Positions 1 through 64,000 of a stretch of DNA of 64,000 nt are shown here, one piece after another. The position numbers and the translations under genes were made by a program. The notes beneath the pieces were generated by a model, which was not told the DNA's origin, did no database searches, and was given only the letters and a program-made list of their open reading frames with translations. The DNA is from Planoprotostelium fungivorum (Eukaryota > Evosea > Variosea > Cavosteliida > Cavosteliaceae). The DNA lies in assembly GCA_003024175.1 (NCBI GenBank), contig MDYQ01000103.1, positions 1-64,000 of the forward strand, in the 5' to 3' direction. Position 1 is the first letter of the stretch. Every line of letters begins with the position of its first letter.

Positions 1-474
1 GAAGAGTTCATCTTTGGAAGCTTCTTCTGTTGAATAAATCATGTTACATGCCAATTGTCTCATATGATTAATCCAAGAATAGGAAACATTCCGTTGGTGA
101 TCAAAGAAAATTGGTTGAAAAGCAGACGAAATTTCAGTGAACGAAAACTGAGCGAAAACTGAGTACTTTTATTTTATTGGTGTGAAAACGAACCCGCCGA
201 ACAATAGTAATCAGAGCATACAAAGAAAAGTTAGGACAACAATAGATTTGCTAAAAACTAGCCTTTCATTCAAGGCCCACCCACATGCTCCTAAGTATGC
301 TGAGGCTAGCAAAGACTTGTTAAGACCTGCTATGGACTGCTGAGATGTGATGAGGAGGTGCACACAAAGTATGTTCTGAGCAGACACAAAGAGAAACATA
401 AAGCACATAATAATGCTTGCTGAACCACAAAGTGGCTACTATCTTTCAATGTGCAAAGATTTTTATCTAGTCTG

Positions 475-612
475 TACAAAGCATGCTCTGAGCATACAAA
501 AGCTTACAAATGTTTTGCAGAGAATTTACAAACTGATCACAGGAAGCAAGCATTCAGTGTGTGTTGAGTTGTAGATAAATCCGCTATAATACCCTCTTTT
601 TATATGATGACA
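475..612 (+). repeat. Dispersed short repeat, copy A1 (3' part)
   Basis: This segment matches five other stretches of the window (near 49.73-49.92, 51.12-51.30, 53.20-53.27, 53.35-53.43 and 60.64-60.72 kb). The shared core runs from an ACAAATGTTTTGCAGAG block through GAGTTGTAGATAAATCCGC to a terminal CTATAATA-CCC-TTTT-TATGATGAC block. No coding capacity is visible. Its 3' end stops 12 bp short of the dynamin stop codon, on the strand opposite to dynamin. It could be a SINE or a MITE-like element; I see neither clear A/B boxes nor terminal inverted repeats. Confidence 0.75.
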
Positions 613-624
613 ACAATTGATTTA

Positions 625-3207
625 TCAATATCGCTTCGGGTTGGGAATGGAGTAGTCTCTGATCTCGTTCAATATCGACTGTGCCTTTCTCAGCAAGTCC
701 AGCGTCTCCTTGCACTCTCTCCTCTTCGTCACGAGATCCGACGATTCAGACAGCAACCTCTCAAAGTCACTCTCTCTGTACAACTTTTGCACGAGCTCGT
801 TCTGCATGTCGCTCTTGCATCGATTGACCATCAGGTACATCGACGCCTTAGGTACACCGTCTTGGATGTTCTTCCTCACGATGTCGAAGTAGGCCGTGAG
901 TAAGCTCTCTGAAGAGAGTCAACCTTTGTTGAAGTGGTGAACTCACCCAACAGCTCGATTTCGAATTCCTTCTGTGGAGGAATGGATGACACGGAGAGTG
1001 TGTTGGGCACCTGCATCATTCATCAGCACATGCGAACGTTCATCGATGCATCATCATCGAACTCTAATACGAAGAAGAGAAGATTAAAATGAAGAAGGGA
1101 CGTTCACCTGCTGCAATTTGACCGCCTGGGGTGCTGCCCTCGCCTGCGTCGCCCCGGATCGATATCCATCGTTGTAGTTGGGCGTCCTGCTTCCACCGTT
1201 GTTTGCCCCACCGAAGAACATTCCCAAGAAGCCTCCACCATCGTTCGGGTTAGAAGGTGCAGCGTTGGCCACCGGCGGCTGTGCCGGAAGGCTCGACTGC
1301 TTCAGCGAAGCCGATTTCGCTCCGTAAGGTGCGACGCTGTGCTGCCCCACCGGCTGCTGAGGTGCTCCCTGCGCCGCCTGCGGCGCGTTCTGCTGCGTCC
1401 TGCGTGCCATGACGTTGGCGATGATCTTGTCGACTTGAAAGTCTGGGTGCGATGTGTTGATGAATGCGAGCTCCATGTTGCAGATGTTGTTGATCATGTC
1501 TTTCGTCGGGTCGCGGGCTGTCTTTAAGAGGGAGGTTGCGGCTTCGATCATCTCTTCCTTCAAGACGGCGAACCTCTGGAGGTCGGAGGGTCGGACGGAG
1601 TTGACGATTCTCTCGAGTTCGTCGTAGATGAGATCTACGCATTGGATGGCGGGATCTCTGTGGTTACGATCAGATCCAATCGAGACGATGACACAGATCG
1701 TGTACATGCATCATCATCACCATCGTATGATGTGCATCATGATGTTGTTCGTGGGATGAGAAAGAAAGACGATCGATAGTAGACGAACCTGAGTCGAGCG
1801 ATCTGTCTCCTCGCCAACAACTCGAACGCCTGCTCCGGCACAAAGAGTGCAGCCTTCGGTCCGGTAGCGTTCGAAATGGCCGTTCTGATGTCAAACGGTG
1901 TCAGGCCGTCCATGCTGCCCAGCGATTGGATGTATTTGTTAAAGATCTCGTTGAAGATGTAGTGGATGCGAGCTCCACCGTACAACTCTTCCACGGCACG
2001 ATCGTCGTTGGCTTTTCCCTCGATCATCTCGATGAATCCGGCGGAGAACTGGTTGATGATGGACAAGAGGAGGGCACCGGGGGAAGTATCGTAGCGGGGG
2101 TCGCCCAAGGTGGCCAGCTCATCGTTCTTCTTTGTGATCATGACGTTGATCTTCTGCTTCATGTCTGGAATGCAATCGCGAATGTGGTTCATCAGGATCT
2201 GATGGAGTTGAGTTTCGTCTCAAGTGCATCGGATGATGTCTCACCTTGGACAGATTTCCCGCCAAAAAAGAAGTACCGCAGCGAGAGGCGACGTTACGGT
2301 AGGCAGGGTGGGTGGAGAAAAATTCTCGTTCACCCTCTAAAGCGGATGTGATGGAGCGACGGCTGTTGATGTCGGCTTGACTTCTGTTGACCACTCCGAT
2401 GTAACCGAGACGGAGGGGAACGACACGACCCATGAGCATGTCTAATGCATCGGTTCCCTTGTCCATCAGATCCAACTTTGTGATGACACCGATGGTCCTC
2501 TTGCCCTCGGGGTCGACTTCTCTGGCGAGTTGTAGAGCGTCGGAGTTGGTCAGATCGGTGTTGGCGGCTGTGACGGCGAGGATGATGGTGGACTGCTTCT
2601 CGATGTAATGGAAGATCATGTTTCGGATCTGGGCTTCAATGTCTTTGGGTTGATCACCGATGGGGACTTTGGTGATACCTGGCAGATCGACCAGCGTCAG
2701 ATTGAGTACTCGCGTGGAATAAACTTTCAGATTGATGGGCATGTGTGAGATACCCTTGTTCTTTCCCGTCAAACGGTCCGTCTCTCTATGTTTTGTCATC
2801 TTCCATCGAGAAAAGATGAGTGTCTCTCACCTCTCGATCTCATTTCGGATCTCTGCAAAATCGTAGAATCTCTCTTTCGGTTTGTGTAAAAACTCTCCCC
2901 AGTCTTGTGGGGCGTCGGCGGCATCGGCACCATTTTTCGAAGGAACATTGAATAATTGGAGGACGAGAGGTCTCCTCGTCACAATTCCAGAACCTCGAGG
3001 GAGAAAATCCTTACCCACAATGTTCTCTAAGACGGACGATTTACCAGAAGACTGACTGCCTATGACAACAATCTGTGGAAGATCGATAGGACTTCCTCCT
3101 TCAACAAGTGCGAAGGCATCTTGTAACCTGTCAACTCCATCAGCATCCAGGTATACATCCAATGGGTCAATCTCTCACTTGTTGATCACAGGGATCAGTG
3201 TATCCAT
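625..3207 (-). CDS. Dynamin-related GTPase (DRP1/DynA-like)
   Basis: A membrane-remodelling GTPase of the dynamin superfamily. It starts at [10 protein letters not shown], the family's usual N-terminus, split by an intron ending GTTGACAG. The G1 motif GSQSSGKSS is near residue 40, followed by [11 protein letters not shown] (G2), DLPG (G3) and TKLD (G4), the middle/stalk region, a 100-residue Ala/Gln/Pro/Gly-rich linker with a [11 protein letters not shown] patch, and a C-terminal GTPase effector domain ending NPKRY. No PH domain or proline-rich tail is seen, so it groups with DRP1/Dynamin-A types that act in mitochondrial or organelle fission rather than with endocytic dynamin-1. Length, about 740 residues, is normal for that group. 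It is transcribed divergently from the LRR gene. Family assignment is firm; the exact cellular role is inferred. Confidence 0.93.
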
Positions 3208-3409
3208 TGTATGTTGTACGTTGTTATGTTCTCTTGTTCGTTCGGTCGTTTACTTTCCTTGAAGATGAACGAGTTCCCTCGCGACCTCGCGACACGAAGA
3301 TTCAATGAAGTTGCTTCGTTTGCTCTCTCATCCGATTGTCGTTGAGATATCATAACCGGGAAACTTCATCTCTGAGCAGACCCCTCATCATCGGCCAATA
3401 AATCTAGCC
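3208..3409. promoter_or_regulatory. Divergent intergenic region between dynamin and LRR genes
   Basis: About 200 bp separates the two divergent start codons, so both promoters and 5' leaders must lie here or overlap. I see no clear TATA box or other recognised motif. Confidence 0.5.
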
Positions 3410-5004
3410 ATGCCAGGAAGCTATGTCTTAGCTGTGGCATCGTACCTTCTGGTTCTCTCTTGCATCGCAACGTCATCTGCTCAGCAGTCAGGTATCGAGT
3501 TCGACACCGGAGCGAGAGGCATCTTGGAGGAGTTTTACGTCGCTTTAGATGGTGAAATACAACCCTATCTCATAACACGTCTCATATCGAACAGGTCCCG
3601 GATGGATTAACCGCACAAACTGGCTGACGAACGCACACTACTGCAGTTGGTACGGTATCGTCTGTGACCCCCAGAACAACAGCTCTGTCATCGAGATTAA
3701 CCTCGACAACAACGGACTCAATGGTCAAATGAAGTTTTCGATCGGCAATCTGAGGGAGTTGAGAAGAATCTCTCTGGCCGAAAACGATATCCTCGGTCGC
3801 CTTCCCCCCACCATCCAGCAGTGCAAGGGTCTCACATATCTCAACTTCTCCAACAACTTGTTGGACAGTGTCATCCCTCCCGAATACGGCACGCTCGACA
3901 AACTCGAGATCGTAGATCTGGGACAGAACCTCCTCCAGGTGCGATTCCTTACATCTCATCCGTATCATCCTTCCTTCGATCTCTCCTTTTATTCTGCAAG
4001 CCATGTTTCCGTCTTCTCACGTGTCTCCAGGGTTCCATTCCATCTTCACTCGGTGGCTGTGCTGACCTCATTTACCTCAACCTGGTGAGCATCACCATTC
4101 GCATGTGTCTTCATCTCATTCCATCACCATTCGCATGACACTAACAATAAAACAGAGAGAGAACAGACTATCTGGAGAGATTCCCGCCAATTTGGGTGGG
4201 ATGAACATGTTCCATCTTTGTTCGCTGATCGAGAGCAGGAAATCTGACCGAGGTCGTATACATCAACATGTCTTTCAACCAACTCACCCGAATTCCAAGT
4301 GATCTATTCATCTCTCTCTATACCCAACACTCTCATCATCACATCCATCCGATGTCATCTTGAAGATGAAGACGTGACTCATGCGAACAGGAATGGGAGA
4401 GCACATGGAGAAGCTCGAGATCCTCGATCTAAGGTGAAGATTGAACGAAGACATCCACGACTGACCCCTTCAGCAACAACCAACTCATCGGAATGGTACC
4501 AGAGACCATCCAAGAGATCCCCAACTTGAAGGTGAGACTCTTTCTTCTTCGAAACTGATTCCCTGCAGCACATCAACTTGTCTCACAACGACATCAAAGT
4601 CTTTGAAAACTTTGTGACGTTCGATAACGATCACATCACGTGTGACTTTTCGAACAACTCTTTCTTCTGCCCGCTGAATGAGAAGGAGCTGGCTTGCAAA
4701 GCCACCTGCGAGAGACATCGAACTGTTCCCGGAATCGCCGTCGCATCTATTTTCGCTCTCGTCATTGGATTGACTGCAGGTACATTTCTTCTTTGTTTCT
4801 TCTCTTATCCTTCTCTTTTCCTCCTCTTATCTCTTCTTATCTTCCTGTTATCTTATTCTTCTATTTTGTTACCCTTCTCTTATCTTCTATTATCTTCCTC
4901 TCATCTTTCTTATTATGATGACAGGTATCGTCTTTGTGAATACACTGGAGAAGGCCAGAATCAGGGAGGAGTCTGGAGTGGTGGAGGACGAGGACGATTT
5001 CTAA
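3410..5004 (+). CDS. Leucine-rich repeat single-pass membrane protein
   Basis: A secretory signal peptide (MPGSYVLAVASYLLVLSCIA) is followed by a plant-type LRR N-cap containing WLTNAHYCSWYGIVCD, then about eight LRRs of the LxxLxLxxNxLxGxIP type (for example LRRISLAENDILGRLP and LIYLNLRENRLSGEIP). A Cys-rich C-cap follows (FFCPLNEKELACKATCE), then one transmembrane helix (GIAVASIFALVIGLTAGIVF) and a short acidic cytoplasmic tail ending EDEDDF. There is no kinase domain, so it resembles LRR receptor-like proteins rather than receptor kinases. At least six introns are present; the one near 4.78-4.92 kb is a long pyrimidine-rich tract. The stop lies 30 bp from the convergent helicase stop. Ligand and partners are unknown; an adhesion or recognition role is inferred. 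Confidence 0.85.
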
Positions 5005-5033
5005 TAGAGCGATACTTTATCATCTCTCCTTAT

Positions 5034-8000
5034 TTACAACTGTGACGTGTCCTCCAACTTTGGCATCACATCCTCCATGACTTCTCTCCTCTCTTCTTTC
5101 ACTCTCTCTGCCTTGACTCTCTCTTCTTTCACTTGTTCCATCTTAACGGATGCCACTCGACCACTGTGTGGAGATACAATCTCCTCCACCTGTTCTCTTC
5201 AGTTTGAACGATGACAACACTGAAATCACCTCTGTGTGTTCGAACAAGTTCATGGAAGACACGCCCATCTTCTGAACGAGACAGTCGTTCCTCTCGTTAC
5301 AGTATTGGATGTAAAGACAGATAGCACAGCCCATCTGTGAATCACAGTGTGGACACTGAGAAGATAACTCTTCTCCCTTCTCTACAAACTCCATAAAGTG
5401 ATTGAAGATCCTCTCACACACTCCCGTTCCACCTGTTTCACTTAACAAAATACGACAAGAGAGGGACTCACCGTCACACGAGTCCGTGAGATAGCCTTGA
5501 CACTTGTCTGCATCCAATTGAGCTTCTTCGATGTCATTGGTCGATAGCAATACGAGGGGAACAGTCATGATCAGCTGTTCGTCTCAGATCATGCGGGGTG
5601 AAGGTGATAGCCTCACCTGATGAATCAACGAATGGATGGAAACGAACGCAGCCTCCGTGTTATCAATCTTTTCCAAACGATCCATGATATCTAACTCCTC
5701 TTGGTACTGCTCCTTCAACTTGGGTAGCATCGTCTTCATCCTCTGATTCAACATGGTCCTATCTCTCATCAGATCAACTCTCACACCGCTCGTCACCTGG
5801 CAGCCGCGTTGAGAGAGAATCTCAAACAGGGAGCCTCATAAGATGTCTGTTCGGGTGAGTCCAACGACGCGAACATCGTCTCACCTGAAAGGGTTGATCG
5901 TAAACCCTCTTCTCTCCCCGCACAGAGTCTCCATCATCACCCGATCGATTGATCTTCTTCTCGCATCCGTAGACAACGCTGACCACGTGGCCCCAGCCAT
6001 AAGTGATCTGCTCTCGTTCAATCGATTTGAAATTGAAAGAGAATCTCACGTGAAGTTCTGCCTCGGAGGAGAGGCCTCCCATCTTGAAGACCTTCTCTCC
6101 CCACTTTTGGAGGATCTTCACGGTGGTCTCCTTGTTTGGAACGACGAGAACATCCATCGGTTGCTTGCTGATGACCAGCGTCGCCTTCTTACTGTACAAC
6201 GATTTATATCCATGAAATCAATCGTTTGATGGAACGATAGACCGATGAGTAGATCTTCACCTGTTGATGTCGAGAGATTCCACATCGAATCGTAACATCT
6301 TTCCATCGTCATCGTGTGATACGAAGATAGCCCTACATTCATAAGAAAGGATGTGACATACAACTCACCCTGGAAATAATCTCGCCAGGGCCTGTCCCTC
6401 AGACATCTTCTCCATCACTTTGTTCTTCTGTCTGTACCACGCCTCGATCTCGCTGTCAAACTTTCCTCCTCTCAACGAGAACTCTCTGTGTGGCATGCCC
6501 CTGCCTGCATACTCCACCGTGCCCTTGTTTCTATCTCTCTCAGTCTCTTCCCTCACTTTACATTCTCACTTTGGTTTCAATTTGCGCTTGTCGATCCACA
6601 CCGAGCCCTTCTCTTCGAGGCACCGGACGAGCTCTTCAGTCGATTCGTTTCCAAAGAGTTGGAAGAGTTTGTCTCTGGATAGACCGGACTCCACCGAAGC
6701 ACACCAGATGTGTCTTCCCTTCACTCCCGGGTATTCTGATCCTCTTAATCTCCTCCTCACGTATCTCTCTCACCTGCATTGAACGTGACCTTCTCGATGT
6801 CGTCACCCAATAGAGCTGTTTGGCTCTTCAGCTGTGATGACAAATAACATCTCCACCTTCTGGATGTTCGGCAAAGTAGAAATCGAGTGCGTTATCTCGA
6901 TTGGGTAGGAAGATGACCAAGCCTGGACCTCTCCTTCCTGCTCTTCCCATTCTCTGTAAGAAGGACATTCGACTTCCAGGATAACCTGTCTTCGTTCGTT
7001 CTCAACGTCTCGTTGTACATCTCTCACCTCGCAGGAGACAAGCGTCGACGTCAATGTCCACGCCGGCTTCTAAAGCGTTCGTGGAGATGATGACCTGATG
7101 CGTTCATCATCATCGATGTACTCATCATCACTCACCTTCAACACCCCCGTCTTGAGCTGATCGAGGGTCTTCACTTTCAGACTGTTCGACATGGAAGAAT
7201 AATACGATCGGACTTGATCCGAATACTCTGAATACTTTGGCGACTCCCGGATGTACATGGACAGAGAGTTCACCGCGTTGATCGAATTGCAGAAGACGAT
7301 ACCCTTCAGGCCCAATTGAATCCTGAAGAGTTGGTCTGTCTTCTCTATGAATGATGATCTCACCATTCGATGATGATCTCGGCGGCGATTCGTGACGTGC
7401 GATCTTGGGCGGCCAAACACAAGATGGTCCTCTCTGGTTGTGCGCTGCCACTCTCGCTGATCAGTTGCATCTGTGGAGTCCGTCAGCTGATCTGAATCTC
7501 TTCTTTGGCTTTACCTTGTCGGATCCTTCTTTGCGTGATATCAATTTAGAAGCCATCTCGAGTGAATTTCCAACTGTTTTCGTTCAGTTTTCATCGATCA
7601 AATGGATCCCACCGGTTGCCGTTGCGATCAAGAATTGAATCGAATGGGACTCACCACCCAGGTGATCCACCGTGTTGTACAATCTGTCACATTCAGGAAA
7701 GGAGAGAAAGAGGAGGAGAGAGAGAAAAGAGGAGAAGAGAGAGAAAAGAGGAGAAGAAGAGAGAGAAAGGAGAGGAAGAGGAGAAGAGAGACACACCTTC
7801 GAATGAGATTGGAGACGTGGCAACCGAGTATCCCCGAGTAGGTGTGTGCCTCGTCCAATACGACGAATCGCAACTTCTTCAAAAAGGCGGACCAGTTTTT
7901 GAATTGTGAATTCTTCAACTTGGCCAGAAAGTGATGCAATAGATCGGGGTTGGTCACCAAAATACTGAAGAAGAGTTGAGAGACATTCGAATGAATAGAG

Positions 8001-8939
8001 ACTCACTCTGGAACCCTGTCCGAAAACAATCTCACTCTCTCTTCCATAGGAACACCTCCTGATAGCGAGACGATCTTCAATCTCTTCTCCACGTCGATCA
8101 TTCGATTGAATTGGATCAACTTCTCTTCTTGATCTTTCGCCAGAGCATTCAGTGGAAATAGATACAAGGCAGTGCTCGTTCGATTTTCATCTTTTGTCAA
8201 TGCCTGGTTCGTTCGTCAGACATCTATCCATCGATGTCACACATCGAGACTGACCTCGAATATGGGGAGATTGAAGCACAGAGATTTACCAGAGGATGTA
8301 GGGGTGGTGATGCAAAGTGATACGGTCAAAGAAAGATGAGAATAGAGAGGGAGAGAAGAGAAGGATATCATCTCTACCGGATTTGACCGCAGTTCGAGCT
8401 GATAGTTGATGAGAGAAGATCTTGTGGAAGCCTTGAGCTTTCATGGCGATCTTCATCTCTTCCGATAATTCGTCTGGGAGCTCCCGCAGTTCTGCGTTTC
8501 GACTCGGTTTGATCTCCCTGTATGAACGTCAACCGAGGATCTTAATGCTTGTTCTATCCTCTATCATATGTATGTACACGGTGATGAGTGATGTGATGAT
8601 GTCACATGGGGTCACATGATGGACACATGAGATGATCGTGTGATATGATCCGAATAGATGACTCACACGTGAACAAGCTCCTTGCGTCGATTCATGGCGA
8701 TCACCCGAAAAGATCGATGTGATATCTCCTGAACCTTTCGAAAGTCTAATTCGGGAAGCCTCGTCAGCTTCACCGGAACACCCTGTCCGCTGTCTCTGCG
8801 AACCATTCCCCTCTCTGTCTCTCAGTCTTCTCCTTCTCTTCCTCTCACCTTCGTCTCTCCTCTCTCCCTTGACTTCCTCTTTCACTCTTGACCCGTGGTC
8901 ATTCTGTCGTTTCGTGTCTTCTTGACGTCCCGCTTCCAT
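5034..8939 (-). CDS. DEAH-box SF2 helicase, MrfA/YprA-DUF1998 type
   Basis: An ATP-dependent helicase. Motif I is TPTSSGKS, motif II is LDEAH within VVLDEAHTYSGILG preceded by an NPDLLHHFL element, motif III is the ATA of FLIATATGG, and motif V/VI elements NALEAGVDID and RMGRAGR are readable across exon joints. The C-terminal third has the family's zinc-binding segment, with ETGGTGVCERIF followed by CPHC, GCAIC and NDCLVQKMG. That arrangement is known from bacterial MrfA/YprA (mitomycin-lesion excision) and its Hrq1-like relatives. The protein ends with a charged Lys/Glu-rich helix. One intron (7.69-7.80 kb) is a long purine/pyrimidine tract. MEAGRQEDTKR could be its own start, but an in-frame intron just upstream joins it to the RING gene, so it may be the C-terminal part of a larger protein. 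A DNA-repair role is inferred from family. Confidence 0.85.
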
Positions 8940-8986
8940 GAGAGCTGAACAATTTGTCAGCATCGTGGTGATGATCGCCATGATGA

Positions 8987-10766
8987 TCATGATGATCGTG
9001 ACACACCGAGATCGAGAGAAAAACGATCCGATGGAGCCTGTTGAGGTCTCTCCCTCTTTACATTTCGATTTTGTTCCTGCGTGTGAGCCAAACCTGCCAG
9101 AGATGAGACATCGCGTGAAAGAGATCGATCACCCATGCCATATCGACCTGTAGTCAGATTTCTCATGTGTTCTTCTTTCGTGACCAACTGGACTCTCTCG
9201 GCAGGTCTGAACACATTGTTCGAATGAGTGGCACGGCTGGCGGGAGAAGCTGTATCGATTCACATTTGTTTCGTCGTTCGTGTTCAAAGGTGGAGGATGA
9301 GAGGTAAATGATATCACCTGTGGGACTATCTTGCGTCTTTTGTCTCTTTCTTGTCCAAAAATCACGGGCTGGATCACTTGTGGGCGATTTCTGATCAAGG
9401 TGAATCCTTCTGTCACTGTCATCACTTCACCTTCTCCTTGTTCCTCTGTCCATCGTCACACAGATCGACGAGATCACTCTCGCGATTCACCTTCTGTCCT
9501 CCACGATCGACCCCGCGAGTCATCTGACTCATCTCCTGGACGTTCCGATTCATCACGTTGGGATGCACGTTCTCATCCGATATGTCGATGTGGATGATCT
9601 CCTTCGATCATCAGATCATGACACATCGGATGCTCCATGTCACCTTCTGTGGGTTCGTCTTTCTTTCTATCGTTCTGCGAAGGGGTGTGCAAGGTGCGGA
9701 TCTCTGCAGGGAACCGTCTCCGTTCAGTTTCGTCTGACTCAACGGAGGCCTTCGATTCATCGCGGGAGCGCTGTTGCTGTTATGAACGCCAGATGTGGTC
9801 CCTGCGGATATTGTCATCAGGGTGCATGAGGTGGTGGATGGGATGATGAGAGACACACGTGGCGGTGTGATGGAGAAGGAAGATGAGACATTCCAAGACA
9901 CGGAGGGTGATATGACGGGAGGTGATCGAGGTAAAGGCGAGGTGGAAGAGAAAGGTGATGTCGGAGATGATCGAGGTTGAGGTAATGGCATGGCCACGAT
10001 GGCTGCATCTGTCACAGAGATGAGTGACTCGATGTCTACACCGTCTTACTTCGGATGACTCTGGGTGTCGCTAGAACGGAAAGGTCTACGGGTTCTTCTA
10101 ATCTCTCTCGCTCTTCCATCCTGCGTTCGGTTCAGAGGGTTAGAGGAGGAACACGGTCACCTCATGGCCGTGGCGATGGCTACTTCATCTTCGGTCACAT
10201 TGGGTCGAAATGGACATTGGAATCGAGTGTGATCTCGGATTTTACTCCTCAATATCTCTCTGCATAAGGTCGAATGGGGACACGGTACCTGCAGCTGTAT
10301 CATACACCTGGATGGACGCGATGATCATCATACCGTGGCGAGCTCGCATACTTGAGAGTGGTCTGAGAAGTTTCCCACGGCGATGGATTGTGGACAACCG
10401 TGCGGGCAGGGTCTGATCAGATTATTGATGAGCCTCTGAATGGGTTTGTTGGGTCCGCACTGTGAGAGGCGCACCTGAAAATATTCAAACCATGTTTCGT
10501 CTTATAAACTTACTGGACCCCTGCAGATGGGACAATTAGGAGTTCTGAATTTTGTAAATCGATCTGATCATAATGAGGTCGACTCACATTTCGACGGATC
10601 GAGTGATGCATTGCACACAAAAAACACTATTACAGCATGGTGTCTCCAGATTCGTGTTCAAGGGGTATTGCAGACAGATGGGGCAGCGGAAGTCATCTTC
10701 TTCAGTACTGTTCTGACTGTTTCCAGAGCTCGCCAGCTGGCTGATACAAGAGTCGCTGGAGATCAT
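8987..10766 (-). CDS. RING / TRAF-type zinc-finger protein, probably N-terminal part of the helicase protein
   Basis: Starting at MISSDSCISQL, a RING finger follows within 40 residues (FRCPICLQYPL, then CCNSVFCVQCI, then NCPICRG), typical of ubiquitin E3 ligases. Next come TRAF-type zinc fingers (RPCPHGCPQS...DHSQVCE and VPCPHSTLCREI...DHTRFQCPF). After these is a roughly 250-residue Ser/Pro-rich and charged low-complexity linker. Reading the last exon straight through gives a stop at 8987. However, a normal-looking intron (8948-9007, GTGTGTCA...GTTCAG) removes that stop and continues in frame into the helicase N-terminus. Only 47 bp separates the alternative stop and start. Divergent from LIN37 with 104 bp between starts. 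The E3 call is confident by motif; substrate unknown. Confidence 0.8.
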
Positions 10767-10870
10767 CGACCCCACCCAATGAAACCCGCTCACGCAGAGG
10801 ATTGAAATTCTAAGAATTTTGCTCCTCTGCAAACAAAGGGAATTCAAATTTTCAAATCACATCAGAGGCG
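10767..10870. promoter_or_regulatory. Short divergent promoter between the RING gene and LIN37
   Basis: The two start codons are 104 bp apart on opposite strands. The interval is A/T-rich (AAATTTTCAAAT) with no recognised element. An upstream non-coding exon for the RING gene cannot be excluded. Confidence 0.4.
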
Positions 10871-11872
10871 ATGGAGACCGAAAGCGCCTGGAGGGCTTTA
10901 GACTATGAGTTAAGCAATGCTGCAAATCAAGTGGCTGCTGAGACGGTTGGAAATGTGGAAGCCGATTTGATCAATCGATCGAGGGACATTATCCAAAAGC
11001 AGGATCAACACGTTGGATTATACAACTCCACACTCCATACACCAACATCATATACAGCTGTTTTGTGGGTTCCTTTACTCATTGCGGTTGTAACTAATCC
11101 ATAATCAAAAGGAAGACGGGAAGAGGAAGAGGTCGACCAAAGACGAAGATAGACATGGATAAAGAGTTATTGAGCATCAGAAAAGATCCAGGTGTGAAAC
11201 CCTCCATTCCCACCATCTGATCCATTCAGGTACACCAAAGAAAGACAAGCCAGTCAAGTATGTTACTCCATTTGATTCACTCTCATAACTTGTACCAGAT
11301 ATCTGGCGTTATGCAATGTGAAGGGTCATGACATCAATGTGGCCAATGTGGATGACAAGACTTCGTTATATTCACTGGCCAGACAGTGGGTTCGATCGAA
11401 CCCTCACGATTTTTCCTCCGACTTCCTCCCTACATCAACCAACACCATTGCATTACCCCCTCCTCTTCCTCACACAAAAGGTATCCATCATCTTCTTCTC
11501 CACTCATTCCCATCAGAATCTGCCGCTCCTTACTTTCCTCGGGCGAAGATGACTTCCACCGAGATCGAGGTAACCGCATGATACGAATCAACACTAACAT
11601 GATCGCAGGATACGATCGCCCCTTCGGATTATTCCATTCCAATCGATAAATTGAGAAAGCTGCACCTGGACTGGGCTCTATCTGTTCGCAGGTGCTGCCA
11701 TGATTAGAGAATGGATGAGCTTACGATTTGAATTAGATGGAGACAAGTGCAGAATGTTCACAGGATGATGCGATTCAGACACAGAATCAATAAGATCTTA
11801 TCTGAACACAGCAGAAACGTCCATGACCCATCAGAAGACATCGCCACGAATATGTTGACCAAACTCAATTAA
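10871..11872 (+). CDS. LIN37-like MuvB/DREAM complex subunit
   Basis: The central block reads VDDKTSLYSLARQWVRSNP, matching the conserved LIN37 signature (ENTPLYPVCRAWMRNSP in animals) that binds LIN9/LIN52 in the MuvB core of the DREAM cell-cycle transcription complex. Before it lies a basic stretch with an AT-hook-like GRGRPKTK. After it is an acidic/Pro-rich linker and a C-terminal helical, Arg-rich segment ending MLTKLN. Five to six short introns are seen. Predicted length, about 260 residues, is close to animal LIN37. The N-terminus METESAWRALDYEL is clear. Other MuvB subunits are not in the window. Identification rests mainly on the one signature block. Confidence 0.7.
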
Positions 11873-11955
11873 ACATCGGTTTACGAATCTATTCTATTCC
11901 TCAGAAGGGTTGGTCCAACCGATGATCTGTTCTGTTGTTAGTTTGACACATCTGA

Positions 11956-12665
11956 TTAACATCGCCCCACTTGATGTCCATCTTCATTCTTTGATTCGTC
12001 AGTAACCACCGTATGACCGTCTTTCACCTCCATAGATATATTCCAGTGCATGTATATTGTGTTGGTGTCCATGATCCTCTGTGCCGCGGTCGTAATGTTT
12101 GTTGGCATTAGAGAGCGAGCGATCTCTGTGGCTTCTGTAGACGCTGGTTGAAGTTGGACTCCCCTTCCATTCGTGAACGAAGAACGTGCCTGGCTCATGT
12201 CTGCACCTCTGTAAAAGTGAATATTTGACCTGTTCCGTCCGCCGAACCATTCAAACCATTCGACCGGAGAGAGCAGAAGAGAAACAAGATGGAAGAGAGC
12301 CAAACGAGAAATAAACGAACAAACGATACCCTCTTCTCTTCATCAATCATCGAGGTCGAGCATCTGTCTTCCTGTCCCTGATAACCACCCTCAACCGTTT
12401 TCACTTTCCAGACCTCGGCTCCGCACAGGTAGACGCTCGACAAAATCGTCACCGCTCTCGTTACATCAGCGTCGGTCCATCTTTAATACGACTTAATTCT
12501 TTTCAGGTTTTGGTCCGTATCGTGCGCCGTATCTTCTGTCGCCGAACACCGCCACCTGGAACATTCCAAAGGTAAACTCTTACGCTCGGACCGGACGCTC
12601 GGCCTCTCACTCTCGAGACGTCGGTTCATCTTCACTCGTATTCTAAGTAGAGGAAGGACACTCAT
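11956..12665 (-). CDS. Unrecognised small protein
   Basis: Three exons can be joined in frame from MSVLPLLRIRV to a C-terminus GHQVGRC, giving about 190 residues. The first exon is Arg/Glu-rich, the second contains RWTDADVTRAVTILSSVYLCG, and the third holds a Ser/Thr-rich stretch followed by IYMHWNISMEVKDGHTVV. No signal peptide, transmembrane helix or known motif is visible. It converges with LIN37 (83 bp between stops) and starts 145 bp downstream of the PARP stop on the same strand. The splice joins are plausible but not certain. Confidence 0.45.
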
Positions 12666-12809
12666 TCTTCTCCTCTTTATCCATCCATCTTATCGACCAC
12701 TCTCACCGGAGACTCAACGGTCTGCCTTCGCCAGAGAACCCTTTCTGAACCGCCGGATCACTTCGGTCGTTAACACTTGATTCAACGATCCATATTTACA
12801 ACCTTACGA

Positions 12810-15261
12810 TCAGAATTCTAGCAGATAGCACGGTAGAACTTGACACTCATCGAAGACGATCCACTCCTGTCCCCGAGGACACTACCGACCGTAAATTCGA
12901 AACTCCTGCACCCTCTCATCCTCACCGAGTGAGAATCGTATCCATCCATCTTTGGACCTCCCGTCATCATCTGAGTGCACTTGTAGACTTTCCCCATCAA
13001 TATCGAGCACACAAAGAGTCCTCCTCCCTGCCCCGACATGTATCCCACCGACAGATCTCACCACCGTCAGCATGACCTCCATCAGCATGAAGACTCACTC
13101 GCGTCCGGTGACGTGTAGATCCCTTTCCCCCAGTATCCGGTGTCCGTCGCGTGTGCCACTCCGTTACCATCTTTTCCAGGAACGAGCAGACCTGTCTTCC
13201 TTCACTCCACAACTTCCATGCACTCTCACCTTTCTTCATGATGCCCTCGACTGCCGAGGGATTACGTGTACCGTGGTAGACCATCTGAACCTTCACCGTT
13301 GGATCTCTCTTCCTCATTTCCTTGAAGATTTCAGCTCGTGTGTGAGGAGGGAAGGATCACCTCCCACTTCCTCTCGAATCTCGTAGCGAGATCGAGGCGT
13401 AAGATGTTCTTGAAGCCCTTGACCGTGGTACCGTTAGCCACCAGTCCACGTTCGATGAGGTTGAAGATCTCTTTCGAAGGGAGGTACTTGTGACTGGTAC
13501 TCCTCAGTGGACATCTACAACGCTCGACTCACTTGAACATCTCGTGGAGGTGTTTGACGGGGATACCCGTGTTGGATGTGACACCTATGACGTCATCACA
13601 CGTCATCGTATTGTCATCTCACCGTTGACGATAGTGATCTTGTCGTGCTCTCCCGTACAGTCTTCAAAGGCACATACGGACATGTCACCGAACTGTCCTT
13701 GATACACTTGATCGAATCGAAACATGCACAGCGGATTGCAGCACACGAATATCTTGGTCGATTCCCTGCTGATGTCATTCTAAGTCATCGTTCGTCGACA
13801 CACTTGCTGCAAGCGTGCAGGGTATCGCACATCATGCAGAACTGGTAGAATGCTTCCAATCGATACGTGACGTAATCGAACAGACGAACATATAAGTCCT
13901 CCCTCACTCCTCCCTTCTCTACCTTCGGTACTGACGTACAGACGGTCTCTCCCTCGTCTGCGTTGTTGATGCACCACTCTGCGGCTGTCTCTAGATCTAC
14001 GTCCCCGGTTACAAGAAGGGCTCTCTGAGCGTGAGAGATGGAATAGCCCATATCCACCAGTGAGGAGAGGAAGATTGGATTCAGATCGGCGAGATCGCCC
14101 GGATGGACATTCTCTTCTACTTTTTTCTTCTTGTCTGCGCTCGAGGTCAGTTTGGATCAACGGTGAACCGCTCACCCTTACGTGGTGCACGCTCGATGAC
14201 GTATCTAGGAGACACGTATCTGTGAGACGGAGAGTAAGACGTGAGGTATTGCTCTTCTAAGAAACCGTTGATCATGTCTCTCGTCTTCGCTAATATCCAA
14301 GGTGATTTATTCTCAGATTGGTTCGTGTAGACGAAAGGTGCTTTCGTGCTCTTCTCTTTCATCCTGTTCGCAATGAGCGTGGCGATCGATGTCGATCATC
14401 ACCGGTTGTAATCGAGGACGATACAGAGTGGCGTGTCTTTGGAAAATCCCAGTTGGTTCACGATCTCCGTGGGAATACCTTCTTTACGTAAATCGATGCG
14501 GAGTGTGACTCTTCCACTGTCTGCCTTGTATCTACAGAGATGATGAATTTCATGATGCGCTTGCTGAATGAGGTGTATGTAATCACCCAACGTTGCCGCG
14601 AGATTTAGAAGCAGTCATCTGTTGTTGGATGAGAGTATGGAGTAGTGGGTAACTGTCTTTGAAATCCTCGTCTGGCTCGGAGTCGTACGAGACGGACAGA
14701 CGTTTGTTCGTTTGCATCCTAATTCGTCAGTGGACGAAAAAGGAGTGTATATGCACCCGGATAATTGAGCCGCCTTATCTATGATTTCTTCCAGTGTGAT
14801 CTTGTCTCGGCTGAAGATGAAATCATTCAGATCGTTCGTCCATGGAGCTTTCGATTCAACGAAGAAAGACGACCCATCTGTGGCTCTTGAGAAGCGTGTA
14901 CACCGGTGGAATCATCAACAACTTTTGAGAATGTCGCACGAAGTGATTCCAATATACATACCTCCATCAGGTAGATATAACCTTACTTCGTGACCGAAGC
15001 AAGAGAGGATGGCTGTCCGATCATCTTCACGAATCCATTGGACCAACTCCCCGTGCACTCTCTTCTTGTTGATTAGTTTCAGTTCTTCCTCCATGTGTTC
15101 GATAGAGAATAACGAGGATTGTTTCTTTGTGGAACGATTCCTGGAAAAGAATAAATGTGACAAATTCAAACGCCGAATGGTCCGTTATGGAAAACGACGC
15201 CGATAAATGTCTGATCAAAGAACTTGAGCCAAAGGTTCAACTCTCCTTCTTGAGTAGCCAT
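12810..15261 (-). CDS. PARP6/8-like ADP-ribosyltransferase with UBA-like domain
   Basis: Predicted to transfer ADP-ribose from NAD+ to protein. The C-terminal catalytic fold shows VQMVYHGTRNPSAVEGI (the H-G-T NAD-binding element), TDTGYWGKGIY-like residues, a YDSHS element and a final ECQVLPCYLLEF strand. Upstream is a Cys-rich block (FCMMCDTLHACSKCVDE, then FVCCNPLCMFRFDQ) corresponding to the Cys region before the catalytic domain in PARP6/PARP8. A UBA-like segment (DMGYSISHAQRALLVTGDVDLETAAEWCINN) also precedes the catalytic part. The N-terminal third (MATQEGELNLWLKFFDQTF) has no recognised domain. The start was chosen as the first ATG; an upstream open stretch overlaps the TBC-TLDc stop and has no ATG. 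Exon borders near 12.85 kb are uncertain. Confidence 0.75.
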
Positions 15262-15422
15262 ATTGTATATCCATGCACCATTGGCCGCCTTTGCGGCTCC
15301 GCTGACTTGTTGATCTGGTAGACGATCGAAACCAGTCGCAAAGATGACGCTAGATTCGAAGAGATAATGACTCGTTTCAATCAAAATGTGAATATTATCC
15401 TGTTCACTCTTCTCTTTTGAAT

Positions 15423-17862
15423 TTATTGTACTCCCCACACCTCAACAGACAAAATTTTGAAATCCTTCTCGCCACAAGTTAGAGGACCTTCATTATCAAA
15501 GGTTTCACATCTGTCTGATGTACCATGCAGAAGATCTGAACCGTTGGTGACAAGAAGAGAAGAGAACATTCACCTTCGTATATGAACAGAGCGATACCTC
15601 CAGAAGAACCAGCGCCGATGCGAATGCCTGAGGGGCTGATCTGAATGGAGTCAGATGATGCATGATAGACACACCCACGTTGATGAATAGATTGTTCTGT
15701 TGTGACCACGTGTACAGTTTCATCTCTGGTTCTAGACTGAATAGAAACATCTCTCCACTGCCACGGAACTCGATGCTCTTCTCTAGAGTGCAAGTTACAA
15801 ATGCGCCGAATATCTGTAGAGCTAAATTGCGTCTCAAACGTTAAACTGAACCCACCCTGAAGTCTTCCGTCTTGACGATGACGAAAGTGGGAGATTTTCC
15901 TTGGGATTTCAAAATTAGAGTGTTCATACTGACACCTGTGATGATTGAGGGTGAGATCAACATCTCTCTCACCATGTCGTTCGGTAGAATACAATATGTT
16001 GACGTCTCTCAATCGATAAGAAGGAGGCAACCAACTCCACAGATTGGCAAACTGTACACGTCAGAATGATCGATCATGTAAGACGAGTCACCTGCTCCTT
16101 ATTCAAGATGGGTCGGTCTAATTTCTCGTAATCGGGTAAGTTTGCATCCCTCGCCCATCTCAGTTGGCTTTCGACGTATTCGTCCGTCAGTCGATTCTCC
16201 CTTGTCAATCGCATCAAACTCTGGATGTCGTGTGTCTTCTTGACGCAGGCATCGAGCGTGTCGGCGAAGGAGGCACCGGTAGTACAGCTCATCAAGGTCT
16301 GACCGTGCAGGATGAACAAGGAGAGGGCAACGGAGAATACCTCCTTGTAACCTATCGATCTTAAATGAGTTCATACTGGATAGAAGGCTGACCTTGGTGG
16401 AGAAAGACTGTGAAGACAGAGAGGGCCGTTTGGAAGGGTAGGGCGGTGATGAAGAGACGAGCGAACCAATCGTGGAATCGTTCGGATCTCACGTTCAATC
16501 GACTCATCAGACCGTACAGCTGAAACAATTGGATGTCACATCGACGATGTGCATGTCACCTGCGGTTGCCTCTCACTAAGGATGTGAAATAAGGCTTCGG
16601 AGTAATACTGGATGTCGTATCGTGTGATGCGAGTGAACCTCTGATCGCGGAGGTGTGTCTCTACGATGTAATACGTCTGATATTGATCCAAGAAATGCAT
16701 CAGATAACACACTGTCGTCCTTCAGTTCATCCCACATTTGAGGTTCACACCGATGTCAGGTCTGAAAAATCGATTGTTGTCTTGATGCAATCTCTGATGC
16801 ATCTTCGCATTCACCCAAATGATTCGATTCGCATCTCTTAATCCATCGGGCGTCAAGTGCCCGTTCTCGTAAGAGAAACCAGAAGGAACGAAATTGTGGT
16901 TCAACAGTCCCTCGTCGATGATAAATTTCTCTGGCTTCGTTTCCCCTTCAAATCATGATGAATAAAACTTTCTTTGTCTCTCTCACCTGGAAAGACTTGA
17001 GACAGGGCCTCATCGTAACACTTCCTGTAGTCTTCCCCTCGTAATACGTTGACACCACCTGCCGTGTACATCCACACCTGCATCTGTTCGTTCGTGATGT
17101 GAAAAGCTCTTCACCTTTCCGCGGTATTCGTCCGACACACCTCTGCGCATCTCATCTTCTATCTCTTGTGTCTGATGCGTCGCTCCATTCTCGATCTGCC
17201 TCCAGAAGACGTCGGACTCTTTCTGTCGTTCAAATTAGAGAGGAAGAGAGAGATACGCACGTGGCGAGACAAGATGATGGGAAGGGAAGGGATGCGAGCT
17301 AAACGGTAAGATCGATCGTTCCTGGGTGTGTGATGTTGGACGAGCGTCTTTCGAAGAACTTCTGTGACGTCTCTCATGGACGAAAAGTAGAATAGCCTCG
17401 ACTCTGTCAGTTGGATCATGTGGATTGGCACACACCAGAAGTGTTCCTCGGTCATCTTCTTTGGAACCAGTGACTTTCGCAACGATTTCAGTGCGGGCAA
17501 CGCTTTCATCATCAGTAGTGTGTGATACTGCTCAGCTCTCGTCAAATCTCTTCTGCCTGTCATAGTTAAGTCTAATGTCAGTTCTTCATACCCCACCAAG
17601 AGCGTCTATTGGTGCTTTGGTCCAGGTTTCACGCATTTCAATCAGATTGCTGACTAATTCCTTCGTGTCATTGTTCACTGTATACTTTGCCAACGAGTAC
17701 GCCTCCAGATCTATCTCTTGGTCGTCCTGTCTGAAGCTTTTGCTCCTTTGTAGTTTTTCCTGCATTCATCACAACAGAGTCCAAATGTCAACACCTCACC
17801 TTGACTTTCTTGTACGCCTTTTCATCCTTGTCCTTCTTGCTCTGATGGCTACTACCTCCCAT
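15423..17862 (-). CDS. TBC-TLDc domain protein (TBC1D24-like)
   Basis: Starts MGGSSHQSKKDKDEKAYKK. An N-terminal helical region contains MTEEHFWCV, BSD-like but not diagnostic. The TBC (Rab-GAP) domain follows: EMRRGVSDEYRGKV, VWMYTAGG, GLRDANRIIW, and a C-terminal part with YYSEALFHILSERQPQLYGL and WFARLFITALPFQTALSVF. The TLDc domain is at the C-terminus: LPPSYRLRDVNILYSTERHG, FGAFVTCTLEKSIEFRG, GEMFLFSLEPEMKLYTW, RIGAGSSGGIALF, CETFDNEG and the final VEVWGVQ. TBC plus TLDc in this order is the TBC1D24 architecture, linked in animals to vesicle traffic and oxidative-stress resistance. I could not confirm the TBC catalytic Arg and Gln because exon joins around 16.7 kb are unclear. The stop is 162 bp before the PARP start on the same strand. 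Confidence 0.8.
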
Positions 17863-18117
17863 TGCCCACGATCGCTGTAGACTACTCTCGGATGACTGGA
17901 ACGGAGAATAAATTTCTACGGAGGGCGAATTCGTTGTACATGGGCTACTGGTGTGGCATCCACGATATCTATCGACGATGCATTCATTGATCCACTTGAA
18001 TGGTGTTTCTCCTCGGTCGGCACCCGGTGTTTCTCGGAGAGGAGAATACGGACTTCGGGTAAACTATTTATCCGTTGACGGCGAGATGCATCGGAGGAAC
18101 ACAATCGAAACAACAAC

Positions 18118-19722
18118 ATGAACAGCATCATATCTTACACGACTTCTGCAAGCGATCACATTTCCAACTGGTTGTTAGGAGACAAACCAACCATAGTCAC
18201 TGCTAAAGATCTATCCAACACACACATCACACAGGAGATCATCCGAAGATGTCCTTCGTTTCAAGAAAAGTAAGTACCTCTGTTTTGTTTTCGCTGATGA
18301 AAATCAGTTTCGTCCCTTCACCCTGGTTAGTATCGGGACACCTCCAGACGATAGGTGTCTCCATGTTGAGAGATACACCTGACATACAATTCGAAAGGTG
18401 TATCATCTCATACAACGAGCGACCATAGAGCTGACCCTCCGCAGGGAAAGCTTGTACATGCCTGACGGCGGTTTTGTCACTTTAGACTGGACGAGCTTGT
18501 TCGGCGAAGAACACAAACAACAGATCCACGGTGAACAGCACGGACGCATCGTGAGCACGGGACACTGTTCCACCATCATCATCTGACCAAGAGCAGTCGA
18601 AATCCTCCGAGACACCACAAGTTCGATCTCAGACAGACGTGCCGACCGTCATCATCATGCATGGACTCACGGGTGGAAGCAATGAGTCTTACGTGCGACA
18701 CGCAGTACAAGAGGCGAGAAAACAAGGCTTCAATTCGATTGCCTTCAACTACCGTGGTGCTGCTGGTGAGCCCTCTTGTCTTCCCTTTTCTTCATCTCAC
18801 CTCGAATAGGTACTCAATTGGCTAACACTGTCATGGTGATGCGTCTTCTGTTTGAAATAAGATTGACTGAAAACGAGACAGTACAGTGGAGCTCAGACGC
18901 ATGATGTGAGAGCGGTCGTCAAACACCTGAAGGCCTCTCTTCCTAATTCACCTCTCTTTGCAGTCGGTGAGTGTCACCTCATCATCAGTCCTCCATCTGA
19001 TGACGATCAGGATTCTCATTGGGAGCCAACATCCTGACGAAATACGTTGGAGAAGAAGGAGAAAACTGCCCGCTCGCCGGTGCCGTCTCCATATCGAATC
19101 CCTTCAAATTCGTCGAGGCCAGTCGCTATCTACACGATCACTGGTTCTTACGCACCGTCTACTCCAAGGCTCTCGGAGGCAACCTCGTCCGGTTCTTCAA
19201 CAAGTGATTGTCTTCAGATGTGATACGAGAGCTGACGAGATGTAGACACCGAAAGACGTACGAGAACCACGAAGAGATCTCTCCCAGCGACATCGATCGA
19301 GTCAAATACCTCAGAGACTTTGACGAATATTTCACGCGACGAGCGGGAGGTTACGATAGCGTCGACGCTTATTACACCGACGCCAGCAGTTCCACGCGCA
19401 TCCACAGTGAGTCCTATCGTCTCTCTGAAGATGTCTGACGCATCCAGACATCCGTGTCCCTTACTTGGCTATCAATGCCCTCGATGACCCCATCTCCCCT
19501 GCCATCTGCATGCCTTACAAAGAGATCGGTGAATAGACAATCATCACTGTGCATGTCTGACGATGGATGACAGAGGGAAACGAGAACACGATATTGATCA
19601 CGACGAAGAGAGGAGGCCACACGGGGTGGCTGGAGGGATACAATCCCCTTCACTTTTCGAATTCGTGGATGGATCGCGTCGCCTTTCAGTTCATCAAAGC
19701 TGTGGCCGACGCACGAAAGTAG
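18118..19722 (+). CDS. Alpha/beta hydrolase of the ABHD1/2/3-YheT family
   Basis: A serine hydrolase acting on lipids or esters. The lid/N-terminal part ends with WLVSGHLQTIGVSML, a hallmark of the ABHD1/3/YheT family. Then come the oxyanion strand VIIMHGLTGGSNESYV, the nucleophile elbow VGFSLGANIL (G-x-S-x-G) and the acid-containing strand YLAINALDDPISP. The catalytic His is in RGGHTGWLEG near the C-terminus. About 430 residues is normal for the family. The N-terminus MNSIISYTTSASDHISNWLL could be an anchor but is only weakly hydrophobic. It is divergent from the TBC-TLDc gene with about 255 bp between starts. In animals ABHD3 is a medium-chain phospholipase; the substrate here is unknown. 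Confidence 0.88.
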
Positions 19723-19885
19723 AGAGAGAGCGTCCGTTGGATGATCTCTCTGATAGAGATTGGTGGATATAAAGTTTTTGGTCAAATTGATGATACAACC
19801 TCATTCTCTTATGTTCATCCCCGTATTCTCGATGTAAGCGAAATTGTGTACGAAAAGTGAGGAATACACGCTCGACCATTCACTT

Positions 19886-20151
19886 TTACTGCGATTGTTC
19901 CTTTCCTTGTGTTCGTTTGTGTATTTCTGGTTCGTCCTCGATGAATGGCCACCTTACATAGATACCAGGCCCAATCTCTTTCGTTTTGCCAGTCAGAGGG
20001 AATTTTCTAATGGCGTATTCGTCTTCCAATACTGCTATGATTGAGATGATGTATACACATTCGACTCACCTCTGAAGTGAAGAGTAGTGTACTTGTATAA
20101 TGCATAACCGCCCCCACCATATGTCAGCAAGCTATTGAGACCACGACCCAT
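19886..20151 (-). CDS. Short SPFH/prohibitin-like protein
   Basis: Two exons join in frame (intron GTGAGTCG...CATAG) to give about 76 residues: MGRGLNSLLTYGGGGYALYK, then HFRAVLEDEYAIRKFPLTGK and KEIGPGIYVRWPFIE, ending GKEQSQ. The order of a small N-terminal hydrophobic/glycine segment, a strand pair and the GPGIYxxxPFI element resembles the start of SPFH (prohibitin/stomatin) domains, which normally run 150 residues or more. Either it is a truncated copy, a micro-protein, or a downstream exon was missed, although the ABHD gene end lies directly beyond. Family call is tentative. Confidence 0.4.
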
Positions 20152-20236
20152 GATGTGATGGTTGCGTGATGTGATCCTTATGAAAAAATATCACCCGATT
20201 CATTTTCTTATCCAGCCGACAACAGTAACACAGCAA

Positions 20237-20843
20237 CATGAGTCAAAATACATCCATCTACCACGTAGAAGGAAAGAAACCCGTTGCGGTGTGTCATCGA
20301 CCAGAGATAGACTGAACTGACTCATCCATTCAGTCCTCTCCCAGCGGTGACCACATTGCCCTCGTCGGAAAATACACCTACGTTAAAGGTGAGAAGACTC
20401 ATCTACTCCCCTTCTCATTCTATGTAGGTGGATCCGAGAAGTACACACAGGAATGCTCTCTCAATGCCGACGGAACTGCTACCTTCAAAGAGGGAGGTGA
20501 CACTCGTACAGAGACCTGGGAGAGATCTGGTTCTGGATGCTGGAAGGTGTGATTGATGCCTTCCTTCTTCCCAACTGAACCTCGCAGGTAGAGGAAGACT
20601 ACGTCCGAATCTACTGTGACCTCAAGAAGGTGAGTAAGAGCAAAGGAAACGTCCCCATTCCAGGTGAGATGGACACATTCATCATCATCCATCACTGCTG
20701 TGAGCTGACACGACGAATCAGGCTTCGATAAGAACGAGGAGAAGCTGGACGCGAACTGCGCCGTCGAACTCAAGTTGAAGGAGTTCCAGACTGCCCCCCC
20801 TGCTGGTCCCACTGCCCCCAAGAACCGCTGGACCAAACTCTGA
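20237..20843 (+). CDS. Small unknown soluble protein
   Basis: Five small exons give about 140 residues beginning MSQNTSIYHVEGKKPVA and ending APKNRWTKL. Short beta-prone segments alternate with glycines (GKYTYVKGGSEKYTQE, GTATFKEGGD, YVRIYCDLKK), and the C-terminus is Ala/Pro-rich. No signal peptide, membrane span or catalytic motif is visible. Strong synonymous codon bias (frequent C-ending codons), like that of eL28 next door, suggests high expression. It converges with eL28 (127 bp between stops). I do not recognise the family. Confidence 0.65.
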
Positions 20844-20969
20844 GGAGGACAATGTTGTATTGAATAGATATCCACGAAGACAAACGATGAGAGTGAAACA
20901 GATCATTCGAAATCTAGATGAAGACTGAAACGTTCAACCTCTATCTATTATCCAAAGGAAAGAACATGA

Positions 20970-21386
20970 TTACTGCTTTCCGGCAGTCTTCTTGGCAGCT
21001 CTGGTGGCAGTGCGCTTGGCGAGGGTGAGAGCGTTGAGGCGGCTCTTGAGCAGTCTCTGCTGAGTGGGGCGCAGGGCGGCGATCTTGGAGATCTTGGCGT
21101 TGGGGGCAAATCCCTGCTTTCCGCTGCCAGCGGCGACCTGGAAGGTGCGAGTGGAGTTCAGCTTTCTGACGTTGCGTCCGTTGCTGCGAACAGACAGCTG
21201 CAGTCCCTTCTCGGTGGCAGAGAGACCGTAACCGGTGGCGTAGATGAGTCCAGAGTGAGACTTCTTGTTCAAACCGCTGAGGTTTCCTGGCTCGGTGGTG
21301 AAGTGCTCGCCGGTGTACCTTCTCTTGACGGAGAAGCAAGAGCTGTTAGCCTGGAGAAGGGCGTAGGTCAGATCAGCAGAGGCCAT
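20970..21386 (-). CDS. Ribosomal protein eL28
   Basis: An intronless frame of 138 residues. MASADLTYALLQANSSCFSV, the FTTEPGNLSGLNKKSHSGL block and the basic Arg/Lys/Ala-rich C-terminus match eukaryotic large-subunit protein eL28 (L28e), which is absent from bacteria and archaea. Length matches the family (about 137 residues in human). The start is the ATG at MASADL; codons upstream are open but begin without ATG. Lack of introns and strong codon bias fit a highly expressed gene. Confidence 0.92.
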   Translation of the reverse strand: MASADLTYALLQANSSCFSVKRRYTGEHFTTEPGNLSGLNKKSHSGLIYATGYGLSATEKGLQLSVRSNGRNVRKLNSTRTFQVAAGSGKQGFAPNAKISKIAALRPTQQRLLKSRLNALTLAKRTATRAAKKTAGKQ

Positions 21387-21858
21387 TGTATTCTGTAACT
21401 CTGGTTGGCCACACAATCATCAAACATTGTGAGATCGAATGTATGAATCTGATATCAAAACTAAAGAGGACAAAATATACAGAACAAAAACAAGAGCAGC
21501 ATTGGATTGGAGAATACTGATTCTTTCTTCCTCACCTTTGTTCGAGATGCGGATGAACGTTTCCTCTTGAGAGCCAAGAATCAAGGTGGAACACAACGAC
21601 CTCCCTTTATGATATCTTAAAAACTTCCGTCTACAAAAATAAATCGGATATTTTAATTCGATTCTTTCTTCCGTTGAAGAGCTTTCTTCTCTTCTCATCT
21701 CCTTCTGTCTATAATCGATAAATCGACTCGTCTTCATATGGATGATCAAATAGAAGAAAGAAGCCGGTTTTGACAATGCCAAATTGTAAATGAACGATCT
21801 TTATTTGCATAGAGGACAGGAAGAATGAGCATCTCGAAGAGATTCGTGCGCGTGAATA
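21387..21858. other. Intergenic region upstream of eL28
   Basis: About 470 bp between the TPR gene stop and the eL28 start, A/T-rich. It must hold the eL28 promoter and leader. An open frame on the minus strand with a possible ATG at 21734 (MKTSRFIDYRQ) ends in a hydrophobic stretch (ALVFVLYILSSLVLI), but it has no homology I recognise and poor codon bias, so I do not call it a gene. Confidence 0.5.
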
Positions 21859-23254
21859 TTACAGTCTTCTCCTGGGGTTCTTTGGTGTGATCTTCTTCAG
21901 AGGTGCCACTTGCTTAAGGACGACCTGTTCGAATGTCACCTCCGTGTAACTTGTCTGCACCTCACATCCGGTTCCTTCTGTTTCTTGACGATGCTCTCAA
22001 CCGACTGTTGGTTGGTGATGTTACTGAAGATCTGTTGCAGTTGATTTCTGCTCGGTGGAGGTCTCGGTGTCTGAGTGGGAGTGATCAGGACTTCCACTTT
22101 CGATGTTGGGTTGGGTCTCTGTTGGTTTCCGGGGTGGAGACTGGGTGCACTTGGTTTCGATCCGAGGTGAAGGGCACTGTTTGAAGTCAATCTCTCTGTT
22201 TTGAGCCTCAAGTTGAGCTCTCACCTGACGTGATAATCGACTTCGAGGTCGCTCAGGTCGTTTTCGCTCGCGCTGTACGTCAGACTGGCCTCTGATAGTC
22301 TTCCTTGTCTGTCTATTTTCAACTTTTGAACGGTGGGTGACGCCCCACCCTTCCAGGTCTTTCAGTTTCTTCTCTAAATCTCTCTGTTTCTTCTCGAGTC
22401 TCTTCTGTTCCAGTCTGTTTTCAATGGACAGCAATAGGTTGGACACCTACAAATCGTCAGATGACGTTCCACGGTAAGAAGGTCACCTCAGTCTGCTGTT
22501 CTGTCCTCTCAATCTTGCTAAAGATCTCAAAGGCTTTTCTAAAGTACTTCTGTCCGACAACGTAATCTTCTTGTACCATGTAGATGTGACCCATGGCCTT
22601 GAAGATGTCAGCCAGACCTTCTTCTCGACTGAACTTTTCGTAGATGGGTTGTGCTGATACGCTTCAGACGAGAGGAGATTAGATTTCATGTTTCATCTCA
22701 CCCAAGAGGAAATGCCTCTCAGCTTGTGGGAATCGTTCCTGATTGAAACAGACATTACCCAGCTTGTGATTCACGAGTCCCATGTTCAGATCGTTATCGA
22801 GCGGCTCCTCCATAAACAGTGAATGGGCTCTAGAATAGTACTGTCCGGCACCATACATGTTCTATACCAGTATTACTCGAGTGATCTTGACATCGCCCTA
22901 CCTTCATCTCGTAGTGGAGATCTCCGATGTCCAAGCATAATTCTCCGGCTTCAGTCTTCTGCCTAAGACGATCTTCATATATGCTTAATGCGCTCAGCCA
23001 ATGCTTCAATGTCTCCGTCAGATTTCCCTTGTTAAAGCACACATTTCCGAGCGAACAATGACAACAGACAACCTTCTCTCTGTTACTTCTCGAATCTTTG
23101 TTGCGCTCACCTTTTCCCAGCTGTTCAACTTTGAAAATAGAACTAATGCTCTCAGGAATTCCTCCTCTGCAGTTCCCCAATTGCCTTGATCATTGTTGGC
23201 AAGGCCTTTGAAATAATAGGACTCGGCCTTTTTATAGTCCTTCTTGCTGCTCAT
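21859..23254 (-). CDS. Tetratricopeptide-repeat protein
   Basis: Starts MSSKKDYKKAESYYFKGL. The first two thirds form about six TPR-like helical pairs, for example GNWGTAEEEFLRALVLFSKL, LGNVCFNKGNLTETLKHWL, AGQYYSRAHSLF, LGNVCFNQERFPQAERHF and MGHIYMVQEDYVVGQKYF. A coiled coil rich in Lys/Glu/Arg follows, then a basic, Ser/Pro-rich tail ending PKNPRRRL. The arrangement resembles TPR proteins of the TTC/Rapsyn/GPSM type that scaffold complexes, but no specific orthologue is obvious. The final frame was fixed by two short introns (ends GCTCAAAACAGAG and ATTCGAACAG). Divergent from eIF3a with 287 bp between starts. Confidence 0.72.
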
Positions 23255-23541
23255 GTCGCCTCTTCCCCGTTTGTGAAATTAAAAATTCGGAACCGTTGAA
23301 GGGCGGGAAATCTTTCCGTTTCAAATGGGGTGCGACTACAAACCAAGCCGTCTGCTGTGTCCCTAAACGAATCGCAAGTGATGCTTCTAGAAGGGAGACT
23401 CTTCAGGATCCATTCTACGCATGAAGAAGGGAGCATCGATGCGATCTAGAAATTGTGTGAGAAAAGAGGTAAAAATGTCCAGCCGGTCAGCAAACAACGG
23501 AGTCTTCTGAAGGATTTCTGGATCATCACAAGATCTCAAAC

Positions 23542-26500
23542 ATGAACACGGCGTACCAGGGCAAGCCTGAGTATGCTCTCAAGAGAGCTGAAGAGCTTGA
23601 GAAACTCAAAAACCCAAGAGAAGCTGTGAGGGTCCTCCATGCAGCCCTCACGAATCGAAAGAATCGCAACTCCCAACAGTCCACTTTGGACGTTTTGGAG
23701 AAGATCATGAAGAAATATTTGACGTTGTGCGTCTCTCTTCGTGACGGAAAGGGAGCCAAGGATGGACTTCACCAGTACAAGACCATCTGCCAACCCTACC
23801 CCAACATCACACCTCTCGAGAGCGTCGTCAAGCACTTCCTCGCTCTCGCAGAAGACAAAGCCACCGAGGCTCAGAGCAAGGCAGACAAGATCGTACTCGA
23901 TGTCGAAGACCTTGAGGCCGAAGAGAGCATCGAGAGCGTCATGCTGTCGTCCGTCTCTGGCGAGGACTCCAAGGATAGAACCGATCGTGAAGTGGTGAGA
24001 TTGCGATACTATACCTCCCTCGATTGACATTCAAATCAGGTCACTCCTTGGTTGAAATTCTTGTGGGAGACATACCGTACCATCCTCGAGATCGTCCGTA
24101 ACAACAACAAGTTGGAAGGACTCTACCAAGAGACTGCCCAACGTGCCTTCACCTTCTGCCTCAAGTACAAGCGTAACACCGAGTTCAGACGTCTCTGTGT
24201 CATGCTGAGAAACCACTTGGCCTTCCTCTCCGAGGGAGGTGCCAATCAGACACACGCCATCAACCTCAATGTGCCAGAGAGTCTGCAGAGACATCTCTCC
24301 ACTCGTTTCGCTCAGTTGGACACCGCTGTGGGTCTCGAGCTGTGGGGAGAGGCATTCAAGAGCATCGAAGACATCCACAACCTACTCAGAAAGTCAAGAA
24401 GGGCACCCCACCCCTCCATCGTCCCCCTCTACTACCAGAAGTTGGCTCAGATCTTCTGGATCTCTCAGAACTACATCTTCCACGCATACGCCATGGTGAG
24501 GTACCTCCTCTTGACAAAGAACTCTGGAAAGGCCCTCTCCGAGGAAGAGTTCAAGACGTGAGTCACGGTGGATGCTCCGAAGAACTAACGTGGGACAGCG
24601 TCGCGGGTTCGGTCGTGCTTGCCGTTCTCAGCATTCCCCCCGAAGACCCGAACGAGGACGAGTACGATGACGAGCGAAACGAGAGAAAGATCCGCATGGG
24701 AACGCTCCTCACCTTCACCAACTCGACGATCATCCCCAGAAGAGAGCATCTCTTGTCTGAGGCACAGAAATTGGTCAAGTACCTCCCCGCCGAGCTGGCG
24801 GACCTCCAGGAGACCTTTGAAAAGTTCAACCCCCTTCGCTTCTCGTCTCTGATGGGAGCCAAGCTGCAGTACATCTCTTCGAACGATGCCTTCAAGCAGT
24901 ACGCCCCCCAGCTGAGGAGAAACAGCTTCTTCAGACAGCTGCAGCAGTTCTCCAAGGTCTTCGAGACCATGAAGATGACCGAGTTCTACCGTCTCGTGAC
25001 TCTGGGAGTCACCAAGGAGGAATCGGAGCGTCTCATCGTAGAGGCCGTTCGAGCCAAGCACGTGGAGCTGAGAGTGGATCACCAGAAGGGCATTCTCAAC
25101 TTTAGAACGCAGATGATGGAGTCCACCCAGATGAAGAACCAACTCATCCACCTTTCCAAGAACTTGAACTCTGCAGTGAAGATGATCCAGCCCACACCGG
25201 TGGAGGGACAAGAGAAGGGAAGAAAGAAGAAGGAGTTCACAGACATCCTCCAAGGTCTGGCAGAGGAGCACAAGAGAATGACAGAGAGAAAGAAGCTGAT
25301 CGCCAAGAAGATCTCCGAGAGAGAAGAGGAGAGCCGAAAGAAGGCACAGGCGGAGGAAGAAGAGAGACTCAAGAAGGCCGAGGAAGACAGAAGGGAGAAC
25401 GAGAAGAAGCTCGCCCTGGCTGCGGAAGAGAGAAGAGTCGCGCAGAAGCAGAGAGAGGAGGAAGAGAAGAAGCTGCAGAGCCTCAAGATCTTCGCCGACA
25501 ATCTGAAGAGCAAGACCGGACAGGTGGGATGAGACGATCATGCATCACACGATACATTTCATCACGCACGATCGACATCAGTGTGGAAGAGAGAGAGCTG
25601 AAGAGAGACAGACGGTGGATGTAGACGAGCTGAGCAGCAAGGGTATCGACCAAGAGGAGTTCTTGAGACGTCAGAACATCGAGTTGGAGAAGAAAATGGC
25701 AGAGACAGTGAGGAAGTACAAGAACATGGAGAAGGAGATGAACTGGCTGGAGAGAGCTCGCAGAGACGAGGAGAGACCTCTGATCGAAGAGCACTACAAC
25801 AAGCACAAGAACGACGACGAGGTCTTCTACAAGGTGAGAGGAAGAGAGGGGAAGGGTGTGACAGAGACAGGAACAAATGGAGCAGTTCAAGAGCACCCAC
25901 AAGAGTGCCTACGAGAAGGATCTGGCCGAGAAGAAGAGACTGTCCAAGTACAACGAGGAGTTTATGGCCTTCGAGAACAAGATCATGTCCAAGAGGAAGG
26001 AGGAATACGAGGCAAAGGCGGCAGAGATGCAGAAGCAGAACGAGATCAAGCAGCAGAAGGCAGCCGAGGAGAGAAAGAAGAGAGAGAGAGAAGAGGGAGA
26101 GAGGGCTGCCGAGGCAGAGAGAAGGAGAAAGGAAGAAGAAGAGGAGGAGAGGAGAAAGAAGGAGGAGGCCGAGAAGAAGAGAAGAGAGGAGGATGAGAGA
26201 CTCAAAAAGTTGAAGGAAGTGCAGGAGCTGCAGAGAAAGAGAGAAGAAGCCGCCCTCGCCAAGATGAAGGAAACCACCAGAGAGCCCGTCAGAGAGACTG
26301 GTGGAAGATACGAGCCTCCCAGAAGAGACTTTGGCAGCAGAGACGCACCCAGAGACTTTAGCAGTAGAGACGCTCCAAGAGACTTTGGCAGAGACAGAGA
26401 TGCCCCCAGAGACTTTGGCAGAGACAGAGATGCACCAAGAGACTTTGGCAGCAGAGACGCACCAAGAGACTTTGGCAGAGATAGAGATGCCCCCAGGGAC

Positions 26501-27219
26501 TTTGGCAGAGACAGAGACGCACCAAGAGACTTTGGCAGAGACAGAGATGCTCCAAGAGACTTTGGCAGAGACAGAGACGCACCAAGAGACTTTGGCAGCA
26601 GAGATGCCCCCAGAGACTTTGGCAGAGACAGAGACGCACCCAGAGACTTTGGCAGAGACAGAGATGCCCCCAGGGACTTTGGCAGAGACAGAGACGCACC
26701 AAGAGACTTTGGCAGAGACAGAGACGCTCCAAGAGACTTTGGCAGAGACAGAGATGCACCAAGAGACTTTGGCAGCAGAGATGCACCAAGAGATTTCGGC
26801 AGCAGAGACGCACCCAGAGACTTTGGCAGAGACAGTGGAAGAGGAGGAAGAGACGGAGGCAGATACCCCGAGAGAAGAGAGGAGGGAAGATACCCCGAGA
26901 GAAGAGAAGAGCCGAGAAGAGAGGAGGGAAGATACCCCGAGAGAAGAGAGGAGCCAAGAAGAGACTCTCGCTACCCTGAGAGAAGAGAGGAGCCCCGCAG
27001 AGGTGAAGGATGATGAGAGAGGAAGAGACTGAAAGAGGAACAGACGAGGCACCCAGAAGAGCTGATCCTTTCGGAGGAGCAAGAGCCAGAGAGGATTCTT
27101 CTAGAGCCAGGGAAGAGCCCACATCTCGCCCTCAGTCACAACGCGAGGAGAGAGGCACTGAAGAGAAGGAGGAGGAAGATGACGGATTCACTGAGGTCAA
27201 GAAGGGAAGAAAGAAGTAG
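23542..27219 (+). CDS. Translation initiation factor eIF3 subunit A
   Basis: The large scaffold subunit of eIF3. MNTAYQGKPEYALKRAEELE aligns with the eIF3a N-terminus. Also conserved are the SVLLS-like SVMLSSVSGEDSKDRTDR, TPWLKFLWETYR, INLNVPESLQRHLSTRFAQL, AFKSIEDIHNLL and the PCI-domain end (LRVDHQKGILNF). A long charged coiled coil (spectrin-like in animals) follows. The C-terminus carries about 17 tandem units of RDFGRDRDAP/RDFGSRDAP, then RYPERREEP repeats, then an acidic tail ending VKKGRKK. Introns include 35 nt at 27.00 kb. Human eIF3a also has a C-terminal decapeptide repeat (DRGPRRG type) but of different sequence, so the repeats here look independently evolved. AATAAA lies about 7 nt after the stop. 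Confidence 0.95.
26322..26836 (+). repeat. Coding minisatellite in eIF3a (27/30-nt unit)
   Basis: About 17 tandem units of 30 nt (RDFGRDRDAP) or 27 nt (RDFGSRDAP). The two unit sizes alternate without strict order and near-identical DNA recurs, including synonymous variants, which implies recent amplification or homogenisation. All changes are multiples of three, so the frame is kept. Confidence 0.9.
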
Positions 27220-27888
27220 ACTTTAATAAATCTGTTCAACAAGTTGATGATCACTGTGTAGAATAGGATACCGTGGTGGCTACCTCTCGTGCCAAGTCAA
27301 CACACGAGGTCGCATTCAAACACCAGGAATCCCAACTCGCCGAGAAGTAACGTTGTTTCAGTATAGTCTAACTTGGGGCTACAGAACAAAACAAGTGAGC
27401 GTAAGATAGCCCTGATGGATGTAGATATATTAGGCTCAGAGGATTGTCATCGTGGTGTCATCAAAGACGATGCCACCTGTGTGGTGACCGGGAGAGGACA
27501 CGCACACCACGAGTGCTCGTTGTCTGATCTATAGAATGAATCGCAGTGAACCTATGAGTTTGAATTGCGTTTTATTTTCCATCGAATGACTATAGGATCA
27601 AGGCAAACAGCACAAGGAGGAAAACCGCGTTCAGTTGCAGAATCACGCTTGTGTTGGGATGTACATCTGCCATAGCAAAGGACGCACAATACAAGAGCGC
27701 TTCGACACTTCATGCTTGTGTAAAATGTTCCCCGGAAGTTGCTTTCTGTTTGTAGCGCTTCTGGAAATAAGATTTCAGAAGTAGATTCACCCTGAGGTGA
27801 TTCCTCTGATCTCCTCATTGGAGGCCCAAAGCAGAACAAACTGCTTTCCATAGGGGTGATGTTCTGCAATCCCAACAGAAGGGATCAA
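27220..27888. other. Intergenic, no gene recognised
   Basis: After the eIF3a poly(A) signal I see no convincing exon. An imperfect inverted repeat (CATCGTGGTGTCATC ... GATGCCACC) lies near 27.45-27.48 kb. A Cys-rich open stretch on the minus strand (27.55-27.83 kb) lacks support. Confidence 0.4.
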
Positions 27889-29183
27889 TGGAGCTTTCGG
27901 GACATGGGCGACTGGGTGTAGAGGTGCATCTGTATTTGCTGCCTGTAAAGGTAAGTTTCCCATCCATCAGTGTCCCCTTGAACGTTTTCCTTTAGGAGTG
28001 TCGATATAGTGGTGCCTCTATCTTTGTCTCAGTGCCTGTTCAAGAGTATCAAGCATCTGAATGCCACACACTCAATTTCATTCCCTGTACTTGGCTTGCT
28101 ACGTACCTTCCTTGTAGAGCCTAGCGTCATAGTGGAACAAAACCTCTTGCACCATGACAACACTTCAGAAGAGTCTCTCAGAACGTTCCTACGACCAAAG
28201 TTTCTATTCTGAGGTATTGGCGGCCAATCACTGGATTGCTTTGCTGTGTACAAGGATGGAACAATATCAGGTACCTTTGTATTGGACAATGAGTTCTACT
28301 CTATAGAGAGGACTCAAGAGTGAGACTATCCATGCATTCACTTCTGATTCACGCAGTATTCAACATCTCCTTCCTTCCTTGGTCAATAGAGCAGCTCTAG
28401 GGTTCCCAATGTTCACCTGAAAGTACTCCCCTACACTTATCAATACGATGCATTTCCCTCTAGTAGCGACAACACTATATATGCATGGAACAAGGAAAGT
28501 TGCTCAAGCAAACAAGATAATTTAGACTCCTTCAGGGAATTTCTCAAGAGGAGTTCTCAGGTGACGTCTCATTTTCATTGACGATAATCCACCAGTATCT
28601 CTCCAGATATCTCATTCCTTTGTCTAAATATCTGATGGATTCAATCGAGGTGATTCATCTTTGTTTCTCTCACTTTGTCGCTTACTCCCCTTCTTTGGGT
28701 TGTAACCATCTCTCTCTGCATTCAAAGATGGCTTTTCTCAAGTTTTGAACTTGACTGCACGCATCGATCACCTGATCGTGTCAATCAGACACCATCATCT
28801 TTGGTCGTCTCCGTCAGCCATCATCTGTCATCATGTATCATCAGCATCAGAGGCAGACACCCACTTGCTTGTAGAATTCTCCTACCTCTGCTCTGAGAGA
28901 AACCATCGTTTGCAATGTGCACGTACATGATGAGACAAGCACAGACCAGTCTGATGACCATCAGATGTTCGTCATCTCATCACATCGGATGATCGATCAT
29001 CCGATCAATGTCATCGTGTTCAGTAAATGCTTCAGTCCATGTGCTTTCTATCAATGGAAGTACGATTCTTCGTGTTCCGGTGAAACTACCATTGTATCTG
29101 ATTCTACAATAGCTGAACCACAATTTGTGACCCCGATAGCCGCGTCGAATGAATCACACCACATTGTCTCTGGCCTCGTTTAA
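27889..29183 (+). CDS. Possible multi-exon gene, unresolved; one exon resembles an ADAM-type prodomain
   Basis: Several stretches look like exons on the plus strand. They are MELSGHGRLGVEVHLYLLP, a block with SGASIFVSVPVQEYQ, a block reading GIGGQSLDCFAVYKDGTISG followed by TFVLDNEFYSIE, a block with VLPYTYQYDAFPSSSDN, and a last exon CFSPCAFYQWKYDSSCSGET ending SGLV. The GxxS...DGxxxGxxxxxxxxYxIE pattern is like the end of ADAM10/17 prodomains, but I found no HExxHxxxxxH zinc site or disintegrin cysteines downstream. I could not connect all pieces through good splice sites. It may be a decayed or poorly expressed gene. It ends about 105 bp before FANCI. Confidence 0.3.
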
Positions 29184-29290
29184 CGTTGGCCCGAATTCAT
29201 AAGAAAAAAGTCATCTACAGAGCTATTGTTTATCGGGAATATTTTCTAAAAGAAATCGAAAATCGAAACGCATTTCTTGGAACTAGGGAG

Positions 29291-32200
29291 ATGGAACATG
29301 AAGTTCTCTCTGCATTCAACAAGAAGAGTCCTAATCTTCCAAAGATTCTATCTCAGATCAAGTTCAAAGAAATAAAACAAGTGATTACCAAACGATGCAC
29401 CGATCGAGATGGAGATCCTACAGAATTTCTGAGGGCTATCTTCGAAGGTAAGTCCTCCTTCTTCAACCACGAGTCTTCTCTTGAAAGAGGAAAAGGTTCC
29501 CCACCAGAGACAGAAGAACCGAGGAGACTGAAGGCGATACGATTTGTTACCGAGTTACTGGAGACCGGTGTACTGGTAGACAAAAAGGCTACGTCTACCA
29601 TTGAGTTCATCCTCTCTGAATTGATCTCAATGAGCAGTGACAGCTTGAAGGACATCTCGAATAACATCGTCATCACTCTCCGTAGGAACGAACCTCACTA
29701 CACGGGGAGATCCTTTGAATTACTACCGAAAGCCGTTGGTACCGTGTGTCGTTTAGACGCCGTCCCCGGTAGTGCCTCCCCATCCGATTTCAGGACAGAG
29801 GTGGGAGGATCATCGAGTCGTGATCTGATTCGAGTGATGATGCCAGATCTCGTCTGATCTGTGCGACACCGAGTGGCCCACTCACATCGCTTGGAAGATA
29901 GTACAAGAGCTGCGTGATATCACCTTCAGTGAGAGTGATCTGAAGAGGATCATCGACAAGACGAGCAAGTGAGTGTATCAGACGTAGGCGTTCAATTGTT
30001 CTGACACGCTAGAGCGAAGAGTCCTCGATAAGGCTTCCATCAGCGACTCCTTACCTCTCATCAATAACTTTCTTTTACTCGTGCGACAAGGCCCAAAGGT
30101 AAGAGGAGAAGCAGATGAAACTGAATTCACACAGACTGCTGTTTTGACTTCGATCATGAATTATATGAATCAAGAGGAGGAGGGAGATAATGTGAATAAG
30201 AATCAATACTATGAGATGGAAGGCACGATCATCGCACAGATCAGAGCTTGCGATTACGACGGAGTGAGATCATTCGATGATGAATAGACTGACATGAATA
30301 GTCCATTGCTGACGAGTTTATCAAACTGATGAAGAAGAGTAGAGGCGAAACATGGACACCCTTTAACCTCGCCGTACTGCTGTCTATCGCAGAAGAAAGG
30401 AGATACGGAACGAAAATCTACGACTATTTGAAGCAGAGCATCAGCAATGAATACAAGAACAAAGTGCACCACAGGTCACCCTGGCTGAGCGGTGAGTGAG
30501 TTCTCTATCTCTTCATGACAGACGACAGTGATCACTTCGTTGCAAGAGAAGAATAAATCGATAGAGAAGGCACTGATGGAGACGATCCACCACGCCTCGA
30601 TGGGATGGGAGGGCATCATCCAGTCGATTGTACATTTCGGGATGATCTTGATGGATTCCTTAGTTCCTAAGTCTCCTCGTGAGTCGATCGATTGACATTG
30701 CATTCATCCCATCAGTGGTCTCTCTGGGCGAAAGAATCTTGTTCGAATGCTTCGAACGAGTTCAATCCGTTCAGAACGAAATCTTATCCACGGTGATCGA
30801 TCGCATCGTGGACAGCTCTAAAAACGTGTGGTATTACACGGATCTATTGCACCGAATCGCAACTTCTTCTCCCACACTCATCATGCACAATTACGAGAAG
30901 ATCAAGGTGAGTCGTGAGAGGAATCATAAAATTGATGGTGACAGACGATGTTGGACTATTCATCCTTCACCTACGTTCCTGATAGCATATTACGAGCACT
31001 GAAGCCAGCCATCGCGTTGCTCCCCCAGTTCATGGATCACACGATGATGGTGTTGAACAAATGTCTCAACAACAGAGATCTCGACTCTAGATCAGCCACC
31101 GTCTCTGGATTCTTGTTCCTATTGCAGGTGATGGACTTGATCTCTCTCTATTCACATCCGAAAGGTACAAGATAACCAAGGAGATCTTTCCACGAGTTCC
31201 GAGATATTAGATGTATTACAGAGATGTCTGGAACAACAGAATGGCATCAGAGAGAGATTGTATTACGGTCTCTTTCAAGTTCTAGAGGTGAGACCACTTC
31301 ACTTAGAAGATACGAACGGATACAGGCGAATCCTTCCATAGAAGATCAAGTGTTCGACATCTTTCTGTCCCAATTACTGCATTACTATGACCCACAAGAG
31401 AGTGCATCACCGTTGAAACTCAGTGAATGCATTCAAGAGATCGAAAACGATGAATGGGAGATAACGGAACCTCTCGATCACCTCATCAACGCCATACACT
31501 TGTCCATCGTCTGGAAGGACCTTCAAAACAAGGAGAAGGTGAAGAGAAAATACTTTTGAAATTCCTGACAGGGCCAGGGGACTAAGGGAGGGAGAGACTC
31601 TTCCTTTGAGAGACTGAAGGAATACCTGCACACGTTGATCAAGAGAATGCTGACAGCAGAGCCCGAGCAATTTGAATTAGACAAATCATCCGATTATACG
31701 AAACGTAACGTACAATTATCCAGCGAGGTGAAGAATTGATCTCGAAGAGTGACTGATGGATGTAGATATTGACAGGATGCATCGAGGCATTGATCTCTTA
31801 CATGGTACGAACAGGACATCATGCAGATGGTACACCACAAGGAAGCAATGGAGTGGAGGGAAGCAACGGACAGATCATATCTGAGGATTGTGTGAAGGGA
31901 ATGGTCAAACTCTTTGACTTCGCCGTCAGACTGAAGACAGCGGAGAGTGAGAGCATCAAGGGAGGGAAGAAAGGGAAGGAGAAGAACAAGGGTGGTGAGC
32001 TGATGGCTGAGTGGATTTCAGCTGAATGGACGATCAGAAAAGACCAAGAGCACAAAGAGTGCAGAGAAGGACAAGTGGACCATCTTCAGCTCAGAGACAC
32101 TGGTCGATCTGTTATCCGTTGCCACCGATAGTTCAATGAAGGAGATGCTTGACGTGAGACACGAACGAAGGAATTCCACTCACTCACACAGGCCACGTTC

Positions 32201-33932
32201 ACGTCTCACTTGTTTGGAAGCATCCAAAACCGACTGAAACTATTGCACGTGGAATACGAACAATACACGTCGAACAGCAGGGACAGTGAAGAGAAGGATA
32301 CGTATTGGTCAGTAGGCACCAACAGTGGATCTCGCAACGTCAGTCACCTCATGCGTATCTTGAGAGGCTTCTTGGGGAATCTTCTCATCCAGTTCTCATC
32401 GGGTGATGATGATGGCAAGCAGGTGTGATTCCATCAAAGACTCATTCACTCAACGACTTCAGGGTAAGAAATCGACTATCGTGGGGAAAGGAAGGTGCAT
32501 CGAATTGGTGGTAGATATCGTGAGTAAGAGACCACTGAGAGAGGTGAGACACGAGGAGAGAGACGTAGCTGAGAAGAGGAGGCGACAGAGATCATCAAGG
32601 GAGGATGGGAATCCATTCCAGGGGCGTCGATCACGGTGACGGAAGAATCTCTCACCAGCCGAGATCCATCCATCTTCGAGACATTTGTCAGTCTGACCAA
32701 CAGTTTCATCGATGACCTCAAGATGAAAGAGGCTGAAGTGTGCTTCGAGGTGGGTGGACAAGAGGAGTGGAGAGTGAAGAGAACAGATCATCATGCACTT
32801 GTGTACGTTCGTACCACCCGAGCAGGATCACTGGCACTGCTCGTGGTTGTTCGACATGTGCAAGAGAGAGATCCCTTCTGTCTCGTTGGTCAAGCACATC
32901 ACTCAACTCTATCTGGACATGTCATCTCAGTGAGTGTGTCTACCATCTACATCTGATCGATGCAGCAAACCGAATAAGATAAGGATATCCATAGCAGAGG
33001 ACATACAGAGGACGGTGGGGCTGGTCGACGAGGAGAATGCAGAGAGTGAGGTGGACATGAAGATGATCACCAAGGAGAATGTCTCCGTCATCATCCATCT
33101 CCTTCTCAACTCCACCGATTCACTCTTGAAATTGATCCATTGGGCCATGAAGAACGTTCGAAAAGGTAGGGTGACACACAGAGAGGATATGACGACAACA
33201 GTTGAGGAGACTGTGGAGCTGGATCAAGTCAGTGGAGTGAGGAGTATCTACGATTCGATCTATCGCAGGTTACTCTCCATCATAGAGGTAAGGGTAGGAG
33301 AAGGGTGTCACTCATCAGAGCAGGTGATGACAGCACTCACTCGATCGTGTATCGCAGGAAACGAGGGAGTACAATTGATGAAAGTGATGATACAGATGTA
33401 TTCCATCCTCAAGTGAGATGTCTTTCTATTCGGAAGTGAGTACTGATGGACATAGACTGTGTGTCGATATAGAAGCTTCGAAGAAGAAGGCCTACTCGGA
33501 ATTATTTCAAACGATGATCGATAACTCCTTTGATATGTCTCAAGCGTCATCTGCATTCAGAAATTGGGTGGACAATGGAACGACGGATGACTCCACTAAG
33601 AACAAATGTGAGATCCTGTGTCTATCGTTTCTGACCTTCACAGCTCTTCTCAAACAACAGCGAAAGTTGGCACCCTCCTTGGTATTCCAACAGGAAAAGT
33701 ATGAAGCCACTCTTCTCTCTTCTGACTTGAAAGGGAAACGTCTGCAGAATCTGAGACGGTCTACGGTCAGAGATTTTAAGGTGATAGAGTGCGTAGAGAT
33801 TGGAGTGGCTGACACGAACAGTTGAACATCTCACGAGACGATAGTCCAAGAGAGGAAGAGAGAAAGTTTGGTCAGAAGAGGGCTGCAGAGGAAGAGAAGC
33901 CGAATACGAATGGAAGAAAGAAGAAGAAGTAG
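29291..33932 (+). CDS. FANCI: Fanconi anaemia group I protein (FANCI)
   Basis: An alpha-solenoid partner of FANCD2 in interstrand-crosslink repair. Start MEHEVLSAFNKK aligns with human MDQKILSLAAEK. Conserved landmarks in order are EFLRAIFEG, RSFELLPKAVGTV, YEMEGTIIAQI, FNLAVLLSIAEERRYGTKIY, a DSLVPK segment, MLDYSSFTYVPDSILRALKP, VLNKCLNNRDLDSRSATVSG, DVLQRCLEQQ, EPLDHLINAIH, FELDKSSDY-like and the C-terminal TVRDFKLNISRDD. The tail is basic (GRKKKK), as in human. About 1,250 residues over some 20 short exons, near family length. The ubiquitin-acceptor lysine is kept but the following S/TQ cluster is missing. The stop lies 9 bp from the stop of the convergent WD40 gene, so the 3' UTRs overlap. 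Confidence 0.9.
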
Positions 33933-33941
33933 ACAGAATCT

Positions 33942-36778
33942 TTATCTTCTCGTCTGACGAAACTGTTCGATCTTCCGTCTTGATTTCTCGAGTTCCTGGT
34001 CTAAGTGGAACTTTGTCTTCTCTAAATCCTTCAGCACTGTTGCTCGATGGCTGATTCCTTCTCCCGTGAAGGTCTTTGTACTGTATCCATCTGCATCACC
34101 CCGGTGATACTGTTCGATCTCCTCTGGGATATGGATGTGGTCTGTGTGAGGTCAGCCGTACATCTCCTCTGTCACTCACTTGACCATCGCAGCTGTTTTC
34201 TCTCTGGCTCAAATGAGCCGGTGCTGGGTCTCTTCATGTTCGTCTTCTTCTCTAGCAGTCTGAATGATAATTCCAAATCCTCCTTCATCTGCTCCGTCAG
34301 GTCCTCCATCATCGCCTGACGATCATCTTGCGTCTGATCTTGTAAAGGAGAGGAAGTATTTAACGCCGAGTATGATGTAGGATGGTATGTACCAGGTGGG
34401 TGCGAGTTGACCGACTTTTTGTGTTTTAAGGAGAGATCCTCTTCTCTAAATGTTTCATCCATCTTAAATTGGAATGTTTCTTTGTACGACGGAGCTTCCA
34501 TCCGATGAGTGGTATAGCTATCGAATGTTCTCTCGCTCTCATTCTGGATGAAGATGAGATACATCTCATTCATGTTCAATTACCTTAGTTTGAGTATATT
34601 GTGTGTGGAGATGGTTGTATTTCTCTTGTAGTTCGGCCAAAGCTTGTTCGGCGGTTAGTCTTCGGTTCCTCTCAGTCAGCATATCGTCGTGAGTGTTGCC
34701 TAATTTCTTCTGCAGCTTATCTTGCTCCTCCATCGTGTGCGTTCTTTCAGTGGATAAGAATTGATTTGCGCTATCCAGTCTGTGCTGTAGCTCCTGTGCG
34801 CTGGATATCCTTCTCTCCCTCTCAGCCGCAACCTCTGCGTGGATATTGTCGAGCTTCCTCTGCAATCGTTCTTGCTCTTCTATCCTCGTCTTCCTTTCGT
34901 TCATCAAATCTTGATTTGCAGACTCTAATTTCTGCTGTGATTCTTCAATCTCCCTCTGGAGATTCTGTATGATTCAGCCTTCTCTTCATCTCTCGCTTCT
35001 CACCCGTATCTCCTCCTCGTGTCTCACTTTTGTTTCTTTCATTTTTAATTCTAGGTCCCGTTGATTGGATGTCATTGCCTCGTGTTCCTCTTCTAATTTG
35101 GTGTGGTCATTTTGAAGTTGATTCAGTTCCTTCTCTGATTGAAGTAAACTCTCTTCCAACTGTGTGTTTGTTGCAGCCTGCTGTTCCATCACATCTGCAC
35201 TGGCTGACACTTGTTCCTCCATCTTCTGAAATGTCGCCTGCGTCCTTGAGCTTCTCCTTCCCTCCTCTCCTCACCTCAAATTCTTTCAGCCTCTTCAGCA
35301 ACTGTTCGTTCTCCGCCTCCAACTGTCTCGCAATGAATTGTAACTGTTTCGCCGAATGTGGAGTATCTGGGTGATCGTGAATGGGTGAGCTGTACATTGC
35401 GGGCAGGGGTGACTTCTTGGGGCTGTATCGCATAGGTGAAGTGGAGAAGGAGGAATCCAGGCTCTTTCTGCCTTCTCTTCTGATCCCTTGGGGTGAATGA
35501 TAATCCACAGGAGACACCGGTCTGTGGATCTGTCCCGGCGACATGTCTGTCAATCGTCAGTCGTGATATTGTTGCTGGCGGTACCGTATCGAGGAGCCGA
35601 GAGGGTTTCACTGAGCCAGATGCGTATGCTCTTATCGCTGGATCCTGACCAAACGTGGAAACCCACTGCCTGAAGACACCACACCCATCCGATGTGCCCC
35701 GGTAACACTTTGATCAGATTACCATTCTGTCCGAGGTCAGATGATCCCTCTCGTGGAGTGTCACCTTTGCATTCCATATTCTTATGGTCTTATCGCTAGA
35801 GCCAGTCCATATCATACCGCTCGCGTACAGTAGGCATGTGACCCATCCATTGTGCCCGTGGATCTGCTTGATCTCTCTGTAGCTCTGTCTCAACGTATCA
35901 GCCACACGGGGAGAAGATCGAATATGTTCACTTGAGCATCCCAAGCAATGAACGTCTTATCAGCAGAGCCAGTCCATACTTGTCGTCCCACTACAATCAT
36001 ACACAAGACTCCTCCTGAATGTCCGTGGATCTCTTGCTCCAGTTCACCACTCTGTCATCGTCATCGAAGAAAACTCTTCCTCTCACCTCTTCATCCCAAA
36101 CACGAATAGAAGTATCGTCAGAACCGGACCATATCTTCCCCTGGTAATATCCCAGACATCGAACCCAATTCGAATGCCCTGATATCACCTTCTTCGATGC
36201 TCCCGTCTGTATAGATGAGCGAGGATGAGCGAGATGGATGCCACCTGAGGATCCCAAGCTTTGATGGTTCGATCGCCAGCACCACTCCAAACGTATTGAT
36301 CAGTTAAGATCAGCGCATTGATGTTCCCGCTGTGCGCTTGGATGTGCGCTACGCATTTACCCGTCTGAGCTTGATGAACATTCTGGGTTTGAGACCATTC
36401 ACCTCTATGTGAACAACAGCAATCGATCCATCACTACTCCCGCACCAGACATTCTGCCCAACCCTTAGCATGCAAGTAATCACATCCTCTTCTCTATTCC
36501 TCCCAGGAACTTGGTGGCGGCTGATCAGATCTCCAGACTAAATCTTTCGTAAGAGACCAACCTCGATTCACTCTTCACCTTTGCGTCTCGTATCAAGATG
36601 TTGCCATTATATGATCCAGTCCACACTTGAGCACCCAAATCACTCTGTATAACTTCCATGCATTGGACCTTCTGTGCGTCGGAGATGGATCTAACGAATC
36701 CACCGACTTCATTAACAGGCTATAGATTGTCAGACAATAAGAGGAGAGGCAATCCGTCACCCTCTTAGGAGAAGTCAT
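33942..36778 (-). CDS. WD40-repeat protein with long C-terminal coiled coil
   Basis: Start MTSPKRVTDCLSSYC. At least six WD40 blades follow, each of the form GH-x-xWVxCL...IWSGSxDxTIRxW: GHSNWVRCLGYYQGKIWSGS, GHNGWVTCLLYASGMIWTGS and GHIGWVWCLQAVGFHVWSGS are the clearest, with others holding VWCGSSDGSIAV and YVWSGAGDRTIKAWD. A Ser/Pro linker (MRYSPKKSPLPAMYSSP) leads to about 300 residues of heptad-rich coiled coil (ERRISSAQELQHRLDSANQF; TERNRRLTAEQALAELQEKY). The C-terminus is basic. The 'WSGSSDKTIRIW' blade style is common in amoebozoan WD40 families. Likely a scaffold; partners unknown. Convergent with FANCI. Confidence 0.8.
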
Positions 36779-36872
36779 CTCGCCAGCTTGTGATTGGCGG
36801 GAAATTTTGAATTTGAGTTTGTAGATAAGGGAATTTCGAATCAACAAATTTATTGCAAATACATAAATAGTG

Positions 36873-39800
36873 TTACACTTTCTTGATATCATCTTCGGCC
36901 TGGAGTGTGATGGACACACATTCAATGTCATCGACCTCCTTTGCGTTGGGTACTCCTTCGTTCGATATGGCATCGCAGATGTCTTTGAACGACGGTCTAT
37001 CCTTGGGTGAGTTCTCCCAGCATCCTGCGAACATGAGAAGACAATTCACGATACCTGACTCACCATATGCTAAGCGACTGAGCCACACGAGAGGACAGTC
37101 TGTGAAGGTCAAGCGAAGGCCGTTGACGACTTGGAAGGCAGCCTCCACGGCAGTCAAGCCAGGATGAGGATCGGACACCTCGATCAACTCCCATCTGTGA
37201 CAGATGAGCATGTGACACAGCAGGGGGGAACTCACATGACGACACCGAAAGAGAAGGAGTCAGACTTGGTGGAGTACCTGTTCTCCGTGATGGCCTCTGG
37301 AGACATCCATTTGAGAGGTCCAACATTATTCGTCGTCGTGGAACCGTCTCCTGCACCGTTCACTCGACTCAGCCCAAAGTCGCTGACTTTAGCCTCCATC
37401 TTATTCGTCAGGAGGATGTTTCGAAGGGCCAAGTCTCTGTGGATGATCTTCTGCTTGTGGAGGTGATGCATCCCCTTCGCTATCTCCAACAGCAATCGGA
37501 CCTTCTCCTTGACCGGTAATTCGTTCTTTCGACTGTAGCTGTACAGACTACCCATTCCACAGAATTCAGTCACCATGCTGCATTCTGTTAGAAGCTGTGG
37601 AGAGGATAGGTAGAGTGTCACCTGAGAGGTTGTGGGGGGAAGGTGGCTGCCATGAAGAGAACGACGTTGGGATGTGGTTTCATTCTCTGAAGAACGCTGA
37701 TCTCTGCCAAGAACTCTTGCATTTGGTTATCGGTCAAAGTCTCCGCCTTGACTTGCTTGACGGCCACCAAGTCAGGTCCCCATTCTGCTCTGAATACAAC
37801 ACCGTAGGCTCCTGATCCTACCTCTACGAGGTTTCTCAAGTGTTTGTAGTCCATCTGTCTCTCCTCAGCATGTCTCTGTCATCAGATCACTCACTCTAGT
37901 GCTGACCAGAGCGTCAGGGATGTACTTTTGGAAGGACTTCATTGCGTCTCTCATGGTGATGAATGATTGATGCAGTCTCTTGGCTTCGAACAAGAAGGGC
38001 ACGGACATGTCCTCGTTGTCTGTCAGCTGCATCTTGGCTGCCCTCTGCAGTTGTCTGGACAGCTTTCCAAAAGGTTTTGTGATCCAAAAGGATGCCAGGA
38101 CACCCACCACCACAGCCACGGCACAGACGATACCGATGATCAGTCCCATCTTCCTGTGGAGTGTCATTCGTGTGTCCGGGGGGATGCATCACCTGAGGTA
38201 GATCTGAAGCTGACGAAGGTATGGATCGGACTCAGCCAGAGTGATGACGATCCAATCGATACCACCGTCCTCCGTCTTGTATTCAGAGACCAGGATGAAG
38301 TAGTTGACTCCATCAATGTTGTAAACATCACGGGTCTTCATGTTGGAGTTCTTCTGGTAGATAGCCCATGCCTCACGGATGTAAGCTTGGCTGCTGTTGT
38401 GAGAGTAGATCCTCTCGATGACACTAAGATGGATCAGCACAGATGATAGAATGGACAGATGTCACCCTGGAGATGTCTGGTTGAATGGGAGATCGTCAGT
38501 GGTGGAGGATATGAAAGCTCCGTTACGCTCTGCGATGAAAGCCTTTCCTTGGATCTGTTGAGAGATCTGTTGAAGACGACCAGCGATCAAGTTGAATTTG
38601 ACGAATATGGTCACAGAGTACCGGATGTCCTCTCCATCACACGTCAAGAGATATCGGTACAGGGATCCTTCAATACGCGTCGCATTGATTTGCTGCACAT
38701 CGTCAGAAGGGCAGAGGTGTCGATGGAAGAACATCAGGAGAGAGGAAGGAATGAGAGCCTCACCGTCGGTACGAGAGGAGCCCAGTACTCGAGAGGACGA
38801 TTGACGCAGTTACCAGCCACACTGGGGTCGTATGGTGCAGGGAAGATATACTGGGCACCCAGACTGCGTGGGATGAGACTCCAGTGTGGTGAACGATGAA
38901 CTCACTCTGGCTGGGGGATGGTGTCGTAAGTCTTTGCATCGGGAGGAAGGATGGAGACATAGATGGTGGGAACTCCAGTGAAGTTGTAGGTATCGTACAT
39001 ATCCACACCCCAGATCTCATTTCCTCCTCCGAATCCCTTTCCATTGGGAAATTTGATCCCGAAACCAGAGCCCTTGTTGCGGTAGAGCATGGTGTTCAAC
39101 AGGAAATTGAAGATGGGCTTGTACGCGTAGATGGAGATATTGTTCAGGGGAAGTGGGGCGTGAGGTGCGATGTAGTTGTCGCTGAACGCACGAACTGATG
39201 AGAGTCAGAGAAGAGCGAGTGTGATGAAGAAGGTGTACCTTGAAGGCCCCAGGCAGCGATGTCATTCATGGTTTGATTAGTCTGGCTGATGAAGGCCTTG
39301 CTGATGCTGTCTTGGAGCTCTCCGGTCAATGAATCTACCAATTGATTCTGAGTGACGAAGGAGAGGACTGTGGTGGAGACAGCTATGACGGCGATGAAGA
39401 TGAACACAGCGATGATAAACACTACAGGAATGGAGAGGATCTGAGAGAATCTTTCTCCCCAACTCATCCTTGGTTCCTCCTGGATGGCGATTAGTCGGTG
39501 ATACGCGCCCGTATCAAAGATTGCGACCCACATGAAATTGATTAGGAGCATAGAGAAGAGAGGTTTCACTGCGAGGTTCGTTGTCGGATGAACCTCCCTC
39601 GCCCTCACTAGACTCCTGATTGGAAGAGTTGGACACTACGCTCTCTTGGGAATTGACTTTCGTGGGACGCTTTACGGGAGCGTATACAGTGTTTTCGTCC
39701 GTGTTGAGCGCATTGATGATGACCAAGGCCAAAAATCCACCGAAGATGACGAAACTCAAAGCGTAAAGACCGTAAAGGAGAATCTAAATAAAATTCAGCA

Positions 39801-39984
39801 GTGACACACTTTTCTCCTCACATGAGATGGGCCTTCAGAGGCGCTGAGATTCTGGGCCACACCATGTTCTTCAACCTTTCGGGCGTTAGATTACCGGGTC
39901 CGATGCTCAGCTCACCGATGACTTAGAGGCATCGACTACCAGTACAACGAGAGCTAGAATCAGACAGCACGTGAGCCTTGGCAT
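36873..39984 (-). CDS. Receptor-like tyrosine-kinase-type protein kinase with extracellular Cache-like domain
   Basis: The N-terminal signal sequence (MPRLTCCLILALVVLVVDAS) precedes a hydrophobic helix (LYGLYALSFVIFGGFLALVI), a Ser/Glu-rich loop, a second helix (IPVVFIIAVFIFIAVIAVS), a roughly 400-residue ectodomain and a third helix (IIGIVCAVAVVVGVLASFW) followed by a HAMP-like segment. The ectodomain has Cache-type features (GVDMYDTYNFTGVPTIYVSI; YNIDGVNYFILVSEY). The kinase has GSGAYGVVF (P-loop), VAVKQV (VAIK lysine), HRDLALRN (tyrosine-kinase-type catalytic loop), DFG, WMSPE and a C-lobe Trp/Arg pair (CWENSPKDRPSF). HAMP plus Cache suggests small-molecule sensing coupled to phosphorylation. 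It ends VSITLQAEDDIKKV. The catalytic residues look intact. Tyrosine specificity is inferred from HRDLALRN only. Confidence 0.85.
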
Positions 39985-40299
39985 GTTTGATAAAATGTGA
40001 TTTTACCGGTCGAATGTTTGGAATTGCCTCATGAGCTGCCCTGGGCTGAAGAATCTATAGGCTGGTGTGTTCCTATCGTTCGAAAATGCGCCATTTGAGT
40101 GACATGTGCATGGAGATCGGCGGGCCATTTATGACCCACCTTTTGCTTCCGGAAGCCTTAGGTGTACGAGATAGGGAGCCTATGAAGTCAGGCGATAGGG
40201 CCGGCACCACAATCAACCGCATCAAAGGGAGATGGAGACAATGATATTTTCGGAATAACTCGAGCGGTGGCAATTCTCCACTTTTTCAAGCAACACAGG
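39985..40299. promoter_or_regulatory. Divergent intergenic region between receptor kinase and GMC oxidoreductase
   Basis: About 315 bp between divergent starts. A short palindrome-like TTCGGAATAACTCGAGC lies near the GMC side. No recognised motif otherwise. Confidence 0.4.
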
Positions 40300-42621
40300 A
40301 TGACAATCCGAGCTGTCTTATGCCTCTTGGCTGTAGTGTCTACCCTTGGACAGCTATTTTCTAGATATCCCGTCTATGACTACGTTGTCGTCGGTGGTGG
40401 TGGAGCCGGAAGTCTGTGGGCCGCCAGGTGACAACGTAGAATCTCCACTCGCTCACTCGTCGCAGACTATCTGAGACCAAGAATACAGTACTCGTTCTAG
40501 AACAGGGACCCAATGCCACTTGCTACAAGTGCGATAACACGGTCCTCAACGACATCGACGACCTCTGGACCTCCCACGGAAACTCTCTCTTCACTACACC
40601 CCAAGGTCCAGCCCAACGCAGCTTCAAACAGATCAAGATGTCTCGCCCCGGAGGAAACACTCGTATCTACCAGGGTGTAGCCTACCCCGCTCATCCCGGC
40701 GTCTACAGGTGACTTGACTCTCACCTTCTCTTCTCAACTCTGCAGACAATACCCTGGAAACCTCACCTACGAGAAGTTTCTTCCTTACTACGCCAAGTTC
40801 CAGAACCACTATTGCAACTACTTGAACCAGAGCATCACCGGCATCTCACCCGCTGACTGCCTCAAATATCACGGAACCAAGTCCGGTCCTATGGGCATCG
40901 CTCGTCCCGTCACCACTTACTCTGACAGCGCTTTCTTCAAAGGTGGCCATCTACACTCTTTTCTCTTCCGTCTCCTCTTCTGACTCTCAGCAGCTCTCAT
41001 TCAATCGGCTCCCGAATTCGGTCTCAAATACCTGCCTGACGCCTGGAATGGAGCTGTGAGACGAGGTCACATCGACGTGTGGCTGACACAGTGACAGGAT
41101 CAGCTCAACAACAAGGACGGTCAAGCCATCTTCTTTCAGCAGCACTTTAGAAGAGTGGCCGAACCAGCCAATCCCGAGTCAGCCAGAGTCCGAGAGTCAA
41201 CCTGGAGCGGCTACACACCCTACTCCGTCCGAGCCAGAAAGAATCTCACCTACAAGACGGAGACACAGGCTATCCGCATCATCTTCCGTAACGAGGTCAA
41301 CCGTGGAGACTTTGGCTTTGTCCTTCTGACGGGATTTCCCAACACCAACAGTCCCTCCACTCAAGCTGTCGGTGTCCTCTACCAACAGGGTGATCAGACC
41401 TTCGCCGTATTCGCTCGCAAGCAGCTTGTCCTCGCCGGTGGTGTCTTGGGTACTCCCAAATTGCTCCAGCAGAGTGGTGTGGGTCCCGCTGACCTTCTCA
41501 CTTCTCTGGGTATCCCCGTCGTCGCCAACAACAAGTACGTCTCTACCGTCTACCACATCCTCATCTTCACAGGTACATCGGTCAGAATGTAGCGGATCAC
41601 CCGGGTTTCGTCTCCGTCTTCAAGGCTAAGAAGCAGCTGCCCGTCAACTTGGTCAATTTTGGATGTGAGTTCGAAGCCATCCGCACTGTAACTGAGGTTC
41701 CATAGGCTTGGGCACCATCCTCTTGACTACACCTTTCGCCAAGCACGGATACCCCGACATACAAGTCCAGTTGTTCCCCACCTTCCCCATCACGACCTTC
41801 GAGTCTGTCGCTGGACTTTCTCCCCTCCAGCTCCAGTACCCTCCCTCTCCCGTTGCAAACGATACGACTGCCATCGGTGCTGCCCCCATTCTCAACTTCA
41901 TCATCTGTAGAACCGACCCCACCGTTCGTGGCTCATACAACATCACGGGTGAGACATCAGCTCCCTTCTGTCCTCACACGTGTACAGGAACTCAATACCG
42001 ATACACCAGCCAGCTCGACCTCGGATGGTCCACAGATTTCGGCACCTACGCTGGTTCCGATGACTACCAGGCTACCCGATGGGTGGTCAACTACTTGAGA
42101 GGAAAGCTTCTGGGCGCGAACGCCACCTCTTTCGGAAAGGAGTGGATCGAGCAGGAGTTGGTCCCCGGTATCGTTGACCCTGCCGGACAGGAGTACAATG
42201 ATCTCTTGGCCAACGCCTACAACTCTGGCCTCACCTACCACCAGACGGGTGGTGTTGATCTCGGCACTGCCACTGACATCTATGGTGAGCACTCTCCACT
42301 CTCTTTCTCTCTGACCTTTGTGCAGGAAGCGTCAAGGGAGTCACGGGAATCACCGCTTGTGATAACTCTGTGCAGCCTCACCCACCCAACCAGAACCCCA
42401 CCGGAGCCATGCTGGCCCTCTGTGAATATGTCTCAGAGCAGCTCATCCAACACACTGCCGGAGGACCCTCTCTCGATGATGTCTTCCTTCAGCTGGCCCC
42501 TGAGCCAACACCCTCTTCTGCTGCTGGTTCAGCGGAAGCCTTACCTTCCTCTGGCGCCATTCCTCTGGCTGTCAGTTCAGCTCCCTTCTTCATCCTCTCT
42601 GTACTCTTTTTCCTCTTCTAG
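40300..42621 (+). CDS. Secreted/GPI-type GMC oxidoreductase
   Basis: A flavin-dependent alcohol/sugar oxidase-like protein. The signal peptide (MTIRAVLCLLAVVSTLGQLF) is followed by the FAD-binding YDYVVVGGGGAGSLWAARL and the GMC signature region (MSRPGGNTRIYQGVAYP). Next come AGGVLGTPKLLQQSGVGP (GMC signature 2), NNKYIGQNVADHPGF (signature LxDH), and the C-terminal catalytic strand TYHQTGGVDLG (candidate catalytic His) with NQNPTGAMLALCEYVSEQL. The C-terminus is Ser/Ala/Pro-rich then hydrophobic (FFILSVLFFLF) with no basic tail, fitting a GPI-anchor signal. About 700 residues over about ten exons. Substrate (glucose, alcohol, choline or other) cannot be told. The second usual active-site His/Asn is not certain: ACDNSVQPHPPNQNP is the nearest candidate. 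Confidence 0.85.
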
Positions 42622-42753
42622 GTATTGCTTATAATAATAAATGTACCACCACCCTATATTTCACTCTTGTGCACAAGAGCGATCCATCACAGACAGATCA
42701 TCATATGGATGTCACGGACTCAATCGGGGACATTTATTGAATAAGTAAGGAGA

Positions 42754-44845
42754 CTATTGGTAGAGGTCTGCCCAAGAGGAAGAGAGGGCGGAGGCACACT
42801 CGATGAGACCGACGGTGGCGGTGTTGTGAGGGAAGTTACCCCACAGCTCTCCACTCTCAGTGTGAACCGTCTCACTGATCAATCCTGCGTGGTTCACGTT
42901 CTGCAGAGCCTTCTCAAAAAGCTCTCTGGCCTCCTTGGTCCTTCCGGCTGCTGCCAGAGCTCTGATGTATCTGCACTCGTCAGTCATCTCTCTCTTCCCT
43001 CTCCTCACCTGAATGTGTCCGAGTTCTTGGAGATGGAGGAGTCCTTCTTCTGAAGAACGAATCCCTTCTTGACCAAGTCCTTTTCGATGCGGTCGAGAGT
43101 TCCCTTGTACTTGTCGTCGGAGGGAGAGACGAACCCGAGATCGACGATGGAGAGGAGCTCGGCGGTGACCTCCTGACCACCCCAGTGGGAAGTGAACGAG
43201 TTGAGTTGGGCGTTCCATGCCTTGCTCAAGATGCTGCCGTGGATCTCTGAGGCCACGGTGCTCCAGTACTGAGCGCGGTCGTTCTTCTCCAGCTTCTTGG
43301 CGATCTTGGACAGACGGTCCGCAGCGGCCCAGGCGAGGACGGAGGCAGAAGTGTTGACTTCTCCCTTGTCGCTCGTGGCGTAGCTGTTCTTCGAGTGCTC
43401 TCCCAGTGTCTCCAGACGCTCAAAGAGGCTGAGAGGGTCAGAGGTGAGAGGGTGGAGGAACTCACAAGACATCTCCCATCTTCTTCAGTCTGTGATCGAA
43501 GAAGGTCTGAGTGAGGGCAAGGATGATGGTGCCGTATCCAGCGGGGGAGGATTGTTCGGCATCTTGGGTACCCAGCTTGACGGGGCCAAGGCCTCGGTAA
43601 CCGGGGAGTCTGTGCATGTCTCTTTCAAACAACCTCGTCTCCAGAGACAGACCATAGACGGACTGAATTCTCTTGTCCCCAGCATCCTTTTCTGTGTAGT
43701 CGGCAACGATGTTGGACAAAAAGTTGAGGTAGCTCTCCATGGTGGCGGTGGCTCCCAGGTTGTTCAGGGCGTGGACGACCTGACACGTTCAATGGATGTA
43801 TTTGTTGGAAAGTACCTGAGAGGAGTTGCGCAACCAACAGTATCGGTGGTCCTTGTTCTCTCCGTTAGGTCCAGTGGGTACAGATGTGGTGAGGGCAGCG
43901 ACGAGAGCACCAGTCTCCTCAAAGTGCATGGCCTTGAGAGTGATGGCAGCACGGAGTACGGGCTCTTGCCATTCGAAGGGGATCTGAGAAGGTGAGTACA
44001 CTCTTACACACTCCACTCACAGTGAGAGCACGGGTCCAGTTCTTCCAGAAGTTGGTGGTCTTCACGAGGTAAGACTCGGCCAACTCGGAGAGGGGCTGCT
44101 TGAGGGAGTCGTCTGGCATGAGGACCAAGTAGAGGGGCTCGTCTACCTCAAAGAGGACTTCATCGACAACGTAGGAGATGGGTGCGTTGGTGGTAAGACG
44201 GATGGTCAGGTTGGACAGCAAGTATCGAATGTGGTTGCTTCCACGGGTCTTCTCGGGAGTACCCCAACCGTAACTGTGAATCTCAGAAGTGGAAGAAACA
44301 AGCGAGAGAGAAAGACAACATGATCGAGTGAGAGAAGTGAAAGAGAGAAGGTCACCCGAAAGTGGGGCGCAGACGGATCTGAGCTCTGGGACGTCCCTTG
44401 AGGGGACGGATGATACGTACCAACATGTTGGGTCTGTAATCACGATCTGCAGACTCGAAGCGAGGGCAGAAATCGACGATCTCCAGAGAGCTGTCTGCTG
44501 TGTGTAATTTCGTAGACAAGATGGCAGTGTTCTTCAGGTAGCTCTGTTCGGTCTTCTGAAGACCTGGCACGAGGACATCGAAGAAACCAATGTCACTGGA
44601 TGTGCTCCTAGAAGGGGCATCAGAAAAGAAGACTATACTGACTCACGTGGATCTCTTCAGGAGAGAACAGAAGACTGGATCTCCATCGAAACGAGGAAAG
44701 CAGGACCATACAACTTGGGCCTTACGATCTGTGAAGGTCAGAGAAGTGGGTTGAAAACATTAGGATCACCGATCAGAGCACTGAAATTGCAGTTGCTGAC
44801 AACAGCGAGCTCGAGGCTTTGTTCTTGTTTCAAGGGATTGCTCAT
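42754..44845 (-). CDS. GH15-like (glucoamylase/trehalase family) protein, possibly non-catalytic
   Basis: Start MSNPLKQEQSLELAVVSNCN; the GH15 N-terminal beta-sandwich signature follows as VVWSCFPRFDGDPVFCSLL. The (alpha/alpha)6 barrel shows RAAITLKAMHFEETGALVAA, LTTSVPT, HRYCWLRNSSQ, GYRGLGPVKLGTQ, SVLAWAAADRLSKIAKKL, ELLSIVDLGFVSPSDDKY, GLISETVHTESGELWGNFPH and VGLIECASALS. The usual WLRD substrate-binding Asp is Asn here, and the general-acid WE(V/L)RG motif before the AWAAADR helix is not recognisable; the base-side ISE is kept. About 600 residues is normal for bacterial-type GH15. Active hydrolysis is therefore doubtful; a regulatory or binding role is possible. Divergent from trehalose synthase. 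Confidence 0.82.
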
Positions 44846-47380
<2,535 letters not shown>

Positions 47381-47434
47381 TCGGAGAAATAAACACAACC
47401 CGAAGTCCAATTCACTTTGTAACGAAGGAAAGTA

Positions 47435-49729
47435 ATGACTACAAGCAGAGAGGCACTCTTAAAGCGTTTGGGTAATCCAGAGAAAGGATCCTTGCATTGG
47501 GCCGCTCTTCAAGATGATCTGGCTGGTGCGATAGAGTTAATTCGAAATGGGGCTGATGTCAATGCACAAAGTGAGGTCTCTCCGTTGTGAGATCAAGATT
47601 TGAACATTGATAGCCAAGGAAGGCGTCACACCTCTCGATGTGGCTAGAGAATTCGAACATGGGGTTGTATATCAGCTACTCAAGATCTCTGGAGGTGTTC
47701 CCGGCGAAGAGGCAGGATTTGATAGAGGATTGGGACTAGTAGACCTCGCCTCTGCTCAGTTGGGATCTAAAGTAATCAAGTCTATTGGCTCCCGCTGACG
47801 ATGATCAGATTATCTGGACGAATAATGAATGGTTCGCAGCAGCCTCAAACTTGCTCAAACCTGGGAGAGGAAGTTTTTCACCTCAGACGGTAAATTGACG
47901 AACAGACCCCACACTGAATCATACTAGTTCGTCTCCACGGGGCAGTTGTATGACGGATGGGAGACGGCCAGGCACGGGGCGTTGAGAAGAGGAGGAAGGG
48001 ACTTCTGTTACATTCAACTCGGTAAGAGATGTGAGGATTGCGATGAGTGAAAAGAGTAGGTGTACCAGGTGTGGTGAAGGGCTTCGATATCGATACGAAT
48101 CACTTCACGGGAAATTATGCACCAGCGGCCTCAGTGGATGGTTATTGCGCCGACAGAGGTGATGGCTGGCACAGAATGCATCTAATCCTTCTCAGAGCTG
48201 TCCACAGAGGAGTTGAATGTCGTCGTGAGTGGTATTGTGGAGGATGTTCATAACAACAGACAGGAATGGACAGAGATTTTACCGGAGGTGACCCTCTCAG
48301 CCAGTTCGCAACACTATTTCGCAGCAGCATTGGTTTCGAGGTAAATGGAATTCAAAGTCCGTGTAACAAGAGACAGGTGGACTCACCTTCGGCTGAACAT
48401 CTACCCAGACGGTGGTGTTGCCAGATTCCGAGCCTTTGGAGATGTCACACCCAAATGGAACGATGAGAAGGAGGTGTGTGGAATAGAGAGGAAGAGCTGA
48501 ATGAAGCAGGAGGAAATGATCGATCTGGCGCTCATCACCCACGGAGGAAAAGGAGTCTTTGTGTCAGACAGTTATTTCAGCCATCCAGATAATGCCATCA
48601 CTCCGGGGAGGGGCATCAACATGGGGGATGGATGGTGCGATGAAGGATGGAAGGGTCATTGAAGGAGATAGGGAAACCAAGAGGAGTCGATCACCGGACC
48701 ACAAAGAATGGCTTGTCATCCGGCTGGGTAGGCTGGGGAGTATCGAGGAGATCGAATTGGGTAAGTGATGAGGGAGAAGGAAGAGTAATCGAATCAGATA
48801 CAAATCACTTCAAAGGAAATTATCCGTGGGGTGTCGTGGTGGATGGATGCTTCGGGGTATGAACATGAAGGAGAGGCGCGGATAACACTCGACAGGAGGG
48901 AGGAGAGTGGAGAGAGATGCTTCCTTTGACTCATTTGGAGGGTCACAAGCAACAAACGTTTGTGCGAACCACGGATAGTCAGGCTACAGAAAGCATCGCG
49001 ACATTGAGAGATGTGGGATTGGTCTCTCATGTTCGTGTGACCATCATCCCTGATGGAGGGATCTCTCGTATCAGGTTCTATTCAACATCTGCTCCCTCTC
49101 ACCCATGTCAGATTGAGAGGCAAGCCATTCAGTCGAAAGAGCTTGACGAGAGAGATGTTATCTACATCGTTGACCAGTCACATACAATTACTCGGTATCG
49201 ATGAGGGAAGGTAATCACTCTCTCACGGACTTTGATCAATTGTTGCAGGTTTCATACATTTGGATCCGTGTCACAAGTGCTGACAGATGAGGGGTGCAAA
49301 CAATGGTTAGCATCTACCACGGGAACAATGAGTGTGATGTGTAAGCAGGGGATCGCGTTACCTCATGGAATGGTACAACTCCAACAGGTGAGAGGAGGAG
49401 AAAAAGACAAACTGATAGTAGGTAGAACTTTGAAGGAGAGTGCACGTATGTCCCTCTCGGAGGTGTGGCGAAATATCTAGTGGTAGTAGCTCTTCCCAAG
49501 ATAAGAGGAACCCGTCCCGATTTAATGAATCTCTCGGGATTCATCAATGAAGGTAACAGAGCCGTGCACATTCATCAAGGTGTATGGCATTACATTGCCC
49601 CACTGGGTGAGTTGAATTAGATCTTGCATTGAATGACCTTGATTAGACCAGGTTGGCCAGTTTCTGGTTATCGAATCAGGCCAAAAACGGTGGTCTCAGA
49701 TTTCCCCAAACAACATTCTTCTCAAATGA
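47435..49729 (+). CDS. Ankyrin - allantoicase - ureidoglycolate lyase fusion
   Basis: Residues about 1-75 are an ankyrin-like unit ([38 protein letters not shown]). The middle is allantoicase, with two homologous halves: [36 protein letters not shown], then [52 protein letters not shown] and [16 protein letters not shown]. The C-terminal about 130 residues are ureidoglycolate lyase-like ([48 protein letters not shown]). Allantoicase makes ureidoglycolate plus urea from allantoate and the lyase makes glyoxylate plus urea, so the fusion joins consecutive steps of purine degradation. At least twelve tiny introns. Only 54 bp separates it from treS upstream. The frame was carried across every domain junction by eye. 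Confidence 0.87.
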
Positions 49730-49732
49730 TAC

Positions 49733-49955
49733 ACAAGCATCATAGTAAAAGGGAATATTATAGCGGATTCATCTACAACTCACCTCACACTGAATGCTCA
49801 CCTCCTGCGTTCTGTTTGGTGATCCTCTGCAAAACATTTGTAAGTGTTTGTGCGCTCTGTACTCGCTTGTGCAGTCAGGGCGGAAATCTATACATTCAAA
49901 TCAAACAAAAGACACAAGGAGGCAAAAGGCAGCTGTATATAAATAGGCTAAGCTG
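49733..49955 (-). repeat. Dispersed short repeat, copy A2 (longest)
   Basis: In reverse orientation this holds the same core as A1: CTTACAAATGTTTTGCAGAG, GAGCATTCAGTGTGAGG, GATGAATCCGCTATAATA, CCCTTTTACTATGATG. It extends further 5' with CCTTGTGTCTTTTGTTTGA (shared with A3) and a CAGCTGTATATAAATAGGC block (shared with 57.05 kb). Its 3' end starts within a few bp of the stop of the allantoicase fusion. Confidence 0.75.
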
Positions 49956-49963
49956 AAGTAGAA

Positions 49964-50640
49964 TCAATTTATTTGAGGCTCACAAGGCCGTTCAATTGTT
50001 CTTGACGATGTCCTTTGCTGCGTAAGAAAACCTGGGGTGATGTTGGAAGTGCTCAATCCCTCTTCTCTTAGACAAGCTTTCTGACCAGCACTTGCAGTTT
50101 GGGTGATGTAAGACAGCTGTTCTCTCCGGGTGTCTCCGCCATAGTCCTTGGCCGCCTGTGCAAGATCTGCAGGAGTCTCAAAAGCTTTGGGAGGCATGTT
50201 TGGTGATGGTGAAGTGCTAGCTTGTGTATTCAGTCGGAAATGACGATTGAGCACTCTGCAGTTGGAGAATCCCTCCTTCTCTGCTTCCGCCATGAGATCC
50301 TCATGAGGGCGGTCTGCCACAAGGGATTCTGAGTAATGGAGTAAAATTGTAACTCCGTTTCACATGAAATGGCGGTCATGCGTGATGAGGTTCCTCAGAT
50401 CATGAGATGACTCGCTTTTGTTCATTGAAACCAACGGAAAATGCAGAGATGCGTTACATACCTTGAAGCCACCAAATTACAGACATGCAGCATGACCACA
50501 GCACCGCTCCTAATCTCACTCCCCGTCCAAACATACCTCCTCATTTCTCTTATCCGCTTCGCCATACACCTTCCCGTCCTGAACCGTCTCGTCCTGCTCC
50601 TCCACCATCGCATGGCCCTCCCCAGCATTACTGAGGATAA
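49964..50640 (-). CDS. Unrecognised ORF in the repeat-rich zone
   Basis: A minus-strand frame of about 110 residues contains DLMAEAEKEGFSNCRVLNRH, SPNMPPKAFETPADLAQAAK and ends PCEPQIN; AATAAA overlaps its stop codon. A second possible upstream exon (50.52-50.64 kb) is acidic (GHAMVEEQDETVQDGKVYGE). No domain is recognised. It lies between inverted copies A2 and A3 of the dispersed repeat, so it may belong to a mobile element rather than to the host. Confidence 0.35.
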
Positions 50641-50689
50641 TCTTGAGTCACTTAGATAAAGTCCTCACTCAAAACGTTTGCCACTCGTC

Positions 50690-50875
50690 TCTAAATCCTT
50701 TCTGCCAGGGCGTCAGGTCTGTTTGTGTGCCCTGCATTCAATTCTTTCTCATATGCTGAATTTCTCAATCCACTATATGGTACAATCTTATAAGATACTG
50801 TTCATATTTAGCATCTGTATCATCATACTGTTCAACACATTTTTGAAACACCTCAGGACTACCCCACATTCAAAC
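50690..50875 (-). repeat. Fragment of an unidentified repeated coding element (copy B1)
   Basis: The minus strand encodes pieces such as PEVFQKCVEQYDD, DAKYEQY and KIVPYSGLR, which reappear in the copy at 59.35-59.79 kb with about 85% DNA identity by eye. It is a degenerate fragment; the family is unknown. Confidence 0.6.
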
Positions 50876-51111
50876 TCGTACGAACTTCTATGTCTAGACT
50901 TGACTTTGGAGGCGGTATGTCGAGCATCGGCGGCGGAAGCGGCTATGGCGGCCGCTAATCTGATTCCAATCTAATGCCACAACGGACAGCATCACCGGCT
51001 GTTGTCATAAACATAAACAAATTCAAATTTGTTGGCTTTGTATCATGAGAGTGAGAGTTGCAGAGAAATGCGCTAGGTTGCTCATATTTTCGCTCATCTC
51101 ATCGGCTGTGC

Positions 51112-51302
51112 ACCTTGTGTCTTTCGTATGAATTGAATGCAGAGATTTCCACCCAGTCGCATAAAGCATGCGCAGAGCACACGAACGCTTACAAATATTT
51201 TGCACAGGATCTCCAAACAGAACACAGGAGACGAGCATTCAGTGAGAGGTGAGTTGTAGAGAAATGAACTATAATACCCCCTTTTACTTTGATGATACTC
51301 AC
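51112..51302 (+). repeat. Dispersed short repeat, copy A3
   Basis: Shares with A2 the CCTTGTGTCTTT, GAATGCAGAGATTTCC, GCTTACAAATATTTTGCA and GAGTTGTAGAGAAATGAACT blocks, then CTATAATACCCCCTTTTA. It is inverted relative to A2; the pair flanks about 1.15 kb containing the unknown ORF and fragment B1. Confidence 0.75.
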
Positions 51303-51469
51303 ATTCAGCCAATCTGAATTCCCGATTTTGTTAACACGTGATCAAATGTTGAATGGTGGTCTCGTGGGAAAAGTGCCCACCTGTCCAAAAGACAATTTGG
51401 TGAGAATTCGTCATTTTCTCAAGCACAACGCTAGTTATACGTGTTGATGTTCTTCTTTACGAGCACAGA

Positions 51470-53048
51470 ATGACCGAAAAGCGAGAAAGTGATTATGAGA
51501 CGAAACGTTCTCCGGGGGAACAAGTCAACGAGCCCGACCTCACCTGGGACAAACGTTTGGACACAAACACGTTCAGTATGGGCGTAGCAGAACTTATGCG
51601 CCGCAAGAGCCCTGATCCAGTAACCAAAGTGGGTTGCTGCATCCTGGATGGTCACAGTGGCAGAGTGAGCCCAGTCATTGACGTTCTTCCTCGAGCCTGA
51701 TAAACATGACAGATTTTGTCTGCAAGTTATAACGGTTTAGTGGCTGGGTTATACACCCAACCGAATACTTGGGCAAAGAACAAAGACAACTACCTTCAAC
51801 ACGCAGAGCGCAATGCGCTAAATCTGCAGCCCAACGAGTTCAACCATTGTAATGATATAGTTGTGTACACTACCATGATACCCTGCATCAAATGTGCAGC
51901 TATGTTGATGCAGGTGGAGACTTGAATTCTCTATTATTAAGCTGACAATCACAGCACAGTACACAACAAATTATATACAATGTAGCAGCAAAGAAGTATT
52001 ATGAGGAATCAAAACCTGCTTTTGATCAGGCTCAGATTGGCTGTATGTGAGTATATCATTGGGCGAGTATAGATAACTTCCTGACAGCAGCTTGGGCAAT
52101 TTGTATGATGATGCTCTTGGTTACATCACCTTAAAACCATACGGGAAACACCGGGATCCGGGCTTTGAGAAAGTCGTCAAACTTGAAGTTGCTGAGAAAG
52201 TGCAAAAGGCTACAATTACCAAGTGGTCAGAGATCCATATGAGTGTCGCAATGTTAGCAGCAAAGCGATGCAATCAAGGCATCGATCCCAGTGTAAGATC
52301 TGGATGTTGTATCGTTGAGAAGCACACAGAAAAGGTAAACCTGTTGCCAGACTCAAATCTAAATACACTAAAACGACTAATTCATAACAGATTCTCTCGT
52401 GCGGTTTTACTGGTCTACCCAAGCAATTGAAATTTGAAAAACCGAATGAGAAGATGATCATCTCAGCCATTGGCAATGCTTTACGTTTTGCGGGAGATGT
52501 ACAAGGTTCTACTATATATTGCATCAGAAGTCCCACAATGCATGACATCATAGAGTGTTGTCAGGTGATATACTCATGTTATTCCCATCTCCATCAAGTT
52601 CCTCTGATTATCAATCAGAGGGGAGTAGCAAAGGTATACTGCTTTGATGATATTCCGGAGGCTATGCATCGTTTGGTTTCTGAGCATCCTATCTGCCTCA
52701 GGTTGGGATTGCTGTGTTAAAATCACTTATTCTTCCAGGACCTTTGATACAAAGGAAACTGGCAACTATTACGAGGACATTGGATGGTGCAAAATTGAGA
52801 GAAAAGATGGAAGTTCATGTGATGATTCGTATGGTGAAAGGAAAGGACAATCCTCCATCATTCAGATGCCGACCGAGGAGGAGAGGAAATGTGAATGGGT
52901 TCAATACTGCAAGGACCAGCAAGACCTGAACCAGAAGTGGAGGGAGAACAAGTTACCTATGAGCGAAATCAAAAAAATGCTCCCAACAAGGCGAGAGGGG
53001 ATCCTTTCACCCAAAACCCTCCACTATGATGACCAGGGAAATCATTAA
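51470..53048 (+). CDS. Double-domain dCMP/cytidine deaminase-like protein (CDADC1-like layout)
   Basis: The first domain has the complete zinc site of the dCMP deaminase type: GCCILDGHSGRILSASYNG, LQHAERNALNL (His ligand, catalytic Glu) and TTMIPCIKCAAMLM (two Cys ligands). The second domain repeats the fold (MSVAMLAAKRCNQGIDP, SGCCIVEKHTEKILSCGFTG, MIISAIGNALRFAGDVQGST) but reads SAIGNAL where HAERNAL should be and SPTMHD where PCIKC should be. It therefore cannot bind zinc in the usual way. A hydrophilic C-terminal tail with a Lys-rich KLPMSEIKKMLPTRREG follows. Deamination of dCMP or cytidine by the first domain is inferred; the second may be structural or bind a ligand. Two-domain deaminases of this kind include vertebrate CDADC1. 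Confidence 0.82.
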
Positions 53049-53194
53049 GCGGCTGTGTTGCCGAGGACCAGATTCACCTGCTGTTGTCTGATAAACTTGC
53101 ATTCAAAAATTGCGCCTTCTTGTCACCAACACTGACCAAAGCAGACCATAAAAAACAACAGAGGAGAGGGACAAAGATGATCTGTAGGAAGGAT

Positions 53195-53432
53195 CTGGGC
53201 CCAGAGGTGAGCATTCAGTGGCGAGTTGTAGATAAATGCACGACGATGTCCCCTTTTACTCTCTGGACATCAGCAAGACACGACACAGGAAGTGTCTGTT
53301 TGCACAGATAAAAGCCATAAAATCGACTCTGGATATAATTTGAACAGAGCACAGGAAGCAAGCAAACAGAGAGCAGGGTGTTGTAGATAAATCCGCTATA
53401 ATATCCCCTTTTAATATGATGACAAGCACTGT
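53195..53432 (+). repeat. Dispersed short repeats, copies A4 and A5 in tandem
   Basis: A4 (53.20-53.27 kb) has AGAGGTGAGCATTCAGTG, GAGTTGTAGATAAATGCA and CCCCTTTTACT. A5 (53.34-53.43 kb) has GAGCACAGGAAGCAAGCA, GTTGTAGATAAATCCGC, CTATAATATCCCCTTTTA and TATGATGAC. They are same-orientation partial copies about 75 bp apart. A5 points at the 3' end of the next gene, 75 bp away. Confidence 0.7.
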
Positions 53433-53505
53433 CCTTCCTGTGTGTTGCTCACAGAGCGCTCAGAGATAAAAGGAATGCAATTTCATCGAATATTTTACAT
53501 CTCGA

Positions 53506-54921
53506 TCATGCTGTGATGGTTTTCCATATGTACTGCCACCATTCTTTGATAGAGGTCGGTCGGTTCTTGTTGTAGACGTCCGTCAAACTATCTGAGATGG
53601 CTTCTGACATGGCATCCCAGAATTCTATGTCAGCCAGAGACCATGACCGGTCGAAGTGTTCCTTGGATCAAATGAGTTTTCTCTTTCGTTCACAACCATT
53701 ACCTTGGGTAACTGCATCTGCGAACTGAGTTGTATACTTCGCTTATATGCATTGAAATATCTTGCGATTGGGAGAGCAATTGCATTGCTGATGTAGTCTA
53801 TCTCTTGATCAAACAGAGAGGGGCTCAGGACTACACGATTTAACCGAGTGAAGAAATTGAAGTGGATGTTGTTCACTCTCTCTACATCTGTGGGGAGCAT
53901 CACTTGCACTTCCATATCCATTTCTCCCTCTGTCATCCACCCCAGCGGACCACTAGCATTCTTGCTTAGGAGGTCCACTCCTAGTCCATAGATGCGTAAC
54001 ATCATCTGGATGCTTCAGATCAGATGTTTGTCTTCAGTCCATTGTTACCTCTCTTCCTTCGTTCTGTCTCTCTGGGTGTAGTTCACGGTAGGCGAGCCGA
54101 CAACCATCAAAGACACCATCGATGCGTGTAGAGCATATGACATCGTACAACAGGTACCTCCTCCTTATTCTCGGGCACTTCAGTACCTCTATAAAAACGG
54201 ACACTGCTCTCTGACTGGCTTCTGGAAAACTGAGTTTGTCAGGACGTAACCTTGATGATCGGCGTACTAGAGTGTAAAATGACAGTCTTGAACAACAACG
54301 TTTGTAAAGTGGAAATCGCCCCAGAAGATGGGCCAGTTACGGGGTTTCCACGAGGGATCCTTCCACTCTGTTCTTCTGTCCACGACTCCTCTCACCCCCT
54401 GGACTTTCATCTCTTTTACCCAGCCTCTACCTGTCCCCACTCAGCTTCAAGGAGAATGAATGTCGTGTCACCTAATATGAACCACAGTGGTGATATCTTC
54501 AGTCTAATCTTATCAATAGACAATTCGAAGATGCACCAATTCTCCTGGGGTGGCACTGGCTCTGGTCGAATGACTGTGACACTGACGCAATGTCAATTCT
54601 GCTGTCGATGCACTGACCTACTTCTTCAGGTAAAATACTCCTTTGCTCAGTGCTTTTGCCCATGTAGAATTCTGGTATGTTATATTCAACCCAGTCTGCT
54701 TCTCTAAATATTGGAACGCTCTTTTGTTGAACCATTCTGCCACATCTCAGTACAAGAGTGAATGAATTTTCACCTTCTATATATCCTGAATTGTACAAGA
54801 AGAGCAAGGTACTGGACAGAGCGATCAATATACTGACGCCAGTCATAAGTAATTTGGTCGATGATCTGACAAGAACTTGTGATGCTGTCTCATATATCGA
54901 CTCATTAACGCCAAAGAACAT
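53506..54921 (-). CDS. Unrecognised membrane-anchored protein
   Basis: Start MFFGVNESIYETASQVLV, then one hydrophobic helix (LMTGVSILIALSSTLLFLY) near residue 30, giving a type II or cleaved-anchor topology. Later exons read ENSFTLVLRCGRMVQQ, CPRIRRRYLLYDVICSTRID, IYGLGVDLLSKNASGPLGWM, SPSLFDQEIDYISNAIALPI and FDRSWSLADIEFWDAMSEAI, ending WWQYIWKTITA. About 330 residues. No catalytic motif or domain is recognised and I do not assign a function. The exon joins around 54.1-54.5 kb are the least certain. Confidence 0.5.
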
Positions 54922-55397
54922 CCTAATCAGTTAATACAGTCGTCTTTCTGTGTAGTCACCATCGTTTCCATTTTCCTCTTGTCTGACCTTCCGTACGTTC
55001 TTCTCTTTTATACTGCTGTTCTCTTCGTCCCTCTGATGCTTTTGTGTCTACTCCTAATCTCCACCGCGTCTCTTTGCGCGAACCACGTGCCTGATCAGTA
55101 GGTTGGAGGACACTCACAAATACGGTACTCACTGAATCTATTACACGAGACAATGGTGAAGGTGTCTTCTCCCGTCCATTTTGAGAAAGGCATCGTCGCT
55201 GGTGTCCGTTTAAGTTTTACATTTATGGTGTGTTTACCTGATGCAATGACAATGTTCTGATTTTGAGAACAAACTTTGGGTGCCACATGCTGTCCAGCCT
55301 CTTCAAAGTTGTGTGTCCTGTAATTCGTTGTAGTCTGGCGCTGAATTATTGAAAGCTCATATTATTGGTGGGATTTGATGAGAGCTTACAAGAGTGG
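54922..55397. other. Divergent intergenic region
   Basis: About 475 bp between divergent starts of the membrane protein and the CEP95-like gene. I see no exon, repeat copy or recognised regulatory motif. Confidence 0.4.
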
Positions 55398-56938
55398 ATG
55401 ATTGAATTAGAAGAGCAAGGTGACATCTTATTTCGCGGCGGGATTGAGGGAAACTAATAACATCAGATGTGGTGGCTTCGGTCAATTATGTGCTATCTTT
55501 GTGTGGATACCACGAGCGGGTGCAAAGTTACCTAGAATTTACCGCATCCATGTTCATTTGCTTGTATGAATCCCTATTCTGTCACTCGATTTCCAATGTC
55601 AATCGGCACCCAAAATCGCTGTCCGACCATCACCAGAATTATCAGATGTTGTTATCTGCTATACAACAACAAGTAAGTCGGCTGTGTTGCACGAAACGCT
55701 CATTGGATCAGATCCCTGGCTTAGATCTATCTCACATCGATCCAGATAGAGCTCTTGAGGGTGACAAGAGAACTTTGTTGAATTTAGCAGAGATATTCTA
55801 CGAGCTAGGAAGAATAGTTGCTGAGCAAAACGGTACACCCTATCGAGAGAAACACTTCATCCCAAAAGGCACTAATGGCAAAACCATCTCAGATTGGCAG
55901 GTGACAGGAATGGAAATAGCAGCTTTTGATTATTATAGGGATCAGAGATATTCTCCACGAACTGTGCAAGACCTTCAGACCCAGAAACAAAAAGGCTGAA
56001 CAAGAAACCGCACAAAAGCACAATTGAACTCCATTGCACCACTCTAAGTCAAAAGGAACCAGCTGGACAGAGAAGCTGGATGGACGATGCACAACATCAT
56101 GGGCATCAGGATAGGAGTGCGAAGATCTACAACAGCTTTCTAAAGGATTTTGAAGCCACAAACCATAGAGTATTGAACATGAACGTGTCATATCTCAAGA
56201 TGCTTAGCAGGAGCAGCTGAATATGCGCAAACAAAAGCTCCACCAAGAAGCCAATATGAAAATGAAAAGATTAGCCATAGTGAGATCCTATATAGAAACG
56301 CCAATAATGAGCTGCAGCACCAGATGAGGCAATTATCACAAAATGAGCATTTAGAGAGACATTCAAGAGCAATTCATCAAAGTCAACAAGAAGAGTTATT
56401 GTACAAGAGCTGGTATGTATTGCAATTGATGATTATACTAAGTATACCAAAGGTTCAATGGAATGGTAAAAGATCAGAAAGACAGGCAAAGAAGTACAAA
56501 AATGCAAGCAAATGAGCGTCGATTGAAGTATTACCAAGGTCAACTTGAGAAGCAGCAGGAGTTGGAGAAATAGTAAGTGACCAGTACACAATGTTATGTC
56601 CTCATCTATTCAGCTACATGGATCAGTACCAAATAATGTCCGAAAACTCAGTCAATCAGCAAAAAGAGCAGGACATATTTGAGGCTGCACAACGTCAGGT
56701 GAATAATAGATAATGCACTAATCCTGAATGTAAATAGGAATTGTCAAGTTTACGTCAGGAGATGAAAAACAAACTACATCATCAACTTCAACTTCTGAAA
56801 TGGCAGATTCAGAGCAGACACGAGCAGATTCATCATATGACAATGAACAACCAATACTTGACCTCTAAGATACAATGGCAGACACCTTTTTATATACCTA
56901 GTTCTTATGTAGAGCCTACAAATGTGGAGCATAACTAG
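55398..56938 (+). CDS. CEP95-like centrosomal/basal-body protein (NN-CH plus coiled coil)
   Basis: The N-terminus fits the CEP95/CCDC45 calponin-homology-like module: MIELEEQDVVASVNYVLSLC, LEFTASMFICLYESLF and HIDPDRALEGDKRTLLNLAE with EIFYELG. The GDK..L.NL.EIF block is the most diagnostic. The rest is a Gln/Glu/Lys-rich coiled coil (ELQHQMRQLSQNEHLERHSR, YYQGQLEKQQELEKYYMDQY, SLRQEMKNKLHHQLQLLKWQ), as in CEP95, ending NVEHN. About 420 residues, shorter than human CEP95 (821). It would sit at centrioles or basal bodies, implying the organism may have a flagellate stage or keep centrioles. Family call is good but not certain. Confidence 0.7.
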
Positions 56939-57383
56939 CGCTGGAGTAGAAAGACAAGTATATCTAGAAGATGAATACACCTTCTCTGTCAGATAGCATA
57001 TGATCTGTAGTGTCAAGGATACCCTCATCCACTGCTTGTTGCAGGAGGCATAAGGCAGCTGCATATGAATATAGGCTATCACTGTGAGGACACTCTGCCT
57101 TTATTCTCTATATTTTGTCTAGTATCTCTACAGGGCTCCAAATGACTGCAAAAAAATAGAGGTATAATCATGAATTTATCCATTCACCAGATGGAGATCT
57201 ACATGTTCAGATTTGATTTAGCTTTCTGCCTTTTCAGACATGCAGTGATGGTGTGCTTCTCAGTTTGGTCCACTTGATCAAATCTCTCACTGCAGGCTCG
57301 GATTACAGTCATTTATTTATGACAAACTTGTCCTTATCTCCTACTCTTTCTCTTTTTCTTCTATCAAATCCTGTAGCCTTTCT
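56939..57383. other. Intergenic with a repeat scrap
   Basis: No gene seen. At 57,044-57,086 GGAGGCATAAGGCAGCTGCA and TATAGGCTATC match the far 5' portion of repeat copy A2, in the plus-strand sense of A2. Confidence 0.45.
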
Positions 57384-59206
57384 TTGCATCTCTTGTTTTT
57401 CATTTTCATACACATACATACAATGACAGATAAAGGGGAATGGCTCATTGAATTAGACAGATGGACAATAAAGAAGCTGAATAAGCTAGGAGGATTGGAC
57501 ATGCACACTGATAAAGCTTACTGGATCAACTTCAGAGGGTACTGTAGCCTATACAGCAAAGCTACAGCTACGTATTTTGGATACTCATTAGACAAAACAA
57601 TGAACAACCCTGCAGTGAATATCGACATTAGAACAGCAAAGGCAATAGGAGTAGAAATAACAGTGAAACGGTTCGGCCTCATGCTGAAGGCCGCACAATA
57701 CTATACATAGAACAGCTCATACAAGGTAACAGAATGATCACTACCAACGAGATTGATAAAATAAATATGGACACTCCAGCAGACAACAACAAATACAACA
57801 GATGGACGTTCCAACTTCAGAAAGCAATACGTAAAATAGTTCAATTTGAGTCGCATAACTCAAAGACATGATCACCAAAAAAGAAGAGAACAAAACAAAC
57901 AAAGATTTGGTAAGAGATATAAAGAAATAGAGAAGGGAAACGAACAAGCTGATAGAATGGCAAGTACTGCATATATTAGGGAGAACATAACGTCAACACC
58001 AGACTACACACTCGAAACAGGAGACAAATCAATCACTAAGAATACAAGAGAACATATAAGGAGGATGATGAACAAATTATCAACAAAGGATTGGAGAAGG
58101 AGACAGAAAGCATAGTCAGCATTCTTCACTCACCATGCAGACCAACGCTCATTCCCTGGGAAGAAATAATCATATGGCAACCTGATTACAAAAATTATAA
58201 CAGGGACAATTTGGACAAACAAGAGAAAGAAACAATCACAGAGGAGGATGGATGTAAATTCTGTTCTGATCTCCTACCTGTGGTGTATGGTCACTGCATA
58301 AGAACTAAACAGTTCAATGAGTCTCTGTTTATAAAGAATGATTTCAAACCAACGAAAGTCAAGGTATTCCTTTTCAATGAATGTGCATTGAATGTGTTTC
58401 TTGGTTGCTGAGTTTTCACTGACTTTTCTCCAAGTTTTCCAATTTGTCAATGATGTCAAACACCACCAACACGTTCTGGGAGAATGTATTTTCACTAGAG
58501 AACTGAACCATCAGCTGTGGGCAAATTTGAAGACAAAATCTTTTGGATGAAGCATATGCACTTTGTAAAATCATCTCACAAATGCATTTTGCTGCACCAA
58601 TTCTGCATAACAGATAAACAAGGTCGTAAAACTTGATTTATTTCATTCACTTTGGTATTTGCTGATTCCTACGCGTTCTTGTGTTTTCTCAATGGTCTGA
58701 TTACGCTGTATGGTATGCAGTCTGACACTTGATGGTCAAGAAAATATTTTTATATGTATTTTTTAATACATGTATAAATTATTAATAAAACAAAAGGGGA
58801 AGAAAGAAGAAGAAAAAGGGGGGACAGAGTCAATTGATTGTGCAGAAAATGGCTTGGTTAAGAGCTAAAAAGCTGGACAAAGCATATGATAGGTTCTCTC
58901 CCAATAGTCCAAACATTTTATTCTTCTCAACAAGGAGTCAACTCCCACCCCCAGTGGACTCAGGGACCCCACACCACCAGGCAAAATCTTACCCCTATCT
59001 ACCTGTGCACAGATATTCAGAATGATTACCATACCCCCCTCCCAATACCTCAATTCACATATATCTCTTTTGCTACTTTTTTTTGGGTCTCTCCACTGGA
59101 CTGCAGAGTCCAAAGTTATCAGATGGCCAGCAATGGCTTAGCAGCCCCTAATGGGGCCAAACTGATATCTGAATAAAATTTGAAACCTGAACCTGAACTG
59201 AACCTG
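57384..59206 (+). mobile_element. 3' portion of a LINE (non-LTR retrotransposon)
   Basis: One frame encodes ESHNSKT, then an RNase H-type segment KGNEQADRMASTAYI (the GNExAD motif) and a C-terminal zinc-like element split over frames: CKFCSDLLPVVYGHC and then HVLGECIFTRELNHQLW, the usual end of LINE ORF2 proteins. Upstream, LIELDRWTIKKLNKL belongs to the region between reverse transcriptase and RNase H. No reverse-transcriptase catalytic motif (FADD) is present, so the copy is 5'-truncated, and the frame is broken at least twice (near 57.71 and 58.41 kb). The 3' end has a perfect 14-bp palindrome GCCCCTAATGGGGC (59,145-59,158), ATCTGAATAAA and a CCTGAA-repeat tail. The same tail recurs at 60.74 kb. 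Confidence 0.72.
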
Positions 59207-59349
59207 TTCATCTTCATACACTGCTTCTTGTTATTGTATGATGCTAGCTCTTTATCAAGGTAATCTCCTGGGCTCCTACTCACACACTCTCTGATACCCT
59301 TAAGTAAATGTTGAATCTTCATCCTGGGAGGTGGTTGTAACACTGTTTT

Positions 59350-59785
59350 TCTGTTTGTATGTCCAGCATTTGATTCTTATTCATATGCTGAGATTCTCAA
59401 ACCACTATATGGTACAATCTTGTACTGTTCATATTTAGCATCTGGATCATTGTACTGTTCAACACATGTTTGAAACACCTCAGGAGGTGTATGTTTTGCC
59501 ACATATCCTTTAGGACAGATATTTATTGTATGCTTGCAGTTTCATGACTGGATTTTCATCTAGAGCTACTTGAAACTGTTCATTATCTGCCAACATCTTA
59601 ACTGCTGCAAGACTGACCTTTCCTGTTTGATGTCTAAATTGTTCATTCAAGCTGTTGAAAACAGGAAAGTCTATGAGCTCAATAATGTTATCTTGTGTCA
59701 GATAATTGAGAAGTTGACTGATGGGCATCTCATGAAATATTTTCGGTTCAGTCCTTTCCAGTTTAATAAAGTCGTAGTTCATTTT
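59350..59785 (-). repeat. Unidentified repeated coding element (copy B2), degenerate
   Basis: The minus strand starts MNYDFIKLERTEPKIFHEMP and continues LNYLTQDNIIELIDFPVFNS, QTGKVSLAAVKMLADNEQFQ and, in another frame, PPEVFQTCVEQYNDPDAKYE with KIVPYSGLRISAYE. The last part matches copy B1 near 50.7 kb. The reading frame is interrupted. I do not recognise the family and it may belong to an old mobile element. An ATATAATCTGC-type A/T-rich leader lies upstream. Confidence 0.55.
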
Positions 59786-59789
59786 TGTT

Positions 59790-60620
59790 TATGATATAAT
59801 CTGCAACATACATACAATATATAAAACAAATTTATGTGATTTCTTTTTAGAAAATGAGGAGCGTGAAGAACATACAAACATGCAAACAACTTTTGTACAT
59901 CAATTTAAGATAAAATGTCTCAGAAGAAATGTATGTGATGCAGCTCAGGACTATCAGAGGAGCTGTACACTTGGTACAAGTTTAGCTACTTGAAATTAAA
60001 TATCATTTTAGGAGATGAACACATCTGTAAGGAAGCGTAGAATTGATTTGTGATTCCGAGTTGTAGACCAAAATATTGGAACAAGATATCTCTAAACAAC
60101 ATACTACTTGGTTGGTCATAATAAAAGCATTCAGAGCCTTCACTTCAGAAGTCAGGAACCTGTCTTTACTATTGAATTCATCATTGAAAGTGAGTCCCTT
60201 TCTTACAACATCAGCAAGTATCCCGCTAAGCTCAACAATAGTAACATGACCTCCAAAACAGGATAATAACCAGAAGAAAAGTCATGGATACATATAAGAT
60301 CAGCCATAGATCATTAAGTTGTCTACTATCAATATCAACCATTTCTGGAATCACCAGAATGGCTCTGGACATTCTTCTTCACACATGTCCTTCATAAATG
60401 AGTTTCAAGCATGAATCTGAACAATACCTCCATTCTGTGTCTGTTCTCAAATGTCTCCCCTCTGATTGCCTCTACTGGTGAACATGTGATCATGGACAGA
60501 GAAAAGTCTGTTGAACATCTGCACAAGCTGCTCCAAGGACTCTGTATCAATAGCTTTGATGACAGAGTACAATCAAATAAATTGTCTGTCTAACTCCACA
60601 CAGTCCATTGTGCACATATG
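59790..60620. other. A/T-rich region without recognised genes
   Basis: About 830 bp with stops in all frames and no exon-like stretch I can support. A short frame (60.41-60.59 kb) with SNVSPLIASTGEHVIMDREK is not convincing. Confidence 0.45.
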
Positions 60621-60785
60621 CACATAGATTGCATAAAGCAAGTACAGAGCGCACAAATGCTTACAAATATTTTGCAGAGGATCACCAAACAGAACACAGG
60701 AGGTGAGCGTTCAGTGTGAGGTGAGATAGTTCAGCAATGGGGTCAAATTGGTCATCTGAATAAAAAAGCCTGAACCTGATTGTTT
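60620..60785 (+). repeat. Dispersed short repeat copy A6 joined to a LINE 3' tail
   Basis: GCATAAAGCAAGTACAGAGC, GCTTACAAATATTTTGCAGAG and GAACACAGGAGGTGAGCG belong to repeat A. At GTGAGGTGAGATAG the match to A ends. The next bases, CAATGGGGTCAAATTG..CATCTGAATAAA..GCCTGAACCTGA, match the LINE 3' end at 59.15-59.20 kb. This looks like a very short 5'-truncated LINE insertion into repeat A, or a SINE borrowing a LINE tail. Confidence 0.65.
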
Positions 60786-60868
60786 CATTATTTAGGGATT
60801 ATCGAATGGCTGCTTTGGCTGTGCGGCTCCTCAATCTAAACAGGGTCACCCTCTAAAAAGAAATCTCC

Positions 60869-63800
60869 TCACCTCTTTGCAATGGGTGTCTTTCCTGTTG
60901 TTGAGAAAGCCCCTTTCTTTGTCTTTTTGTCTTCCTCCGACGATGAACCGTCCAACGCCTCATCCTGTGCGGTGTACAACTTCCTTCTGATCTTTGCTGA
61001 AGCCCCATTGTTCTCCTTGTTCACCACTGTGTCCTTTTCCTCTTTATCCTTTCCGAGAATGCGGCTTAATATGCGTCCTCCCTTCTTCTTCTTGTCCTTC
61101 TTCTTCTCTGAGAGAGTGTGAGAACAGGAGATTGAGAGAGGTACGCACCGGAGGGAGATTCAGCATCACTCTCTTCATCGCTCTTGTTGTTCCCCTTGAG
61201 GGGATCAAACACCGTGTAGTCGTCTGGGTTCCTGGACGCCTCTGGGGGTGTGATGGGAGTCTCTTCCGAATCGAATGTGGAGGACATCAGCTCGGATTGC
61301 GAAGGATTCTCTGGGCTCGTGAAGCTCTGTACACTATTGAACGAGCTTCCCGATGCCGTTCTCTGTGCCTTTGGCGTGACGTGCACATCCTCCACCTAAT
61401 CGATTTCAGAAAGATGTACATCCAGATGGGCATTTCCAAAGAGTAGATCAACAGGCGCAAAGAAAAGACGAAGAGATATCGAAGAGAACAGGTACCTGAG
61501 TGAATGTGACCGAGACTCCATCGCCAGTGAGAGACTTTTCAACGTCAGCAGTGATCATCTGAACACTCGAGTAGGAGGATGCAGAGCTTCCGGGTGATTG
61601 TTGGATGAGAGCGTACTTCTGGTGCTTCTTCAGCTCCTTCTTAGTGGGGGTGGTCATCCTCTTTCCGTTGGGCATGGGTGGTAATCCCGCGTCTACTCCA
61701 CCCTCATTCATACTGTAGAGCACCTACTCTGTCAGTCACACCCCTGCACTCTCTCACCTTGGAGCCCTTATCCTTTCCAAGAGAAGAGAACGGTGACCTC
61801 GACTTCTTCGGTGTGGAAGTCTTCACCATCAGCTCGTTCAGTCTGGCCTTCAACTCGGAATTTTCTGCAGCCACCTTCTGTGTCTCTCTCCTCTCTTCCT
61901 CCAGCTGCTCCATCAACTCTGCGCACCTCTCCTCCAGCTCCCTCTTCTTCTCTTCCCACTGGCTCTCCTTCATCGAGATCTCCAGTGCAGCCGCCTGTGA
62001 CTCCACCTTCACCTTGTGCGCCTCCTCTAATTCCTTCTCCAGTCTCTCCAGCTACCTCCCGTCAATCCCCCTACCTCTATCGTCTCACCTCTCTCTCCAA
62101 TCGATTCACTTCCTCTCTCAATTCGGTCTTATCCGCCACGTTGGTCTTGCTCTGTATGACTTCTGACTCCCTCTCATTGTACATGTTCAACAGGGCCTGT
62201 CTCGTTAGTTTCACCCGTGGAGGGATCTTCACCTGGTATTTCTTGTTGAACGTCTCCTCTTGGTTCTTCTTGTCCCTGTCGAGTCTCTTCTTCCAGTCTG
62301 CCTCCATGATGGATATCCTCTCCGCTACTTCCTTTCCCATCTCAAATCGTACCCTCGCCTCTTCTGCCTCCAGAATCGTATGCATGTCGATCGCATCGGC
62401 TTCCACCGCCTGAATGCCACTCTCCATCCCTCCTTTCTTTGCACTCATGGGATAGTGATTCCTTCCCGTATCGAGCTTTGATGTTTGTGCCAGTGTCATC
62501 TCCTTCGCCATGGCCGAGAAGCGGAGGACCTGTTCACCCTCAACCGATGACTCTCAGAGGATCGACTCACTTGGATGGTCTCGTCGTAATCAGATGAACC
62601 GGGAGAAGCGTTGACGATCATTGTTGCCTTGGCACTACTGCTGCCACCGAAGAATTCTTGAAAGAGTCGAGTCAGCTTGGAGTCACGGAAGGGTACGGGT
62701 CTCGTCTGGGAGGGGTGCATCTGATTGTATCTCAGAGCTTCTATACATCTTCCGAACGTCATCAGTGATGTGTTGATGTTTGCTGCTTCTTTCAGAGCTG
62801 CTCCCGTCGTCTTCGTTCGTCTGTTCCTCTCCGATCCTGCAAACGAATCAACGTTCGCTCTCCTCAGCCTGCATTCACCTGCGAGGTCTACAATGGAGAG
62901 TTTGTGGAGGCGGATCAATGAGCTGTTCGCCTTGACTTCCTCCTTGGAGATGTTCTTGGGCACTTCAATGAGCTTGATCTCGATGACGGAATGACTTCTG
63001 CTCGAGTCATGGTTCAGTTGGGTATTGGCAACTTGTCTGTTCCTCTGTCCCCTGATAATCAGCTTTTGCGCTTCGTCTGAGGAGGAGACTCTGAATTCCT
63101 TCAATTGGTCCACAAAGATCACTCCATTCTTGGCTTCCTTCAGCTTGAGGAATTGTCTCTTGGATGGATCCAATATCGCTTCGTCCAACAGATCGTACAC
63201 CTGCGACGGTTATTCGGGTCGTTTACGGTGCATACCTTCTCATTGTAGATCTCAAAGTAGGAGATCATGAGAGCGTACTTGGAGTTGGGGTTGGTGGAGA
63301 TCTTGGTCGTCTCGTGGAACTTGGGAAACTCCTCTTCCATATCAGAGACAGAGGAGATATCGTACTCCGATGTAGAGTACTCCAGGTCTCCGGGTAGCTT
63401 CTTCGCACCACGGAAGGGCGTCTTCGCTCTGCATTCGTCAGTCCTTCGTCTTGATTAGGACATCACTTTGGGGTCAATGTGGAATCACTGGCGATGCTAT
63501 TGAAGATGACATCCAAAGTACGCGGGAGGATGCCAGGGTCGATCTTGGTACCACCGATGGTGAAGGTCTTTCCAGCGTTGGTGATACCGTAGGAGAACAA
63601 GAGCCCGTTGTGTCCCTCCAGCAAACTCCTCACGATTGGCAGTGCGGCGACCTGAAACACTTCCTGCTGAGAAGTCTTCTCATTTAACACTCCTTCTTCA
63701 CTTCAGTGACTTTGTCTTTCTCCATACCTCACCTGTGAAGGTGAATCGGTTCTCTTCTCCATTGTTCTTGGATTCCTTCGGTGCTCTGATGTTAATGGCA

Positions 63801-64000
63801 CAAGGATCCTCGCAAGCGGATATGCAGATTGTATCACCTCTGGACGTTTCGTCTCGATTAAGAGGACGAACTCGGAGGAACACCTGTGATCTTGAGCTGG
63901 AAGTCTGGATGACCATGTCACCTTGATAGGCTCGCGATTGACGTCGAGGGGAGCAACTTTCTTTGCAGTACGCTTCGCATCAGATGGTGTCTGAGGGAGG
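60869..64000 (-). CDS. Kinesin-6 family motor (KIF20/MKLP-like), N-terminus off window
   Basis: A microtubule motor. Reading from the window edge: LPQTPSDAKRTAKKVAPLDV, then VFLRVRPLNRDE, the P-loop in GLLFSYGITNAGKTFTIGGT (the ITNAGKT form is typical of kinesin-6), IYNEKVYDLLDEA, switch I NHDSSRSHSVIEIKL, switch II LSIVDLAGSERNRRTKTTGA, LMTFGRCIEAL, PFRDSKLTRLFQEFFGG and VNASPGSSDYDETIQVLRFS. An insertion between the P-loop and YNEKVYDLL (with DLEYSTSEYDISSVSD) also fits kinesin-6. The neck and coiled coil follow (ELEERCAELMEQLEEERRET), then a Ser/Thr-rich tail with SP/TP sites (ITPPEASRNPDDYTVFDPLK) and a Lys-rich end. Kinesin-6 motors act in central-spindle assembly and cytokinesis. The gene is partial only at its 5' end. 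Confidence 0.92.

Follow-up and report, generated by a model that had tools for sequence, protein, structure and literature searches.

A TRAF-like RING gene beside an HRQ1/MrfA-type helicase gene in Planoprotostelium fungivorum, read tentatively as two tandem genes rather than one fusion

We analysed a 64,000-nt stretch of contig MDYQ01000103.1 of Planoprotostelium fungivorum (the window) and, with a probability of roughly 55%, read a RING-type module and a helicase on its minus strand as two tandem genes, with the boundary near 10.04-9.76 kb and the helicase gene starting near 9760. The upstream gene, from ATG 10766 to TAG 10038, would encode a small TRAF-like RING E3 of 187 aa, and the downstream gene a YprA/MrfA/HRQ1-type 3'-5' helicase whose low-complexity N-terminal extension would begin at about ATG 9760 and run via exons 9601-9007 into the helicase to 5034, giving about 1,100 aa (by arithmetic). 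The other reading that deserves serious attention, which we place somewhat below even odds, is that of one gene encoding one protein of ~1,370-1,400 aa, in which a RING and TRAF zinc fingers are followed by a low-complexity linker and the YprA/MrfA/HRQ1-type helicase. The weights given to the rival readings are our judgement, and the starting odds stand against fusion because close tandem neighbours occur here and novel gene fusions are rare in general. Coordinates at the locus are on the minus strand and follow the direction of transcription.

Results

Both modules of the preliminary description, a RING with TRAF zinc fingers and an MrfA-type helicase, are recognisable by profile (RING, zf-TRAF, DEAD, Helicase_C and MZB) and by their matches to TRAF6 and YprA. 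Exons 10766-10050, modelled by hand and checked by homology, encode a TRAF6-like RING with TRAF-type zinc fingers. M10766 and the RING finger (CPIC...PCC...C..C) occupy exon 10766-10588, and the RING is finished by 10544-10514 (NCPICRGP); zinc finger 1 (CPHGCPQ...H..VC) lies in 10474-10334 and zinc finger 2 (CPHSTLC...H..FQC) in 10288-10161, where zf-TRAF matches residues 109-146 below its cut-off. There follows exon MEERERLEEPVDLSVLATPRVIR (10120-10050), whose unspliced read-through stops at TAG 10038-10036, the stop from which the length of 187 aa was calculated. TRAF6 in the PDB matches residues 23-166, the RING-zinc finger region, with E 3.8e-10, and this match points to a zinc-binding RING despite Pfam scores under the curated cut-offs (zf-RING_2, 23.7 bits against 27.3; zf-TRAF, 20.6 against 27). 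No MATH (TRAF-C) domain appeared among the Pfam matches of a 1386-aa model at E 0.1. In viral contigs, searched with single-sequence queries suited to close relatives only, the RING module had a single pattern match, which tblastn failed to support, and the helicase gave no relatives.

An intact helicase of YprA/MrfA/HRQ1 type, complete with an MZB (MrfA Zn-binding, DUF1998) domain, is encoded by exons that begin at 8806, or at some point upstream of it, and reach 5034; DUF1998 is also carried by HRQ1. Counted from M8806 the helicase has 898 aa; of its 21 introns, 20 are GT-AG and one is AT-AC, and the TAA stop ends at 5034. The AT-AC intron (8368-8317, ATATCCTT...TTTCTTTGAC...AC), needed in the exon model for the Walker A frame, is presumably of U12 type, judging by the consensus. 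One further intron was corrected to 7612-7574 by alignment to YprA, the preceding exon thereby retaining the motif III region QFLIATAT, and after this correction the catalytic motifs TPTSSGKS, VVLDEAHTY, FLIATAT and QRMGRAGRRG are intact by eye. Pfam DEAD (96.5 bits) and Helicase_C (56 bits) are both over their cut-offs, as is MZB (28 and 30 bits against 24.2), with a cysteine cluster CPHC...GCAIC; the winged-helix model PF22982 matches weakly (14.2 and 15.1 bits against 27). The motor matches DEAD, Helicase_C and MZB, and at E 0.1 Pfam gave no SNF2 model. Among solved structures the top match is B. subtilis YprA/MrfA (PDB 6znp, E 1.1e-60), and the top NCBIfam match is TIGR03817 (294.9 bits, far under the model cut-off of 874.1 bits), whose helicases we take to be SftH-like.

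What lies between the modules had been described as a RING-side last exon ending in a stop at 8987, joined in frame to the helicase by an intron at 9007-8948. The unspliced frame does end at TGA 8989-8987, and a GT-AG intron that removes this stop and yields RFSLDL-ALMEAGRQED exists, its true coordinates being 9006-8945 (62 nt). The idea that the join changes neither frame did not survive closer reading: ALMEAGRQED is out of the frame required at the exon boundary ELVHV/EIKPSR, where the frame agrees with YprA, and a second intron is needed. The donor (3.1) and acceptor (2.3) of intron 9006-8945 fall between the 5th and 25th percentiles of the minus-strand training introns, and near its 3' end stands CTGAC, which we take to be branch-like. 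Retention of this intron introduces a stop codon beginning at intron position 18, and the donor compares with a training median of 6.2, so one could imagine a single locus with regulated splicing, giving a RING-only product when the intron is retained and the fusion when it is spliced; a weak donor, however, is not evidence of regulation, and we consider this reading very improbable.

Several routes lead from the intron into the helicase. On the one first described, the open segment ALMEAGRQED...VKEEVKGERRDE (8944-8849), an exon on this route only, is followed by a 34-nt intron (8848-8815), of which the best-scoring route uses a 36-nt form (8848-8813). With 34 nt permitted to the gene finder described below, the 155 model introns went down to 35 nt, and with 20 nt permitted and a flat length prior it used one intron of 22 nt, one of 24 nt and then only introns of at least 35 nt, those of 35-42 nt being the most frequent. 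The 34-nt intron can be avoided by treating 9006-8815 as a single 192-nt intron (score 4.9) or by combining 9006-8860 with 8848-8813 (13.8, the best), the latter at the price of an 11-nt exon that is itself unusual. The original route scores 4.5, a value that carries a hand-set length penalty of -9.2 for 34 nt and would be ~10.5 if the penalty for 35 nt (-3.2) were applied. The three routes give distinct junction peptides, RFSLDLGETK, RFSLDLALMEAGR and RFSLDLERGMVR. The bridging peptide shows a weak similarity to the helicase tail (score 41), attained by 11 of 4119 six-frame segments, itself included. An antisense intron segment is also among those that attain it.

How much does joinability tell us? 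From 14 other genes of the window we made 182 artificial pairs, each setting the end of one gene 180 bp from the start of another; every pair had an in-frame GT-AG bridge, and in 177 a single intron sufficed. A single intron with a donor of at least 3.0 and an acceptor of at least 2.2, about the level of intron 9006-8945, was available in 39 of the 182. Finding such an intron is no more than chance would give, and joinability is not evidence of fusion because all artificial pairs can be bridged; this counts against the single protein, in whose favour stands an exon chain that is open in the hand-built model, as had been reported, from the RING via the zinc fingers and the Ser/Pro linker to the helicase. 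The 47-bp spacing between the stop at 8987 and ATG 8939, once held to speak against two genes, loses its force in the same window, where an alpha-amylase (stop 47380, with AATAAA 7 nt past it) and an ankyrin-allantoicase (ATG 47435) lie only 54 bp apart.

A small semi-Markov gene finder that was self-trained on this window served to set the highest-scoring fused path against the highest-scoring one with a stop and a new start. In its first version, fusion led by 16.2 nats, above all 156 null pairs, and 8.7% of 138 scoreable within-gene introns scored no higher than the locus; with helicase-only training, on the other hand, the locus score was reached by 11 of 156 null pairs with 180-bp gaps and by 3 of 156 with 300-bp gaps. 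We discounted this clear preference for fusion: the same finder also fused two neighbour pairs that we read as separate, namely TBC-TLDc (ending ...DFKILSVEVWGVQ, stop 15423) with UBA-PARP (ATG 15094; gap 328 bp) and the amylase with the allantoicase. The finder was then retrained after correction of the wrongly fused genes, on a training set that retained a wrong helicase intron (7654-7574) and whose gene ends were called by the finder, save where domain ends gave a correction; several labels of control genes (eIF3a, GMC, GH15, kinase-WD) were assigned by eye.

With the retrained finder, forcing a split at 9010-8790 costs 16.9 nats, above all 182 artificial pairs (maximum 13.1) and all five native pairs (-25.2, -5.0, -2.1, +9.4 and +9.7), two sets that reuse the same genes and are not independent. 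Exon 9249-9007 and the helicase therefore probably belong to one continuous coding sequence, which also favours the single protein. For the same reason we consider it quite unlikely that two genes meet at the site first proposed, with the RING protein (473 aa) closing at 8987 and the helicase opening at 8806 or 8939: fusion outscores such a boundary by 16.9 nats, and the best split elsewhere outscores it by about 8 nats. The proposed boundary has points in its favour, since the TGA is in frame, tandem genes 54 bp apart exist, and M8806, whose start context (0.57) is ordinary and lies in the range of 13 starts, leaves 47 residues ahead of the first YprA-aligned residue. Against it, a poly(A)-like word is missing in the 180 nt past 8987, and the ATG at 8939, which is present as described, has a poor start context (-2.92), lower than that of any of the 13 predicted starts used for comparison. 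Under a two-gene reading, the helicase probably starts elsewhere than at ATG 8939.

The picture changes when the boundary is left free within 10160-8790. The best split found then pairs the RING stop TAG 10038 with ATG 9760, scoring 18.8 when separate, with a fixed charge of 14.1 nats for the second gene included, against 27.5 when fused. The margin for fusion is thereby reduced to 8.6 nats, or 8.0 with the helicase omitted from training. In the same test the native pairs gave 8.6 (amylase/allantoicase), 6.7 (TBC-TLDc/PARP), -3.6 and -34.8 (four of five scoreable), and single-gene windows gave 8.4 to 26.8, with 10 of 11 exceeding 8.6 (11 of 14 scoreable). The locus thus sits at the top of the native-pair class and at the bottom of the single-gene class, calibration sets that are small (4 pairs, 11 windows) and in which the separate status of the native pairs was assigned from domain content, which weakens the two-gene reading. 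That the margin equals the highest native pair and lies below nearly all single-gene windows favours two genes, as does the presence of close tandem neighbours in the window; at its default gene-boundary cost the finder nevertheless still prefers fusion by that margin. Of the proposed in-frame RING-helicase fusion, the part that is favoured is coding continuity from 9249-9007 into the helicase, whereas a RING in the same chain draws no support from a margin of 8.0-8.6. The finder's own gene calls diverge: the first version trained on the helicase only began the gene at 9553 and excluded the RING, which argues for two genes, while the gene called by the self-trained finder begins within the RING exon, at 10611, and extends to 5034, which argues against them.

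The weakest link of the fused model, and the favoured gene boundary by gene-finder score, is 10035-9761. In the hand-built fused model this region is largely taken up by a Ser/Pro-rich linker exon (10008-9644) that contains ATG 9760, and the finder's own fused path leaves out 10008-9802. In the latter segment all three frames have poor coding scores (-5.8 per 100 nt for the model frame, against a 5th percentile of -1.4 for 113 exons of at least 100 nt), in line with a boundary, although the segment is only moderately worse than two homology-supported RING/zinc-finger exons (-3.6 and -3.7), which tempers the argument. Its openness says little because it is pyrimidine-rich (69% C+T) and two of its three frames are stop-free. 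Across the model as a whole, the model frame came out top of three in 10 of 12 segments, the exceptions being a tie in 8944-8849 and a loss in linker exon KSPTSDPARDFW... (9390-9318), where another frame outscores it. Strong wins were obtained for linker exon EIIHIDISDEN...SDLVDLCDD (9601-9431), far ahead of the other two frames, and for the exon ending ...RFSLDL (9249-9007), best in both halves tested, and these two count in favour of the single protein.

A further argument for one chain comes from PsiKxE motifs, which we take as the sumoylation consensus. An uncorrected 1386-aa model of the route first described carries three in the linker and four in the helicase tail, each of these two counts being reached by a single one of 2000 shuffles, and the 782-aa core has none. 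Of the three linker motifs, however, two fall within the exon for which the 34-nt intron is required. An argument from SIM-like motifs in the linker was dismissed, a regular-expression count over the whole model giving 3 against 2.95 expected, not above chance.

At 11 of 17 gene ends one of the words ATAAA, AATAA and ATAAT is found no more than 60 nt away, compared with 8.4% of random positions and 3.8% of coding-exon positions, and none of the three words is present in the 1,354 nt of 10160-8807, an absence that we estimate to be worth a factor of about 2.5 to 4 towards a continuous gene and that weakens the two-gene reading. Start contexts, on a score trained on the same, or nearly the same, 13 predicted starts, lend that reading some help: M9760 is ordinary (0.35), unlike M8939. 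M10766 (-1.4) is below all 13.

Discussion

Taken together, these results lead us to lean towards a RING gene and a helicase gene in tandem, and the functions that follow are drawn from the families concerned. The RING of a TRAF-like E3 would bind an E2, and the TRAF zinc fingers would support the RING or bind partners. The DEAD/Helicase_C motor would translocate 3'-5' on single-stranded DNA under an MZB zinc-domain canopy, as for MrfA, for which such a canopy is described in a preprint (PMC12458937), and the helicase may act in DNA crosslink repair, as yeast and plant HRQ1 do (PMC6947026). If there are two genes, they form an ordinary neighbour pair, for which the controls are still useful. 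One lesson is that, in a compact and intron-dense window such as this one, apparent fusions need transcripts or relatives, because a stop-removing in-frame intron was found for every artificial pair tested.

Yeast Hrq1 undergoes degradation after cisplatin, and loss of the E3 Rad16 largely stabilises it (PMC9488787); Arabidopsis HRQ1 shares a pathway with FAN1, to which a reference title adds RAD5A (PMC6947026). These published links count in favour of one protein, which would join in cis two activities that act in trans in yeast (Rad16 and Hrq1), would point to ubiquitylation where the helicase acts and would offer a natural test of the Rad16-Hrq1 link. By analogy with Rad5, Rad16, Uls1 and HLTF, the motor of such a protein would bring the RING E3 to DNA lesions, where it would ubiquitylate PCNA, repair partners or the helicase itself. 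Against this stands the lack of a precedent: keyword searches of the literature, with subscription papers mostly outside their reach, gave no RING + HRQ1/YprA protein among the matches listed. Plant DEAH helicases with an IBR-RING exist, and the literature search found no paper on them. The survey in PMC12458937 detected eukaryotic YprA homologues, found them similar to the non-defensive prokaryotic ones and excluded them from its set; it neither supports nor excludes a RING-helicase fusion.

Among known systems, TRAF6 and TRAF-like RING E3s, of which Dictyostelium TrafE is reported to be one, have the RING and TRAF zinc fingers in common with the locus, which differs from them in having no MATH/TRAF-C domain and in its PCC in place of the PCGH of the TRAF6 RING. 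The helicase is closest to MrfA/YprA of B. subtilis (PDB 6znp): residues 48-583 align with 26-552, a weak second stretch aligns over the C-terminal zinc region, and identity with a YprA fragment is 32%, with DEAD, Helicase_C, the DEAH box, TPTSSGKS and GRAGRR conserved. It differs in being eukaryotic and intron-rich, in its charged C-terminal tail with four PsiKxE motifs and in having an N-terminal extension or RING neighbour; the WHD_HRQ1 model gives only 15.1 bits at the locus, against 50.4 for the YprA fragment. Eukaryotic HRQ1 of yeast and Arabidopsis, compared here by description rather than by sequence, are MrfA-related crosslink-repair helicases (PMC6947026 and PMC12458937). A RING E3 and an ATPase are combined in one chain in Rad5, Rad16, Uls1, Irc20, SHPRH, HLTF and TTF2, and their motor is of Snf2/Swi2 type (PMC3796546), whereas that of the locus is of YprA/HRQ1 type with MZB, and the RING of the putative fusion would be N-terminal. 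A TRAF-like RING E3 built onto an HRQ1/MrfA-type helicase, a possibility that we entertain with less than even confidence, would mean that the Rad5/HLTF logic had been invented independently on another family of helicases.

Gene spacing in the window

On the minus strand, a TBC-TLDc gene is followed by a second gene, which encodes UBA and PARP domains (17862-12714), and the 328 bp between them were bridged by our gene finder, a small semi-Markov predictor self-trained on the window, which joined the two into one. The tandem of alpha-amylase and ankyrin-allantoicase genes (46968-47570, plus strand) is extremely compact, with 54 bp from the stop of the first to the ATG of the second and an AATAAA within this gap. 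The FANCI gene (29630-33932, plus strand; Pfam S1, HD1, S2, HD2 and S4) is predicted by the gene finder to converge on the next predicted gene across a gap of 9 bp. FANCI is a crosslink-repair component, and roughly 20 kb separate its gene from the helicase, which is also of a crosslink-repair type. The gene finder predicted no gene at all in the 12 kb at 48769-60798, and inside this stretch G+C drops to 0.38 at 56-60 kb.

Features of the helicase gene

The C-terminal tail of the helicase, VKMEQVKEERVKAERVKEE (5189-5034, minus strand), carries four tightly clustered PsiKxE motifs, the consensus pattern for sumoylation. In our hand-built exon model, the frame of the helicase's Walker A motif (TPTSSGKS) is reached only if an AT-AC intron (8368-8317, minus strand) is removed. 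Judged by the U12 consensus, this intron looks like a minor (U12-type) intron; it has ATATCCTT at its 5' end and TTTCTTTGAC close to its 3' end. Minor introns are numerous in some Amoebozoa, with 265 given for Protostelium aurantium (PMC10639083).
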